A stretch of 64,000 bases of DNA, taken from the NCBI GenBank assembly GCA_019914995.1, contig CM034132.1:5603501-5667500 (forward strand). The letters are read 5' to 3'. Position numbers and translations under genes: made by a program. The DNA is from Acanthochlamys bracteata (lineage: Eukaryota > Streptophyta > Magnoliopsida > Pandanales > Velloziaceae). Each line of letters begins with the position of its first letter. Position 1 is the stretch's first letter. Positions 1-64,000 of this stretch are shown in pieces. Below the pieces are notes generated by a model that did not search any database, was not told where the DNA came from, and saw only the letters and a program-made list of their open reading frames with translations.

Positions 1-3000
1 ACTTGCTTTTCGTACTTTTTTATGAGATAGAGCAAGTAGTTCAATATTCTTTCTTTCTTAGAACCAGCATTCTGCACCTTACTGAGTAGCTTATTTATGG
101 ATCTCCTCTCTATCAAAAATGCTATTGAAGACGTTAAATTCAATTTCACGCATGCGAATCTGAAGGCTTCAAGTTCTGATTCTTTTGTTGAGGCGGCATG
201 TCCAAGTAATTCGAGCATAACCTTGCCGGCCTCCCTTTCAGCAGGAGCAATGGCAAATTTTGCATCTCTTGTATGAGTGAGAATCTCGTCTATCTAGATG
301 TCCAACAAAATAAGGAAACACCATCAGATGTCTACTTCTAGTCTTCTATTGAAGCATATGACCAATCAATCATGCTCAGAATCTTTTTATTAGCCTTGCA
401 TCTGATTGAAGTGCAGATCATCAATCGTAGATGGAAAATACTTAATGCAAATATCAATTCTATCCAAAAACACAATCACAAACAAAAAAGATGCAGGCTA
501 TCTGACGTAAAGCAAGCCAAGAATTTTTTTAACGTTGCAAAACAAAAGAAGCATAATAATTCGGCAAATAGAAGGATTCAAAACATGCCATTATAGAAAG
601 AAAAACACTGGAAATTATAGTTAAATTGCCTGTGCACATAGAAACTCAAGAATGACTACTGAAAGATTTCTCTCCAACTGCATGCTATCACAAGGATAAA
701 ACAAATGTCACATGCAGCATCCAGATCCCTTATTGTAAGATTAGGGATAACAAGTATGAGTACTCACTGTTAAGCAAATATTTACAAAAACAAGTTCTTA
801 ACATAAAACTAATTAATTAGAGGAAAACTAACCTTATGTGCTAACAATACTGGAACCATATCCTGAAGTCGAGTTAAAGTGTGGTAAAATGAGCTTCTTA
901 TTCTCTCGCATCGCAACAAAGCAGCTTCTCCATTCAGAGTCTGAAAAACAAAACCTATGGTTAGTATCGTACAGGAGGGAACAGATAATACAAACTCAGA
1001 AAAGAGAATTGCAACATATATCATGCATGGTTTGCCCTTGGCTCTCTGAGAATTAAAATGCTGGAAAAACGACAGTAATGCAGGCAGTTAACCCCTGAAC
1101 AAAATCAGCCGATAGATGCAATTATAAGAACTTTATATCAATAATAATCTCCCAGCACCATTAACAAGCAAATGAAATTATGAAGCTAAGGTAAAAATTG
1201 CGAAGCATCAAAGGGTTCAGTTGGAGGTTCAAATCCTAGCAGTGCCGATTATCTCAGAATAAAAGGAGAAAATTTGCTTCTGGAATTAATGAGAACAGCC
1301 CAACAAGAAGCAGTACTAATAAATTATTCAGAAAAGACATGCTAATCTCATTACCAAGTAGAGTTTGCTGGATTCAGTACAGTCTTGAAGGAGTAGCTTG
1401 GCTTTTTCAATAGTATTATTTAAAGAGCATAATTCCTGAATTCCAGATTTGCCCCCTGGTTGTGCTGACTCTATAGCAGGAAATATGTAAGTGATCTCAT
1501 TCAAAATCTTTGCAAGCTCCCAGCACATTGAACTGTGGCCCTAAGAAAGGGACAAATTTTTAAAAATTGAGCAAGACGTCATAGTAACAAAACAATCAAA
1601 TGGAGGCTACACATTATAACTTTTAATGATCTCTGAATAAAACATGCAATTCAAGTAGTGAAAACCGTTTATAATGCTTCATGTAGCTTATATACACAGT
1701 AAATCTGTTGGGTAGAACACTGGAGGAGGCTAAAGGGACACTAGACGAGCCTAAAGGGACAAAGGGTTACACTGGTGGGTCCGAACCACACATTAAGAGC
1801 CCTCCAATCCAAAATTAAAGCTTATGGGTAAATAGGTAATCAGGACTCTAACATATCAACCCTCTTCCTTTTGTCTCTACCAAATATCAGACTAGACCAA
1901 CTCACCCTTGACTCCAACAGTCTCCTTCTCAAAAGTGAGTCAACAATATCGCTACTTCTAACCAGATCACTATACCACGCACCAAGAGCCAACTCAAAGT
2001 CCATCGTGTCTCTCTACTTTGGAATTACCCAGCATTTGCAGTCCATGAGAGCCTATCCACTCAATGGGCTCACCAGACCACCTATGAGAGCCAATGCCTA
2101 CACCAATAGCTCGAACCCAACCAATCGGCTCGAATACCACTTGTTTAAGGAAATTCAATGCATGAGGATCCCGAAATGAAAGATAAGGGGTTCTAGATGG
2201 AGATTAAATCCAAAAGCCTAAATTAGTGGAGACTAAGTTAAATAGCCCATCCACCCAATAGCCTAAACTAATAGAATCTAAATCAAGAGTTCAATCCTCT
2301 TCCGCTTGCGTCACTATTTGATGCTAAACTAAAACAACTTACGCTCGACTCTAGCAAAATCATAGTAGATGTCCAAAAGACCATGACCTCAGATCTCAAA
2401 GAAAGGGCCATCCGAGAAGAATAGACACCATTAACATTCCTAAAGGTCAAACAGGTCATATAGGGACTCACAGCTCTGATATATAAGTCTCAAATCAAAT
2501 TAACTTTAGAAATGCCAGAGAATCTTACTCAAGAGAAAAATTAAAGTACAACTTCTTTACCGCCATTTTACTAAAACAATTCCCAGCTGTACATTACTCT
2601 TCTTGGAATTCACTTCATGATTCTAGAAAAACATGAGAAGCCTTGCAATGTTTTGTTGACATCTAAGGCCCAAAGCCTAAACCAGTACAAGATATAGGAT
2701 AGCAAGTAAAGCCCCAAAATGTCACCATTCATGACCATCCAACTGGTTAGTCACCAACAAATCATGGACAACTCTAACAAATTGTTCTTTCATATGCCCT
2801 TATGGATTACTGCATTCAATTTAGGGTGAATAGTTATTCTCTTTTTGGTTTTCGAAGTAATAGTAGAAAACATCAAAATGTTCATACATCATCGTCTTTT
2901 CTTAATATTAGAAAGGCAAACTAGATCGCGTTTTGTTCAAAGGCTGAAAACCAGAATAAAAAAACTGCTCTATGCTAAATTCCATTTGTAACACATTTTG

Positions 3001-3120
3001 TATCTAACTTTAGAAGGAAACCTGCAACGGATATTATGACACTATCAATCCACGAATACTTACTTTAACACCAGAAGCATTTTGCAAATTTTGCAAAATA
3101 TCAGCAGCATCTCTCCCCAT
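1..3120 (-). CDS. PUB5: U-box E3 ubiquitin ligase (PUB5-like), N-terminal part, four coding exons, 3' end outside window
   Basis: Plant U-box (PUB) proteins transfer ubiquitin; this family carries an N-terminal UND region, then a U-box and ARM repeats. Four exons read in one frame on the minus strand: 3120-3064 (19 codons, starts MGRDAADILQNL, donor GTAAGT), 1540-1355 (62 codons, GHSSMCWELAKIL to ESSKLYL, donor GTAATG), 940-833 (36 codons, TLNGEAALLRCER, donor GTTAGT) and 293-1 (IDEILTHTRDAKFAIAP to LLYLIKKYEKQV). All junctions are phase 0 with GT/AG borders and no stops, giving 214 residues. The motifs HSSMC, SGIQxLCSLN, KAKLLLQ and IERRSIxKLL match the UND region of PUB5-type proteins as I remember them. 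The start was chosen because MGxDxA.. opens this family. The U-box and ARM repeats must lie to the left of the window. The exact PUB number is inferred from memory. Confidence 0.85.
1541..3063 (-). other. Intron 1 of the U-box gene, with decayed repeats
   Basis: A 1.5-kb intron between coding exons 1 and 2. It holds an unclassified decayed repeat at about 1720-2480, in which a segment near 1855-1925 (CAACCCTCTTCC, then GACTCCAACAG) recurs in diverged form near 2290-2360 (CAATCCTCTTCC, then GACTCTAGCA). It also holds one copy of a nearly identical 228-bp duplication (2752-2979). No coding sequence was recognised in it. Confidence 0.6.
2752..2979. repeat. 228-bp duplication, copy 1 (in U-box gene intron)
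   Basis: From CACCAACAAATCATGG to CTGCTCTATGCTAAA this matches 6027-6254 with a single difference noticed (GTAATAGTAG against GTAGTAGTAG). The two copies are in the same orientation, about 3.3 kb apart. Neither end shows terminal inverted repeats, so this looks like a recent duplication rather than a transposon. Confidence 0.85.
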
Positions 3121-4560
3121 TCAACAATTAACAATCTAATCTGCACAAGAGGACTATCCTTTAGTGACAAACGAATTGGACATTTACACAGTAAGAGGAT
3201 AAAGCATGATTGAAGCTACAAAATACATGGAGGTTACTTCTCAGTTTATGATATAAAAAACATGTCACCTGTAAGCAATTCATCTGGAATATTGAGCATC
3301 CAAACCCTTCAATAAGGACCTTAAAAGTACATAAACAACTTGTTGTCTTAACATTGATTAAGCATATTGTTTACCAGGTCTTAAGCCACATGGATTCTTA
3401 GCAGGTCTTGACGCTGAATGACAATATTATTTAGCAGAATCTGAAGGTTTGTAGCACCTTAAATAAAGTAGCTACTAAACACTTTTTGAGTTCCTCAAAT
3501 GAAATAAAAGTAAAGAGAAACACGAAAAGTACAACTGCTAAGCACATTGAACTAGCAATCACATCCTCTGTAAGCAAGAATTGCAGCAATATGTAAACAT
3601 AGCTCACTCCATCAATTTTTTTCCATTGCCTACTTCAGACAAGCAAGATGCCATATACCATTATGTGATACATATTGCATATTAGAAAAGAATTATTGAG
3701 TTCTAGTTAAAGATGTAATCATGTCTTTGCCATTACCTGCTTATAACATTCATCATCCATCAAGACTTTAAGGGAACCATTTAACTATGAGCCTATAACC
3801 AAATCCACTAAAATATCTAATTTCATAACATCACTGATTTACCGGAGATGTGATACTTTTTTCAATTAATGAAATTAACTAGCAAGTCATACATAACCAA
3901 CAAAGGGTAAAAATGTTTCAAATTATAAATATAAAAACTATATCTCACTATACAGCGAAATACACATTAAAAATTAGTTTTTAAATTTTTCTTAAAACAT
4001 ATGAGAGGAACAAATACCAGAAAGGTTTTCGAGAAAAGCTCTCAGACGAAAACTGAACGAACCATATCCCCAACACAACTACCACATCAAATTTCAAAAG
4101 CACCCATTCGTCTTTTTGTTTATCAGCTTTGCAATATCTCACAAGTTTGGTATACTTTTATTTAAACCCAGATAGAAGGAAGCTTCTTTCTCCAGCAGAA
4201 GAAGCTAAAAGGGTAAACCAGCAACTATCACTGTTTAATTCTCTGCAAAATCCATGATAAGCAACTCAACAGAGATAAAATCCCCTCTTTTCTCCAGCAG
4301 CGGAAGCTTATCTACCCACCACAAGGTCAAATTTGACGGAAACCTGGAAGTTAAAATCACCCAAACAACTCAAAATCCAGTATAGAATAGAACACAAGTA
4401 TATTTGATATCTGCCACATTAAATCTTCAAGAGCTATATATGAAACAGCTTAGCTCAAACAATATTGAAGAACAAAGAACACAGAGAAAGAGATATGGAA
4501 GAGAGAGAGAGAGAGAGGGATGGGAACAAAATTGAAGAACAAGTCAAGAGTCGTAGTTCC
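3121..4560 (-). promoter_or_regulatory. 5' leader, leader intron(s) and promoter side of the U-box gene
   Basis: Directly upstream of the ATG an acceptor-like TTGTGCAG lies near 3142, which suggests a spliced 5' leader. A pyrimidine-rich strip (CT repeats on the minus strand, GA on the plus) at 4500-4520 is the sort of sequence common near plant transcription starts. The donor of the leader intron could not be fixed (one candidate near 4016). The span is AT-rich and otherwise without recognised genes. Confidence 0.4.
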
Positions 4561-4802
4561 GGTGGCATGCTTGGCCAAGTCCACCACCCCTCAAACAAAT
4601 GAAAAAAAAAAAAGGGAAAACAGTAATAACAACTACGAAAGAAATTTTTTTGGTTAATGATAAAGGCATTATCAAGAGAGAGAAAAAAAAAGTGTGTTTT
4701 TCTTATAAAAGTAATTTTTTATATTTGTATATTGTTTATATATTTATTTTAAAATACTTTAATCTATTAAAAAATACTTTTGAACAAAATAATTCCGTGT
4801 TA

Positions 4803-4912
4803 AAGAACATACCGGCCGTGGGTCAGCAGAAGATCATTAGCCTGCTGACGGAGAAAGGTGCTAAGATGGTCCACACAACACCGGACGATGCCATCAGGTG
4901 TTGGAATTATCT
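4803..4912 (+). other. Orphan GC-rich, coding-like islet with a hairpin
   Basis: About 110 bp of GC-rich sequence inside very AT-rich DNA. Read on the plus strand it is open (KNIPAVGQQKIISLLTEKG and on), within a 114-codon frame from 4599 whose first half is only A-rich low-complexity code. GTCAGCAG and CTGCTGAC form a perfect 8-bp stem around a 12-base loop at 4822-4849. I recognise no family. It could be a captured exon fragment; the full 114-codon frame is probably not a gene. Confidence 0.35.
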
Positions 4913-4949
4913 TTCTATCGATTCTAGTTCATTTTCCTCATAAATTACC

Positions 4950-6000
4950 TATTCATACTTTTAATTAAATTTTCCTAGTTGAACTAGAAGCCAGTGAAAT
5001 GTATAAGTTTTATTAAGATTAATTATATATTATTCTTTGCATTTTCTTAAATATTTTATCTGCAGCTAGTTGTTTTGTTATTTATATATATAAAGCAGTT
5101 TGAGTTTTTAATTTTATTTTTAATTTTTATTTGTTTGTGATAATAGCTCTTTCTCTTTTCTAAAGAATTTTGCTATTTTTTTAATTGTGATATTTTATTT
5201 TTTTATTTTTTAATATCCTTGTAACTATTAATCTATTTTCGTCTACTTATACAATTTTGTTAATATTCTTTCTATTTTATTGAAAATTATAGGGTATTGA
5301 AGTTGTTAATGTAATGTTTTTACTCGATTATTTAAATTCTGTGTCACGTTAACGATCTGGCGGTTGCTACAGTTGTAGAACATAAATCTAAGCCAACGCC
5401 AACAAACATTCCCTCCACTAGCAACATGTTTTTTAAATCACGGGAGATTAGCTCCAGCTTAAATAAATATACCGATTTTTTTAAGCTTACTGTTCACTTC
5501 ATCAGCATCAACATATATACATATATATAATATTTGTGTTGGCTCCACTTAACACAAGCATACTATATTCTATTTTATTTTATATATCTTGCAAACCGGT
5601 TAAGTGGCACTTGATTCAACCGTTGTTTTAGCACTAGAAGAACGCAACTTTATTACTATATAAGAAAAATAGAGCAGTTACGTTAGTTGCACTACCTTAG
5701 AAAAAAGCAAACATCCTTGATTTGAATTAAAGAAAACCTTAATTTGAAACATTGAAAAATATTCGGGGCATTTTCAAAAAAGATATTAAGGTGATCTTTA
5801 GAAAGACTTACAAAATAGAAAAAAATTTTAATTAAAAGTATTTCAAAGTATTTTTTAAAATGAAATTTTATAATAACAAAATTTGATAAAATATAATTTA
5901 TTATATTTTTTATAAAATATTATAAAAAATTACTAATATGACATAAAAATTAATAAAAATTTTAATCTAAAAAACATTGCAGCTACTCATATAGAGACAT
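4950..6000. other. AT-rich spacer, nothing recognised
   Basis: Long T- and A-rich stretches with short TA runs (5510-5530, 5575-5590). No splice-flanked frame, terminal repeat or RNA gene was recognised. Confidence 0.5.
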
Positions 6001-6026
6001 ATTGGTTAGTCACCATTCATGACCAT

Positions 6027-6254
6027 CACCAACAAATCATGGACAACTCTAACAAATTGTTCTTTCATATGCCCTTATGGATTACTGCATTCAATTTAGG
6101 GTGAATAGTTATTCTCTTTTTGGTTTTCGAAGTAGTAGTAGAAAACATCAAAATGTTCATACATCATCGTCTTTTCTTAATATTAGAAAGGCAAACTAGA
6201 TCGCGTTTTGTTCAAAGGCTGAAAACCAGAATAAAAAAACTGCTCTATGCTAAA
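6027..6254. repeat. 228-bp duplication, copy 2
   Basis: Second copy of the segment at 2752-2979, one mismatch noticed. It abuts the 3' edge of the gypsy fossil. A short frame across it (78 codons) is probably incidental. Confidence 0.85.
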
Positions 6255-6792
6255 AAACATTTGTTTTGTCCATTATTTTGCGAGTGGTACGCAGTACTTA
6301 TATGGAGAGAAATTTCTTACAAACTGTGCAGCTCATGTCAGATCAAACTAAGATAAATTGAGTCTCAATCAAAGATGACGGAAAGGGGATAACCATGCAA
6401 TTGAACAATCTACTTTGCAAATGCCAAAGCCACACTTGTGGCTGTATACGAGTTCTCAAGAGGAATAAATTGACACATTTAGGAAGACGATCTAGCAGCA
6501 CCAGAATAGTATCTTTCCCTTCTAATAGAGATAACCGATCTATGATCCATTGAAATTTTTGTCCATATTGTTTAAGGTATGGATAAAGCTTGAAGCAATC
6601 CAGTAGGACGTAAGGAGCTAGACTTGGCTTTGACACAGGTGGCGCATACGCAACATATTATTAGATATCTTTGGACATTCTTGGCCAGAAGAACTGCTGA
6701 GACAACCTTCTCAATGTTCTGATTTTCTCCTATGACCTTCCTAGGCTGAGTTATGTACCTCGAACAAGAGCTGACCTCGTATCGAGTGATTA

Positions 6793-7052
6793 GGGTGCGT
6801 TTGGGAGTGCTTATAAAATAGAATTTTTTTAAAATGGAGAATAGTTTTGTCCTTTTTGATAAATGGGTTCTATTTTTTTTACTTTCAAAAAAATAATAAA
6901 AATATGTAATAAAAAGATCTCACTGCGTAGAATTTTTCTACACTTTCTAAAACTTTAAATAAATTTTTTATATACTTATAAAATATATATTAAAAAACGT
7001 GAAATGAAAAATTGAAAAACTGTTTATCCGAAAAGCAATGCCAAACGGGGCC
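6793..7052. mobile_element. Tourist-type (PIF/Harbinger) MITE, copy 1
   Basis: A 260-bp AT-rich element with terminal inverted repeats GGGTGCGTTTGGGAGTGCTT and, on the other strand, GGCCCCGTTTGGCATTGCTT, flanked on both sides by TTA (6790-6792 and 7053-7055). The TTA target site and GG..TTTGG termini are hallmarks of Tourist MITEs. It has no coding capacity. It lies between the RNase H and integrase parts of the gypsy fossil, so it is younger than that element. Confidence 0.85.
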
Positions 7053-8440
7053 TTATAGGAACCCGTACACGGCCATGCTGTAGCAGGAACGCCCTAGTCA
7101 CTGTAAGATCATTTCGTGCTCCATCGTGTACACGTTGCAAAAGGCGTGCAATGCTGGAGTCTTTTTCCAGAGCTTGTCGCAAGTCATACTAGAAAGATGT
7201 TCGCAGCATAGAGATGGCGCTAAGTGATGCATATTGTTGGCGAGAGAGAGGATCGACTGCCACGTTAAGCCTTCCTGCTTTATACTCCACCTGATGTTGT
7301 ACCAAAGGAGTTTTGTCAACCATTTAAGTTGATCTGAAGAGGAGAGTCTCTGCTTTAGAAGATATTTGAGGCTGAGATGGTTTGTTTTGATCATGAATCT
7401 ATAACCGAGAAGATAGGTTCGCCACCGTTGCACTGCTAGAACAAGCGCCATCAATTCTATTTCGAGTTGATTTGGCCAAGATAGAGGATGATAAGGACTT
7501 ATTGAAGTATGCTATAGGTCTCCCTTCCTGAGTAAGTACTGCTCCGATGCCTCGACCAGATGCATCAGTTTCAATGGTGAAAGGTTTGGAAAATTTTGTG
7601 TAGCTTGAACTAGAGTAGTCGTCATTGCGTTTTTGAGTGCCTAAAAGTCAGCCTGTGCTTCGTCATTCCAAGCAAAGGCATTCTTATGAAGAAGGTCAGT
7701 CAAAGGCATTACAATGACAGCGTAATTTTTGGCAATACGCCTATAGTAACCTCTGAGACCGAGGAATCCTAGTAAAGCTAAAATGAAGTTAGGCGTTGGC
7801 CAGTCCAGCATTGCACGCGCCTTATTGGAGTCCGCAGTTATTCCTTATGTTGATACCATATGGTCTAAATATTCTAACTGCTGACATCCAAACTCGCATT
7901 TGGCTAAGTTGGCGCAGTGTCGTTCCTGTTGCAATACGGAGAACACTATAGGTAGATGCAGAAGATGATCATGTCAACTAGTGCTATAAATTAAAATATA
8001 ATTAAATAATACAAAATAAATTGGCGGAGATAGGGACGAAACACCTTGTTTATTAAGGATTGAAAAGTTGCCAGAGCATTCGTTAATCGCAAAGGCATGA
8101 TTAAGAACTCGTAATGACTGTTATGGGTTCTGAACGAAGTTTTGTACGTGTCCTCTTCCTTCGCGCAGATCTGATGATATCTAGACTTCAAATTGAGTTT
8201 GGAGAAGAAGCATGCTCCGTGGAGTTCATCAAGCAACTCATCCATTACCCAAGTCGGTCATTTATTTTTTACTGTAATTTCATTAAGAGCTACATAGTCT
8301 ACACAAAAGCATAACGATCCATCTTTTTTCATTACTAGTAGGACTGGTGATGAGAATGTTGGACTGCTGGACTGTATGACTCTCTGGGACAGCATCTCGG
8401 CAATTATTTTCTCAATTTCACCTTTTGTATATAGGGGTAC

Positions 8441-9829
8441 TGTTGCTATCGTAAGTGTACGAGTCACACAAATAATATAATGATGAAAAAATTAAGGATT
8501 GATTAACTTATTAAGTATCAAAAATAACTAATTACAGAATTATTTGAACGATCGATCTAAAACAGTTAATGCTAAAACTAAAGAAAGCAAAATAAGCTAA
8601 AACTAACACTCGTAAGATTTCAATGACTTAAGCGCTAGGGCATTTGATTTCACCGTAACTAATCCAATTCAACTCCGTATTCGTGATATCGAAATTTATA
8701 ATCTTTATTGACAATTGGAAAATCCTAATTTTTTTGATATACTTCAAGCTATACCAAATATATTTTCATGCAATAACTCATTATATCTCTATGTGAATTA
8801 ACATACACAAAGCTAATTAAAATTTATGGCATCCTATATTAACTTCATGAACCATAAGAGTACATCTCTTTTTCGCATGCAATTCATAACATTCATCACA
8901 AAGACTAATTCATACATCACATCTATCTCAATACGAATCTCAAATCGATTGAATTTTGGTCAGATATTCAAAAATATTAAGCACGATAATACAATTATAA
9001 AACTTTGAATAGTATAAAATTAAGAATTAAATCATCATATTTGGGCTACATGATAGTTCTAGCAAGGAGGAATTTAGTTTATGGTTTTCAAATCTAACAA
9101 AACAAAGAAAAATATGAGAGATAAAACAAAAGAACCTTGAACAAAGAGTGATATCGAACGAACTGCTGTCTTTTTTCTTTGCTCAGTTTTTTCGTCCGTC
9201 TTTTTCTGTTCCTGCAGCAAGAACCTCAGAAAATAAACCCTACATAAGCCGCCTCTTCATGCTTTCTCTCTCCCTCCTTGGAAATCCAAAAATTGGGTAT
9301 TTAAGACCACAGAATTTTTCTTTCCATAATTAGATTGATACAATCCAAGTTTATTCGAACTCTTTGCCCACCCATTTGTCTGCACCATTTTGCGGTCTAT
9401 TTGGCTTCTAAAAAATAAATAAAAATATTTTAAATTAGTATCAATGTCTTATATTTCTAGCCGTACATTACACATATTATTTAAAAATCAGGAAGGCTAT
9501 CAATTACACTCATTTTAGAAACTGCGCACACGATTCGGGTCTGCATCGTATCTCAACTTTTTTAGTGAATATATATCAAATGGTTGCCCAGAAAATTCTG
9601 AAATAATTCATGGACCAACTTGAATGCCTTGGCTTTTAAATCCAATTGGCCGTTCATAAAATCTTCACAGAAAAGTCAAATTTTCATAAAAAACTCTCAA
9701 ACTGCACGGAATTGCTAAAAATTAAGAAAAACAAACAATTAAGGTTCTTTTTTATTAGTTGTCCTATATAGAAAGTAAACACATATGATGTAAGAGTGCA
9801 TGATATTATGTATATATTTTAGGACATCA
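8441..9829 (-). mobile_element. Solo LTR of a Tat/Athila-type gypsy element, inserted in the reverse transcriptase of the gypsy fossil
   Basis: About 1.39 kb, TG to CA on the minus strand (TGATGTCC to GCAACA). The flanking five bases are GGTAC (8436-8440) and GGCAC (9830-9834), a target-site duplication with one change. Its interior matches the LTR at 60.16-61.51 kb, which is followed by a tRNA-Asp primer site, and a third copy in the opposite orientation at 49.2-50.5 kb. Recombination between two LTRs would explain the lone copy. Its age is less than that of the element it interrupts. Confidence 0.8.
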
Positions 9830-12120
9830 GGCACCTATTGGGCCTTACATTTACTGGGACAGCACCAGGCTGCAAGGGGATGCGATGGTTATGCAATCTC
9901 TGTGGAGGCAAGCCCAAAATGGGACAAAATACCTAAGCATACTATTTTAACAATTGCTGCATTGAAAGGTAAGGTCTCATTGTTTCCTTTCTATCTAGTC
10001 TTCTCTTGGTGATTCAACCACTAGGCGAAGGAAATATAAGCGTGTACTTAGATGTAAGCTAGTGAACTGATACACTCCTTCTACATCGATCCCTTGTAAT
10101 GCAAAGTTGCGATTTTATAGGGAGAACCTCATGTTTGAAGGACACCAATTATAAACAACACCACCTAGACTCTCTAACCACTAGATTCCTAATCGAGATC
10201 CATGCTGCCCAAGGGAAGAGGGTATGCATCTATAACCACTTCTGCACCTTGCACATCCTAAGGGTATATTTTTGTATAACACATCTATTGATTGTGGTCT
10301 ACCTTCTGCTAGCTCCACCTTATGGGGCCGACAGTTGTAAGCGATAGCAGTAAATTCTTGGCGAGAGAATAGGCAATAAAGTTGTGAGTACTACCAGAGT
10401 CAATCAATATGAAAATCTCTTGACGTTTTATTTTCCCAACTACTCGGATGGTTTGAGGACCTACAAGACCTTGCATAGCACTTAGGGACAGAGTTGTATC
10501 TCATTCTATCCATGAATCTCCAGGTAGCTCTATCCAGTCCTCTTCGCAGTCCTCTGACTCTAATACAGAAATTAAATAGAGTTTGGTAAGGCATTTATGA
10601 CCCTTTTTTAATTTAGCATCACAGTAAAAACATAGTCTTTTTATTCTTTTTGAGTCAATTTATACAGTTGAGAGTCTAGGCAGAGTAGTGCCTACTACTA
10701 GATTGCTAGTATGTGTGCGATTAGTGATTGTTCCAACAAAAGGGAGAGGAGTAACTGTAGTGTGCGACATTGTTATTTGCATACGAAATCGAGAAGATTG
10801 TGATGCTCCTGATTCTGCAGTAAGTTTTTCTTCATATATTCTAGCTAGTGCATATGCCTCCTATAAATCTCTAGGTTGTCTTGCTATGATGTCAAGAGCA
10901 ATATGTTTGATCATACCTCCACAAAATCTCCCAATTAGATCTCCTTTTACTGTCTTAGGTAACCTTGTGCATAAGTCTTCAAATTGTGCTGGGTACTTGG
11001 CTACTGTACCCTTCTATGTTAGCTTATGCAATGCAAACCTGCGATGCCCATATACAGAGGGTTCAAATCTAAGCAAAAGTGCCTCTGTTAACTCCTCCCA
11101 AGTGTGGTTAGGTCTATCCTTTTCAAGGTTTTGATACAACTTGCTTGCTTCTTCTTACATGTACATGGCAGAGATGGTGACGCGATCCTATGAAGGAGTT
11201 TGAAAATATTTAAAGTACTTGTTTACAAAATACAACCACCCTCGTGGACCCTTCCCATCAAAGCTTGTGAAAGCATGTTTCTCACTTGGCATTGAGGTAA
11301 GTAGATCAATCCTTCCCGTAGGAGTTTGATATGGTGTAGGAGTCATGTGATGGTGTGTTCTATAGCTTGGTGGTGTTTGATATGGTAGGTAACCAGTGGT
11401 GGGTTGATATACCTATTGAAAAAAATTATTGGTGGATCTTTAAGCTTTATGCATGTTTTAAGAAGGGTTTGCAAGTGGTTTAACATGGTAGTGGATCCTT
11501 GAGGTTAGTGTACGTGTCGAGGGTTGAATGTTGGTGGGTTAGACGCGATAGATGAATGCAGGCTTTAGGAAGCTATGTTTGAGGTATGTTCAGTGGGTTG
11601 ATCATGGTGATGCTTGAATAGTCTGGTCGTTTGCTGGTTGGGCTAGATTGGGCAGTGGATTAATAAGGATGCTGGTGTGTATTGGTATGCTTTCTAGTTG
11701 GGCCAGATTGGGCATTGGGTGAACAAAGTTAGTGGTATGCATAGGTATGTTTGAAGTGCTTGCCATGTTGGCGGTTGATAGGGGGTGCATACCTTGGTTA
11801 GTCAAGTGTGGTATACATAGATTGTATTTGCCTCAACTCTTGTCTAAATTGATGCATCAGTTGTCTTATCTCTGCGCGCTCAGCATTTAATTCTAAATGT
11901 TTGGCATTCATGTTAGAAATCATCAAGGAGAATTGAGTTGCTAGACAATTGTATTATTCTTGCTAATTAATGACTACTGATGGTCTCTGGGTTGCTTGAG
12001 GAAAATTGGATTCTTTAAGAAACTTTCTGTTCCTATCCTGGGAGAGAACGATGTGCATGTGGTGAGTTAGGTGTGGTGGTAGTTTGATTCTCGAAAGAAT
12101 TATTTGGCTCTGGTACTACT

Positions 12121-12600
12121 TGATAAGTGCTAAGGGTATTTAGGTTAAATCTACTGAAAATAAATACAGGTACTAATGTAAATCCAATAAGAAAATTACT
12201 AAAAGAAAATAATGTGATTCTTGATGATGCCTTCTCTAGTAGATTAGCATCTATTTATACAAGAGAATAACTAGTTATTGAACTCTAGTACTTATTAATT
12301 TCTACTTCTTATCTATAATCAAAAACCCATATTAATTCTAACACTACTAATTTTATTCTAACTACACTTTTATATATATCTAGCTAGCTGGTTTTACTTA
12401 TTATTCAGCTGGTTTCCAAAAAGGTCCTGCCAGTCCATCCCCATCCACTCATCCCGAGCCCTAACCAGCTGCCATCACCTGCAGGCAATGCAATTACTGC
12501 ATTCCTTGATGGATTTCTTCTGACGATGTGGATGATCAACAACAGCAGCTCCTCGTTCAATCTCTCCTTTGCTCTTCGTATCACACTAGCGCAGGTTACT
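12121..12600 (-). mobile_element. 5' LTR of the gypsy fossil (outer end uncertain)
   Basis: On the minus strand the LTR ends in TTATCA two bases before the Met-tRNA primer site. A TATA-box-like TATAAATAG on the minus strand near 12252-12262 fits an LTR promoter. The outer boundary could not be placed; the matching 3' LTR is not seen at 6.3 kb. Confidence 0.55.
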
Positions 12601-12800
12601 TCATCTCAATTGTTTATCTCGTCAAGCTAATCGCGTAGGTGCTTTGACCTTAGCCTGGTTTGGGTCAATTTCGGGTTGATTCGTATTTGACTCGAAAACT
12701 TAAAAAGTTTTGGACGGATGTGGGTTGACTCGAAATTAACCTGTATAATTATTTATATAATATATATTATCTAATGATTAGAAAATATTTTGAACAATTG

Positions 12801-12836
<36 letters not shown>
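12801..12836. repeat. (TA)n microsatellite
   Basis: An uninterrupted TA run that borders the foldback MITE on its left. Related runs lie at 13245-13294 and 19899-19911. Confidence 0.9.
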
Positions 12837-12839
<3 letters not shown>

Positions 12840-13243
12840 AGGGATAGAGGCATTCTCTTTTTAAGGACACTTTCGGGCACTCCCTCCCTGATTTATGGCC
12901 GGAGTGACTTTCAAATTCAATCTCTACCGTTGGATATGAAGAATTATGAGTTAGAAACCTACCCATAAATTTTCAGCTCAATCGGATCACGAATTCACCT
13001 CTATTCGATCACTTGATCAAGATGATAGAAATGATACAACATATATATTTTTAAGTTTTCTTACTTTCTGTCATCTTGATCAAATTATCAGATAGAAGTA
13101 AATTCGTGGTCCGATTGAGTTGAAATTTTATGGGTAGGTTTCTAACTCATAATGTTTCATATACAATGGTGGAAATTGGAGTTGGAGGTCACCCCAGCCA
13201 TAAACCGGAAAGAGAGTGCGAGGGAGTGCCCCTATCCCTCTCC

Positions 13244-13244
<1 letters not shown>
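12837..13244. mobile_element. Foldback MITE flanked by (TA)n, Micron-like
   Basis: A 408-bp element that is almost entirely an inverted repeat: left arm 12837-13030 (AGGAGGGATAGAGGCA) and right arm about 13060-13244, with shared words such as TGAGTTAGAAACCTACCCAT and GATCAAGATGA in opposite orientation, around a short loop. Both ends abut TA runs. Rice Micron elements are known MITEs found inside (TA)n; similarity here is by architecture only. It encodes nothing; short frames through the TA tracts are artefacts. Confidence 0.8.
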
Positions 13245-13297
<53 letters not shown>

Positions 13298-13346
13298 AAG
13301 ATATGTACACATTGTGCACTGTTCGTGCACATTGTGTACATTGAAC

Positions 13347-13378
13347 CTCAGCTGTTCGATTATGATCGACCGGCTGAG
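13347..13378. repeat. Subterminal hairpin 1, left arm of the MULE
   Basis: CTCAGC..GTTCGAT and ATCGAC..GGCTGAG pair as a palindrome. The right arm carries the matching palindrome at 19818-19849, where pairing is better (ATCTCAGCCG with CGGCTGAGAT). Such structures could bind transposase or form cruciforms; that role is inference. Confidence 0.7.
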
Positions 13379-13408
13379 ATTCACGCGCTTAATAACGCGG
13401 GTGTGATC

Positions 13409-13450
13409 CCATAGAAGGGCACGCTCGGTAATTCGCATGCCATTCTACGG
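13409..13450. repeat. Subterminal hairpin 2, left arm of the MULE
   Basis: CCATAGAAGGGCACGC and GCATGCCATTCTACGG are inverted copies around a short AT loop. The right-arm equivalent is at 19745-19787 (CCCGTAGAAGAGCACGC with GCGTGTCTTTCTACGAG). Confidence 0.7.
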
Positions 13451-14209
13451 AATGAAGTTATATATATATATATTTTTCTTCATTTCTTCCCTGCTCTGCT
13501 TCGGCTTTCTTCTTCGCGCTCCTCCCTCGCGATTGCCCCGCCCGATCGATCTCGGCGCGATTTGGCGATCGTCGGCCAGCGTTCTCCCTCAAATCATCTC
13601 TTCTCTTTGATTCTTGTCCTATTTTTTCATTTCGCGCAGCCGATCGAAACCCCTAGCACCGATCACCGCGGTGAAACATCGTCGTTCCGGCCAGTGTTCG
13701 TCAATCGGCGAGTAGAAACTGTAATTTCTCTCCCCCGCTTTCTTCTAATCGTGCTCAGTTGATCAATTTCGTCGATTGAGGCACCGAGCACCTTCTCGGC
13801 ACTGGCGGGATCCGGTGAGCTGTATTTTTTTTTTTTTTTTGTTCAGTTTCATCAATTTAGTTCCCATTTGATCAATTTCACCTAATTTTTCTTGAATTTT
13901 TTTGTCAGCTCGGCTCAGCTTTGACAGTAGCGGAGAAGAAATTGCAAGTATTTGATCACAATTCAAATTGCAGGTATTTAATCTTAATTTATGTTTGATT
14001 TCAATTTCCTTTTTCATCCCGTAGATTCTAATTCTAATATAAAAAAAAATTCATATCGTTCCTCTGTTTTTTGCAAATGAACAGATAAAGTGAACATTGC
14101 AGAAGTTAACGGAAAATGAAGAGTCTCCTGCTTTTCTTATATATATATATATATATATATATCTTTTTATGATTTTGTGAATTCGGTTGTTGAAGCTATC
14201 CAGCCTGGA

Positions 14210-14890
14210 CAATGAAAATGTCTAGTGAAAGTTTTTTGTGATTTATAAAGGTTGTTGATGTTAATTGAATAGTCCAGTGAATGTTCTGGTTAATTGTAAT
14301 AGTCCAGAAAGTTGTTGCTATGGCTTGGATTTGAATGGAATGTAAATGGTTTTGACATTTATAGTGAATGTAATTGTTCTCTTCACGTGAATGCATCAGT
14401 GAATGCTCACTTCAGAATGCATATGTTCTATTTGAGTGTATGTTTGAACAGAACAGAATATTTGAATGCATCTCAATGTTCTATGTGAATGAATGTTTGA
14501 ACAGATTAGAACCTTTGAATGCATAAGTGAATGTTTGCTTTAGGTGAATGCTCATTACGACTATATTCGAGTAAATGTTAAATTTGCTTTTCTGTGAATG
14601 TTCTATGAATGCTTTAGTAATGTTTTGTTCAGGTGAATGCTCATTGCGAGCTATGTGATTATGAATGTAATGCTCAAATGTGAGCTAATACAAGTGAATG
14701 CAAGTGTGAATGCTCATTGTGAACAATGTAATTGTGAATGTAATGTACAAGTGGAACTGTTTTAGTGAACGCAAGTGTGAGCTAATACAAGTGAATGTTC
14801 AAGTGTAAATGCAATGCTCAAGTGAGCTATGGTTAGTGAATGCAAATATGATCTATGTTAAAGTGAATGCTTATGTGGGAATGCTATATC
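14210..14890. repeat. Degenerate GTGAATG array inside the MULE
   Basis: Irregular repetition of GTGAATG, with AATGTTC, AATGCTCA and TTGAACAGA words. A diverged opposite-strand counterpart (CATTCACTGAT, ATTCATTCTTCGAAC) lies at about 18790-19060 just inside the right arm, so it behaves as a subterminal extension of the inverted repeat. Confidence 0.7.
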
Positions 14891-14894
14891 TTTA

Positions 14895-15720
14895 TAAAAT
14901 ATATTATTTTTTTTATTTCATTGCTTTTACTGTTTTTATTTTTCTATTTTATTTTACACTTTTATTCATTGTCTTTTTTCATCATTATTTTTATTTTATT
15001 TTTTAATTTCACTGTTTTTTTTTCACTTTCCCATTTCACTCTTTTTTTATTATTTTTTTCACTTTTTTTTTTCACTGTTTCTTTTTTATTCTTTTTATTT
15101 CACTATTTTTTTTTCATTGTCTGTTTTTTTCCGACTTGTCCATTTCACTGTTTTTTTTATTTCTTATTTTCACTGTTTTTTTAAATATTTTTTTCACTTC
15201 TTTTTTTCACTATTTCTTTTTCAATTTTTTATTTTACTGTTTTTTATTTTCTTATTTTCACGTTTTTTTCAATTTTTTTCATTTCTTATTTTCTCTGTTT
15301 GTTTTTCACTTTTTTATTTCACTGCTTTTTTTCACTGTTTTTTTTCATTGTCTTTTTTCGCTATTTTTTTTGCACTTTTTCATTTCACAGTTTTATTATT
15401 ATTTTTTGACTTTTTTTTCATTTTTTTTCACTTCTTTGATTTTTTCCACTGTATTTTTTTCATTGTCTTTTTTGACTTTTCCATTTCACTATTTTCTTCA
15501 TTATTTTTTTACTGTTTCTTTTTCATTAATTTTTTTCACTTTTTTTTCACTATTTCTTTTTCATGTTTTTTATTTCACTGGTTTTTTTTATTATTTTTTT
15601 CACTGTTTTTTCTTCCACTTTTCCCATTGCACTGTTTTTTTCATTTTTTTATTTCACTGTTTTGGCTTAACTCTCTTTTTATTTCACTTCATTTTTTCAA
15701 TTCAATTTTTTTTTTCACTG
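14895..15720. repeat. T-rich array with CACT punctuation
   Basis: About 820 bp of near-pure T and C on this strand, built from TTTTTCACTG-like units. It is low-complexity and has no counterpart at the right end of the element. Long frames through it (phenylalanine, serine, leucine) are compositional artefacts. Confidence 0.85.
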
Positions 15721-16059
15721 TGTGGAAATACAAATAAAAAATATAATAATTAAATATCACGGTTGCATATAACAAATTGCTTCCTAATACAACTTAATAA
15801 GATTGGATACAACATCCAAATACTTCCAAAAATGTCAAAATAAATTTATGATCTTACTCTAAATGAACAGCTGATTCTTCTTCTTCACTAGTATCTTCGC
15901 ATTCACCATCATCTCTATTTTTGTCCTCAGCATCATCTCTTTCAAAAAAACTATCAATTAAAAGTGATGACAAATGTTAAGAAAAAGTTTAAATTAAAAA
16001 ACAAAAGGTATGTTACTAATCAAACCTAAGCAAATAATTTACTTACTTGTCTTATTCTT

Positions 16060-18436
16060 TCTATTTGTATTTTCAGGACAATTTCGTTTGTCGTGTTGAA
16101 CACCGGATTTGTTATAATACGCACATTTTCTACATGTCTTTGCTTTGGCTTTTGCTATGGCTTTCTCTAAACTTATTTTTATTCTTCTATTACTTTTGTA
16201 AATAGTTCATTCTTTTATTCTTCTCTTAATTTGTGAGATATGAGCATTCAATAGCAAAACTTGAGATGCATCAAACGTGGCTTGTAAGTTCTCATTGACT
16301 TCACATGAGCCGATAACTAGAATGCTAACATGGTCATTAGCTTTTCTTATTTCTCTGAGCCAGAGTGCTGCTTCTTCTAATTCTTTCAATAAAATTTGAT
16401 AGCACTCATCAGTTTCAGCGGCTTCATAAACCAATTGGTTGCAAACCATCTGTAGTTGGGTAGTTCTTAATAACTCAGCATTCTCATGCCCACTTATAGA
16501 TCGACCATCATACTTAACTCTATATTTGTTTACCTCCTTCTTCCACCGCTGAAGAATAAAATGATCTGGTATCTCTATATCCTGACTGAGGAAAACCTTC
16601 ACAAGATATCCATAAGGAATTTGCATAAATTCAAAAAGCTTGCATTCACGATTACTTTTTTTTGTTGTTGGATTGAACTTCACCTTCCACTCACGCCGAT
16701 CACCTTCCACTCGAGATTTATAATATAAGTCGTGTAACCGTCACAACCCTTCTCATCGTCATGCAACACATACACAGTTTGAGCTTTTTCAAATTCTTCT
16801 TTAAATCTATCATACACACTTCTCGTGTACACTTCTGCTGCACTTTTCAATACAAATGCATTCTCGTCAACAATGCGGCACGAGTGTTCACTAGTATAAT
16901 CTTCTTTCTTTTTTTTCTTAATAATTTTACTCAAACACTTTTCATTCTTCAATACAAACTCTCGAAGTGTTGTTGTCGATTGAAAAACATTTTTGTGAAT
17001 ACCATTCATACCTTCGAAGCGTCTAGTAGTGTTCATGCCGGCATAGAAAGTATCTAATTGATAGACGGGTGCCCATTTTTGTCTAATTTCGTATATTTCT
17101 TGGAGCCACTTATTCTCCTACAATTCATATGTACACAATAATTTCTTCCACCGAATCTCAAAAGTGCTAGGACTATAACTTTCCCTAATACACCTCTTGA
17201 TGTCTTTCTTTAAATTTGAGCTTTTGAAATACACATGTGAAAACTTTTCTGCAAATTTTTTCATAATATGCTACAAACAAAATCTATGTCGTGTGTTAGG
17301 GAATACCGCAGCAACAGCTGCAGTCATAGCTCTATCTTGATTTGTAATGATTGAACATGGAGCATCACCGCCCATAGCCGCAAGCCATGTCTCAAAAAGC
17401 CAATGAAAGGATTCTTCTGTATCATTTAAAAGCAGTGCACAACCAAACTGTATTGACTACATGTGATGATTAACTCTAGTGAATGGTGCAAATGGCATTT
17501 CGTAGACATTCGTGCGGTATATGGTGTCAAAAAATACCACATCACCAAAATACTGATATTGTGTGCATGGTCTACCATCTATCCAAAAAAACTTAATTGC
17601 CCTTGCCTCTTCATCCATCTGTATTACATAAAAAAAATTTGGGTTTTCTATACTCTTCTTTTTAAAGAAATTAAGGGCTGCGGTAGCATCGCCGCTGATA
17701 GGTTTTTTATATTCCTTCGAACGGCACAAATGATTCTAACAGTCTCTATCATCAAAACCGTTTAGAGGTCCGTCAAGTATATCTGCAATCTTACTGACGG
17801 GTATGCCTTCATCACAAAATGAGCCAATCAATATCATATCTGCAACGGACATATTTTTGCAGACAAGCATACGCATTCTTTTCGCTGGACTAACTAGGTC
17901 GTGAGTTTGCTGACCTTCATAACCTACCACTTCCCACATTTCATTAAGTTGCTTTTTCAATCTCATTGTTGTAGAGCATCCGCATTTCGCCGTACTTGTG
18001 TTTCATTTTTTTTTGACTTCTTTCTCGAATCCGTCATTTGTCTTTTGCGATCCCTGGCTTCTGTGATTTCCATAATGATCGCATATCATTTGACAAATAG
18101 TGACTTTATCAGAAAAAGCTCGTGTCTTTTTCGTAGATCGGGTAACGGCGCTAAATCACACGGCTTTTTCATAATTGATATAGAATTGTTTAACAGCTTT
18201 AAGACTTTCAAATGTCATCCCTAAATACGGTGACTTGTCATTCTCGTTGCATATATTTGGAGTTGGACGAGAAGAACCGGTTTGAAAATCTAAAATTCAA
18301 CAACAAATAAAAAAGAGTAAGCAATATATTTCAAAAATCTATAGTGAATGAAATATAAAATCGGGAATTCCATATCTTGAACGTGGAATACCTGTGTCAA
18401 AATGAGCCATTGGAGAGGAAGAGGAAAATAAGGACA
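16060..18436 (-). pseudogene. MULE transposase of the FAR1/FHY3 type, decayed
   Basis: FAR1-type MULE transposases cut and paste the element; domesticated relatives are the light-signalling factors FAR1 and FHY3. Reading the minus strand: possible start ATGTCCTTATTTTCC at 18436, with a candidate small intron (donor after ACACAG, acceptor TTTTAG near 18290); the FAR1 DNA-binding region (SPYLGMTFESLKAVKQFY at about 18228-18174, then MRLKKQLNEMWEVVGYEGQQ at 17966); the catalytic core (GDVVFFDTIY; TNQDRAMTAAVAAVFP; RHRFCL.HIMKKF; RFEGMN), holding the expected D, D and E; then a C-terminal ORF at 16710-16207 and a knuckle-like CAYYNKSGVQHDKRNC near 16100 that lacks its second cysteine. In-frame stops occur in the FAR1 domain (after YEKAV), after NHHM (near 17458), after RHRFCL and after LLCTYEL, and the frame changes around 16690-16710. 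It looks non-functional. Confidence 0.8.
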
Positions 18437-19898
18437 TGAAAAAAAAAATTAAAAACAGAGAGGCAACAGGGGGCTGCAACACACAGAGAGTTTCTTCCCG
18501 CTCAAAACAGAGAAGAAGAGGAAGTTTCCAACGGGAAAAAAATAGCATGCCAAAATGAATGATAGAATTACCCTCTATAAGTGGTATCTTGTTTGGTTTG
18601 CTTTCATAATTTTTTCTGTTCCTTCTTCAGTTTTTTCTTTGCTACTGGATGAGTTTTTCAACCCACATGCGTATAGAATCCATTCCATACACAGGTATAT
18701 TGCAATCTTAATCTTAATAATCCAATCCATTCCATTCAAAGCTATATATGATTTTCACCAAATCAAACATTTTTTGAACAAACACAAAACTTTTTTGTTT
18801 CATATAACATAATATTTCACTGAAGATTACATTCACTGATCCAACAAACATTCATTCTTCGAACAAAAGTAGAAGCTTTTATTTCATATAACAAACATTA
18901 CATTGCATTCATCAATGATAGCATACACTGATACATTACATTTTTCCAACAAAAACAAAGCATTCACATAGCATCGTCTTCATTGATGCATACGTTCCAT
19001 AAATGATACTAGTACATTCCTTTCACGGATCAGTGAGCTTCAACAATATTCATTCTTTGAATCATAAAAAAACAAAAAAAGAAACATAAGAAGAAATAAT
19101 CATCGGCGTTTGCAAAGGCTCTTCGCCGCCACTGTCAATGCTGAGCTGAAAAAGAACAGAGGAACAATATGAAATTTTTTTTTCTATTGGAATTAAAATC
19201 AAACACATGAAAAGAAAATTTAAAATCAAATTGAAATTGAGATCAAATACTTGCAATTTCTTCTCCGCCACTGTCAGAGCTAAGCCGAGCTGAAAAAAAA
19301 AAAAAAATTAGGAAAAGAATGCAATTAGTAGAATCTTGATGAAACAAAAAAAAAAAAAAAAAAACAGCTCACCGGATCCCGCCAGCGCCGAGAAGGTCCT
19401 CGGTGCCTCAATCGATGAAATTGATCAACTGAACACAATAGAAGAAGGCGGGGAAGAGAAATTACGGTTTCTGCTCTCCGATTGACGAACACCGACTGGA
19501 ACGACGATGTTTCACCTCGGTGGTAGGGGTTTCGATCGGCTGCGCGAAAGGAAAAAATAGGACAGGAATCGAAGAGAGGAGATGATTTGAGGGAGAACGC
19601 CGGCCGACGATCGCCAAATCGCGTCGAGATCGATCGGGCGGGGCGATCGCGAGGGAGGAGCGCGAAGAAGAGAGCCGAAGCAGAGCAGGGAAGAAATGAA
19701 GAAAAAAAAAAAATAAATAAATAAATAAATATATATAACTTCATCCCGTAGAAGAGCACGCGAATTGCCGAGCGTGTCTTTCTACGAGATCACGCCCACG
19801 TTATTGAGAGCGTGAATCTCAGCCGGTCGATCATGATCGAACGGCTGAGATTCAATATACGGTGCACGAACAGTGCACAATGTGTACATATCTTACTC

Positions 19899-19911
19899 TT
19901 ATATATATATA
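19899..19911. repeat. (TA)n tract at right end of the MULE
   Basis: A short TA run immediately outside the right inverted repeat, the partner of the TA run at 13245-13294. Confidence 0.7.
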
Positions 19912-20246
19912 TTAACTTGTCCTATTTTGATTACTTTTTCATTTAATTTAGAAATTTTATCAATATTAGTATTTTCATTTTTTAGATATATCATAATCAG
20001 TAATTTTTATATTATTATTAGAAATTATTATTTATAATTTTTATTTTAATAATTTTAATTATTAAATAGGTTGATTTAAATTTGATCTGATTATTAAATA
20101 GTTTGAGTTATGTTGATAATTTAGCGCTATATAAATATATATGTCAAATTATAATTGAACGATTTTATCCCTATTATTATATGGGTCAACTCGAATCTGA
20201 CATATTAATTTATTTTGCGGCTCTTATTTGTTTGTTTCGATTTCAG

Positions 20247-20390
20247 CAAAAAACAAGGATCATGAGCTCCGGCAGAAGAATGAGTCCGATTGGTTGAACC
20301 AGCTCAAGGAACTCAATTAATGGCGAGCTCTCTCTTCCGTGTTGCCAAAGTCCTCGACGGCACTCCCAACACACTCACGATATAAACCTC
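20247..20390 (+). pseudogene. RPL35: 60S ribosomal protein L35 (uL29) gene fragment
   Basis: RPL35 is a universal large-subunit ribosomal protein at the exit tunnel. From 20255 the plus strand reads KDHELRQKNESDWLNQLKEL, the N-terminal helix of RPL35 (usual form KVHELRQKxKxxLLNQLKxL). After a stop (TAA at about 20318) the family sequence resumes in another frame at 20321 with SLFRVAKVLDGTPNTL, close to the usual LLRVAKVTGGAPNKL. Just before it is TTTCGATTTCAG, a good intron acceptor at the place where plant RPL35 genes have their first intron as I recall, so this is not a processed copy. The remaining two thirds of the protein was not found. Stop, frameshift and loss of the 3' part make it a pseudogene. 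Confidence 0.75.
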
Positions 20391-20399
20391 TCACTGTGT

Positions 20400-23300
20400 C
20401 AATGCTTTTTGATCTTTTTCTTGATTTCCTAAAAGAAGTAGTAATATAAAATTTTTGTTTGATTTAAGAGCAAGGTTATGAGAAAATTGATTGCATAGGT
20501 GTTGATGATGATCTCATAAAACAGAAGTCCGCTTCGAGGAAATGTATACTTTGATCCTGCATAAAAGGCTTAATGCCGACGCTGTTTGATTTCTGAAGAT
20601 GTACGATTGATAGTTATAGGAAATTCATAGTGCAAAATGTGTCTAAGTATCGTTTTTTTTAAAAGCTTCCCTAAGGTGAATGTTTTGGTAGCAAGTAGTT
20701 TGTATGATGCTTGTTGTTTGGCCCTATTCTCCTTTACAAAGCTCTTTGGTTGCAATTTTGCAGCCACCAAAAGTATATCCATATCACAACCTGCATGTCG
20801 AACATGTAGGGAAGCCATAGGAGCAGTCTCTGAATTCTTCAACTTGTTATGAAATCATGAATAATATAACTATGAAATTTATCTATTAATTTGTTCCTTT
20901 GTCAGTAATTTTAGTGACATCTTATCTTTAAAATACATAAAACTTGCACTTCTTTTCCTGGATGTCTTTACACATCTCTCTATATGCTATTTCTAAATAG
21001 CATTTTACTTTCAAGTGGCTGGTTTGCTGATGTTCTTCATTAGTATGGCGGTGGTCTGAAATCACATTTACTTGCTTCTTTCTATAGCCATCAAAACATA
21101 TACCGAGTTTGACCTGAGGATCGACCCGGTAATTCAATGTGTTAATCGGTGATTCGGTAGTTTTTTTGGGATCGATGCGCAAATTATGTACGACAACTAT
21201 GACCAGAAGAAGATCCTTTTCATTAAACCAAAGAAAAGAGAGAAAGAAAATTATTAACCCAATTAACCATCGAAGGTAGATGATTTGGTCGTAATAAAAG
21301 AAGAATAGTTAAGATAGTTCCACTCTCTTTGAAAATAGGTCATCCTTGAAATAAGATGGAATTATAATTTAAAAAAATGGGCTTAACTGGATTTTATTTC
21401 TTTGTTATTCTTATCGGCAAACAACAGGAGGACCCTACAACTACACTGACAAGAAATTGATGCAGAAAGCATTATAATATTTTTATTTAGTCATGATCTA
21501 TATAAAAATATTGTACTTGATAATGAAGGAGAAAAATTGTTCTCTTTATTTTTCAGATTAAAGACCGCAATATAAGTAACAGAAATTTAAAATCTATAAC
21601 ATGGTTCACTGCAAGTGTCCGCAATTGAATTCTTGTTATTCATTACAGAATATATCAGACAATTTTTAGTAGAAACGAAAAGATAAAAAGAAATTTCAAA
21701 TTGTGGTGTGGCTTTTTTTGGGTTGGTTGAGGTTGAGAGTCTTATTTGAATTTTTGCTTCCATTTTCCAAAATAATGACCATATATGTCAAGCTTGAAGC
21801 TGCAGGAAAGCGAGTAGCGCACCAAAATGGACTTACCGAAAAGCTCGTTAATTCTAGGAAAGCTCGCAAAGTTTGTCTAGATTTTAAAAGAGTAGCTAGA
21901 ATTCTAAAGGTTGAAAAATCTTCCCTGTGAATATTTAATAAATATTTGACAGTGTTTTTTTGAACTTATTTTATCTCTTTCTAAAATATTATTTTCTAAT
22001 AAAATTTTGATACTTTTTTATTTTTTAAAATGAGAAGCTAAACAAATTCTAGATTAAAAAAATTGAAAGTAAAAACATCTTAAATTCTTTTTTTATTAAA
22101 AAAAAAAGCCAAACATAAATTTGTGATCAGGTAATAAGGATTATACAATCGTGCAAAAGGAATTAATTTCATTTTGTGACATCCTAGTATTCACACTCAT
22201 ATTACAATTACAACAATAATATTCACCCGTAATTCTAGATCACTTAGTAGTATTTGCACCTCGAAATTTGGATAAAGATAATCCAACTTATAAACGGACT
22301 TCATTAAAGAAAAATTTAAATGTGGATGGAAGTTCAATAGAATATAAATATGATTACTGAATCTTTTAAAAATGAAAAAGAAAAAAAAAAAGCAAGAACT
22401 GAATTGAAAGCTACAATAAAATAAATTTTTTTTCAAAATATTCTATTTTGATAGTATTTTAGATCAAATTGATATGTGGTTCACATAACCAAAAATATTT
22501 ACATTTCTCAAATGTTGTAAACTATTTATCCGCAAACTTTATTGATTATTCATCCCACTTTATATTATCACATTAATCCTAATTTAGTTCATAGTCAAAA
22601 TTAAAGTGGATGAAAATTTGATACAAAAATAGAAATAAGGAAATCAAGCTATGGGAATTCAAGCCATACAAAAACTTTCTTGCATTTAGCCTACTTAGAT
22701 TTTAGGCCCAACAATTAGGGTAATAGTTTATGATTGGGCTGAAGCCCAACAACGATAACACAAAAGAGATATAGGAGGCCTTCTCTATTAACAGCAACAA
22801 ATGATTAGACTCAAATTACTCCGCTACTTTTCTATTAGCTATTATGAATTCGATAATCTGATAACGAAATTCATAGATATGATTTTTCATTTCTCATTAT
22901 TATTATCGATCCAATCTTTAATTGTAAGGTAATTGACTAATTTTTACTATTGTTGACAAATGCCACCGCTATTTCTTGGAGCTAGTCGACCGAATGTGAG
23001 CGAAACTTTTCAATTTGTAATTAAAAGTATAGATGAGTTATTACTCCTTTCGTAGCGAGTTTCTTTCGATCTTAATTGACATTTGTTTGTCACTTTGTTT
23101 GCTCTTTATGTTTTTTTCACAATTCCAATTTGTGTGATGTCTTCGACAATTTGCAATTCATGTTGAAGATAGGAATTTCTGAACTCGCTATTGGTTTTCC
23201 GTTGTTCGATTTGAGAGCACGGCAATTTTTCTAATTCATAGACTTTTGCCTTTTCCTTGTGCTCATGGGTGTGGACTGGATTAAAGTTACTTTTGAAAAT

Positions 23301-24990
23301 GGGTCACGTATGAGTGGTACATTCAAACAAGATGCGATCATAAATCATCTTTAGCTTTCTCTAGTTTCCTTCCATAGTGAACAGAGAGAAATAGAAGACA
23401 TCTGCTTTTGCGTATATTAATATTATCAAAATATAAACTTCATCTTACATCCTATTTAAGCTATAATGGATTATCTATTTTTTCTTTATGTTTCTCACTA
23501 TCTTCCATAATAAATATACCTCTCTGAAAATGACAATCTTATCATATCTTAAACACCTCATGTAAACCATACATCCGAAGTCAATGTGGTATATCTTATT
23601 TCATCTGATTCACAACTTTCGTCATGATAAATTCGTGATACATCAGGAAGCTTGCAGAAACGAATATCTATCTTTAAGACCGAACAATTTTAGGATTCTT
23701 TCTGCTGGGTGTTCAGACATAATGTCTTTTTGGTTGCATTTGGATACATGATCAATGAAAGATCCCTACCAACTCTCCTTCCGGGAGTTGGAGGAATTGC
23801 TACACTAGTAGACTAGCTTTTCTCCTTTACTTCCCTATTTTGAAAAGGATTAGAAGATGAGCATCTCACTAGTTTCTTTTTTTTCTCCCATTAGTGGAGC
23901 CACTGGTAATGGTTGACAAAGACATAGGCTGCATCAATATCTTCTGCACATGTCTTTTTGCATTTACTTATCAAATATTATTGGCTGCTCTGTAGTAGTT
24001 ACAAGTTTAATAGTTGAACTACGTGACTTCTATTGCATCAATATCTTCTCCTCCATTCTGTTGAAAATAATTGTTTTCGTCTTATTTCATGAAGTTCTTA
24101 GTGTTAATTGTATCATCAAAGTGATACCCGTTGCTTAAACGAAAGGAATGTGTGGAATCATACTAATTAGTGGAAATTAGATTCTCTTGTTTTCAGATTC
24201 TACCTTAGCGATGCTTGTGTTGAATTTTCAAGCATATGTCTCTAATGGCTTCGTTGATCTTTCTTTTGTAATTCAGGTAAATCATAATGGAGTGTCGACT
24301 TTACCGATGGAGTCATTTTGAGATAATTTTTGTGTGCACGCTTTTCTTTATAAAGCTGTGTGAGCTAGTGTGTTAGCAAGTGGATCATTTCAGTGTATGA
24401 CCATAACTTTAATGAATATGTAACTGTAATATTTGAAAAAATTATATATAATTTTGTTATTATTTAACAATTTTTTTTAATATTGATTATTTGTTGAATT
24501 TAGTAGGTTAATTTTAGTGAATTATTCTAAATAAGATATTTAAGGTTTACTGATTGAATTTTAGTAAATATTGACTGAAAATTTAGTGGATAAATTTAAA
24601 TTATCTACTAACAAATTTAGTGGTAAAATGATTTTCAGTAGGTATATTAAAATTATTGACTTAAATTTTGATAGAGAAAATAAAATTACTGACTAAAATA
24701 TTTAGTCAGTAAATGTTCATTTAGTGATTCAAGTATTCAGTTGGTAAATTATTGTATTTCTGATGGCTATTTAGTTTAATCTATAAGTCGTTTAGTGATT
24801 GGTTGTTATTGACAAAATGCCAACTGACACATATTTAGTTGGTAAATTGTACTACCAAACGATTTATTGTCAATACTGAATGAAAATTTCAATCGGTTTG
24901 TAGTAGTATTCATATGGCTGGAAGCCCTTGAAGTGCAACTATAGGTACATATTCCTTAGTATTCAGTGCTTCTATTTAAGTTATAATAAG
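20400..24990. other. AT-rich region, no recognised gene
   Basis: Short frames occur on both strands (20637-20852 plus, 20928-21182 minus, 21703-21930 plus) but show no family motif. A TGTGACATCCTAGTATTC string near 22166 resembles the start of a gypsy LTR but no end was found. 24400-24910 is very AT-rich, with repeated TTTAGT(T/C)GGTAAA words on both strands and a right end ...GGTTTGTAGTAGT that weakly recalls CACTA-type termini. None of these is claimed as a complete element. Confidence 0.5.
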
Positions 24991-25004
24991 TTTTACTTCA
25001 CTGG

Positions 25005-26214
25005 TGTTGTATTATCTTAGAAATATGTTTTGATGATCATAAATATGAATAATTATTGTATATAAAATGATAATGATTTAATCTCACATATTAAAATAAG
25101 CATAACAGAATTCTGTCACCGCCAACATAATTTAGTCACAACACAGCGAACTATTCTATAGGAAAAGGCTCACTGACGAATGAAGAAACAAAAATCACCT
25201 AGCTGAATCAGAAGAAACAAACAGGAAACAACAGTTGACTACACTAATGTTTAATACAAGAAATGGCTACAATAATGTGTCAAAACCTGACGCAACCCAC
25301 ACACGTCGAGACACAACATTAGCGTCCATAAAAACAAATTTTCAACTGAAGAAAGAAGGAGGGCGCACTTCTACTGGCGAGCATTAATTACAACGGAAAT
25401 AGAGATACGCATCAAATCATTTCGAAGGATGGGGATTAAATAAGGATGCACGATCCGGCAAAGATCCCATCACTTCAAATCGGTCATCACCCAGAATAGC
25501 TCAACGGGCAAATTTCATCACCTTGAAGACTGGGAAGAAGGAAGGCAACAGGAATTTTAAAACAGCAGCCAACCTGTGAAGAAGAAAGATATAAAAGATG
25601 AAAACCAGAGATGAAAAAAAGAGAAAGAGCAACAAGCCAAAAAGTTTCTTTAAGAAAATCAAAACACCTTTGCTCCAACTGAAGCCAAGAATCTAAGAAA
25701 TTTCATTTTTATCTCAGTCTTCCAATTTGATCATTTCACTTCAGTCACTCTGTCAACCTACAAGTGTGAGATAGATCCAAAGCTTCAACCTGAGTTTTTA
25801 ATTTTCAATAAACGTGTTTAAGTCCAATTTGCATTTGAGAGCAAGTAGCTTAAGGAAACTTTTGCTAGTAGGATTGTTTGTCATAAGTGTAAGCTCTGCA
25901 ATAAGTAATACCCTGGTTAACTACTGTCGGTTAAGTTGAGGAGTGAACTGATAGAGTTTTGCTTGTCATAGAACAGTGGTAAGAACTTGTAGTTTTACAC
26001 TTAAGAATAGTGAAACTCACTCAGGTAGAGTGGTTGTGGATGTAGGTAATTCACTTGCTGAACCACGTTAAATAATTGTGTAGTAGCATAATCTTATTTT
26101 GAATGTCCTCTGTTTGAGATTTTCTAACAACTAGTCACTTATTATTGAGCAATCTGTTTGGAAGGCATTATATGTGTTAGTTTTTTGTAAGGTCAAATCA
26201 CTAGCCCTCTACAT
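25005..26214 (+). mobile_element. Ty1/copia-type LTR, apparently alone
   Basis: Starts around TGTTGTATTATC, followed by GTTTTGATGATCAT, a string common at the 5' end of copia LTRs; near its end is GTGGATGTAGGTAATTCACT with GAACCACGTTAAA, the usual copia U5 signature, closing in CCTCTACA. No copia coding sequence follows in this orientation. No clear target duplication was found, so the boundaries are approximate. Confidence 0.65.
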
Positions 26215-26428
26215 TTATATTATTTGTTTGTTAGTGTTCTTGTCAATTAGAAGTTACTAAGAGTATAAGATAAAACCTTCAGTCTTTGTGGTGTGAGAAC
26301 ATTCATTAAGTGAATCAAGTGCTTTCTTTCTAGATACTAAACCAAGTAAGCAACTAGACTTGGAAGTTACCCCTCTTTAACAAGAAGCTCATTTGTAAGC
26401 TTATGTTCTCTTTAGGGGTTTGCTTGTG

Positions 26429-27180
26429 TTAGAATGGTGAAAACGGAGAGGTAGAGGAAGCACTGTAGTAGTAATAACTTAGAAGCGAAGCAAGATTACT
26501 TCTAACAAGTAGATAATCAAGAGATCTACTTAATACAAAATACTTAGTGATTAATCTCTTCAGATCTAGCAAACAATCACTAGAAACATAAATGACATCA
26601 AGAACAAGAAATAACAACAATAAATGAAGACAATATTTAATGTGGTTTGGCTTCAGGAATAAAATCTACGTTCACGGAGAGGAAAATTTTCACTATGTAA
26701 TTGTGAAGCTTACAAAGATTAGAGCACAAGATAGAGCAAAATCTTGTAAATGTTCCAACGAGAAGATGAAAGAACTCTCTGAAAAAAGAGAGGTTTAAAA
26801 ACAAGATTTTGAGAACCAATACACACTTCTCACAAAAAAAATCCATACAGAAATGGGTAGAAATAGCAAACAGAAAAGCAGGGATAAAATAAGAAATTTG
26901 CCAATTTTTGCTGAGGTCTACAACTGGCCATGCATAAGTCGAGAACAGAGGTAGAAGTCGATAATAGGTCTATAACTTCTTTTTCTAAAAGACAAGTGGT
27001 TGCAGTGCGAACATGAAAGGTCAGAAAACACTGTAGCAGGTCACCCAAAGCCTAAAATAGGTCGTTCAAGATCGGAAACACCTTTGAGTTCGATAATAGA
27101 TTGACAAAAGACCTCCAATAAGGTCGTTGAAGGTTGGAAATAAAGGCAAAACATAGCTTAGTAGCCGTTATATGATATAT
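26429..27180 (+). mobile_element. Second copia-type LTR remnant
   Basis: Starts TGTTAGAATGG; TTTAATGTGGTTTGGC with TCTACGTTCACGGAG (26635-26680) is a copia LTR signature, and the GGTC(G/A) words at 26910-27110 are seen in copia LTRs. The right end is uncertain. It is oriented opposite to the pol fossil next to it, so the two are probably unrelated insertions. Confidence 0.5.
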
Positions 27181-27699
27181 TATGATCTTGATTTTTGTCT
27201 GCATTTTTGTGGATAGTCCTGTCTATTTGTTATCGTCTTTTATCTATAACTCCAAACATATAAGACACTTTTCTCACAAAAGCTCGAAAGTTAATAGAAC
27301 GAAGTTTTGTTTTGCTGAAATATTCGGATATTTAGCTAAACAAGTAACGTGTTGCTTCTTTTCTTTTTCTTTTTTGATAATTACTGTTGGTGCCGCCATT
27401 CTCTTCTACAGTGACAAATATGTCCTAACTACAGCAATTTGCCTCCTAAAGTATATGTGGTATAAGTAGGGTATCATTGCTTAGTGTACTGCTACATACT
27501 AGGATAAGCTTCTATATGTCACTTTCAGAAACTTCCTTACTATCTGGAAAGTGTAGTTTTGTTCTTTTCCTATCTTTAAATTAAGTAAAATCATAATTCA
27601 ATGCTCACATATCCTGTCCTCTAATTGAAGCAAAATCATAAATTAAATGCTCGCCCAATCTAAACCCTTTATTCAAAGTGAAAAGCAACATTACTTTTT

Positions 27700-30470
27700 A
27701 TTGCAGCACGTGCTTAGCCGCTATAGAATTTTAGTCATATTAATGGCTTCAGTAACAACCATATACTCAGCTTCAGTGGTTGATAAAGTAACTATATGTT
27801 GCAAGAAAACTTTCCAACTTATAACAGAGCCGGCAAGAGAGAATATATAATCGGTTAAAGATCTTGTACGATCCAAATCTCCTTCATAGTTTGAATCAAC
27901 ATAGCCAATAAGTGCGCAACCACCTATTAGTAAACTCCAAACAAGTAGTTGATGTACCTTGCAAATAATGGAGAATCCATTTAAGAGCTTGCCAATGTTT
28001 CTTTTTTGGATTTTTTGTATATCTACTAACAACACTAACAACATAGAACATGTCTGAACGAGTGCACACCATTACATACATAAGACAATCAACTGCACTG
28101 GCATAAGAAATTTGAGATATAGAAGACCTTTCTTCTTCAGTTTGAGGTGATAGACTTGAAGAGAGTTTAAAATGAGCTGCTAAAGGAGTGCTAACAGGTT
28201 TAGAATGATTCATATTCTAGCACTGTAAAACCTTTTCAACGTAACTCCTTTGAGACAAAAATAGCTTTCAAGTTTTCGGTCTCTTAAGATTTCTATGCCT
28301 AAAATCTTCTTCGTAGCTCCTAAATTCTTCACCCCAAAATTTTCATTCTGCTTTGTTTTCAAATTATAGATCTCTGACAATCTGACATGTTCTTTGTAGT
28401 AATTAACATATCATCAATAGAGAGCAGTAGATAAATAGGTCCATCATCAAGCTGTTTAAAGTATATGCAGTTATCATATTGACTTCGGTTGTAGCTAATA
28501 TCCACCATGAAAGAATCAAACTTTTTATACCACTACTTGGGGGATTGTTTTAAACTATACAAAGACCTTTCAGCAAGCAAACATGGTCTTCCTTCCCCTC
28601 AAAGACAAAACCTTCAGGTTGATGCATATAGATTTGTTTTTCTAATTCACCATGCAAGAACATAGTTTTGACATCAAATTGGTGTAACTCTAAATCATGC
28701 ATGGCTACTGATGCAAGCAAGAGACGAATAGACGTATGCTTCACAACATGTGAGAAAATGTCATTAAAATCAACACCCGGCACCTGAGAGTAGCCTTTTG
28801 CTACAAGTCGCACGTTGTATCGTGCATTTGCGATTTTTTAAGCATTTGTTTTCTTGAAAAACCATTTGCAATCAACAATTTTCTTTCGTTGTGGTAGCTT
28901 TACCAAAACTATAGTCTTATTTTTGTATAATGACTCAATTTCTTCATTCATTGCAATGAGCCATTTTTCAGATTCCTTGTAGAGAAGTTATTGTAGGATC
29001 ATCAATAGTCTTAGTAACAGATAAGGCATAAGCAACAATATTTGCATAACCATACCTCTTAGGTGGTTTAATTGTTCTTCTTTCTCTATCTATTGTAATA
29101 CTGTGTTACTGTGTTAGAATTTGAGACTAAGGAGATGAACCTTGTTCTTCATATACATGCATATCAAGTGAAGAAGGTTGAGAAGACACAGCAGAAAGCA
29201 GCGTGTGAGAAGAAGTGGAACAATTGCCATTTCCATAGTGACCTTGGAAGAAGGTAACTCATTTTTCTGAGTTTAAAGAAGCCGCTGAAATCCTTCTAAT
29301 ACTGAAGTAAAACTAATTCATCTAAGATCACATCACGACGAATAAAGAATTTAGGTGACTTAGGATCAGTACACCATAACCTCAAACCTTTAACACCAGA
29401 AGCAAAACCAAGAAAAATACACTTCTTGGCTCCTGGCTCCAATTGGCCGTCATTGACATGCATATAAGCAGGACAACCAAATACTTTAATGTTGGACTAA
29501 TCTGCAAGAACACCAGACTATACTTCTTCTGGAGTTTTACATTCAATAGTTGTATGGATAGTGGTTCACCAAGTAGCATACCATATTAACTACTTCTGCC
29601 CATAACTCTTTGCCCAAGCCTTCATTGAACAACATAGAACGTGTTTTTTTAAGAAGAGTTTTGTTCATGCGTTCTGCAGCACCATTTTTTTGTAGAGTAT
29701 AAAAGATTGTATAATGCCTTGCAATTCTCTCTTTCAATCAGAAAATTTTAAACTCTTCATTGCAAAATTCAAGACCATTATCCGTTCTTAGCCGCTTAAT
29801 CTATTTTCCTATTTACTCCTCAATAAAAAACTTTCATTACTTGAACGTTTCAAATACTTGACTCTTTTGTTTCGAAAAGAAAATCTGAACCTTTCTTGAG
29901 AAGTCGTCAACAAAACTGAGCATATAATTAGCACCACCTTTGGAGGGAACTTGTGAAGGACCGCAAAGATTAGAATGAATATAATTTAAAGTGTCTTTTG
30001 TACAATGAACTACTGTGCTGAAAGCAATTCTCTTTTGCTTGCAAGAGAGACAATGTTCAAAAAAATCTATATTGCCAATTTTTTAATTGCGTAACAGACC
30101 TCTTTTGCTGAAAATTTCTAAACCTCTCTAACTCATATGGCTCATTCTCATTTGCCATAATTTAGTAATGTCGGCTTCAAAGAGAGATGAAAAAGCAACA
30201 GCTGCTAAATCGGAGATAGTGCTATCATTCAAGAGTTATAAAGTGCCAATCTTTTTTGCCCTCATAACTATCAAATTTTCTCAGCAAATTTTCATGGCTC
30301 CACCTTCAGTTGAGAATTTACATCCACTAGAATCATGAGTGCCCAAAGAAATAAGGTTTCTTTTCAAGTTGGATACAAATCTCATGTATTGCCATACTCT
30401 GATTTTTTTATAATGAGGTGCTCTACTCGTTTAGCTATCTAATCGCAATACCAGCTATGTTTATGAGGTT
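27700..30470 (-). mobile_element. Ty1/copia retrotransposon pol fossil
   Basis: On the minus strand, from right to left: pre-integrase region (about 30470-30100), integrase (about 30090-29380, with NGAAERMNKTLL), reverse transcriptase (about 28820-28500, with GVDFNDIFSHVVKHTSIRL and HQFDVKTMFLHGELE) and RNase H (about 28210-27720, with LSTTEAEYM). The sequence is close to the Tnt1/Tork type. It is broken many times (about ten or more breaks), lacks a recognisable gag and has no assignable LTR pair. Confidence 0.8.
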
Positions 30471-30479
30471 TGCTAATTT

Positions 30480-31080
30480 GATAGGAACCTACGAGTAAAG
30501 GTGATGGATTTATGTAAAAAGGCACAATGATACTTGACCCTACTTACCAAACAAAAGAAATGCAACTCCATTTCCTCAAGGTATGTTAACTCTGCTGCAG
30601 AAGTCAGCAATATCATCATTCTCTAATCCTACAATCTATTGTTTGCATTGTTAACTTTAAAAGTTTAAAGTAAATGGTTCTAATTCCAAGTTTCAAATCT
30701 GGGGTAATGATTGATTTAACTAGACTCATCTTTTTTTTACGTGTTAAGTCTTTTGATCTTGGTTCAAGATGTAGGGAAAAGGTTAAAAAAATGTGTGGAA
30801 TCAGGTGTAATTTCACTATCAGATCTTCATTTGATAGTAGTATGTTCAAATTGGCTGCCAATGATGATATTATGATACAAGATGGCTATACGATCTAAAA
30901 CTAAAATATAAACACTAGTAAGAAAGTAATGATATTCTCCATGAATCCTAGTTCGAACTAAATTACTTATTTATACCAGTATCTTTCCTTTTATCACTAG
31001 CATTACTATCCTAATACAACTCATCTTAAGATAGAATCTTACTTAAATAGGAAAGTAAATATCATAAATCTACTAGAACA
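30480..31080. other. Unassigned, probably LTR-derived sequence
   Basis: A segment at 30990-31040 (GCATTACTATCCTAATACAACTCATCTTAAGATAG) recurs inverted at about 32180-32230 beside a primer-site-like sequence, which suggests LTR or leader sequence of the adjoining gypsy fossil. An 81-codon minus-strand frame (30861-30616) has no known motif. Confidence 0.4.
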
Positions 31081-32240
31081 AAAATGATCATATGGAGGTA
31101 GCCTTCCTTGCTGGGTCCTTATTGCTGGCTGTGTTTGCCTCAGAACTTGTGTCTAAGGTGAGTCCTGCAAGTAAGATATGACTTCCAAATGTGGCGAGAG
31201 CATCCTTTTGTAGTTGCATGAGGGTTAAGGCTACCCTGTGAATCATACTAAGTTTGTAATGTTTGTTATACTGTCTCATCAATCTAAATATGCATCAATT
31301 TTCAAAATATAGAGCTTAAAGGCTTAGTTAAACGTTCTGCTTAGTATATACTCTGAGCCATTTGAGTTGGTCGGGTGTGGAAATCGGTTGCTCCAAAAGG
31401 TACTTTAAGCTAATGGTTAGTTTTAATGACAAAGTGCTGACCCAACAAATATGGCCTCCACCATTGGCCTAACAAAACTAATGCCATAAGCTCCTTTTCA
31501 TAGGTACACTTTAGATGCAATTGAAGGTGAGAGTGCCTTACTAAAGAAAGCAACAGGGTGATTCTACTGAGAGAGAACGACTCCAATACCCTTACTAGAA
31601 GCATCAGTTCCATTGTGAAGGATTTTGAAAAATCTAGAGTTGCTAAAACTGGGGTGTTGGTGTTTGCTTGTTTAAGTGGTGGTGTGCCTCATCCGCCTCG
31701 GATGACCAAGAAAAAGGATCCCGCTCTGTAATAATCTCATATCTCGTACAATCAATGGTAGTAGCTAGTAAGTCCTAGGAAGCTCTTAGAGGACATTTGG
31801 CATTGCTTTTATAGAAAGTAACTTTTCAATTTTCAATTTTACGATTTTCAATACACTTTTATAAATATCTAAAAAATTTATTTAAAATTTTAGAATGTAT
31901 AGAAAAATTCTACATGGTAAGATCTTTTTATTGTTTATTTTTATTATTTTTTTGAGATAAAAAAATAAAGCTCATTTTTAAAAAAAATAAACATACCATC
32001 CGTTCTACAAAAATTTCATTTCAAAAGCACTACCAAAAGTATTACCAGTAAAGTGGGTGCTAGCTAGTCATGCATGGACTACACTTTTACAGGATCAGTG
32101 ACAATACTATTGATAGAAATTATATGCCCGAGATATTCAAATTGCTCACACCAAAACAGGATTTGGAAAAAAATGCATACAATTTTTCCTAGTTAAATAT
32201 CTTAAGATGAGTTGTATTCGAATAGTAATGCCAGCTCTAA
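31080..32240 (-). mobile_element. Ty3/gypsy fossil fragment
   Basis: Minus-strand pieces of gypsy pol: a reverse-transcriptase end (EQFEYLGHIIS at about 32150-32100, SFLGLTSYYH near 31780) and RNase H (about 31620-31400, YEKELMALVLLGQWWRPYLL). A decayed Met-tRNA primer site lies at 32225-32236 (GCTCTAATACTA on plus), followed to the right by TGTTGGGG, the expected LTR edge. Heavily decayed, with large losses and several breaks. A Tourist MITE sits inside it. Confidence 0.7.
31789..32041. mobile_element. Tourist-type MITE, copy 2
   Basis: A 253-bp element. Left terminus GAGGACATTTGGCATTGCTT, right terminus (other strand) TACTTTTGGTAGTGCTTTT; TTA flanks both ends (31786-31788 and 32042-32044). 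It is the same family as 6793-7052 by termini, size and the shared interior words AAAATTCTACA and AGATCTTTTTATT. It interrupts gypsy pol just before the SFLGL motif. Confidence 0.8.
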
Positions 32241-32720
32241 TACTACTTGTTGGGGAAATATCGGACACTTTCAGCATCTTGTTTGAAAATTTTGACTTAA
32301 TAAATAGTTCATTCATAATTAGATATGCTGCTATATTGCAAACTTGATGGCATTAGTGACTCCATCGCCGGAGGTTCCATAGTCTTGAGCTTGGAGCTCA
32401 GGTAGGACTAGGTTCAAAGTCGAGATTTGGACTACTTGTGTTGGAAGAAGAGTAGGACTCCAGAGTAGGGGCTTGACTAGGATCGACACAACACGTTGAC
32501 TTGGCTCAAGAGGTGGAGTTAGTTTTTGTCAGGGCTTTGGTTTCATGTGCGGTCTGGTGCTGGAATGATGGTGCTGGAAGTGACAGTTGTGGCTGTTGCA
32601 ATGGTCCTTGCTCTTTTGTTGTTTCCTTAGTAGACAAAAAATGGTTATCCTGTTGATTTGCTTCATTTACATGTCTTTGCTAAGAATGGGAAGGATATCT
32701 TTAAACTGGATTGGGAGAGG
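32241..32720 (-). mobile_element. Probable LTR sequence of the gypsy fragment
   Basis: Starts TGTTGGGGAAATATC directly beside the primer-site remnant, which places an LTR here on the minus strand. The interior (GATGGCATTAGTGACTCC, CTTGAGCTTGGAGCTC) is not recognised and the outer end is not placed; part of it may be unrelated. Confidence 0.4.
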
Positions 32721-32725
32721 ACTTA

Positions 32726-32980
32726 GGAGTTATTTGGCAACGCGTTGGTAAAAAGTAATTTTTTAATTTTTATTTCACATTTGTGCAATATATATTTTAT
32801 AAATATTTAAAAAATTATTTAAAAATTTAGAAAGCACAATAATTTTATATAATAAAATTTTTTTATTATTTATTTTTATTTTTTATTAGGTTAGAAAAAT
32901 AGAATTTATTTTTTAAAACAGTACAAAAATATATTTCGATTTTAGAAAAATTTCATTTTAAAAATGCTCCCAAATGTTAC
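32726..32980. mobile_element. Tourist-type MITE, copy 3
   Basis: A 255-bp element between TTA repeats (32723-32725 and 32981-32983), with termini GGAGTTATTTGGCAACGC and, on the other strand, GTAACATTTGGGAGCATTTTTAAAATGAAA. Same family as the two other copies. Confidence 0.8.
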
Positions 32981-33017
32981 TTAAGAGAAGAACGCAAGGA
33001 TTCGAAGAAGTAGGCGA

Positions 33018-34335
33018 ACTAACTACCTAAGATGCTACTGCTTGACTGAATGCCTCTGACAAAGACTCCGCCGTTCAACTAGCACTCGTTGGTTATTTTT
33101 ACCTTTTACAAACAGAAGGCAAGAAAGATAATCAAAAACAAAGAACTTATGAAGCAACAGAAGGATACAATGAAAAAGGAAATGTTTAACTAAGAAGTCA
33201 AACGACTGCTTGATTTTATTGATTGCTTGCATTGAGAAAAAGTTAGACCACCGAGAACCACCAACTGCAGCTACTTTTGGACGAACTGCGAAGCAAAGTA
33301 AGCAGAAAAGTTGTCTTGAGACATCATCTTCTAACCTGAAAGGATTAAATGAAGAAAACAACAACTAAGTTAAGAAGAAACGAGTAGAATAAGGTAATCA
33401 AATGGTTTAGCTGAAAAAGCAAAATGATTGCTTGATTTGTTGCCTGCATTGAAAGGAAATTGGCCACTCCAACAGGCAAGCGCTACAGCTGCATCCAGAT
33501 GCGTTGACAAAGCAAAAATTAATTGCAAAGTAATTTAAGAAGAAGTGATTATTCTAGTAGAAGCTACAAATACCTAGACAATCGCAACAAACAGAAACTT
33601 TTAACCTACCACTTAACTAGCTGAAGATGACATGGAAGAGATGGGAAACCATTTGACCAAACAAAACCAGTATGAATGCAACACACCAAGCTGTAAAACA
33701 ATAATGATAGTCGTACCGAAAATTGTGAGTTGTAGCATTCCTCACAACCATGACATTGAGTGGCATTATTCTAGATGTAAGTTGCAAAATCTTCTAGAAA
33801 CCACCACATTTGCACAAAAATTCAAGACAATTTTCAATATTCGTGTATCTGCAACGAATATAATAAGCAATCATAACATCAAATTATTTACCCAAAAAAA
33901 AAATATATATATATATCATAAAAACATACACCAACTTTAAAATGCTGAAGATGACAAACTGATGACCAAGGATTAGAAGAGCTCTAACGGAGGCCATTAA
34001 ATCTTATAACCGAAAAATTAAGAGGAAGAGGGACAAAACAATTATCGATGCAAGAAGACGAATCAACTTAAGCCACAATAAATGGATTTAAAGAAGCAAA
34101 CCACTTAACTAGCCATGAAGAAAGTCACTTGATTGATTGAAAGAATTGAAGGAAGTGCTGGTCCTCTGACAAGCAATCAATTGGTTATTTTGACATGGAA
34201 CAAAACGATGGAAGGAAATTTTAATTAGTATGCAAGAAAGCTAAGACCTAAGAAGGAACATGACAAATTAAAGAAGAAGAAAACTTAACTATCAGCAAGT
34301 GGGATGAGTTGATCAATTGCCTTACATGGAAGGGA
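33018..34335 (-). repeat. Short splice-like block, cluster 1 (five copies)
   Basis: On plus the block reads TTAACTAA, a variable gap, AAGTGACTGCTTGATTGATTGCCTGCA. Copies begin near 33018, 33184, 33407, 34105 and 34287. On minus it reads TGCAGGCAATCAATCAAGCAGTCA with a pyrimidine-rich, CAG-ended border before it, as an exon would have. Confidence 0.65.
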
Positions 34336-34390
34336 AGTTCGCAAAACTGAAGCCAGAGAGCAATACAAAATCACGAGAAACAAATCTCAC

Positions 34391-34456
34391 CTCTGTATTA
34401 GATGGATGATTTATCTTCTCAAGACAAACAAATCCACCTCGGGCCTATACCAAGTA
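34391..34456 (-). repeat. 66-bp splice-flanked block, copy 1
   Basis: On minus: TTTCTCTAG before the block and GTGAGA after CAGAG. Members of this family occur at 34391, 35000, 40174, 43007, 44199 and 45905 in the same orientation. Confidence 0.65.
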
Positions 34457-34999
34457 CTAGAGAAATCAAGGATGGAGTCAAATAGAAAGCCGATAACCAT
34501 ACCTCCAAGAGAAGACAAATAAAAGCAATTTTTAATGTAAACATAAGAACATATTCACCCGATCGTATGTATTGTTTTAAACCCAGGTTTCACCTTTACA
34601 GAAACTTAACGACAACAAATTTTAAAAATTCAACTTAACTTGACCTATAATCCTTTTCAATTAATACCAAATTTTCAACCTTACAAGAGATAACAAAACC
34701 ATCAAATTTCAAAAGGTGCGTTTATAACAAGTTACAGCGTTGATTACTGATAATCATGAAGTGAGGTAGTACTAAACCAGCATATACCTTTGACATACCA
34801 TTTTACTTGTTGATCTAAAAAAAGTTCTATTGTTACTCTTCGGTTAATTACAAGAAGCAAAAACTTAAAACTGCAGAAATAAAGTCAAAGTTCCAATGAT
34901 AAAAATTAAAAGAAAGAACTCAATTCCATATAATGCCAGCAACCATATTAACAAACTATCAATGGTAAAATAGATTGTCAAATCAGGAACAATGCTCAA

Positions 35000-35066
35000 C
35001 TCTGCACTCGCCGGATCATTTATCTCCTTGGGATCAAAACAAATCTTCTCGGGCCTACATTAAGTA
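35000..35066 (-). repeat. Splice-flanked block, copy 2
   Basis: 67 bp, acceptor TTTCTCTAG kept; the donor position reads GTTGAG rather than GTGAG. Confidence 0.65.
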
Positions 35067-35620
35067 CTAGAGAAAACATAAAGGATGGAGTCAAATATAA
35101 AGTTAATTAACTACATTACTCCAAATCAAAGCCAAAGTAAGCCATTCTTAATGTTTACATAGAAAGGCATCCACTCAATGGCATCATTGTATTAAGTTCT
35201 CGTTACTTCTTTACATAAACCAAATCACAAAATTTTTTTCAATCAATAAATGCAGCTCAATTTGATCTATGATTCTATCACCTAATCTCAAACAACACGA
35301 TGAACACTACAAACACAAAGCAATCACAGTAGGCTTAAAGAGCTCCGAGTTCTTTTTATCTCTACCTTGAAATTTTAAATGGTTGCTTATACACAGAAAA
35401 TTTCAAAACAGCAAGAACGAATTCAATTGCAAATCCAAACCTATTCGATACCAACAAACTTCTTTACCTTTATCCGCTTAAAAGTTTGATTCATTTTTAA
35501 TTTAAATGACAAATCTTGATTGGCTTTCTTCCTAATCACTCCTAGATTAGCATATTCTTCGTAAAGAAAAGAGACACAAGTAAAAGGACCACAACAAGCT
35601 AGCTAGGAGTTCATCCTAAA

Positions 35621-38232
35621 TGTCACGACCCATCCTGATCGTGACCAAACCTAGTATGAATGACACCCAAACTCGGTTCAATCTAGTAGGCCTAATCCAA
35701 AAACACAGAATACGACTTTCGCAAAAACATTTTTAATAAATAAATTTTCGGCAAAACTTTTTCTAAAATTTTAAGTGAAAATCTGTACCACAATAAATTA
35801 TTTGACAACGACAAATATAAACGAGACAAAAAAGTAATAACCAAGTAAAATATCAGTAGCCGCCCACACCTATTACATATCCAAAATATTAATTTACAAA
35901 CTAAATACAACACCAAAAATACATAAGAGCAACATATCTTTAGAGAATAACAGAGCCATCTATATGACAAAATGAACTATAGATGCGCGGATCTACCATC
36001 GATGCGCTATGCTACTGTTCGGTGCTGGATTTACTCAACTCCCGTTAGTCTTCGAAATACCTGAGGAAGGCCAAAGCAAAAATAAAAATAAACCCAATCT
36101 TAGTGAGATGAAAATAACATAATGCACAAATTTAGAATTTCTAATGTATTACCTAACTGTTTCAGTTATTTTCACTATATGCAACAGATACAACGATGAA
36201 TCAAAGCACGTCCTACCGGGTCGTAAGTCGTCCCTTACCAGCTCAGTTTTCAGTAAGGACAAATACGAAGGGCATGACATGCAACTAATGTAGTCCGAGA
36301 GATACTACACTATTTATTTATATTCATTAAAGCAAACAACATAGTTTATACTTCTTACACCATGACATGTTAAATATATGAAATCTAACATGCACATTAT
36401 ATCACCATTATGCATGCATACATGACATTGTGCATTGGACAAACATATGTTTACTATGATATCATTTATAAATATCTTTTTATGTCCATGATGTGACACT
36501 AGTCAGGAAATCAGAAAGATAACATATAACATAGACTGAGACTCAGTCTCTACCTCAATCGACCAATCAGGCTACTCTGCCTCGGCGAAGTAAAACGCTA
36601 TCCAGGTGATTAGTCTGAATGGGTCGTGGTACCGTTCCCACGTGTATGGACCTGACAAATATTTGGGTCCACATCCACTGCAGCTCTGATGTCAGTTCCC
36701 GATTCGTCTGTGCTCGTGTAGTGCGTGTGTGTATGCATTATGATACAAGCAAACTCATGCATCTATAGTTCAATCAATCTCATGTGCCTATGCACATATA
36801 TGGTTACATAATTCATACGTCAATGCTTAAAGATTATGGTCATGTAATAAACAATAGGCATTCTGGATTTATAAAGTTACCATACTTGCTATCATCATAG
36901 GCAACACTTTAAGCATGCTCCAAGTGACTATGCATTATATGTAAGAACTCATATGACATATATAATCATTCATGCTATTGATTCATCAAATGCTTAGCCC
37001 CTATAGTTACAATATGCTACTATGATTAATTCATAATGAATTCTATACAAGCACGCTCCGCACATAGAGACATCATATAACATTAGGAATAATCATAAAT
37101 AAAATGTGGTAAGATATGCCGAGGTTCCAGATATATGTTATCTGTATCAGAAACCTATCGTAAACTAAGAAAGGAAAGGTATGGTAACCCTCACCTGTAA
37201 TCCCGCAAACTCTCTATTCCTTTAGTCCCTCCAAGTCAAACCATTCGGCCCACGTCCCTCAATGAAATGCTATTACCCACACGGGCACATGTATTACTTA
37301 AATGCGTTGAACGAAACTAACTCGAAATCATAATACATTGCATTGTCCAATTCAACTCTTTTATTCACATTGCTGCAACAGCGAAATCTCATTCTAAGTT
37401 TCATCCATTCAACTAATCATTTAAATCCTATCCATTACTCAAAAATACTAGCGTTAGAAAGATTGGTAAACTTACTGATTAAACGAGACAATTATACTCC
37501 AAATTATGTTCGAATCATTGACCACTCATGAATTTCTCAACCTAACAATCACCTATAACGAAACTAATTAATAATCCATCCAATAGTATTGTCTAAGCGC
37601 ACAATATGCATAATATAACTCAACTACAAGTAGGGCCCATTTGACTGCCGAATTCTAGCGTGAATAGTACTGGTTGGAAAGTAATTGGCCGAAAAAAATT
37701 CAAACAGCTGCGACATGCAACCAATTAAAATAGTGTTAAAAGAAGGACGTTAACACGTCAATTAGCAAGCCGATGGCCGAAAATTGTCCAAATCGATTCT
37801 ACTCGTCCGACAATGCAATCTATAAAAACAAGTTGAAATTCAACTCAATTGGCAAAAAAAAAAAATATTATCGAAATAAAGAGACAAATATCATGTGCTT
37901 ACTTTAGTCGAAAGTCCGGCGAAAAGGTCCAACAAAAATCTAATTTTACCCACGCATAGTAAAAGTTAGTGAAAAGGCGACGATGACGAACGGAGAGAAA
38001 GAAAATGAAATCTAGAGACAAAGAAGAGGTCCACGTCGCCGAAGAAAAAGCTTATATGCCAACATATGACCAAGTTCAAAGAGGAGCAGGTAGATGGTTG
38101 CGTGCAGAATAGTAATGAGAAGAAAAAAGAATAAAAGAAGATAAGGGAAAAAAGAAAATAATAAGATAATTAATATAAGATAATATGGGCTTAGTTTGGC
38201 TCTGGCCCACATACCAAGTGCAGGGTGTTACA
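35621..38232 (-). mobile_element. Solo LTR, long gypsy (Tekay/Del-like) type
   Basis: 2612 bp, TGTCACGACCC at one end and GGTGTTACA at the other, flanked by a perfect 5-bp repeat CTAAA (35616-35620 and 38233-38237). On the minus strand it starts TGTAACACCC and ends in GTGACA, the usual form for chromoviruses with long LTRs. It contains no coding sequence. It splits one copy of the exon-like locus; the same two flanks are continuous at 44.83-44.86 kb. The perfect target duplication suggests a fairly young insertion. Confidence 0.85.
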
Positions 38233-38244
38233 CTAAACAACACA

Positions 38245-39100
38245 TCATTATTAATAAAAACACAACTTATGACAAATATAAACTGTGTGAATCGTGAAAA
38301 CTGAAAATCGTAAAGATGGAACAAAGAAAATTACTTGTCAATTATTGAAAGAAGGCACTGCCATGATGGGTAAGGAAGATAGAATGAGCCTGATTCTAAT
38401 CAGATATGAAATTGAACGTATCTGCTCTTGTTTGTGACTTCCAATTGTGAAATACGAGATGCAATGTGATTCTGACATCATAGTTCAACTATTAAATTAC
38501 TAAATGAGGAGGCTCATCCGAAAGAAATGAAATAATAAAAATAAAATAATATACAAAGAAAATAAAATAACAAAAGTTACTACGTGCTTTGAAAAATCGC
38601 GAACACTGTGCATAATATCATGGAATAGATGAATTTATAAACTACACTATATTTTGACTTATCACCAATGTGGTTCCCTAATTTGTGCATCACTAATTAG
38701 ATTAGAAATTTACTACTAGAAGTACCTAGCTCTCCCCGATTGGCATAATGGCGAACCTCGTAATCCTGAACAGTATTAAGAAAACTGCTGAATCTCAATC
38801 CAAGATAAATTAAATATATAATTTCCTTAAATCATAGCACGGAACGCCTAGCTCGGTTTCTGTACCACTACCTACTGCCACGTTCACATTGCCATCCTCA
38901 ACCTAAATGGATAAACAACTAAGACAAGGAATCTCATTTTCATCAATAGCAAATCCATTAATCTGTACTAGAATGCTTTACTCTGTAAGATTATTCAATG
39001 TATCCAACTTCCAAAGGGCATCTTCTATACGTGGGAGCATGAAAATATCATAGTCTAGAAAATCAATGAAGAAAAGATGACCAAAATTCTATCGACAAAA
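38245..39100 (-). repeat. Locus segment R, copy 1
   Basis: Recurs at about 44860-45850 and 46460-47000. On minus it includes a splice-like block ending at 38902 (after CCATTTAG) that reads VEDGNVNVAVGSGTETELGV, and a stretch near 39050-38990 reading LPRIEDALWKLDTLNNLTE. The product is unknown. Confidence 0.6.
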
Positions 39101-39101
39101 A

Positions 39102-39640
39102 CTAAAAGTAAAAATTCAAGTTTGTAGAACACCAGTACCTTTTACATTCAATTGGAGGACTCTCATTAACAAAGTTGCAAGCCCTGGTAACAGGATGTTG
39201 TCCAAGCAGCTTGCTGCATGAATTATAACCACACATGCAAGTGCCATATGATTTACTAGACAACACTGTAGATAGTTTTCTATTCTTCATTAGGTAGGAT
39301 AGATTGCCATTACATTTTGACTAACATTTATTAGCTTTTGCCTCAACTCTACATATCGTATTATCTGTTGTTTACACAAATTAGAAAATACAAAAGCTTG
39401 AGCTACCTTAATGTGGATATTTGTGTTGCTTGGTAGTTTCCGCAACAGATTTTCTAATTCCTCTAATCTGAATTACTTTATATTGGCTAAACATGCAAGC
39501 TCTTTGCTCATAGGCAAAACATGATGCAATATACTTACGGTGCAAAAGGAAATAGAAACTAGAACTAAATAAGAAAATAAGAACTCACTGCCCTCAAAGA
39601 AATACTGCATATTCACTAAAAAATTACTAGTTACAATTGG
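39102..39640 (-). repeat. Locus segment S, copy 1
   Basis: Recurs at 40720-41230 and 43230-43740. It carries two splice-flanked blocks on minus: 39467-39407 (61 nt, TTCAG before, GTAGCT after; LEELENLLRKLPSNTNIHIK) and 39265-39139 (127 nt, CTACAG before, GTACTG after). Phase fits: the first ends on a codon boundary and the second starts on one. Confidence 0.6.
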
Positions 39641-40173
39641 CATCCTAGAGGTGAAATATAGTTGTTATATTTGTTTTAATTTCGTGGTTTAAACATATTA
39701 CTACCTTGTTTGGGACTTATAGTGGTTCTCATGTCATTATTATGTAATTGCACAGGTTCATTCTTGAATTACAGGTGAGAGACTCTGTGAAAAGATTTTT
39801 GAAAATTTGGGTACAAGTTGGATTTGATTGAGCATTGGTTTTGGCTTACGAGGCTGTCCCAAGCTTCGCTTTACCTGAGTGTAGTTTTAGTTTATGCGGG
39901 TCATAACACCAACATGCGTCATGAACGACACTAGACTAAAAAAAACCAAGCTAAGGTCCAAAAACTTGGCTTAGGTTGGGCCATGACATACAAGCAGATA
40001 AAACAAATCATACTTGACTGCTATCACTTGAAATAGTTGATACAAACATACAAATAAACTCCACATAAATAGCAATAATTACAGTTTCTACAGCCCAAAG
40101 GGCTGGATGGAGCATGAAAAGAACAAAGTGTAAACGATCAAGCAGCAACATCAATTCATTGGAAACGACTCAC

Positions 40174-40241
40174 CTCTGCAACAGCTGGATAATCCATCCT
40201 CTGAGGTCAAATACATACCTTTCCCCCGCATCCAAAATACA
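40174..40241 (-). repeat. Splice-flanked block, copy 3 (open)
   Basis: 68 bp with TTTCTCTAG before and GTGAGTCG after. In phase 0 this copy is open and reads CILDAGERYVFDLRGWIIQL, then LQ; the same frame in copy 5 has stops. It is the best preserved member. Confidence 0.65.
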
Positions 40242-40719
40242 CTAGAGAAACATTAAGGATGAAGCATAGAAACTTCCTAACCTGCTAATCCAAAAATAAA
40301 ACTGACAACAGTCTTTCTAATTTATACATAAACAATTATCCACTTAATGGTATCTACTGTATTAAGCTCAAGTTTCCCGTTTACAGAAATCAGACCATAA
40401 AATTTAGAAATCGGAATTCCAACTCAATTTGCTCTATAATTCCTTTCACAAACCCAAGTTTCCACTTTATAAAATATAAGAAAGTTTTTTCACATGTAAA
40501 ACATATGTTTCTAATAGTTACAACATTGATTATAGTAATCATGAAGGATGGTACCACTAAACAATCGCATTCCCTGAAATAGCATTCAATTTGTTTACCC
40601 AAAATGCCCTATTGTACTCTTCCATTAATTGGAAGAGGACAAAAGCTCACATTGAATTAATTATAGCCAAAATTCTAGTAACAAATGCTAAGACTAAAAA
40701 TTCAATTCCATAAAACACC

Positions 40720-41370
40720 ATTACCTTTTGCATTCAGTCAGAAGACTGTTATAAGAAAGTTGCAAATCATGATAACAGAACGATGTCCGAGCAGCTTGCT
40801 GCAAGAATTCTAACCACACATGCGATGTCACATAATTCACTAGGCAACACTGTAGATAGTTTTCTATTGCTCATCAGGAAGAATAGAATGTTATTACATA
40901 TACACTAACATTTATGATCTTTTCCCTCAACAATACATATTTATTATCCGTTGTTTACAAGAATCCAAAATACAAAATCTTGAGCTACGTTAATGTGAAT
41001 ATTTCCGTTGCTTGGTATTTCCATAATGTATTTTATAATTACTCTAATCGAATCACTTTATATTTGTTATACATGCAAGTTCTTTGCTCAAAGCCAAAAC
41101 TACATGATGCAACGTATGTGCAGCGCAACAAAATAGAAATAAATATATAAGAAAATAAAAACTCACTAACCTCAAAAAAATACTGCATGTTAACTCAAAA
41201 CTTACTGGTTTCAATTGGCATATTAGAGGTAAATGAGCTGTCAGTATTTTGGTAATTTGAACCTATTACTACCTCGTTTGGTACTTATGATGGTTGTCAT
41301 GTTATTATTATGTAATTGCACAGGATCACCACTTGAGTTTATAGGTGAGACTCTACCTAGAATGAGGAAC
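40720..41370 (-). repeat. Locus segment S, copy 2, plus an adjoining block
   Basis: Contains 40849-40725 (125 nt, CTACAG before, GTAATGG after), open throughout. A further block near 41345-41270 reads DPVQLHNNNMTTIISTKR with GTAGTA after it; its counterpart near 39760-39700 reads EPVQLHNNDMRTTISPKQ. Two diverged copies keeping the frame favours former coding sequence. Confidence 0.6.
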
Positions 41371-41398
41371 AAAGAGGTCCAACCAAAGAAGAAGAGAA

Positions 41399-42180
41399 CT
41401 TAGCTAACAACATAACCAATTGCTTGATCGATTCCCTTGCATCAAACAGAAGTTTGCCTTCCAACCTGAACTCCTTCGGTTCTTGTTAACCCTAAATAAA
41501 AGAGAACAGGAAAAACAATCAGCATACAAGTAACCCAAAAATTCTAGCACGGTAAAAAGATTTTGGAAAAGCAATTAACTAATCAAGTGAAATGACTGCT
41601 CGATTTATTGCCAGCACTGAAGAGAACTCGATCCTCCCACCAGCGCTCGATTCTTTAATTCTGAAGAGAAAGAAAAATGAAAAATAATTAGTACCTAAAA
41701 GAACAATGAAAGCTAACGAGCTACACAAGGACTCACCAAAGAAGCAAGTAAGTGACTGCACGACTGATTGCCCTGCAAGGAGAAACGTAGAACACCTAAC
41801 TGCTATTCGATTAATTCTTTGACCTAAAAGGATAAGAGATATGAAAAACAATTAGCATCAAGCAGGAAAAGAGATTATGGATCAACAAAAGAGTTAAGAG
41901 AGGTAGGAAAATTAACTAAGCATGAAAGCTGCTACTTGATTGAATACAATTCACAAAAAGTCAACAATCCAAGGAGCACTCCATTGCCTTTTTGCCTTAG
42001 AACAAAGAGGGAGGTAGAATAGATAATCAGTATGCAAAGAAACTAAGAATTTTAAGAATCAAAAGAAGAATTCAGAGATGAAGGAAACTTAACTAAGCAT
42101 GCAACGAGTGCTTCATTGATTGTTTGCAACTAAAAAAGGTTGACCATCAAGCACCACTAGTGCAGCAACCACTGAAGAAC
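41399..42180 (-). repeat. Short splice-like block, cluster 2 (five copies, period 165-180 bp)
   Basis: Copies start near 41399, 41575, 41740, 41910 and 42090, giving spacings of 176, 165, 170 and 180 bp. The copy at 41740-41795 on minus has TCCTTGCAG before GGCAATCAGTCGTGCAGTCA and TTTG|GTGAGT after, which look like complete acceptor and donor sites. Confidence 0.7.
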
Positions 42181-42596
42181 TGCAAAAGCAAACTAACCAG
42201 AGAACAAGATTTAAGACAAAATTATTCTGTGAGAGCTAACACATAATCCACTAACAAAAACAGTTGATATGCGAAAATTTTAGAGTTTTAGACGTCTCGG
42301 TAAATACATCTTATAAGAGGCGACTGTGAGCTCCCATTCTTATGTTGACCAAATTCGCTAATTTTGTCACACTATACTATTTACTCATCTAGAATATTAG
42401 TCTATTGCAGTTATTGTAGTTATCCAAGCCCACCCAAATTGTTTTCTCCAGTGCGAGATCAATTTAACTAGCCTTGGTGTCAGTTCTATGTTAGCATTTA
42501 GTTTAAGAAATTATGAACATAGACCAAGGGGGGCACAAACCATTTCCAAGTCCAAGCAATAACTTTACTATTATCGGCTTGTTTACTAACACACCA

Positions 42597-42725
42597 AACT
42601 CACTTTTAAACGAAAATAAATATAAGATGTAAAATAAATTTTTCCAGTCAAAAATTTATTTTCAAATTCAACTTTAAACTCACTTTTAATACAAAATAAA
42701 TATAAAAACTCACTTTTTATTAATT
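42597..42725. repeat. AAACTCACTTTTA repeats
   Basis: Three direct copies of AAACTCACTTTT(A/T) near 42597, 42677 and 42706, each followed by A-rich AAAATAAATAT sequence. Possibly the inside of a small AT-rich element; no terminal repeats were established. Confidence 0.4.
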
Positions 42726-43006
42726 TCTTTCAATTTTAAAATTATTTTTTACAAACACACTATGTAACAAAGGCCAACTGGTCTCAAGACAGATACTAAA
42801 CAAACAAAATAAATTAAATTGAATATAAAAGAGACCCTTCCAGAGAAAAGTACAATTGCTTCAGCTACCAATCCTTAAAAAATTGCTTCCGACTCATGCA
42901 ACAAGAACATAGCAACAAGCAATCAACAGAGATCAAAGAAAAGAAAGGGTAAGAACAATGTTAACAGATCAAACAGCATCACAAATTCATTAGGAACGAT
43001 GGTCAC

Positions 43007-43072
43007 CTTTGCAATAGCTGGATTCTTTATATTCTCAAAACCGAAACAAATCTTCCTCAAGTCTCTATAATA
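43007..43072 (-). repeat. Splice-flanked block, copy 4
   Basis: 66 bp, TTTCTCTAG acceptor kept, donor side CAAAG|GTGACC. Followed at lower divergence by the S segment (43230-43740). Confidence 0.6.
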
Positions 43073-43229
43073 CTAGAGAAAGCATCAAGGATGGAGTTAA
43101 ATAAAAAGCCAATAACCTGCTACTCTCCAGAATAAAAATAATAAGAACAGTTTTTGTTTGTATATAAGCAATTTATCACATCAATCTCTAATGAGAAACA
43201 CTAAATTAAAGTTTCAATTTCGTAGAACA

Positions 43230-43740
43230 CCTGGCTTTTGCATTCACTCATATGACTATCACTAACAAGGATACTTTTCAAACCATGGTAACAAAAAAAT
43301 TGTCCAAGCAGCTTGCTACAGGAATTATAACCAGACATGCAGTGCCATATGATTTACTGGACAACGCTCTAAATAGTCCACTATTGCTCATCATGAAGAA
43401 TAGAATGCCATTACAGTTATACTAATTATAGTTCGTCTCAGTTCTACATATTGAATTATCTGTTTTCATAGAAGTATAGAAAATACAAAAACTTGAGCTA
43501 CATTAATGTGGATAATTTTGTTGTTAGGAATTTCTGGAATGGATTTTCTAGGTTTTCTAGTTCAGTCACTTTATATTGACTAAACATGCAACTGCTCTTT
43601 GCTCATACGCTACATGATGCAACATCTTATAATGGCTAAACACAAATAAATTAACAAATAAATAAATATGCATTAACCTCAAAGGAATACTGCATGGTAA
43701 CTCCAAAATGCCTTTGCTAATTGACAGTCTAGAGGAACAA
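43230..43740 (-). repeat. Locus segment S, copy 3
   Basis: Matches the copies at 39.1 and 40.7 kb, but its block at 43366-43235 (132 nt) has lost the acceptor AG and the frame. ATGCAGTATTCCTTTGAG with a GTTAAT donor near 43695-43680 is shared with 41185-41170. Confidence 0.6.
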
Positions 43741-44198
43741 CCAAATAGAATAAAATCTACTTGACTTGATAAAAGTTTAAATACAAAAGTCTAAAATCTA
43801 TGTAGAATCTACGACAAGCTTCACATAAATGACAAGAACTACAATGTCTACATCTTCCGGAAATGGATTAATCAAAATCAAATAGGCCAGCCAGTCTTAT
43901 GACAGATATTAAACAAACACAATAAACTAAAATGAATATATTGAAACCTCTCGTAAGAAGGGATGGCAAGAAAGAATAATATGAAAGAACAAGATATGCG
44001 TCCCAATTAATTAAAGACCAAAAATACATTGACGAAGGACTTCAGATATCAATACAGCCAATTCTGGAAAATTGCTTCTGACTCATGCATAGTCAAAGTA
44101 GTCACAACCGATCAATGGAAATTAAAGAAAGAAAAAGGCATGAACAGGTCAAAGTAGAAACCAAGCAGCAACATAAATTCACTAGGAATGAAGCTCAC

Positions 44199-44266
44199 CT
44201 CTGCACCAGCTGGATGATTTATCTTCTCAGGATAAAATCATATCTTCCACGGGCCTATATCACGTA
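44199..44266 (-). repeat. Splice-flanked block, copy 5
   Basis: 68 bp; donor GTGAGC is good, but the acceptor reads CTAC instead of CTAG, so this copy would not splice normally. Confidence 0.6.
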
Positions 44267-44859
44267 GTAGAGAAATATCAATTGTGGAGGGAAACAGAAA
44301 GTCAATAACCATGCTACTTCAAACTATAATTAATATAAGCCATTTTCAATGTACATATAAAACATATGGATACCTACGGTAACCATTGTATTAAATTCAG
44401 ATATTTTCCCCTTTAGAGAAATCAAATGACAAAAATTTGAAATCAAAAAATTCAACTCAATTTGAACCGTAATTCTATTCAATAAATCTCAAAATACACA
44501 ATGAGCACTACCGGCACAAAGTAATCACAGTAGAGCTTAAAGAGCTCCTATTTCTTTCTTAGCTCTAGTTCATACTTTTAAATGGTTGCTTATACATAGA
44601 AAAAAAGGAGCATTAAATACTCCAGCTATATAACCGTAAAAATGAATTTAATTGCAAATCAAAACCTATACGACACCAACTAACTTCTTTACCTTTATCC
44701 ACTTAAAGTTTGATCACTTTAATTCAATGACAATTCTTGAATGGCTTGATTTTTCTTAATAACTCCTTGATTAGCTTGATTCTTCTTAAAGGAAACAGAC
44801 ACAATGAAAGAACTAGCTATCCTGAGAGTAATGCCAAAGCAGCATATAGTCATTAATAA

Positions 44860-45850
44860 AAACACAACTTATGACAAATAAATAATTCCCAAAAACCATG
44901 TGAATCTTGAAATTTAAAAAAATAATTAAAAAAAGACAAAAACAGACTCATTATTTTGCAAATTATTAGAGGAAGATGTAACCATCATGGGTAAGGAAGA
45001 TAAATGAACCTACAATTCTAATAAGAGATTGTGCCTTTTGCCTGTACTTAGTATGAAATTGAACCTACCTGTTTCCTGTTTGTGACTTCCAGTTGTGAAC
45101 GGTTGAATACTAGTACATAATGTAATGTCACAGTTCATCTATAAGATTACCAAAAGAAGGAAAGCTCATCTGAAAAAATGAGATAATAATGAAATAACAT
45201 AAAAATATAGGAAAATAGAACAACAAAACTTACTACCGACTTTTGAGAATTTGTAGTACTACCATAATATACTGGAATTGTTGAACAATAAACTACATAT
45301 TTTTTGACCTATCAATAAAAGTAATTCCCTAGTTTCTATATCACTACTTGCATATAATATTCTGTGTACTAGATTAAAAATTTACTAAAACAATGCATCA
45401 TTCATAGTTCTTAGAGAGGCACCCAATCGGCATAATGTCAAAGCTCATCATCCTAAACAGTATTCAGAAATAAAGCACTCAATTGCAATCCAAGATGAAA
45501 TTAAACATACCGAATTTCCTGAAAACTTTTAACTTGTTTCAATTCAAGCGACACAACAACTTCACTTGGTTTCTATATCACTGCCACATTCACATTGCCA
45601 TTTGCAACCTAAATGGATAAACTAATAAAAGAAGGAAGCTAATCTCAAAGGAATCAGTAAGAATGCTTCACTCCGTAAGACTATTTGATAGATGTTAGGG
45701 ACAAGCAACAGGAGACTCCTATGAGAGATTCACCAAACAGCAGCATCCACTTGTGTTTGACGACTCTTGCCCAGCTAGGCAAATGCGAACTAATGCAGGA
45801 TTCAATGTATACACCTTCCATTGGGAATCTTCTATGAAAGAGTATGAAAA
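44860..45850 (-). repeat. Locus segment R, copy 2
   Basis: Includes a 98-nt block 45608-45511 with CATTTAG before and GTATGT after, reading VANGNVNVAVI, a stop, then KPSEVVVSLELKQVKSFQEI. It is the counterpart of the block ending at 38902. Confidence 0.6.
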
Positions 45851-45904
45851 CAACAAGAGCAAAAGATCAGTCAGCAACATAAATTTAACAGAAATAAGGT
45901 TCGC

Positions 45905-45970
45905 CTCTGAACTAGCTAGACGATTTATGTTCTCAGGGTATTAACAAATCTTCCTCACCCATATCATGTA
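45905..45970 (-). repeat. Splice-flanked block, copy 6
   Basis: 66 bp; acceptor GCTCCAG kept, donor changed to GCGAAC. Confidence 0.55.
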
Positions 45971-46299
45971 CTGGAGCAACATCAAGGATGGAGCCATATA
46001 AAAGGTCAATACCCATGCTAAAGAAACTAATAAAATCGATTTCTTAAGGTAAAAACACTCTATTGTATTAACTTCAAGTTTCCCCATTATATATACCAAA
46101 CAACAAGATTTTGAAATCCAGAAATTCAACTCAATTTAGTTCATAATTTTATTTTACTAATCCAAAAGATGCTATGCCCACTACTAACACAAACCAATCA
46201 CAGTAAAACTTAAAGAGCTCCTACATCTTTCTCACTGAGCTTCCAAATTAAATGGTTGCTAATGCACAGAGAAAATAGACATTACATACTTCAGCTACA

Positions 46300-47000
46300 A
46301 AACAGCATGAATAATTAAGTCTAGATTTTATTGGTCCTAAATCAGTTTTTAATCTTTTATTTAATGAGAATTCTTGATTGGCTTAACTTTTCTTAAAGGA
46401 AGAAACAGAAGTAAAAGAAGTAAAGAACAAGCTACCCTAAGAGTAATGCCTAAACAGCACATAGTCATTGATAAAAACATATGACAGATAGATAAATAAT
46501 TCAAAAAGATCATGCGAATCTTGAAAACTGAAAAACATCAAGTGGCAAAAAGAGAATCACTCTTTTACAAATTATTGAAGAAGAGGTAACCATGATGGGC
46601 AAGGAAATAACATAAAACTATGATTCTAATGACATATTGTGGCATTTGCGTCTGGTTAGTATTAGATTGAACCTAACTGCTTCCTGTTTGTGACATCCAG
46701 TTGTGAATGGCTGATTGTTGATATAGAATTGTGACATCACAGTTTAACATTAAATTAATGAATGAGAAGGAAAGCTCATATGGATGATAACAAACATAAA
46801 TTAAAAATTCAGAATTTGAGAATTTGTAAAACAACAACAGTTAGTATCAACTTTTGACAGTGTCCATAATATCAAGGAGCAGATGAATCATAAACTACAC
46901 TATATTTTGACCTATCAATAAAAGTGATCCCCAGTTTCTTTATCCTAATTTACTACAGGAATGCATCATGCATAGTTCTTACAGAAGAACTAAGCCATTC
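46300..47000 (-). repeat. Locus segment R, copy 3, with preceding shared sequence
   Basis: 46300-46470 (GATTGGCTTAACTTTTCTTAAAGGA, CTACCCTAAGAGTAATGCC) and 46460-47000 parallel 44.6-45.4 kb. The parallel fades at about 47000, where the first-exon-like region starts. Confidence 0.55.
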
Positions 47001-47308
47001 CCTAAAGTTTTTAGAAACAAAGAACCAATTGAAACCACAAGCATTGTTTCAAATTCCTGAACGCTCATTTTGCAATTAAAAAATTCTTGCACTCAAAGAC
47101 AGCAGAAAAAATTCTTTGTATCCAAATACCAACAGAAAAAATCTTGCATCATCAATTGTTTTCTCACAGCAGCCGCTCAAGAAAAAAAATTAGGGTTTTA
47201 ACGAAACAAAGAACCAATTGCAACATTAAACCAACCGAAACCAAGAACCAAATAATGAAATTGAAAAGAAAGAAAAAGAAACAAGGATCATTTACCCAAT
47301 TTCCTCAC

Positions 47309-47352
47309 CGGCGAACAGAGAGAACTGGAAGCGGCGATGTTTTTGAAGCCAT
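47309..47352 (-). CDS. Candidate first coding exon of the repeated locus
   Basis: On minus, CCGGCAATGGCTTCA is a strong plant start context; the frame reads MASKTSPLPVLSVR and ends at a good donor, CG|GTGAGG. The sequence is GC-rich, as first exons often are. Upstream, 47353-47405 is a 27-bp unit (CGGCAATGGYCTTCTTTCTC) repeated about two and a half times, with further ATGs, one of them in frame. An alternative start at 47438 gives MGNCSISLHRQW in another frame, ending at the same donor. The protein family is not recognised and downstream joining was not determined. Confidence 0.4.
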
Positions 47353-47506
47353 TGCCGGCCGGTGGAGAAAGAAGGCCATTGCCGGCAGGTGGAGAAAGAA
47401 GACCATTGCCGATGGAGTGAGATGCTACAATTGCCCATTCCGCCGCTGACGACTTCGACCGCCGCCGGTGGAAGCGTGAGAAAGAAATAGAGAGAATTTA
47501 GAGAGA

Positions 47507-47520
47507 TGAGTTGGCGGGAA
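47507..47520 (-). promoter_or_regulatory. E2F-like promoter site
   Basis: TTCCCGCCAA on minus (TTGGCGGGAA on plus, 47511-47520) matches the plant E2F/DP consensus and lies about 160 bp before the candidate start codon. In plants such sites mark genes for DNA replication, repair and chromatin. Only one site is seen, so this is a weak functional hint. Confidence 0.4.
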
Positions 47521-47529
47521 GAGAGAGCG

Positions 47530-48260
47530 CTTTTTGTTTCCTTGTTTGCGTTTAAGAGAGATATTATATTATTTAAGAGAGAGAATAAAGCGATACAACG
47601 GTAACAAACCTTTATCCTGAAAAACGAAAGAAAAAATAGACTTAATTCTAAGAAAAAAGAAAATAAACCCTCAATCTGAAGATAAAGGGTAGTATAGGAC
47701 GTGTAATAATTAAATGGACTATAAACTAAAACCGTCTTAGCCTAATATTTATAAATTGATAAAAATTATGGACTAAAAATTTTACTTATTGCAAAATGGA
47801 TTAAATAAGTAATCCTAAATAGTACTACAAGAAACTAATTAATCTTTTCTAATATCTAGAGAATACTCCTTATTCAATTTTAGCACTCAAAATTACTGAG
47901 ACTCCTATAAGAGGTTCCCTTAAGAGTTGTTTTTAAGCCTCTCGAGTGCATGTGAAAGCTATTAAACTACATTTTGTGATAAAGCAATTTTCAAAAAATA
48001 AGAAAAGCAAATTTAAGAAATATAAATACTAGTGCACATTTCTTAATTGTTTAATTTTGATTTTGTATTCTAACAAAAAAAGGAAGCATCACACTATCTT
48101 ATATCCATAATAATTCAATTTTTCAAAAATTTTGAAATTATTCTCATTTGCATTTACTAAATTCATGTTGATAGACTTTCGATTAAAACTAGAAAATTAG
48201 AATTTTGAATTCTAAGAAAATTTATTAGTAGTTATTACATCAATAGGAGCTTACCCAAAT
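47530..48260. other. AT-rich spacer
   Basis: Upstream of the repeated locus and before the next gypsy fossil. Contains GA-rich and AT-rich tracts; nothing recognised. Confidence 0.5.
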
Positions 48261-49190
48261 ACCATGTATAACCAAGAGATTTTGCTTAAACCTAGGCTCA
48301 TGAAGAAAGATCACGCAAGATGTAGGAGCTACCCGAGTTGCCAAGACTATGTAACCTGCTGGCGGGTTACTAAGATCCACTTCGTATGAGTTTGAACAAA
48401 TAAGGAGTTGTTTTCATAGTAGTTAGTTGTTAGCTTTAAGGAGTTGTATATAGTCTTTGGTAGCTTAGATGCATTTTAATTTGGAACAACATCTAGCTCT
48501 GACTATAATATAAATAAGTGTATACTTATTATTGTTGGGCATGGAATGCACAACATAAGTTCTTATTTCTTCTTTATTTTTTGGCTCGTCTTTATTTTCT
48601 TATATCTCTCTCAGCCTCATGTGTCTCACTGCGCTTGCTCATTTTCAAGTTCTATCAAATTGATATCACAACAATCCCTTGAATCAATCAATGTTAGTTA
48701 GTTCTGAATCTCTACAATCACTAGCATTTACACCTTCAGTGGATGCTGAAAGTTTCAGCAATAATAGTTGGTACCAATTTTTGCAGTTCAAAGCTCGAGA
48801 GAAGTTAACTGCTAAGATCAATACTTTGGTCATCAACCTAACCACATGATATTAAAAGTGCAAATTAATGAAGAAAAGTCGAAAATATGTCAACTCATAC
48901 AAGAGTTAGTACGAAGGTGTAATGCAAATATAGACACCATAGAATAACTACTATCACACCCAAATCTACCCTGACTCTACCAAATGCCCAACCCTACCAG
49001 TCTTACTATCTACACCTAATATCAAGACTGTAATAATCTTACCAGAGATAATACCAACAATAGCAATCCTTACTCATTAGTTGTTACTGACAACAACAAA
49101 AACCTCGCTGCACCACAGAAAATCCTATTATTACCACTTCATTCAACAAACATCAATGTGGCCTTACCCTTAATAAACCCCACACTAACT

Positions 49191-50500
49191 TATGTGCTTA
49201 AATATATGTATAGTCACATGCACTCTTATATCGTATATGTTTTATTTTATATAGAAAAATTGATTAAAAAGAACATTACTTTTTTGTTTTCTTTATTTTC
49301 AGTTTTCTGTGTAATTTAAGTATTTTTAATGAAAACTTGACTTTTTGCAAGAGTTTTTGCAAATGACCAGTTGAATTTGAAAGCCAAGACATTGAAATTG
49401 GTTCAATAATTTTTTGAGAAATTTTCTGGTTGCTATTTGATATATATTTTTACAGAGAAGTTTGAGCGCATACCTGAATCATGTGCAAATTTTGAAATAA
49501 GTGAAGTTGAATGCCTTTCTAATTTTTAAATAATATGTGTGATATATGGATGAAAGGATAAAACATAAATCTTAAATTTCATATTTTTACATACTTGTTG
49601 GAGGCCAAACATATCCCAAAATGTCGCACACAAGTGGGTTGACAACAAGTTCAAATTAGTGGGGACTTTGTACCAACCTAATTATGAAAAGAAAAATCCT
49701 ATGATTTTAGTTTCCAAATTTTCGATTTCTTGGGATAGCTAGAGTACAAGCGGCTCTTTTCGGATTTTCAATTTTTCTTACTGCTAGAACAGAGAGAAAG
49801 AGGAAAGGAGTAAATAGCAAATAAGAAAGACAGCAGTTCACTTGATAACACTATTTGTTTAGAATTCTTTTGTTCTATCTACGATGTTTTTTTTTGTGTT
49901 GTTAGATTTAAAAACTATGGACTAAATTCTTTTTGCAGTGACTATGATGTAGCATAATTATGATGATTTAATCCCTAATTTGTACTATCGAAGTTTTATA
50001 ATTTCTTATTGAGTATTTATGACCAATATTCAATTCATTTGAGATTTATATTGAGACAGAAATGTGATGTATGGATTAGTTTTTGTAATGAATGCTATGA
50101 ATTGTATGAGAGATGGAGATGTACCTTGATTCATTAATTTAAGATGCCACTGAACTCTAATGAGTTCTCTTGTATGCCTATTCACATAGAGATATAGTGA
50201 GTTATTGCATGAAGTTTTTTTTGGTATAGCATGAGAAAGTATAGAAATAGAATTTTCCAACTATCAATAAATGCTATAATCTTCGATAGCATAAATATGA
50301 ATTGGTTTAGTTATAGTGAATTCAAATGCCCTAACTTCTAAATAAATGAAATCTCACGAGTGTTAGTTTTAACGTGTTTTATTTTTTTAGATTTAGCATT
50401 CACTTTTCTTAAATCGGTTGTTCAAGTAACTCTATGATTAGTTATTTCTATTACTTAATAAATTAATCAATTCTTGTGGAAACGATATAGTTGAAAAATC
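49191..50500 (+). mobile_element. Tat/Athila-type LTR inserted in the plus-strand gypsy fossil
   Basis: Same LTR family as 8441-9829 and 60159-61506 but in the opposite orientation: ATGTGCTTAAATATATG at the start; shared words include CAATTCATTTGAGATT, GAATTGTATGAGAGA and AATTAATCAATTCTTGTGG. It separates gag-like from reverse-transcriptase sequence. Exact ends and target duplication could not be fixed. Confidence 0.7.
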
Positions 50501-50626
50501 TCAAGTATTTTGATGATAATGCACATTTGAGAATCATTTCTAAGCTTTTGATATGTCTATAAATGATACATCAGTTGGATGAAGCTACATGCCAATTTTC
50601 ACTAAGTGTTGAAACCTTATTGGGAT

Positions 50627-50697
50627 GCCTACTTTGCACACTCGTATCGTTCAATTCTTGTACGCCTACTTTGCACACGCGTATCGTTCAATTCTTA
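50627..50697 (+). repeat. Tandem duplication, period 37 bp
   Basis: GCCTACTTTGCACAC(T/G)CGTATCGTTCAATTCTT occurs twice in a row, with one mismatch over 33 bp. It lies at the edge of the reverse-transcriptase part of the fossil. Confidence 0.85.
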
Positions 50698-52162
50698 CTT
50701 GTTAAACAGAAAGATGGCTTCTGACAATTTTGTATGGACTATCTAACATTGAATGATATTACTGTAAAGGATAAATTTTTAATTTCGATAATTGATAAAC
50801 TCTTGGATAAACTTTTACCGCTCGTTACTTCTCATTAGACCTAAATCGGAGTATCATCAAATAAGAATGAAGAAGGAAAATATGCACAAAACAAGGTTTC
50901 GCACACATGACGAGCATTATGAATTTCTTGTAATGACTTTGGGACTCGCTAATGCCTGAAGACATTTTAATACTTAATGAACGAAGTGTTTCGATCTAAC
51001 TTTCGTAAAGTTGTACTTAAGTTTGATGATATTTTGGTATATAGCCCTACTTGAGGAACCACATATGGCATCTAATCATTATTTTTGCTATTTTGCAAGA
51101 AAAACACATTTATGCAATTTTTCTAAGTGCAACTTCAACTGCAAGCAACTCAAATACTTGTGTCATAGCATCGGAACAAGAGGTCGTGTTAGATCAAGCG
51201 AAGATTAGCAAGATGCATGACTGACCTACACCAACCTCCATCATAATGTGGAGAGGGTTCCTTAGTCTTATGAGCTACTACCGATACTTTGCCAAAGGGT
51301 ATGGTCTCATTATAGCTCCATCGACAAATCTCCTAAAAAGAAATGCCTTCAACTGGGACGAGGAGGCAAAGCTACCTTGAGCAGCTCAAGGGAGCAATGA
51401 TGTTTGCTCCTGTCCTCACATCACCGAATTTTGCTAAGCTATTATCTTCCGAATTGACGTGTTGGTTAAGATGTTGGCGCCGCCTTATAACAAGAAGATA
51501 GACCTATCTGTCATTTTAGTAAGGCTTGTCGACAGCAGCTTCAGCTAAATCTACTTATGAAAGACGATAATACGTATGCTCTTCTACAAGTTGTAGAAAC
51601 AAGGGATGGCCCAGACCAGCCTGTAACAAACTTCTTCTTGAAGCAACAACTCAGTCCTTGACTAAGATAGTGGACAATATAGCATGTCCAAATGTCTCTC
51701 AAAATAATTATATTAGCTGGGATTGCTAAGGGAGTGGACCATTATGCTACCGCTCAACATATGCAAAACCTAAGTTCCTTGCAGCCTGCAGGACTTCTTC
51801 AACTGCTCCAAAATTTCCATGAACATATGGATAAGTCCTTTTCTTTCGAGGAAGATAATGTTACACTAGCAAGAGCTTGCACAAATACGATTGCTTTGAC
51901 CATTTGCAGTGTCAAAAAAAGCATCCCACTCAGCTTCCCACCATTTGTATAATTTTTTTATCTATTTTTATTTTCATTTCAAGTTTCATGAAACTTGCAA
52001 AAAATTACAATGGAAAAGGCGGACGGTAACTGAAAGGAGTAATGTTGAGTCTGAACTATCTGGTGGCCGATGCTTCCAATCACACCGATGGAAGATGCTT
52101 CCTCATCTCTACAAACTACAACTCCACTTCTTTTTATTAGAATAGAGCAAGGAATGCACACT

Positions 52163-55100
52163 GTAATACCCTAGTTTTATTTTCAGGGTAGTTATGTCAA
52201 AATTGTTTTTCTTGTTGAGTTATCACACGTGAACCTAACTAGGCCAGCCCAAATCTTTCCTTTTAACCTTCTTTCTTTGTCTAGAAGATTCTTGATTTTC
52301 TTTTATTTTCCTATTCCTTCTTTCTTCATTCTTCCTCTCGAGTGCTCGTGTTTGCAATTAGAGGTGCAAATATGGACATGCCAAGCGGACCGACCCGGCT
52401 CGCTTTCCACACCCGAGTCGGGCCAGTCCGAGCCGATCCTACCAATTTATCCATTTTATTCTTTTATTTTAAATAATAAATGAATAATAAAAAATAATAA
52501 AATTTTAAAGATAATTTTTGAAAAATATTATTAAAAATAAATAACAAAAATATTTTTTTATTAGAAGTTGATCCTAGTCAACTGTGTATGTTGACTAGAT
52601 CAATAGGTCGTTATTGACCAGTTAACACGCATAGTGATCGAACGGGTAGCCCGACATTGTCGGCCCGATCGAGCCTATTGGACTGGGACGGACGGGCCAA
52701 GCCTCGAGCCATTTGGTTGGACAGTGGGCTAGCCATTTAGCCCAACTAGAATTTGCACATTTATTTACAACCTCCCTCCGACACATTGACGTTATTATCG
52801 CCAACCGTTTTGTCTCCATTCTCTGACTATCTTCTCACTCTTCTTTATCACTTATGTTTATCTTCGCAGGGACTCAGGCGGGCCTTCACGCACGATGGCG
52901 CATCTCTGCAAAACCCTAAATCCTCGCAGATGTTTTGCCGAAGATTCAACGTCTACAACTTCCTTGATTCCATTCCCTCGACTTGTTAGAGCTTTCCCTT
53001 CATCAATTATGTCGCATTTCAGCTCCAACGTCGGGAAGAGGTAGATCTCCGGGCTACCGTGAAACTGCTCGATTCAGGCGTCCAGTGATTGTTTGAGACG
53101 TTGTTATCCATTCCTTTGAATTTTGTGGTAGCTAGAGCCTTCTTTTCTATGAAATCTCTTGTAACTATAGTTCCCCAAAAGTCGGGTGGAACCGTAGGTT
53201 AGCAGTAATCTGGTGAGTCGGCATGCCCTATGTCTAGGTGTTGTTCGAATTGAAAATCAGCGTAATTCATTATTAAAATACAAGGTCGTTTCACGCCAAT
53301 TGTGTCTTTTGAGCCGGTGAGTCTCTAAATCCTCTAGTTCTAGTTCTTTTACAAGTTCATTGTCGATTTAGTGATTAATAATTAATTCTTGGATTTGATC
53401 GCACTCTAACACGGGACTTAGGTTAAGTTTGAAAACTTTACGTGTAAATGAAGTATGATTAGGTTATTATATATCACGTGATAAGCGTATTGGTTATGTA
53501 TTAGGCTGAAAACAGAGTTTAGACATGGCGATGCAGCTCAGAGATAACTTATGGATTAGCTCATGTCATGGACTTCAAGTGAGGGTTACCATGCCATCTT
53601 TTTTCCTAATTAACATTAGATTTTTGGCACAGATAACACCTACTTCGACCCTCCAGCAAACTTTTCCACTTCGTCACATGTATGGTTTATCCCTTATGAT
53701 GTATAATTATATGATGCATGTTTTCTAAAGGATGATAACTATAATTATTTGTGGTAGCATGAATAGTATTTTTTATTAATATAATGTTGTCATTTATGTA
53801 TAATGAGAGCTTGTTGGATATTGAAAGATGAATAGTGTATATAAGAATGGCTTTGATAAACTTTTATTATGTTTCCGTCTAACTATTAATTATTTATGAT
53901 GGAACTTACGAGTTTTAGATATATTATTTGGGAATGATTTGATACGATGCTATTATTCTTTCATTTGATAAACTAATGAATTATGTTTAATGATTTTTTC
54001 TAAGTTTTAACTAAATGTGTTTATTGATGTTTTTGTGGATTTTTTAATGCTCGAATGGTCGAGCTGTATTAAGGCATCCGACAGTCAAGGGTTGAGTTCA
54101 AGATCTCGTCACTCCTCTCTCTCTCTTTCGTCTGTAGATTAGGAGGGCCTATGCGTGTGGGGATGAAACCACGACACCTAGATTGGATTATAGCACTAGT
54201 GCACGAGCTGGAAACGCGATCTCGTTTGATCCTTAGTATCTATCTTGACTCCCAAACTAGTGTGATTGTTGTGAATTATTGATAGGTATTGGATGCTGAT
54301 TTATTATGGAACCTTGATTGCTTATTGATTAGTTTTCAATATGGCAATCATTATTTTATTATATATTAAATTATTTATTATATTGTTATATATTTGCTAA
54401 TTTTATGATTTAATATGTTCCATTTACTATTTACCTATAATTTAGTACTTTTGTTACTTGTAAGCAATTTTTATATACATATTCTATTAGATTAGTAATG
54501 CATTTATTATTAATATATAAAGCATATTAACTTTGTTTTGATTGTATATCTTTGTTCAATGCATATGCATTGTATATAACTGAACCCTTTCTATTGAGGA
54601 TTGAGTCAGCATGAGACGATTTAGGACTTAGTAGGAATGATTCCATTACAATCCTTACAGTTTTGTTTATGTAGAAAGATAGGAATCAAACATGAGATAG
54701 TGCATTAGGAACATCAATGGTGCATCTTTTATTTCACCTTACCGATACTGGGCTCATTCTTTTTCTTTCCTCTCTCAGATATAATAAAGACAAGTAGAGT
54801 GGAGCTAATAACGTGATGCTGGCAAATTAGTGAGTTGAGGGTACAGTCTGAATGTTTCTTTTCTTTTAGATATTCGACTCTGTAACTTTGAGGTATTTGT
54901 ATATGTACTAAATTGTATAAGTAAGTGTTGCTATAGTGTTATATGTCTTTGGCTTGGAGGCCTCTAGTGTATTATTTGTCTAATTGAGGGTTAATCTCTA
55001 TCACTATAATTGGGTATTCTTATGTTAATTAAATATTATTATTGTGAAATTATTTAAGTTTTTTCTCTCGAGTTTTTAGGGGAGGTTCTATTGAAAATTT

Positions 55101-55229
55101 GGAGAACTTCGACACGTGTGGTATGGATGTGGTGTTTTAGTTAAGGCTTACTAGGTTGGGCCAAGTCCGGATATGACCTGGTTTGGTTTGGACCAATGCC
55201 TAGAACCGCCCAGGAGAGGGGTGTGACAT
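52163..55229 (+). mobile_element. Long gypsy LTR (Tekay/Del-like), apparently solo
   Basis: Starts TGTAATACCCTAG and ends GGGGTGTGACA, about 3.07 kb, of which 405 bp is a later hAT-type MITE. TGCAC lies directly after the right end and two bases outside the left end, probably the decayed target duplication. No retroelement coding sequence lies inside. It sits at the end of the plus-strand gypsy fossil. Confidence 0.7.
52359..52763. mobile_element. hAT-type MITE inside the LTR
   Basis: 405 bp, termini TAGAGGTGCAAAT and, on the other strand, TAAATGTGCAAAT; flanked by TTTGCAAT (52351-52358) and TTTACAAC (52764-52771), an 8-bp target duplication with six matches. The GGGCC-rich ends (GGACCGACCCGGCTCG, GGCCCGATCGAGCC) are typical of plant hAT MITEs. 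No coding capacity. Confidence 0.75.
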
Positions 55230-56040
55230 GCACTTTCCTACATTTCAATGATAGGTTAAAAATATGGTTTCTTTCGCACAAGGTTGCACATTGATAAACA
55301 AGGGTCACACGAAGTGGAAGCTGTTTCCTCGTCTTACAAACCATGAGCTCATCCAATGCTGAGCAATAGTCCCAATGAATGGCTCGATTTCGATTTGTCA
55401 CCTTTGTATTTCCGTTTTGTATTGTGTTGCTACATTATATAGGCTCAACTTGCAGCAACTTGCTTTGTGTATGCCATACCTACTTAACCATTTAGGTCAA
55501 GATTCACCATAAGTTGTTAGGCTACTTGTATGATGATTTGTCACCTAAAGTTATCACATTTCTGATTTGTATTTTGTGTTGCTGCCTTATCTAGGCTTAA
55601 CTTGCAGCAACTTGTTGTATGTTGTTGATGTTAAGTGAATGTTGTGCTCTAATCCTAGAATAATCTAGTATTGTTTGTAGTCTATGCATCCATGTAATAT
55701 AGACATTGCTAGATGCTGGATATGTGAATTGTATCTTCCTTGGTACATGTTGTATGTTACTAACTAGTCCCCAAACTTTCCTTATATGACAAAAACGGGG
55801 AAAATTTTTTGTGAGAATTATTATGCAGGAATGCACATACAAACGGGGAGAATATCGCACACACAAAGAGGTGATATATTTTTGTTTGATCATTGTGATT
55901 GGATGCAGCATGAAACAAAGGGGAGAATTTCTTGTGCCAGCCGAGCTGATCGCCTCCCAAGCTACTAACTATTACCAAGCTATGAATATATTTTTCTACT
56001 TTAAGCTAGCAAATAATTGTCTTAATATTTTGTCATCATA
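55230..56040. other. Unassigned remnant with an internal duplication
   Basis: Probably retroelement debris. A segment at 55397-55467 (GATTTGTCACC, GTATTGTGTTGCT, CTCAACTTGCAGCAACTTG) recurs at 55540-55621 in diverged form, offset about 145 bp. No coding motif recognised. Confidence 0.5.
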
Positions 56041-56046
56041 AAAAAG

Positions 56047-57490
56047 ACCGGAGGTTATTGGAAATCCCAATTATTTTGATGATAGTGCATTATATTTGAG
56101 AATTATTGGCAAGCCTAGAACATGTCAACATTGGATTTGAATAGGATATAGAGCTGGGCATAACTACATGTATAATTTGGCCATGTTGAATCCTTATTGA
56201 GTTGCCAAGTTCACACATGCATAACTTTAATCTGAAAGCACAAAAAAGATAATTTTTAACTACATTTGAAAGTTTACATGACAAAAAGTAAATTGAGACA
56301 AAATTTTATCAGATATCGAAAATTGAAAAATTCTTTGAAGTTCGCTGATCACACTGCTAAACACCGCTAGATCATCTGGACAACACCTCAACACAATAAA
56401 CGAGAAATGCTTTATCTCTCTGCTCAAACAAGATTTTGAAGATCTATTTTTTCGTATAAAGAGAAGACACTTGGAGTTTCTACTGTCCAAGATCAGGTCA
56501 TTCCATAAAGAAATAAGTTTTACAAAAATCGGAGAAGTTCTGCATACACCCAAGTGAATCCAATTTGGGCAGCAGCTTGAAACTCGATATCTCTTAGCTC
56601 GGGTCACATTTTCGAGATCCTATTTTGTACTGAATGCTGACACGAAGAGCTATCTAACGGTCCAAAATCGGAGGCAGATATATCCACCAATAAAGTATAA
56701 AAAAATCAGTAAAGTGGCTGTACAGACTAACCCAGCTGATGTACTCAACCAAGACATTCACTTGTGCCAAACTTGTTTCTTATATACATAGACGTGCCAA
56801 CCAAATCCAAGTGCCTTCAGAAGATGTTAGATCAGTCAAGAAGATTTTTTGAATATTTATTTGCAAATTTGTTGCACAAAATATTGGAGAATATCAAGCA
56901 AATATACAAAGATAAAAAGCTTGTACCAAGAATACAACTCTAGACCAATCAAGTTCAAAACCTTATATCTCAGCCATCCGTTTGAAGGTATGATCTTTAT
57001 ATACAAATTGAAGTGGATATCCTGAAGACAAATCAAATTATAAGAAATCATATTGGTTACTAGAAAAAATTTGTCATAAATTTCGGATGACAATGAGCAA
57101 AAACCCTAGAGAATATTATGAACCGTTGAATGACTCTGCAGTCTCAAATCAAATCTGATTCACTTCAAATTTTGAGCCATTACAGAGACTTAGTAGAGTA
57201 TATCCACATCATCCATCAACAGTCACCCACGGAAAGGAGTCAAAGAAAATTTCATAGAAGAAGATACAATTGATGTAACACATCAAGTAGCCTTTTCAAT
57301 TAGAACTTGACCTTGCATTGATTCTAGCCATTGCATACTTGATCAACAAGAGCAGCCGTCATCTTGAGGTCAGATACATTGCTATACAATTCTAGTGGAG
57401 AAAACAACAAGATAGAGATGTTTATGGAGCAATTAAACGAAACATTAAGTCACGGTTATTGCAAGTTATTTGACATTAGTGAACTTCACT
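56047..57490 (+). mobile_element. Copia-type LTR and leader remnant
   Basis: Starts TATTGGAAATCCCAATTATTTTGATGATAG, a copia LTR opening. The part at 56520-56850 (GCCAAACTTGTTTCTTATA, GTGCCTTCAGAAGATGTTAGATCA) recurs at 62580-62900 next to copia gag, so both belong to one family. The Tat/Athila-type fossil abuts its right side. Confidence 0.65.
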
Positions 57491-57499
57491 TGCAATACC

Positions 57500-60156
57500 A
57501 AGTGACATGGATGTATGTATTACAGTGCCGAATCATGTAAAATATTTTGGTGTGAAGACAGCGTCTTAAGTTCACTTATTGGAGGTGTTTCAAATGATGG
57601 TGTTACCCTAGTAGAAGTTTCCTTTAGGTCGTCAAAGTTCAATCATCTTCCAATAGGTGGTAAAACCTTGCAAGTAGTAAGCATATTGCTCAATATCTTC
57701 GACTTGGGTCTTAGTGGATTCACCTTAGATGCTACAAGTTGCTAGAGGGTCATTTGGATTATTCACCTTGACTATGTCAACCACCCTTCAGTCCACTATG
57801 TCTATTCCCAGTAGTCGTCATTGTCTGATGGCCACTTCATAGCTTCAAATACATTGAAGGTGATTTGCTCATCTTGTACTCCCAAATTTAGTTTTCCTTG
57901 ATGTACATCAATCAATGTACTTCATTTGGTTAGAAATGGTCGATTGAGAATAATTGGTATGTCTCTAGCTTCTTCCATATCTAGTACACTAGAATCAACG
58001 GGAAATATATACTTATCAATTTTCAATAGCACATCTTCAAGTATTCCTCTTGGATGCTTAATCGCTAGATCCAACACCAATGGAATAGAAACCGTGGTTT
58101 CCTTTGCCTCTCCCAATCTTAATTTTCTATAAATAGAAAATGGCCTTAAATTAACACTTGCACCTACATCACATAAAACTTTTTCAAAGTGAGAGTTTCT
58201 AATAGTGTTATGTATAGTTTTGGTCGCAACTTATTTTGCAAGATTGTACTAAACTCTGCGGTTAGCATCACCGTTTCATAGTCCTTTAGTTTTCGTTTGT
58301 TGGACAAAATCTCTTTCTTGAACTGTACATGGAATATTAATATGCAATTTTTTAAACACATTAAGAAATTTAGAAAATTGCTTATCCAATTTTTTCTTTC
58401 AGAGACGTTTAGGAAATAGAATAGGTGGGACGTAAGCCTTGGAAGGTGCTGCTGTTTGAGGCCATGCAACCTGCAAGCTTTCTTCTTTAGCTGATTTGGT
58501 GGTAATTTCGAGTGATTCCTTGTTGTTTCGTTCAGTAACTAGCAATTAGGCAAACAAAATTCATGTTGTTCAAATAACTCCTTGATATTCATGTTGTAGT
58601 TCGGCTTACTATTCAATTGTTGCATTTCGAGGACCTTCCCACTTCGATGTGCAATTGCATGCACTTGCCCCTTAGGATTTACCTTAGTGATGCTTGTCAT
58701 TTGACCTTAGATGTTGTTTTCGATAGAGGCTTCGTTTTGCAGCATTGTTTCCATTTTTGCAATGAACTGAGATGTTTATACCATGAATTGATCTATTTTT
58801 GTCATGAATTGTGAAGTGTCCGCAGTGGGTTGGGCAAGACCATTTTCAAGTGGTGTTCTACGACCTAGATGCTACTAAAAATCCAGGAGGGTTTCTAGCG
58901 GTGTTTTAATGAAATTTCCACGAAAAATTTGATGATTTCACCAACCTAGATAGTATGCATTGAATATGGATTGTTCGATTGCCGATTAACGTTAGACACC
59001 GATTGCACTTGTTCGGTATGTGATGGTGAGTATAGACTTCTGACTTAGGCACTCCACATTAAATGATTTCCACCAAAAAGTTCACAAACTTGATTCGGAG
59101 TTTGAGTCGCTTTACTGGTTTAGCTATTGAGTTGTTCCAACGGTGTCTTCATTTGTGCAGTCAATGTGGCGACAACAACAACTTGGTGCACTCCTGCTGT
59201 TCATTTTGGTATAGAACATTCTGAAGGTCATTGATAGTTATTTGCCGCCATTTTCTCTACTAACTCATAGGCTTCATTTCGTGTTTTACTCATCAGCACT
59301 CTACCCGTTGTGGCATCGTCCTCGTCATGCAACTCAACCCATTGAAGAAAGTTTAGACGTGCAACCACTTTGGCAAACCAATGTGAGGGCGCTTTCTTAG
59401 CATCTCTTTAAACCTTTCATTTAAAGACTCCATGACAAATTGAGTAAAGGTTGTGATGTCGTCCTCATCTTTGCCTTCTTTGCAAGAGGGAAGAACTTGG
59501 CTAAGAATTTTTGTGCTAATGCCTTACAAGTTGTAATGGTGTAGGAGGAAGTGATTTCAACCATTCTTTGGCCTTGTCCCTCAACGAAATGCGAAGAGTC
59601 TCAACCTTATGGCAACATCTAAAACACCATTATGCTTGAAAGTGTCGCAAATCTAAGAAAAAGTTTAACTGCATTGAAGTTTTTGGGTCGTCTTTGGGTA
59701 ACCATTGAACTGGATTAAAGTTTGAATCATTTGGATGATTGCTAGCTTGATCTCAAAGTTGTTTACTCGAATTATCGGGCGTCTAATACTTGACAGGGCA
59801 TAATATTCGGACACTGAGATTCTTTTTTTTTTTTTTCAACTTCTTCCATGTTTTCTACCATAATCCTCAAAGCTCTACATAGGGGGACATGGCATAATCC
59901 CTCAAAGCTCTACCATTTTCAAATTTTTCCATATTTTCTGCCATGGTAGTTTGCAACTCGTGATATCTTTCTTTTTCTTGATGAGCTTCCCAACACTCAA
60001 TCTTCCAATCGAAAAGCTCAAGAGTAATACTTCTGGAACTATGCATACACTTAAAAGAACCTAAAAGTAGGTAAAGAGATAAACGTTCAAATTAAAGCTA
60101 GAATTAATTGGAACCAATATTAATAAAAATCAAAACAATCCCCGGCAATGGCGCCA
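57500..60156 (-). mobile_element. Tat/Athila-type gypsy fossil, internal region
   Basis: From right to left on minus: primer site TGGCGCCATTGCCGGGGAT (60156-60138), 18 of 19 bases complementary to the 3' end of tRNA-Asp as I recall it; gag (about 60100-58900, with NEAYELVEKMAANNY near 59270-59230); protease (about 58116-57922, with DLAIKHPRGILEDVLLKIDK); and following sequence to about 57500 (LGVQDEQITFNVFEAMKWPS). The reverse transcriptase and the rest are missing. Several breaks. The motifs are those of the Tat/Athila group. Confidence 0.8.
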
Positions 60157-60158
60157 AC

Positions 60159-61506
60159 GATAAGTATTCTTCTCACGAAAATTGATTAACTTACTAAGTA
60201 GCGAAAACAACTAATCGTAGAATTAATTGAACAAATTGATCTAAAAAGAGTGAATGCTAAAAACTAAAAAAAGAAAAACTAAACAAGCAAACTCACAAAT
60301 GAGATTTGAAAGATTTAACTACTAGGGCACTTGATTTCACCATTTTCATGCTATCGAAAATTAAAATCTTTACTGACAGTGGGAAAATCCTAATTTTTTT
60401 TGTGAATCAACATACAAGAAAGTTATACCACAAATACTTTCATGAAGTAACTCACTATATCTTTATATGAATTAACATACAAAAAACTCATTAAGTTATA
60501 TGGCATCCTATACTAACTGTGTGATTCATAAGAGAACATTTCTGTCTCTCATTCAATTCATGACATTCATTATAAAAACCAATCCATACATCACATCTCT
60601 ATCTCAATGTGAATCTCAAATTAACTGAATATCGCACACTTACTGAAAAGCATTAAGCAGAATATTGAATACTCAATAAGTAATTCGAAAGCTTCAAATA
60701 GCATAGATTTAAAAATTAAATCAACATAGTTAGCCTACATCATAGCTCAGCAAAGAAGAATTTAGTTCATCTCTTTCAAATATAATAAAATAGAGAGAAA
60801 CATAATAGAGACAAATAGAACGTTGAACAAAGAATGTCGTTAAGCAAAATACCGTATCTTTTCTTTGCTCCTTGTTGCTTTTCATTTTCCTCTCTGTTCT
60901 AGTAGTAAGAAAAATAGAACATAACCCTAAATCAGCCGACTCTACTGCTTTCTTTCCTCCTTTGGAAATCCAAAAATTGAGCATATATAGGGCTTTTCTT
61001 TCTTCTTTCCATAATTAGATTGGTGAAGTGCAAACTAATCCGAACTGTTTGTCTATCTAGTTGCCTGATTTGGGATCTGTTTTGTCTCCCAAAAAATATG
61101 TGAAAATATGAAATTCAAGATCATTATCTTATCTTTCCAACCATAAATCACGCATGTTATTTAAAAATTGGCAATGCCTTCAGCTGCACTTATTCCAAAA
61201 CTGCACACATAATTGAGTTTGCACTATATGTCAACTTTTATCTAAAAATATGTATCAATTGACCGCTGAGAAAACTTTGAGAAACTTAATGAACCAACTC
61301 CAATGTATTGGGTTTCATATCAAACTTGTCATTTGCAAAAAAAATTCCACTAAAAAGTCAAGTTTTCATAAAAAATGTTCAAACTGCACAAAATTGCTAA
61401 AATAAGAAAAACAAAAAAGTAAGGTTCTTTTAATCAATTTTTCTAAATAAAATCAAGCATTTATGATATAAGAGTGTATTATATTGTGTATATATTTTAA
61501 GTACAT
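60159..61506 (-). mobile_element. 5' LTR of the Tat/Athila-type fossil
   Basis: Begins TGATGTACTTAAAATATATAC on minus and runs to the primer site, about 1.35 kb. It defines the family of the LTRs at 8.4-9.8 and 49.2-50.5 kb. No matching 3' LTR is found at 57.5 kb, so the element is truncated there. Confidence 0.75.
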
Positions 61507-62570
61507 CAGTATCTCTTGTGAATTTCTGCCATGATTGAACTCTTACTGTATTGTGAATGATAGCAAAAAAATTTACATGTAACCTCTTTAGATTGGGTAC
61601 AAGGCCGTAGTTCAAACAATTGGAAAAAAATGCTATTGAGGGGGTTTGTGCTTTTTTTATCAAGTTTCCATACTAAGCGCGAAAGCAATAACGTAGATGT
61701 CACCTAGGTGCAGGAGAAAGCAATTCTATGTTCTCTCTGTTTTAACCAATTTTCTTATCATCTTCATTCTCTAAACTATTTCTCTTTTTCTTCATCTCTC
61801 TATGACACAAGAGTTCACATGTATTCTTTCATGCAAAAAATTCATATTAAAGTCTTTTTCCATTCACTCCAAAGAGAGAATGTTATTTTATTTTTTTGTT
61901 CCTTCAAATTTTTAGGTTTAGAGTCTGCTTCTTCTCTTCCAACTCCATGTATAGGATTATGATACAAATTCGAATTGTAAAACCATGCTATGCTAAATAT
62001 TTCAAAAACCAGGTTTGATTGAATACACTTGCACGCCTGCTCCTAGGGCTATGCCTTTATTTATATAGATTGACGCAACTAACTAGAATTTTTCTATAAC
62101 TCTAACTTCTCCATTTATACAGGAGTTCTATTGCAAACAAATAAAGGCCGTAGAGCCCTTATTAGAATGCAACACTCAAAAGGCACTCAGGTGCCATTTG
62201 CCGAAGGGGACACCATTTGCGCCAAGTGCCAAAATTCAAATGGTGTCCTAGGCAGTTAGGAACTGCACTCGGGACATGTTTGGCATTTCCTAGCATGCCT
62301 CCTTGCTCGGCATGAACTTCTCCTTGCTGCTTGTTGGTGCTCCTCTGCTTTCTCTGTACTCTTCATCGCCTCTATTCTCTTGCCGATTGTATCATTCCCC
62401 ACCCCTTCAAAGTCGACATTGTCCTCGAAGCCGAGCAATAATGGCTTGTTCTTAAATACGAAATCTTGAAAGTTTTAAGGGGAGACTTGGCGAATGTCAT
62501 TGAGTTAAGATACATGGAAAACAAGATGTGTCTTCATTGTAGGAGGCAAAGCAAGCCTATATGTCCGATC
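61507..62570 (-). mobile_element. 3' end of a chromovirus-type gypsy element
   Basis: On minus near 62570-62500 the integrase C-terminus is recognisable (RTYRLALPPTMKTHLVFHVS), followed by a spacer reading LGFEDNVDFEGVGNDTI at about 62435-62385, the usual tail of chromovirus pol. The sequence down to 61507 is probably 3' untranslated and LTR sequence, not delimited. Broken and truncated. Confidence 0.6.
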
Positions 62571-64000
62571 GCCCTAAGAAATGGATTTTACAAAAACTAG
62601 AGAAGTTCACCGTTTTGCTATGCACTTAAAATGAACCAAATCTAGACAGTGGCTTGCAAAGTCCATTCTCAGCTCGAGTCTTATTTCGAGATCCGATTTT
62701 TGCTACTGAATGCTGCCACAAAAATCTAGAATAATTTAAGACAAATACATCCACTAATGAAGTCGAGAAAAATCAGCAAATTGGCTGGACAACTGATGGA
62801 CTCAACTGAAACATTCACTTATGCCAAACTTGTTTTTTGGATTCATAGACGAACCAAGCAGTTGAAAGTGCCTTCAGAATATGCTAGATCAATAAAGAAG
62901 AATTTTTTCCAATAGATAATGAGGTTAGTGACTGTAGATATGACTTTTCATATAATGAATTGCAAAAATACTTTTTCTGAATTGTATGACAAATTTAGAA
63001 GCTTGCAAAAGATGTAGAAACCTCTTAAGAAGTGCATGCATGAGAGTGAAAAGATGAATGAAGGGTTAATCGAAGAAATTAACTCATTCCTTAAGAATGC
63101 TCTCTTGAACCAACAGAATGCATGTGATTGTGATGCTAAAAAATCTGAAAACATTAAGCTCATCGTATTCTATGATGATTGGCTCTGTGAAAATGAAAAT
63201 ATTATGCTTAAGAATGACAGGCTAAAAATTGAAAAAACTAAGACGAATAAGATGGCCGACTTGGATACTTTCCTTGCCAAATTTGTAAGAGTTAAGGAAA
63301 GACTTAATGTAATCCTCGGATGCCATAAGGGCATCTTTAGAATGGAATGAATCGATTTTTACCCTAGCAATAAGACTGAATACCTAATGAATGTGCGGGC
63401 TGTAAGTACTTCTTGTACATCATTTCTTACTTGTTTTCATTGTAACAGAACGAGTCATGTCATCAAGTCTTACTGATACATGAAAAATGAAGAGAAAGTT
63501 AACATGATTTGGGTTCTCAAGGGAACTACTAGACTAGCTAACACTAAGGGACCCAAATAAATTTGGATACTAAGATGTGAGCAATCTCTTGCAAGTATGC
63601 ATTGCGGCAGGGAGGAATATATTACCAACTTCAGTTATCTATAGATATACCAAGAACGAAAAGTTACTATTGAAGATGATAGCAAGTCTTTTTGTAACGA
63701 GTATTGTTAAGATTGGTAAAAGATCTTCTTTATGTATTGATAACGTGTTATTTATGAAAGGTTTGAAGTATAATCTTTTGGGCATAAGTCAACTTTGCGA
63801 TATTGGATTGTATGTGACATTCAAAGAAAACTTTTGCTCCATGATCAACTCACTCATCCAGAAATGAAATCATCTAAGGCCGAAGGGCAGATATGTTTAT
63901 GTTATTTTTACAAAAAATTTTCATAACAAAATTTTTTGCCTTATAGCTAGCCAGCAAAAAACCAGTCATTTGTGGGATAGAAGACTCGATAGGTGCAATA
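62571..64000 (+). mobile_element. Ty1/copia fossil, 5' part, runs off the right edge
   Basis: Leader sequence shared with 56520-56850, then gag (about 62940-63560, with FVRVKERLNVILGCHKGIF and a knuckle-like CFHCNRTSH), then the start of protease/pol (about 63570 on, with SLCIDNVLFMKGLKYNLLGI). The order and words are those of copia elements. It already carries several breaks within the window. Confidence 0.75.

Follow-up and report, generated by a model that had tools for sequence, protein, structure and literature searches.

An array of same-orientation, splice-bordered repeats that grew by local duplication, possibly as the non-coding interior of a plant transcription unit

Introduction

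Short blocks bordered by AG and GT, repeated many times along one strand, look like the exons of a gene that grew by internal duplication, and the question raised by this locus is whether they are that, or instead parts of a non-coding RNA gene, members of a transposon family, or the drifting interior of an old transcription unit. The window analysed here (the whole stretch of 64 kb that contains the locus) is most likely eukaryotic, plant nuclear DNA, as far as its sequence tells. Among its domains are RVT_1 (reverse transcriptase, 8.0-8.3 kb), a MULE transposase (17.3-17.5 kb, E 6.6e-15) and a copia-type RVT_2 (28.6-28.8 kb). FAR1, whose proteins are typical of plants, matches weakly at 17.7-18.0 kb, with an E of 0.0053 that misses the curated cut-off.

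Results

Layout and growth of the array

A profile search of the 64-kb window with nhmmer placed four modules in the interval 32,992-46,963 of the minus strand, with six copies of B, three of S, three of R and ten of T. These are the same counts that a previous, sequence-only reading had given for its blocks, its ten-copy short block probably being our module T. That reading had also put all blocks in a single orientation, which agrees with our finding that 22 of 22 module copies lie on the minus strand. The module profiles were built from these very copies, which thus match by construction, and the independent evidence is the self-comparison of the sequence, which at E<=1e-3 found 30 matches on the same strand and one on the opposite strand in the array region. 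The 20 shuffled controls produced one same-strand and one opposite-strand match in all, each in one shuffle, while three other 15-kb stretches of the window had 3, 0 and 3 same-strand self-matches. The best profile matches outside the array in the 64 kb were those of T (E = 0.33, at 27,357) and B (E = 0.6, at 13,106), and neither S nor R had an outside match at E<=1 in this window; within the array, a weak S tail was found at 34939-34882 (E 0.19). In the direction of a minus-strand transcript, the modules and a short repeat (x) follow the order R-B-R-B-x-S-B-x-T5-S-B-S-R-(insert)-B-B-T2-T3, with the following coordinates:

46446-46963, minus strand: R module copy 1 (nhmmer)
45841-46168, minus strand: B module copy 1 (nhmmer)
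44831-45399, minus strand: R module copy 2 (profile search; its likeness to copy 3 reaches 45685 in the self-comparison)
44138-44499, minus strand: B module copy 2 (profile search; 56-nt block with AG and GT borders, closed in all frames)
43884-43940, minus strand: short repeat x, first copy (partner at 42771-42827, 84% over 57 nt)
43165-43748, minus strand: S module copy 1 (profile search)
42945-43190, minus strand: B module copy 3, without its 5' part (profile search)
42771-42827, minus strand: short repeat x, second copy (self-comparison)
41374-42240, minus strand: T module, five tandem copies (profile search)
40650-41267, minus strand: S module copy 2 (profile search)
40111-40464, minus strand: B module copy 4 (profile search)
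39062-39699, minus strand: S module copy 3 (profile search)
38231-38727, minus strand: R module copy 3, its 3' end broken by the LTR-like insert (profile search)
34954-35616, minus strand: tail of R copy 3, then B module copy 5 (profile search and self-comparison)
34328-34674, minus strand: B module copy 6 (profile search)
34078-34434, minus strand: T module, two copies (profile search; the first copy, 34434-34258, overlaps B copy 6 and gives the weakest match of all T copies)
32992-33551, minus strand: T module, three copies (profile search)

The repeat locus described earlier is thus real, although it extends over about 14 kb rather than 12 kb, including 2,612 nt of a later LTR-like insertion. 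Likewise, its block of 66-68 bp does occur in six copies but measures 54-56 nt between the AG and GT borders, and the repeated unit around this B block is about 250-370 nt long. Copying was not limited to single modules: the multi-module units 44081-45349 and 45789-46950 were copied jointly and align over 1,281 columns with 68.5% identity. Repeated local duplication has good support as the way the array grew: all copies share one orientation, units of several modules were copied as wholes, and elsewhere in the window nothing matches a module at E<0.3. Pairwise identity between copies is 62-69% in B, 71-80% in S, 67-73% in R and 47% on average in T, which suggests old duplications that differ in age.

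A later insertion splits one repeat unit

One piece of the region does not belong to the repeat system:

35621-38232, minus strand: LTR-like insertion, with ends TGTAACACCC...GTCGTGACA and TTTAG on both sides

This insert of 2,612 nt, which starts with TGTAACACCC and finishes with GTCGTGACA, splits the R-B unit made of R copy 3 and B copy 5, with TTTAG on each side as a 5-bp target duplication. Its flanks, once joined, give a continuous alignment over the junction with both R copy 2 (45022-44705) and R copy 1 (46630-46373), which identifies the piece as a later LTR-like insertion. The stretch 38232-35621 shows the combination that marks an insertion of an LTR retroelement, TG...CA ends, a 5-bp target duplication and an empty site in a paralogue. 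The insert may be a solo LTR or a short non-autonomous element.

Retention of the splice-like borders

The borders had been read as mostly kept. In the B blocks, the acceptor AG and the donor GT are indeed each present in 4 of 6 copies, but both together in only 3 of 6, and the retention of 0.67 falls at the 76th percentile among the dinucleotides of B, which are kept at 0.59 on average (0.60 for AG and 0.52 for GT). Retention in R is slightly below that of the average dinucleotide (AG 0.66 and GT 0.65 vs 0.69), and in S slightly above it (AG 0.82 and GT 0.78 vs 0.73), with the a-block donor and the b-block acceptor kept in 3/3 copies, the b-block donor in 2/3 and the a-block acceptor in 1/3. 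The donor-like sequence CTTA/GTTAAG of T is better kept, having its AG in 8 of 10 copies (99th percentile of T dinucleotides) and its GT in 7 of 10 (95th percentile). Retention in B and R is near that of the average dinucleotide. Overall, the borders therefore seem to be inherited, mostly without special maintenance, T being a possible exception. Donor-like sites number 29 on the minus strand, where 17.6 are expected (z 2.7), and at the strictest threshold 15 vs 7.2 expected on the minus strand and 13 vs 5.6 on the plus strand. We did not accept this enrichment as proof of splicing, because duplicated sites are not independent of each other and the plus strand is raised too.

Evenness of divergence

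Over all ungapped columns, divergence between copies is uneven in B (p 0.0025-0.0045) and R (p<=0.0005), and weakly so in S (p 0.02-0.17). After gap-adjacent columns were masked, B and S were even compared with permuted columns, both in local (p = 0.28 and p = 0.72) and in global alignment (p = 0.93 and p = 0.89). R stayed uneven with masking in either alignment (p<=0.0005), with short segments of up to 94% column identity next to segments near 40%. For T, which has too few columns for masking, the unmasked test gave p 0.019 and 0.078 in two alignments. Neither base entropy nor A+T content explains the unevenness of R (Spearman p 0.44 and 0.49, 20 windows). Even conservation as proof of neutrality was accordingly rejected for R, as the unevenness persists and base composition offers no explanation, and R is the result most resistant to a neutral reading.

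Coding tests

The copies diverge in a non-coding mode. Counted over pairs of copies, only 20% of indels in B, 18% in S and 20% in R are divisible by three, and indels of 1-2 nt dominate (70/113, 26/39 and 27/41, respectively). Column identity has no 3-nt periodicity, its autocorrelation at lag 3 being no higher than at neighbouring lags, and transitions are about as frequent as transversions between module copies. The B block is open in 4 of 6 copies, with 0.64 expected by chance per copy, and closed in all frames in the other two. In S, the a-block is open in 3/3 copies (0.60 expected) and the b-block in 2/3 (0.14 expected per copy), the third b-block being closed in all frames. Owing to 1-nt indels between the two open b-blocks, no single frame of one keeps step with the frame that is open in the other, and they have peptide in common only over short end stretches. 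The sequence-only reading had pointed out that the phases of 39467-39407 and 40849-40725 fit each other; the arithmetic is correct, but the two blocks belong to different S copies, and within single copies the a- and b-blocks are phase-compatible in 2 of 3 cases.

The best chained path of open, splice-bordered exons found on the minus strand by dynamic programming is 486 nt long, of which 233 nt come from a single stretch over T copies at 33.1-33.3 kb. Among 60 random sequences with matched dinucleotide composition (mean 171, sd 119), 2 had a path of this length, and the path counts weakly towards a coding reading. Profile searches, which had been proposed as a check with the open blocks, were made with ORFs and consensus frames and gave no strong Pfam match. 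The scan covered 110 of the 149 stop-to-stop ORFs of at least 28 aa on the minus strand, 39 having been omitted by hand, and its matches at E<=0.5, in a table without cut-offs, fell into 16 families with one ORF each (lowest E 0.0046); such scattered and weak matches point to no single gene. Nine consensus frames of B, S and R matched nothing in Pfam at E<=1. PDB sequence searches with three ORFs had their lowest E, 0.19, with a WD-repeat protein, which we took as chance. Our conclusion is that the array is not evolving the way protein-coding sequence does.

RNA families and other searches

Rfam gave no match at gathering scores in the whole 64-kb window and none at E<=5 in 32,900-48,000, and a tRNA scan of the window found nothing; a small-RNA host or a structured RNA was rejected for lack of any such match. 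No inverted repeats of at least 40 nt were found in the region at the settings used. Exact patterns, used to look for related DNA, had no match in the viral_contigs and genome_contigs collections, whose viral, bacterial and archaeal sequence has little bearing on plants.

Signs of transcription and a candidate 5' end

Upstream of the array on the minus strand lies the following feature:

47300-47560, minus strand: candidate promoter/first exon (CpG-rich, 27-bp tandem, donor-like end)

The tandem consists of 2.4 copies of the 27-bp unit (47348-47411), and the candidate first exon would close at the donor-like CCG/GTGAGG (47308, donor score 3.7). The 250-bp tile at 47351 has a CpG o/e of 1.3 and ranks fourth in the window by o/e times G+C, while CpG is depleted in the B, S and R copies (o/e 0.16-0.75). 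Plant introns are usually rich in T and G on the sense strand. An excess of G+T over A+C marks the minus strand in 16 successive 1-kb tiles (33,001-49,000; lowest tile 0.507). This run, the longest of its kind in the window, takes in the whole array and continues for about 1.4 kb beyond the candidate start on the upstream side; runs of the same sign that follow it in length have 5 tiles each (1-5,000 and 25,001-30,000), and G+T outside the region averages 0.500 (sd 0.044; 46 tiles, with the low-complexity tiles 14,001-16,000 omitted). The 16-tile run may be a trace of intron-rich transcription, which it supports but does not prove, because copies of one module are not independent observations and the LTR-like insert is itself skewed in the same way (0.571). 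Together with the CpG-rich 5' end, the T donor and the uneven R, the run would fit past or present transcription.

Discussion

We consider it rather probable that the array represents non-coding, intron-like sequence from inside an old plant transcription unit on the minus strand, enlarged by local duplication and then drifted. Such a host unit would start near 47.5 kb, and its intron-rich interior would have been enlarged by successive duplications in the same orientation, probably through unequal crossing-over between copies. The copies would then have drifted, mostly neutrally; the LTR-like element inserted after the duplications. The array would accordingly lie within introns or untranslated sequence, and no present product would depend on the blocks. 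Several results speak against this explanation, namely the uneven divergence of R, the donor retention in T, the slightly raised AG and GT of S, the 486-nt path, the open S b-blocks and the excess of donor-like sites on the minus strand.

Some of these results would also fit a live long non-coding RNA gene built of local repeats, as in mammalian Firre, with exonic units (candidates are T, the S blocks and parts of R) acting as protein-binding or nuclear-retention domains and the other repeats being intronic. The anatomy agrees with the definition of local repeats in PMC4820808, and the G+T run, the CpG-rich 5' end, the segment-wise conservation in R and the well-kept T donor are consistent with such a gene. 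However, the borders of B and R are retained about as well as other dinucleotides, B and S are even once gap-adjacent columns are masked, and no Rfam family matched, so that we regard this alternative as unlikely. A bolder version, in which Firre-type genes would here have their first counterpart in a plant, with non-coding RNA exons and introns made by local duplication, the T donor region and some short segments of R preserved for function and the rest drifting, is more doubtful still.

An unrecognised transposon family, either a single degenerate element with repeats inside it or a set of nested insertions, and present elsewhere in the genome as well, appears about as improbable as a live non-coding RNA gene. 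The retroelement and MULE domains in the window and the CpG depletion of the module copies favour such a family, but separate insertions would not place all 22 copies in the same orientation and beside the same neighbours, and the absence of a copy at E<0.3 from the other 50 kb of the window, the lack of inverted repeats of at least 40 nt in the region and the single opposite-strand match also argue against it. Copies in both orientations and at unlinked places, as expected of a dispersed family, were not seen within the 64-kb window, where all 22 are on the minus strand and within 14 kb. The least probable of these explanations, and a very unlikely one, is a protein-coding gene enlarged by duplication of exon-intron units. 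The S b-blocks are more often open than expected, the S a- and b-blocks are phase-compatible in two copies, and few random sequences reach the length of the chained path, yet the open b-blocks are out of register, two of six B blocks are closed in all frames, and PDB offered nothing better than a chance-level match. We rejected a coding gene on the frameshifting indels, the missing codon periodicity, the closed frames and the lack of a strong protein-family match. Of the earlier proposal that a gene had grown by internal duplication, the local duplication therefore stands, on the common orientation and the multi-module units, while the protein-coding part is not supported, given the indels and closed frames. 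The other reading offered there, a spliced non-coding locus, is possible.

Micro-exon genes have repeated small exons, of which frame-symmetrical coding exons are retained. They resemble the array in having many short, splice-bordered blocks made by internal duplication and differ from it in their frame symmetry, as block lengths and frames drift in the array. A plant gene with a tandem duplication across an intron-exon border was similarly enlarged by duplication and took its splice signals from the parent copy, but that case is one duplication in a coding gene, whereas the array results from many old duplications without a coding frame. The closest described architecture is the local-repeat system of the mammalian Firre long non-coding RNA locus, which, according to PMC4820808, comprises units of 100-750 bp that are discontinuous within one locus, mostly intronic and in one family exonic. 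By the same measure (units of about 100-750 bp, discontinuous, in one locus), the 22 copies of B, S, R and T are local repeats, belonging to several unit families that occur nowhere else in the 64-kb window and most of which would be intronic. Compared with Firre, the array differs in coming from an apparent plant rather than a mammal, in being known from sequence alone, in its exonic families being no more than candidates, in the marked divergence of its copies and in B and R borders without special maintenance. A search of a collection of open-access papers for a plant equivalent of a local-repeat long non-coding RNA returned no paper that matched all terms, which is not proof of absence.

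If the array is only a fossil, it is a clear case of non-coding growth by local duplication that imitates exon arrays to the eye. If it is transcribed, it would allow the question of whether local repeats confer function on long non-coding RNAs, which has been studied at mammalian Firre (PMC4820808), to be addressed in plants.

Uneven conservation within the R copies

Conservation is markedly uneven in the three copies of R, one of the repeated modules of the minus-strand array, where short segments are kept far above the adjoining segments.

46446-46963, minus strand: R copy
44831-45399, minus strand: R copy
38231-38727, minus strand: R copy

A TTCACAACTGGAAGTCACAAACAGGA-like stretch is one example of these well-kept short segments, for which base composition does not account. 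An R-B unit (R followed by B in minus-strand order) is interrupted by an LTR-like insertion (35621-38232, minus) with the target duplication TTTAG, and a 213-nt part of this insertion matches 53547-53760 within the window at 64%.

Other repeated and ORF-bearing stretches

The window's two most CpG-rich tiles (250 bp) coincide with stretches 13407-13759 (+) and 19328-19789 (-), which both bear ORFs, in opposite orientation, with closely similar peptides. A palindrome-like stretch with internal TA repeats lies at 12794-13294 (self-inverted match, 512 columns, 76%), and a long T-rich array of TTTTTTTTTCACT-like units occupies 14898-15737, with two plus frames open.

Self-comparison of the window also found a direct repeat (2721-2989 and 6009-6264, 93.7% identity, approximately 3.3 kb apart), possibly the ends of one young element, and a 1.3-kb inverted pair (49188-50487 and 60165-61510, 71%), which is probably one element in two copies.
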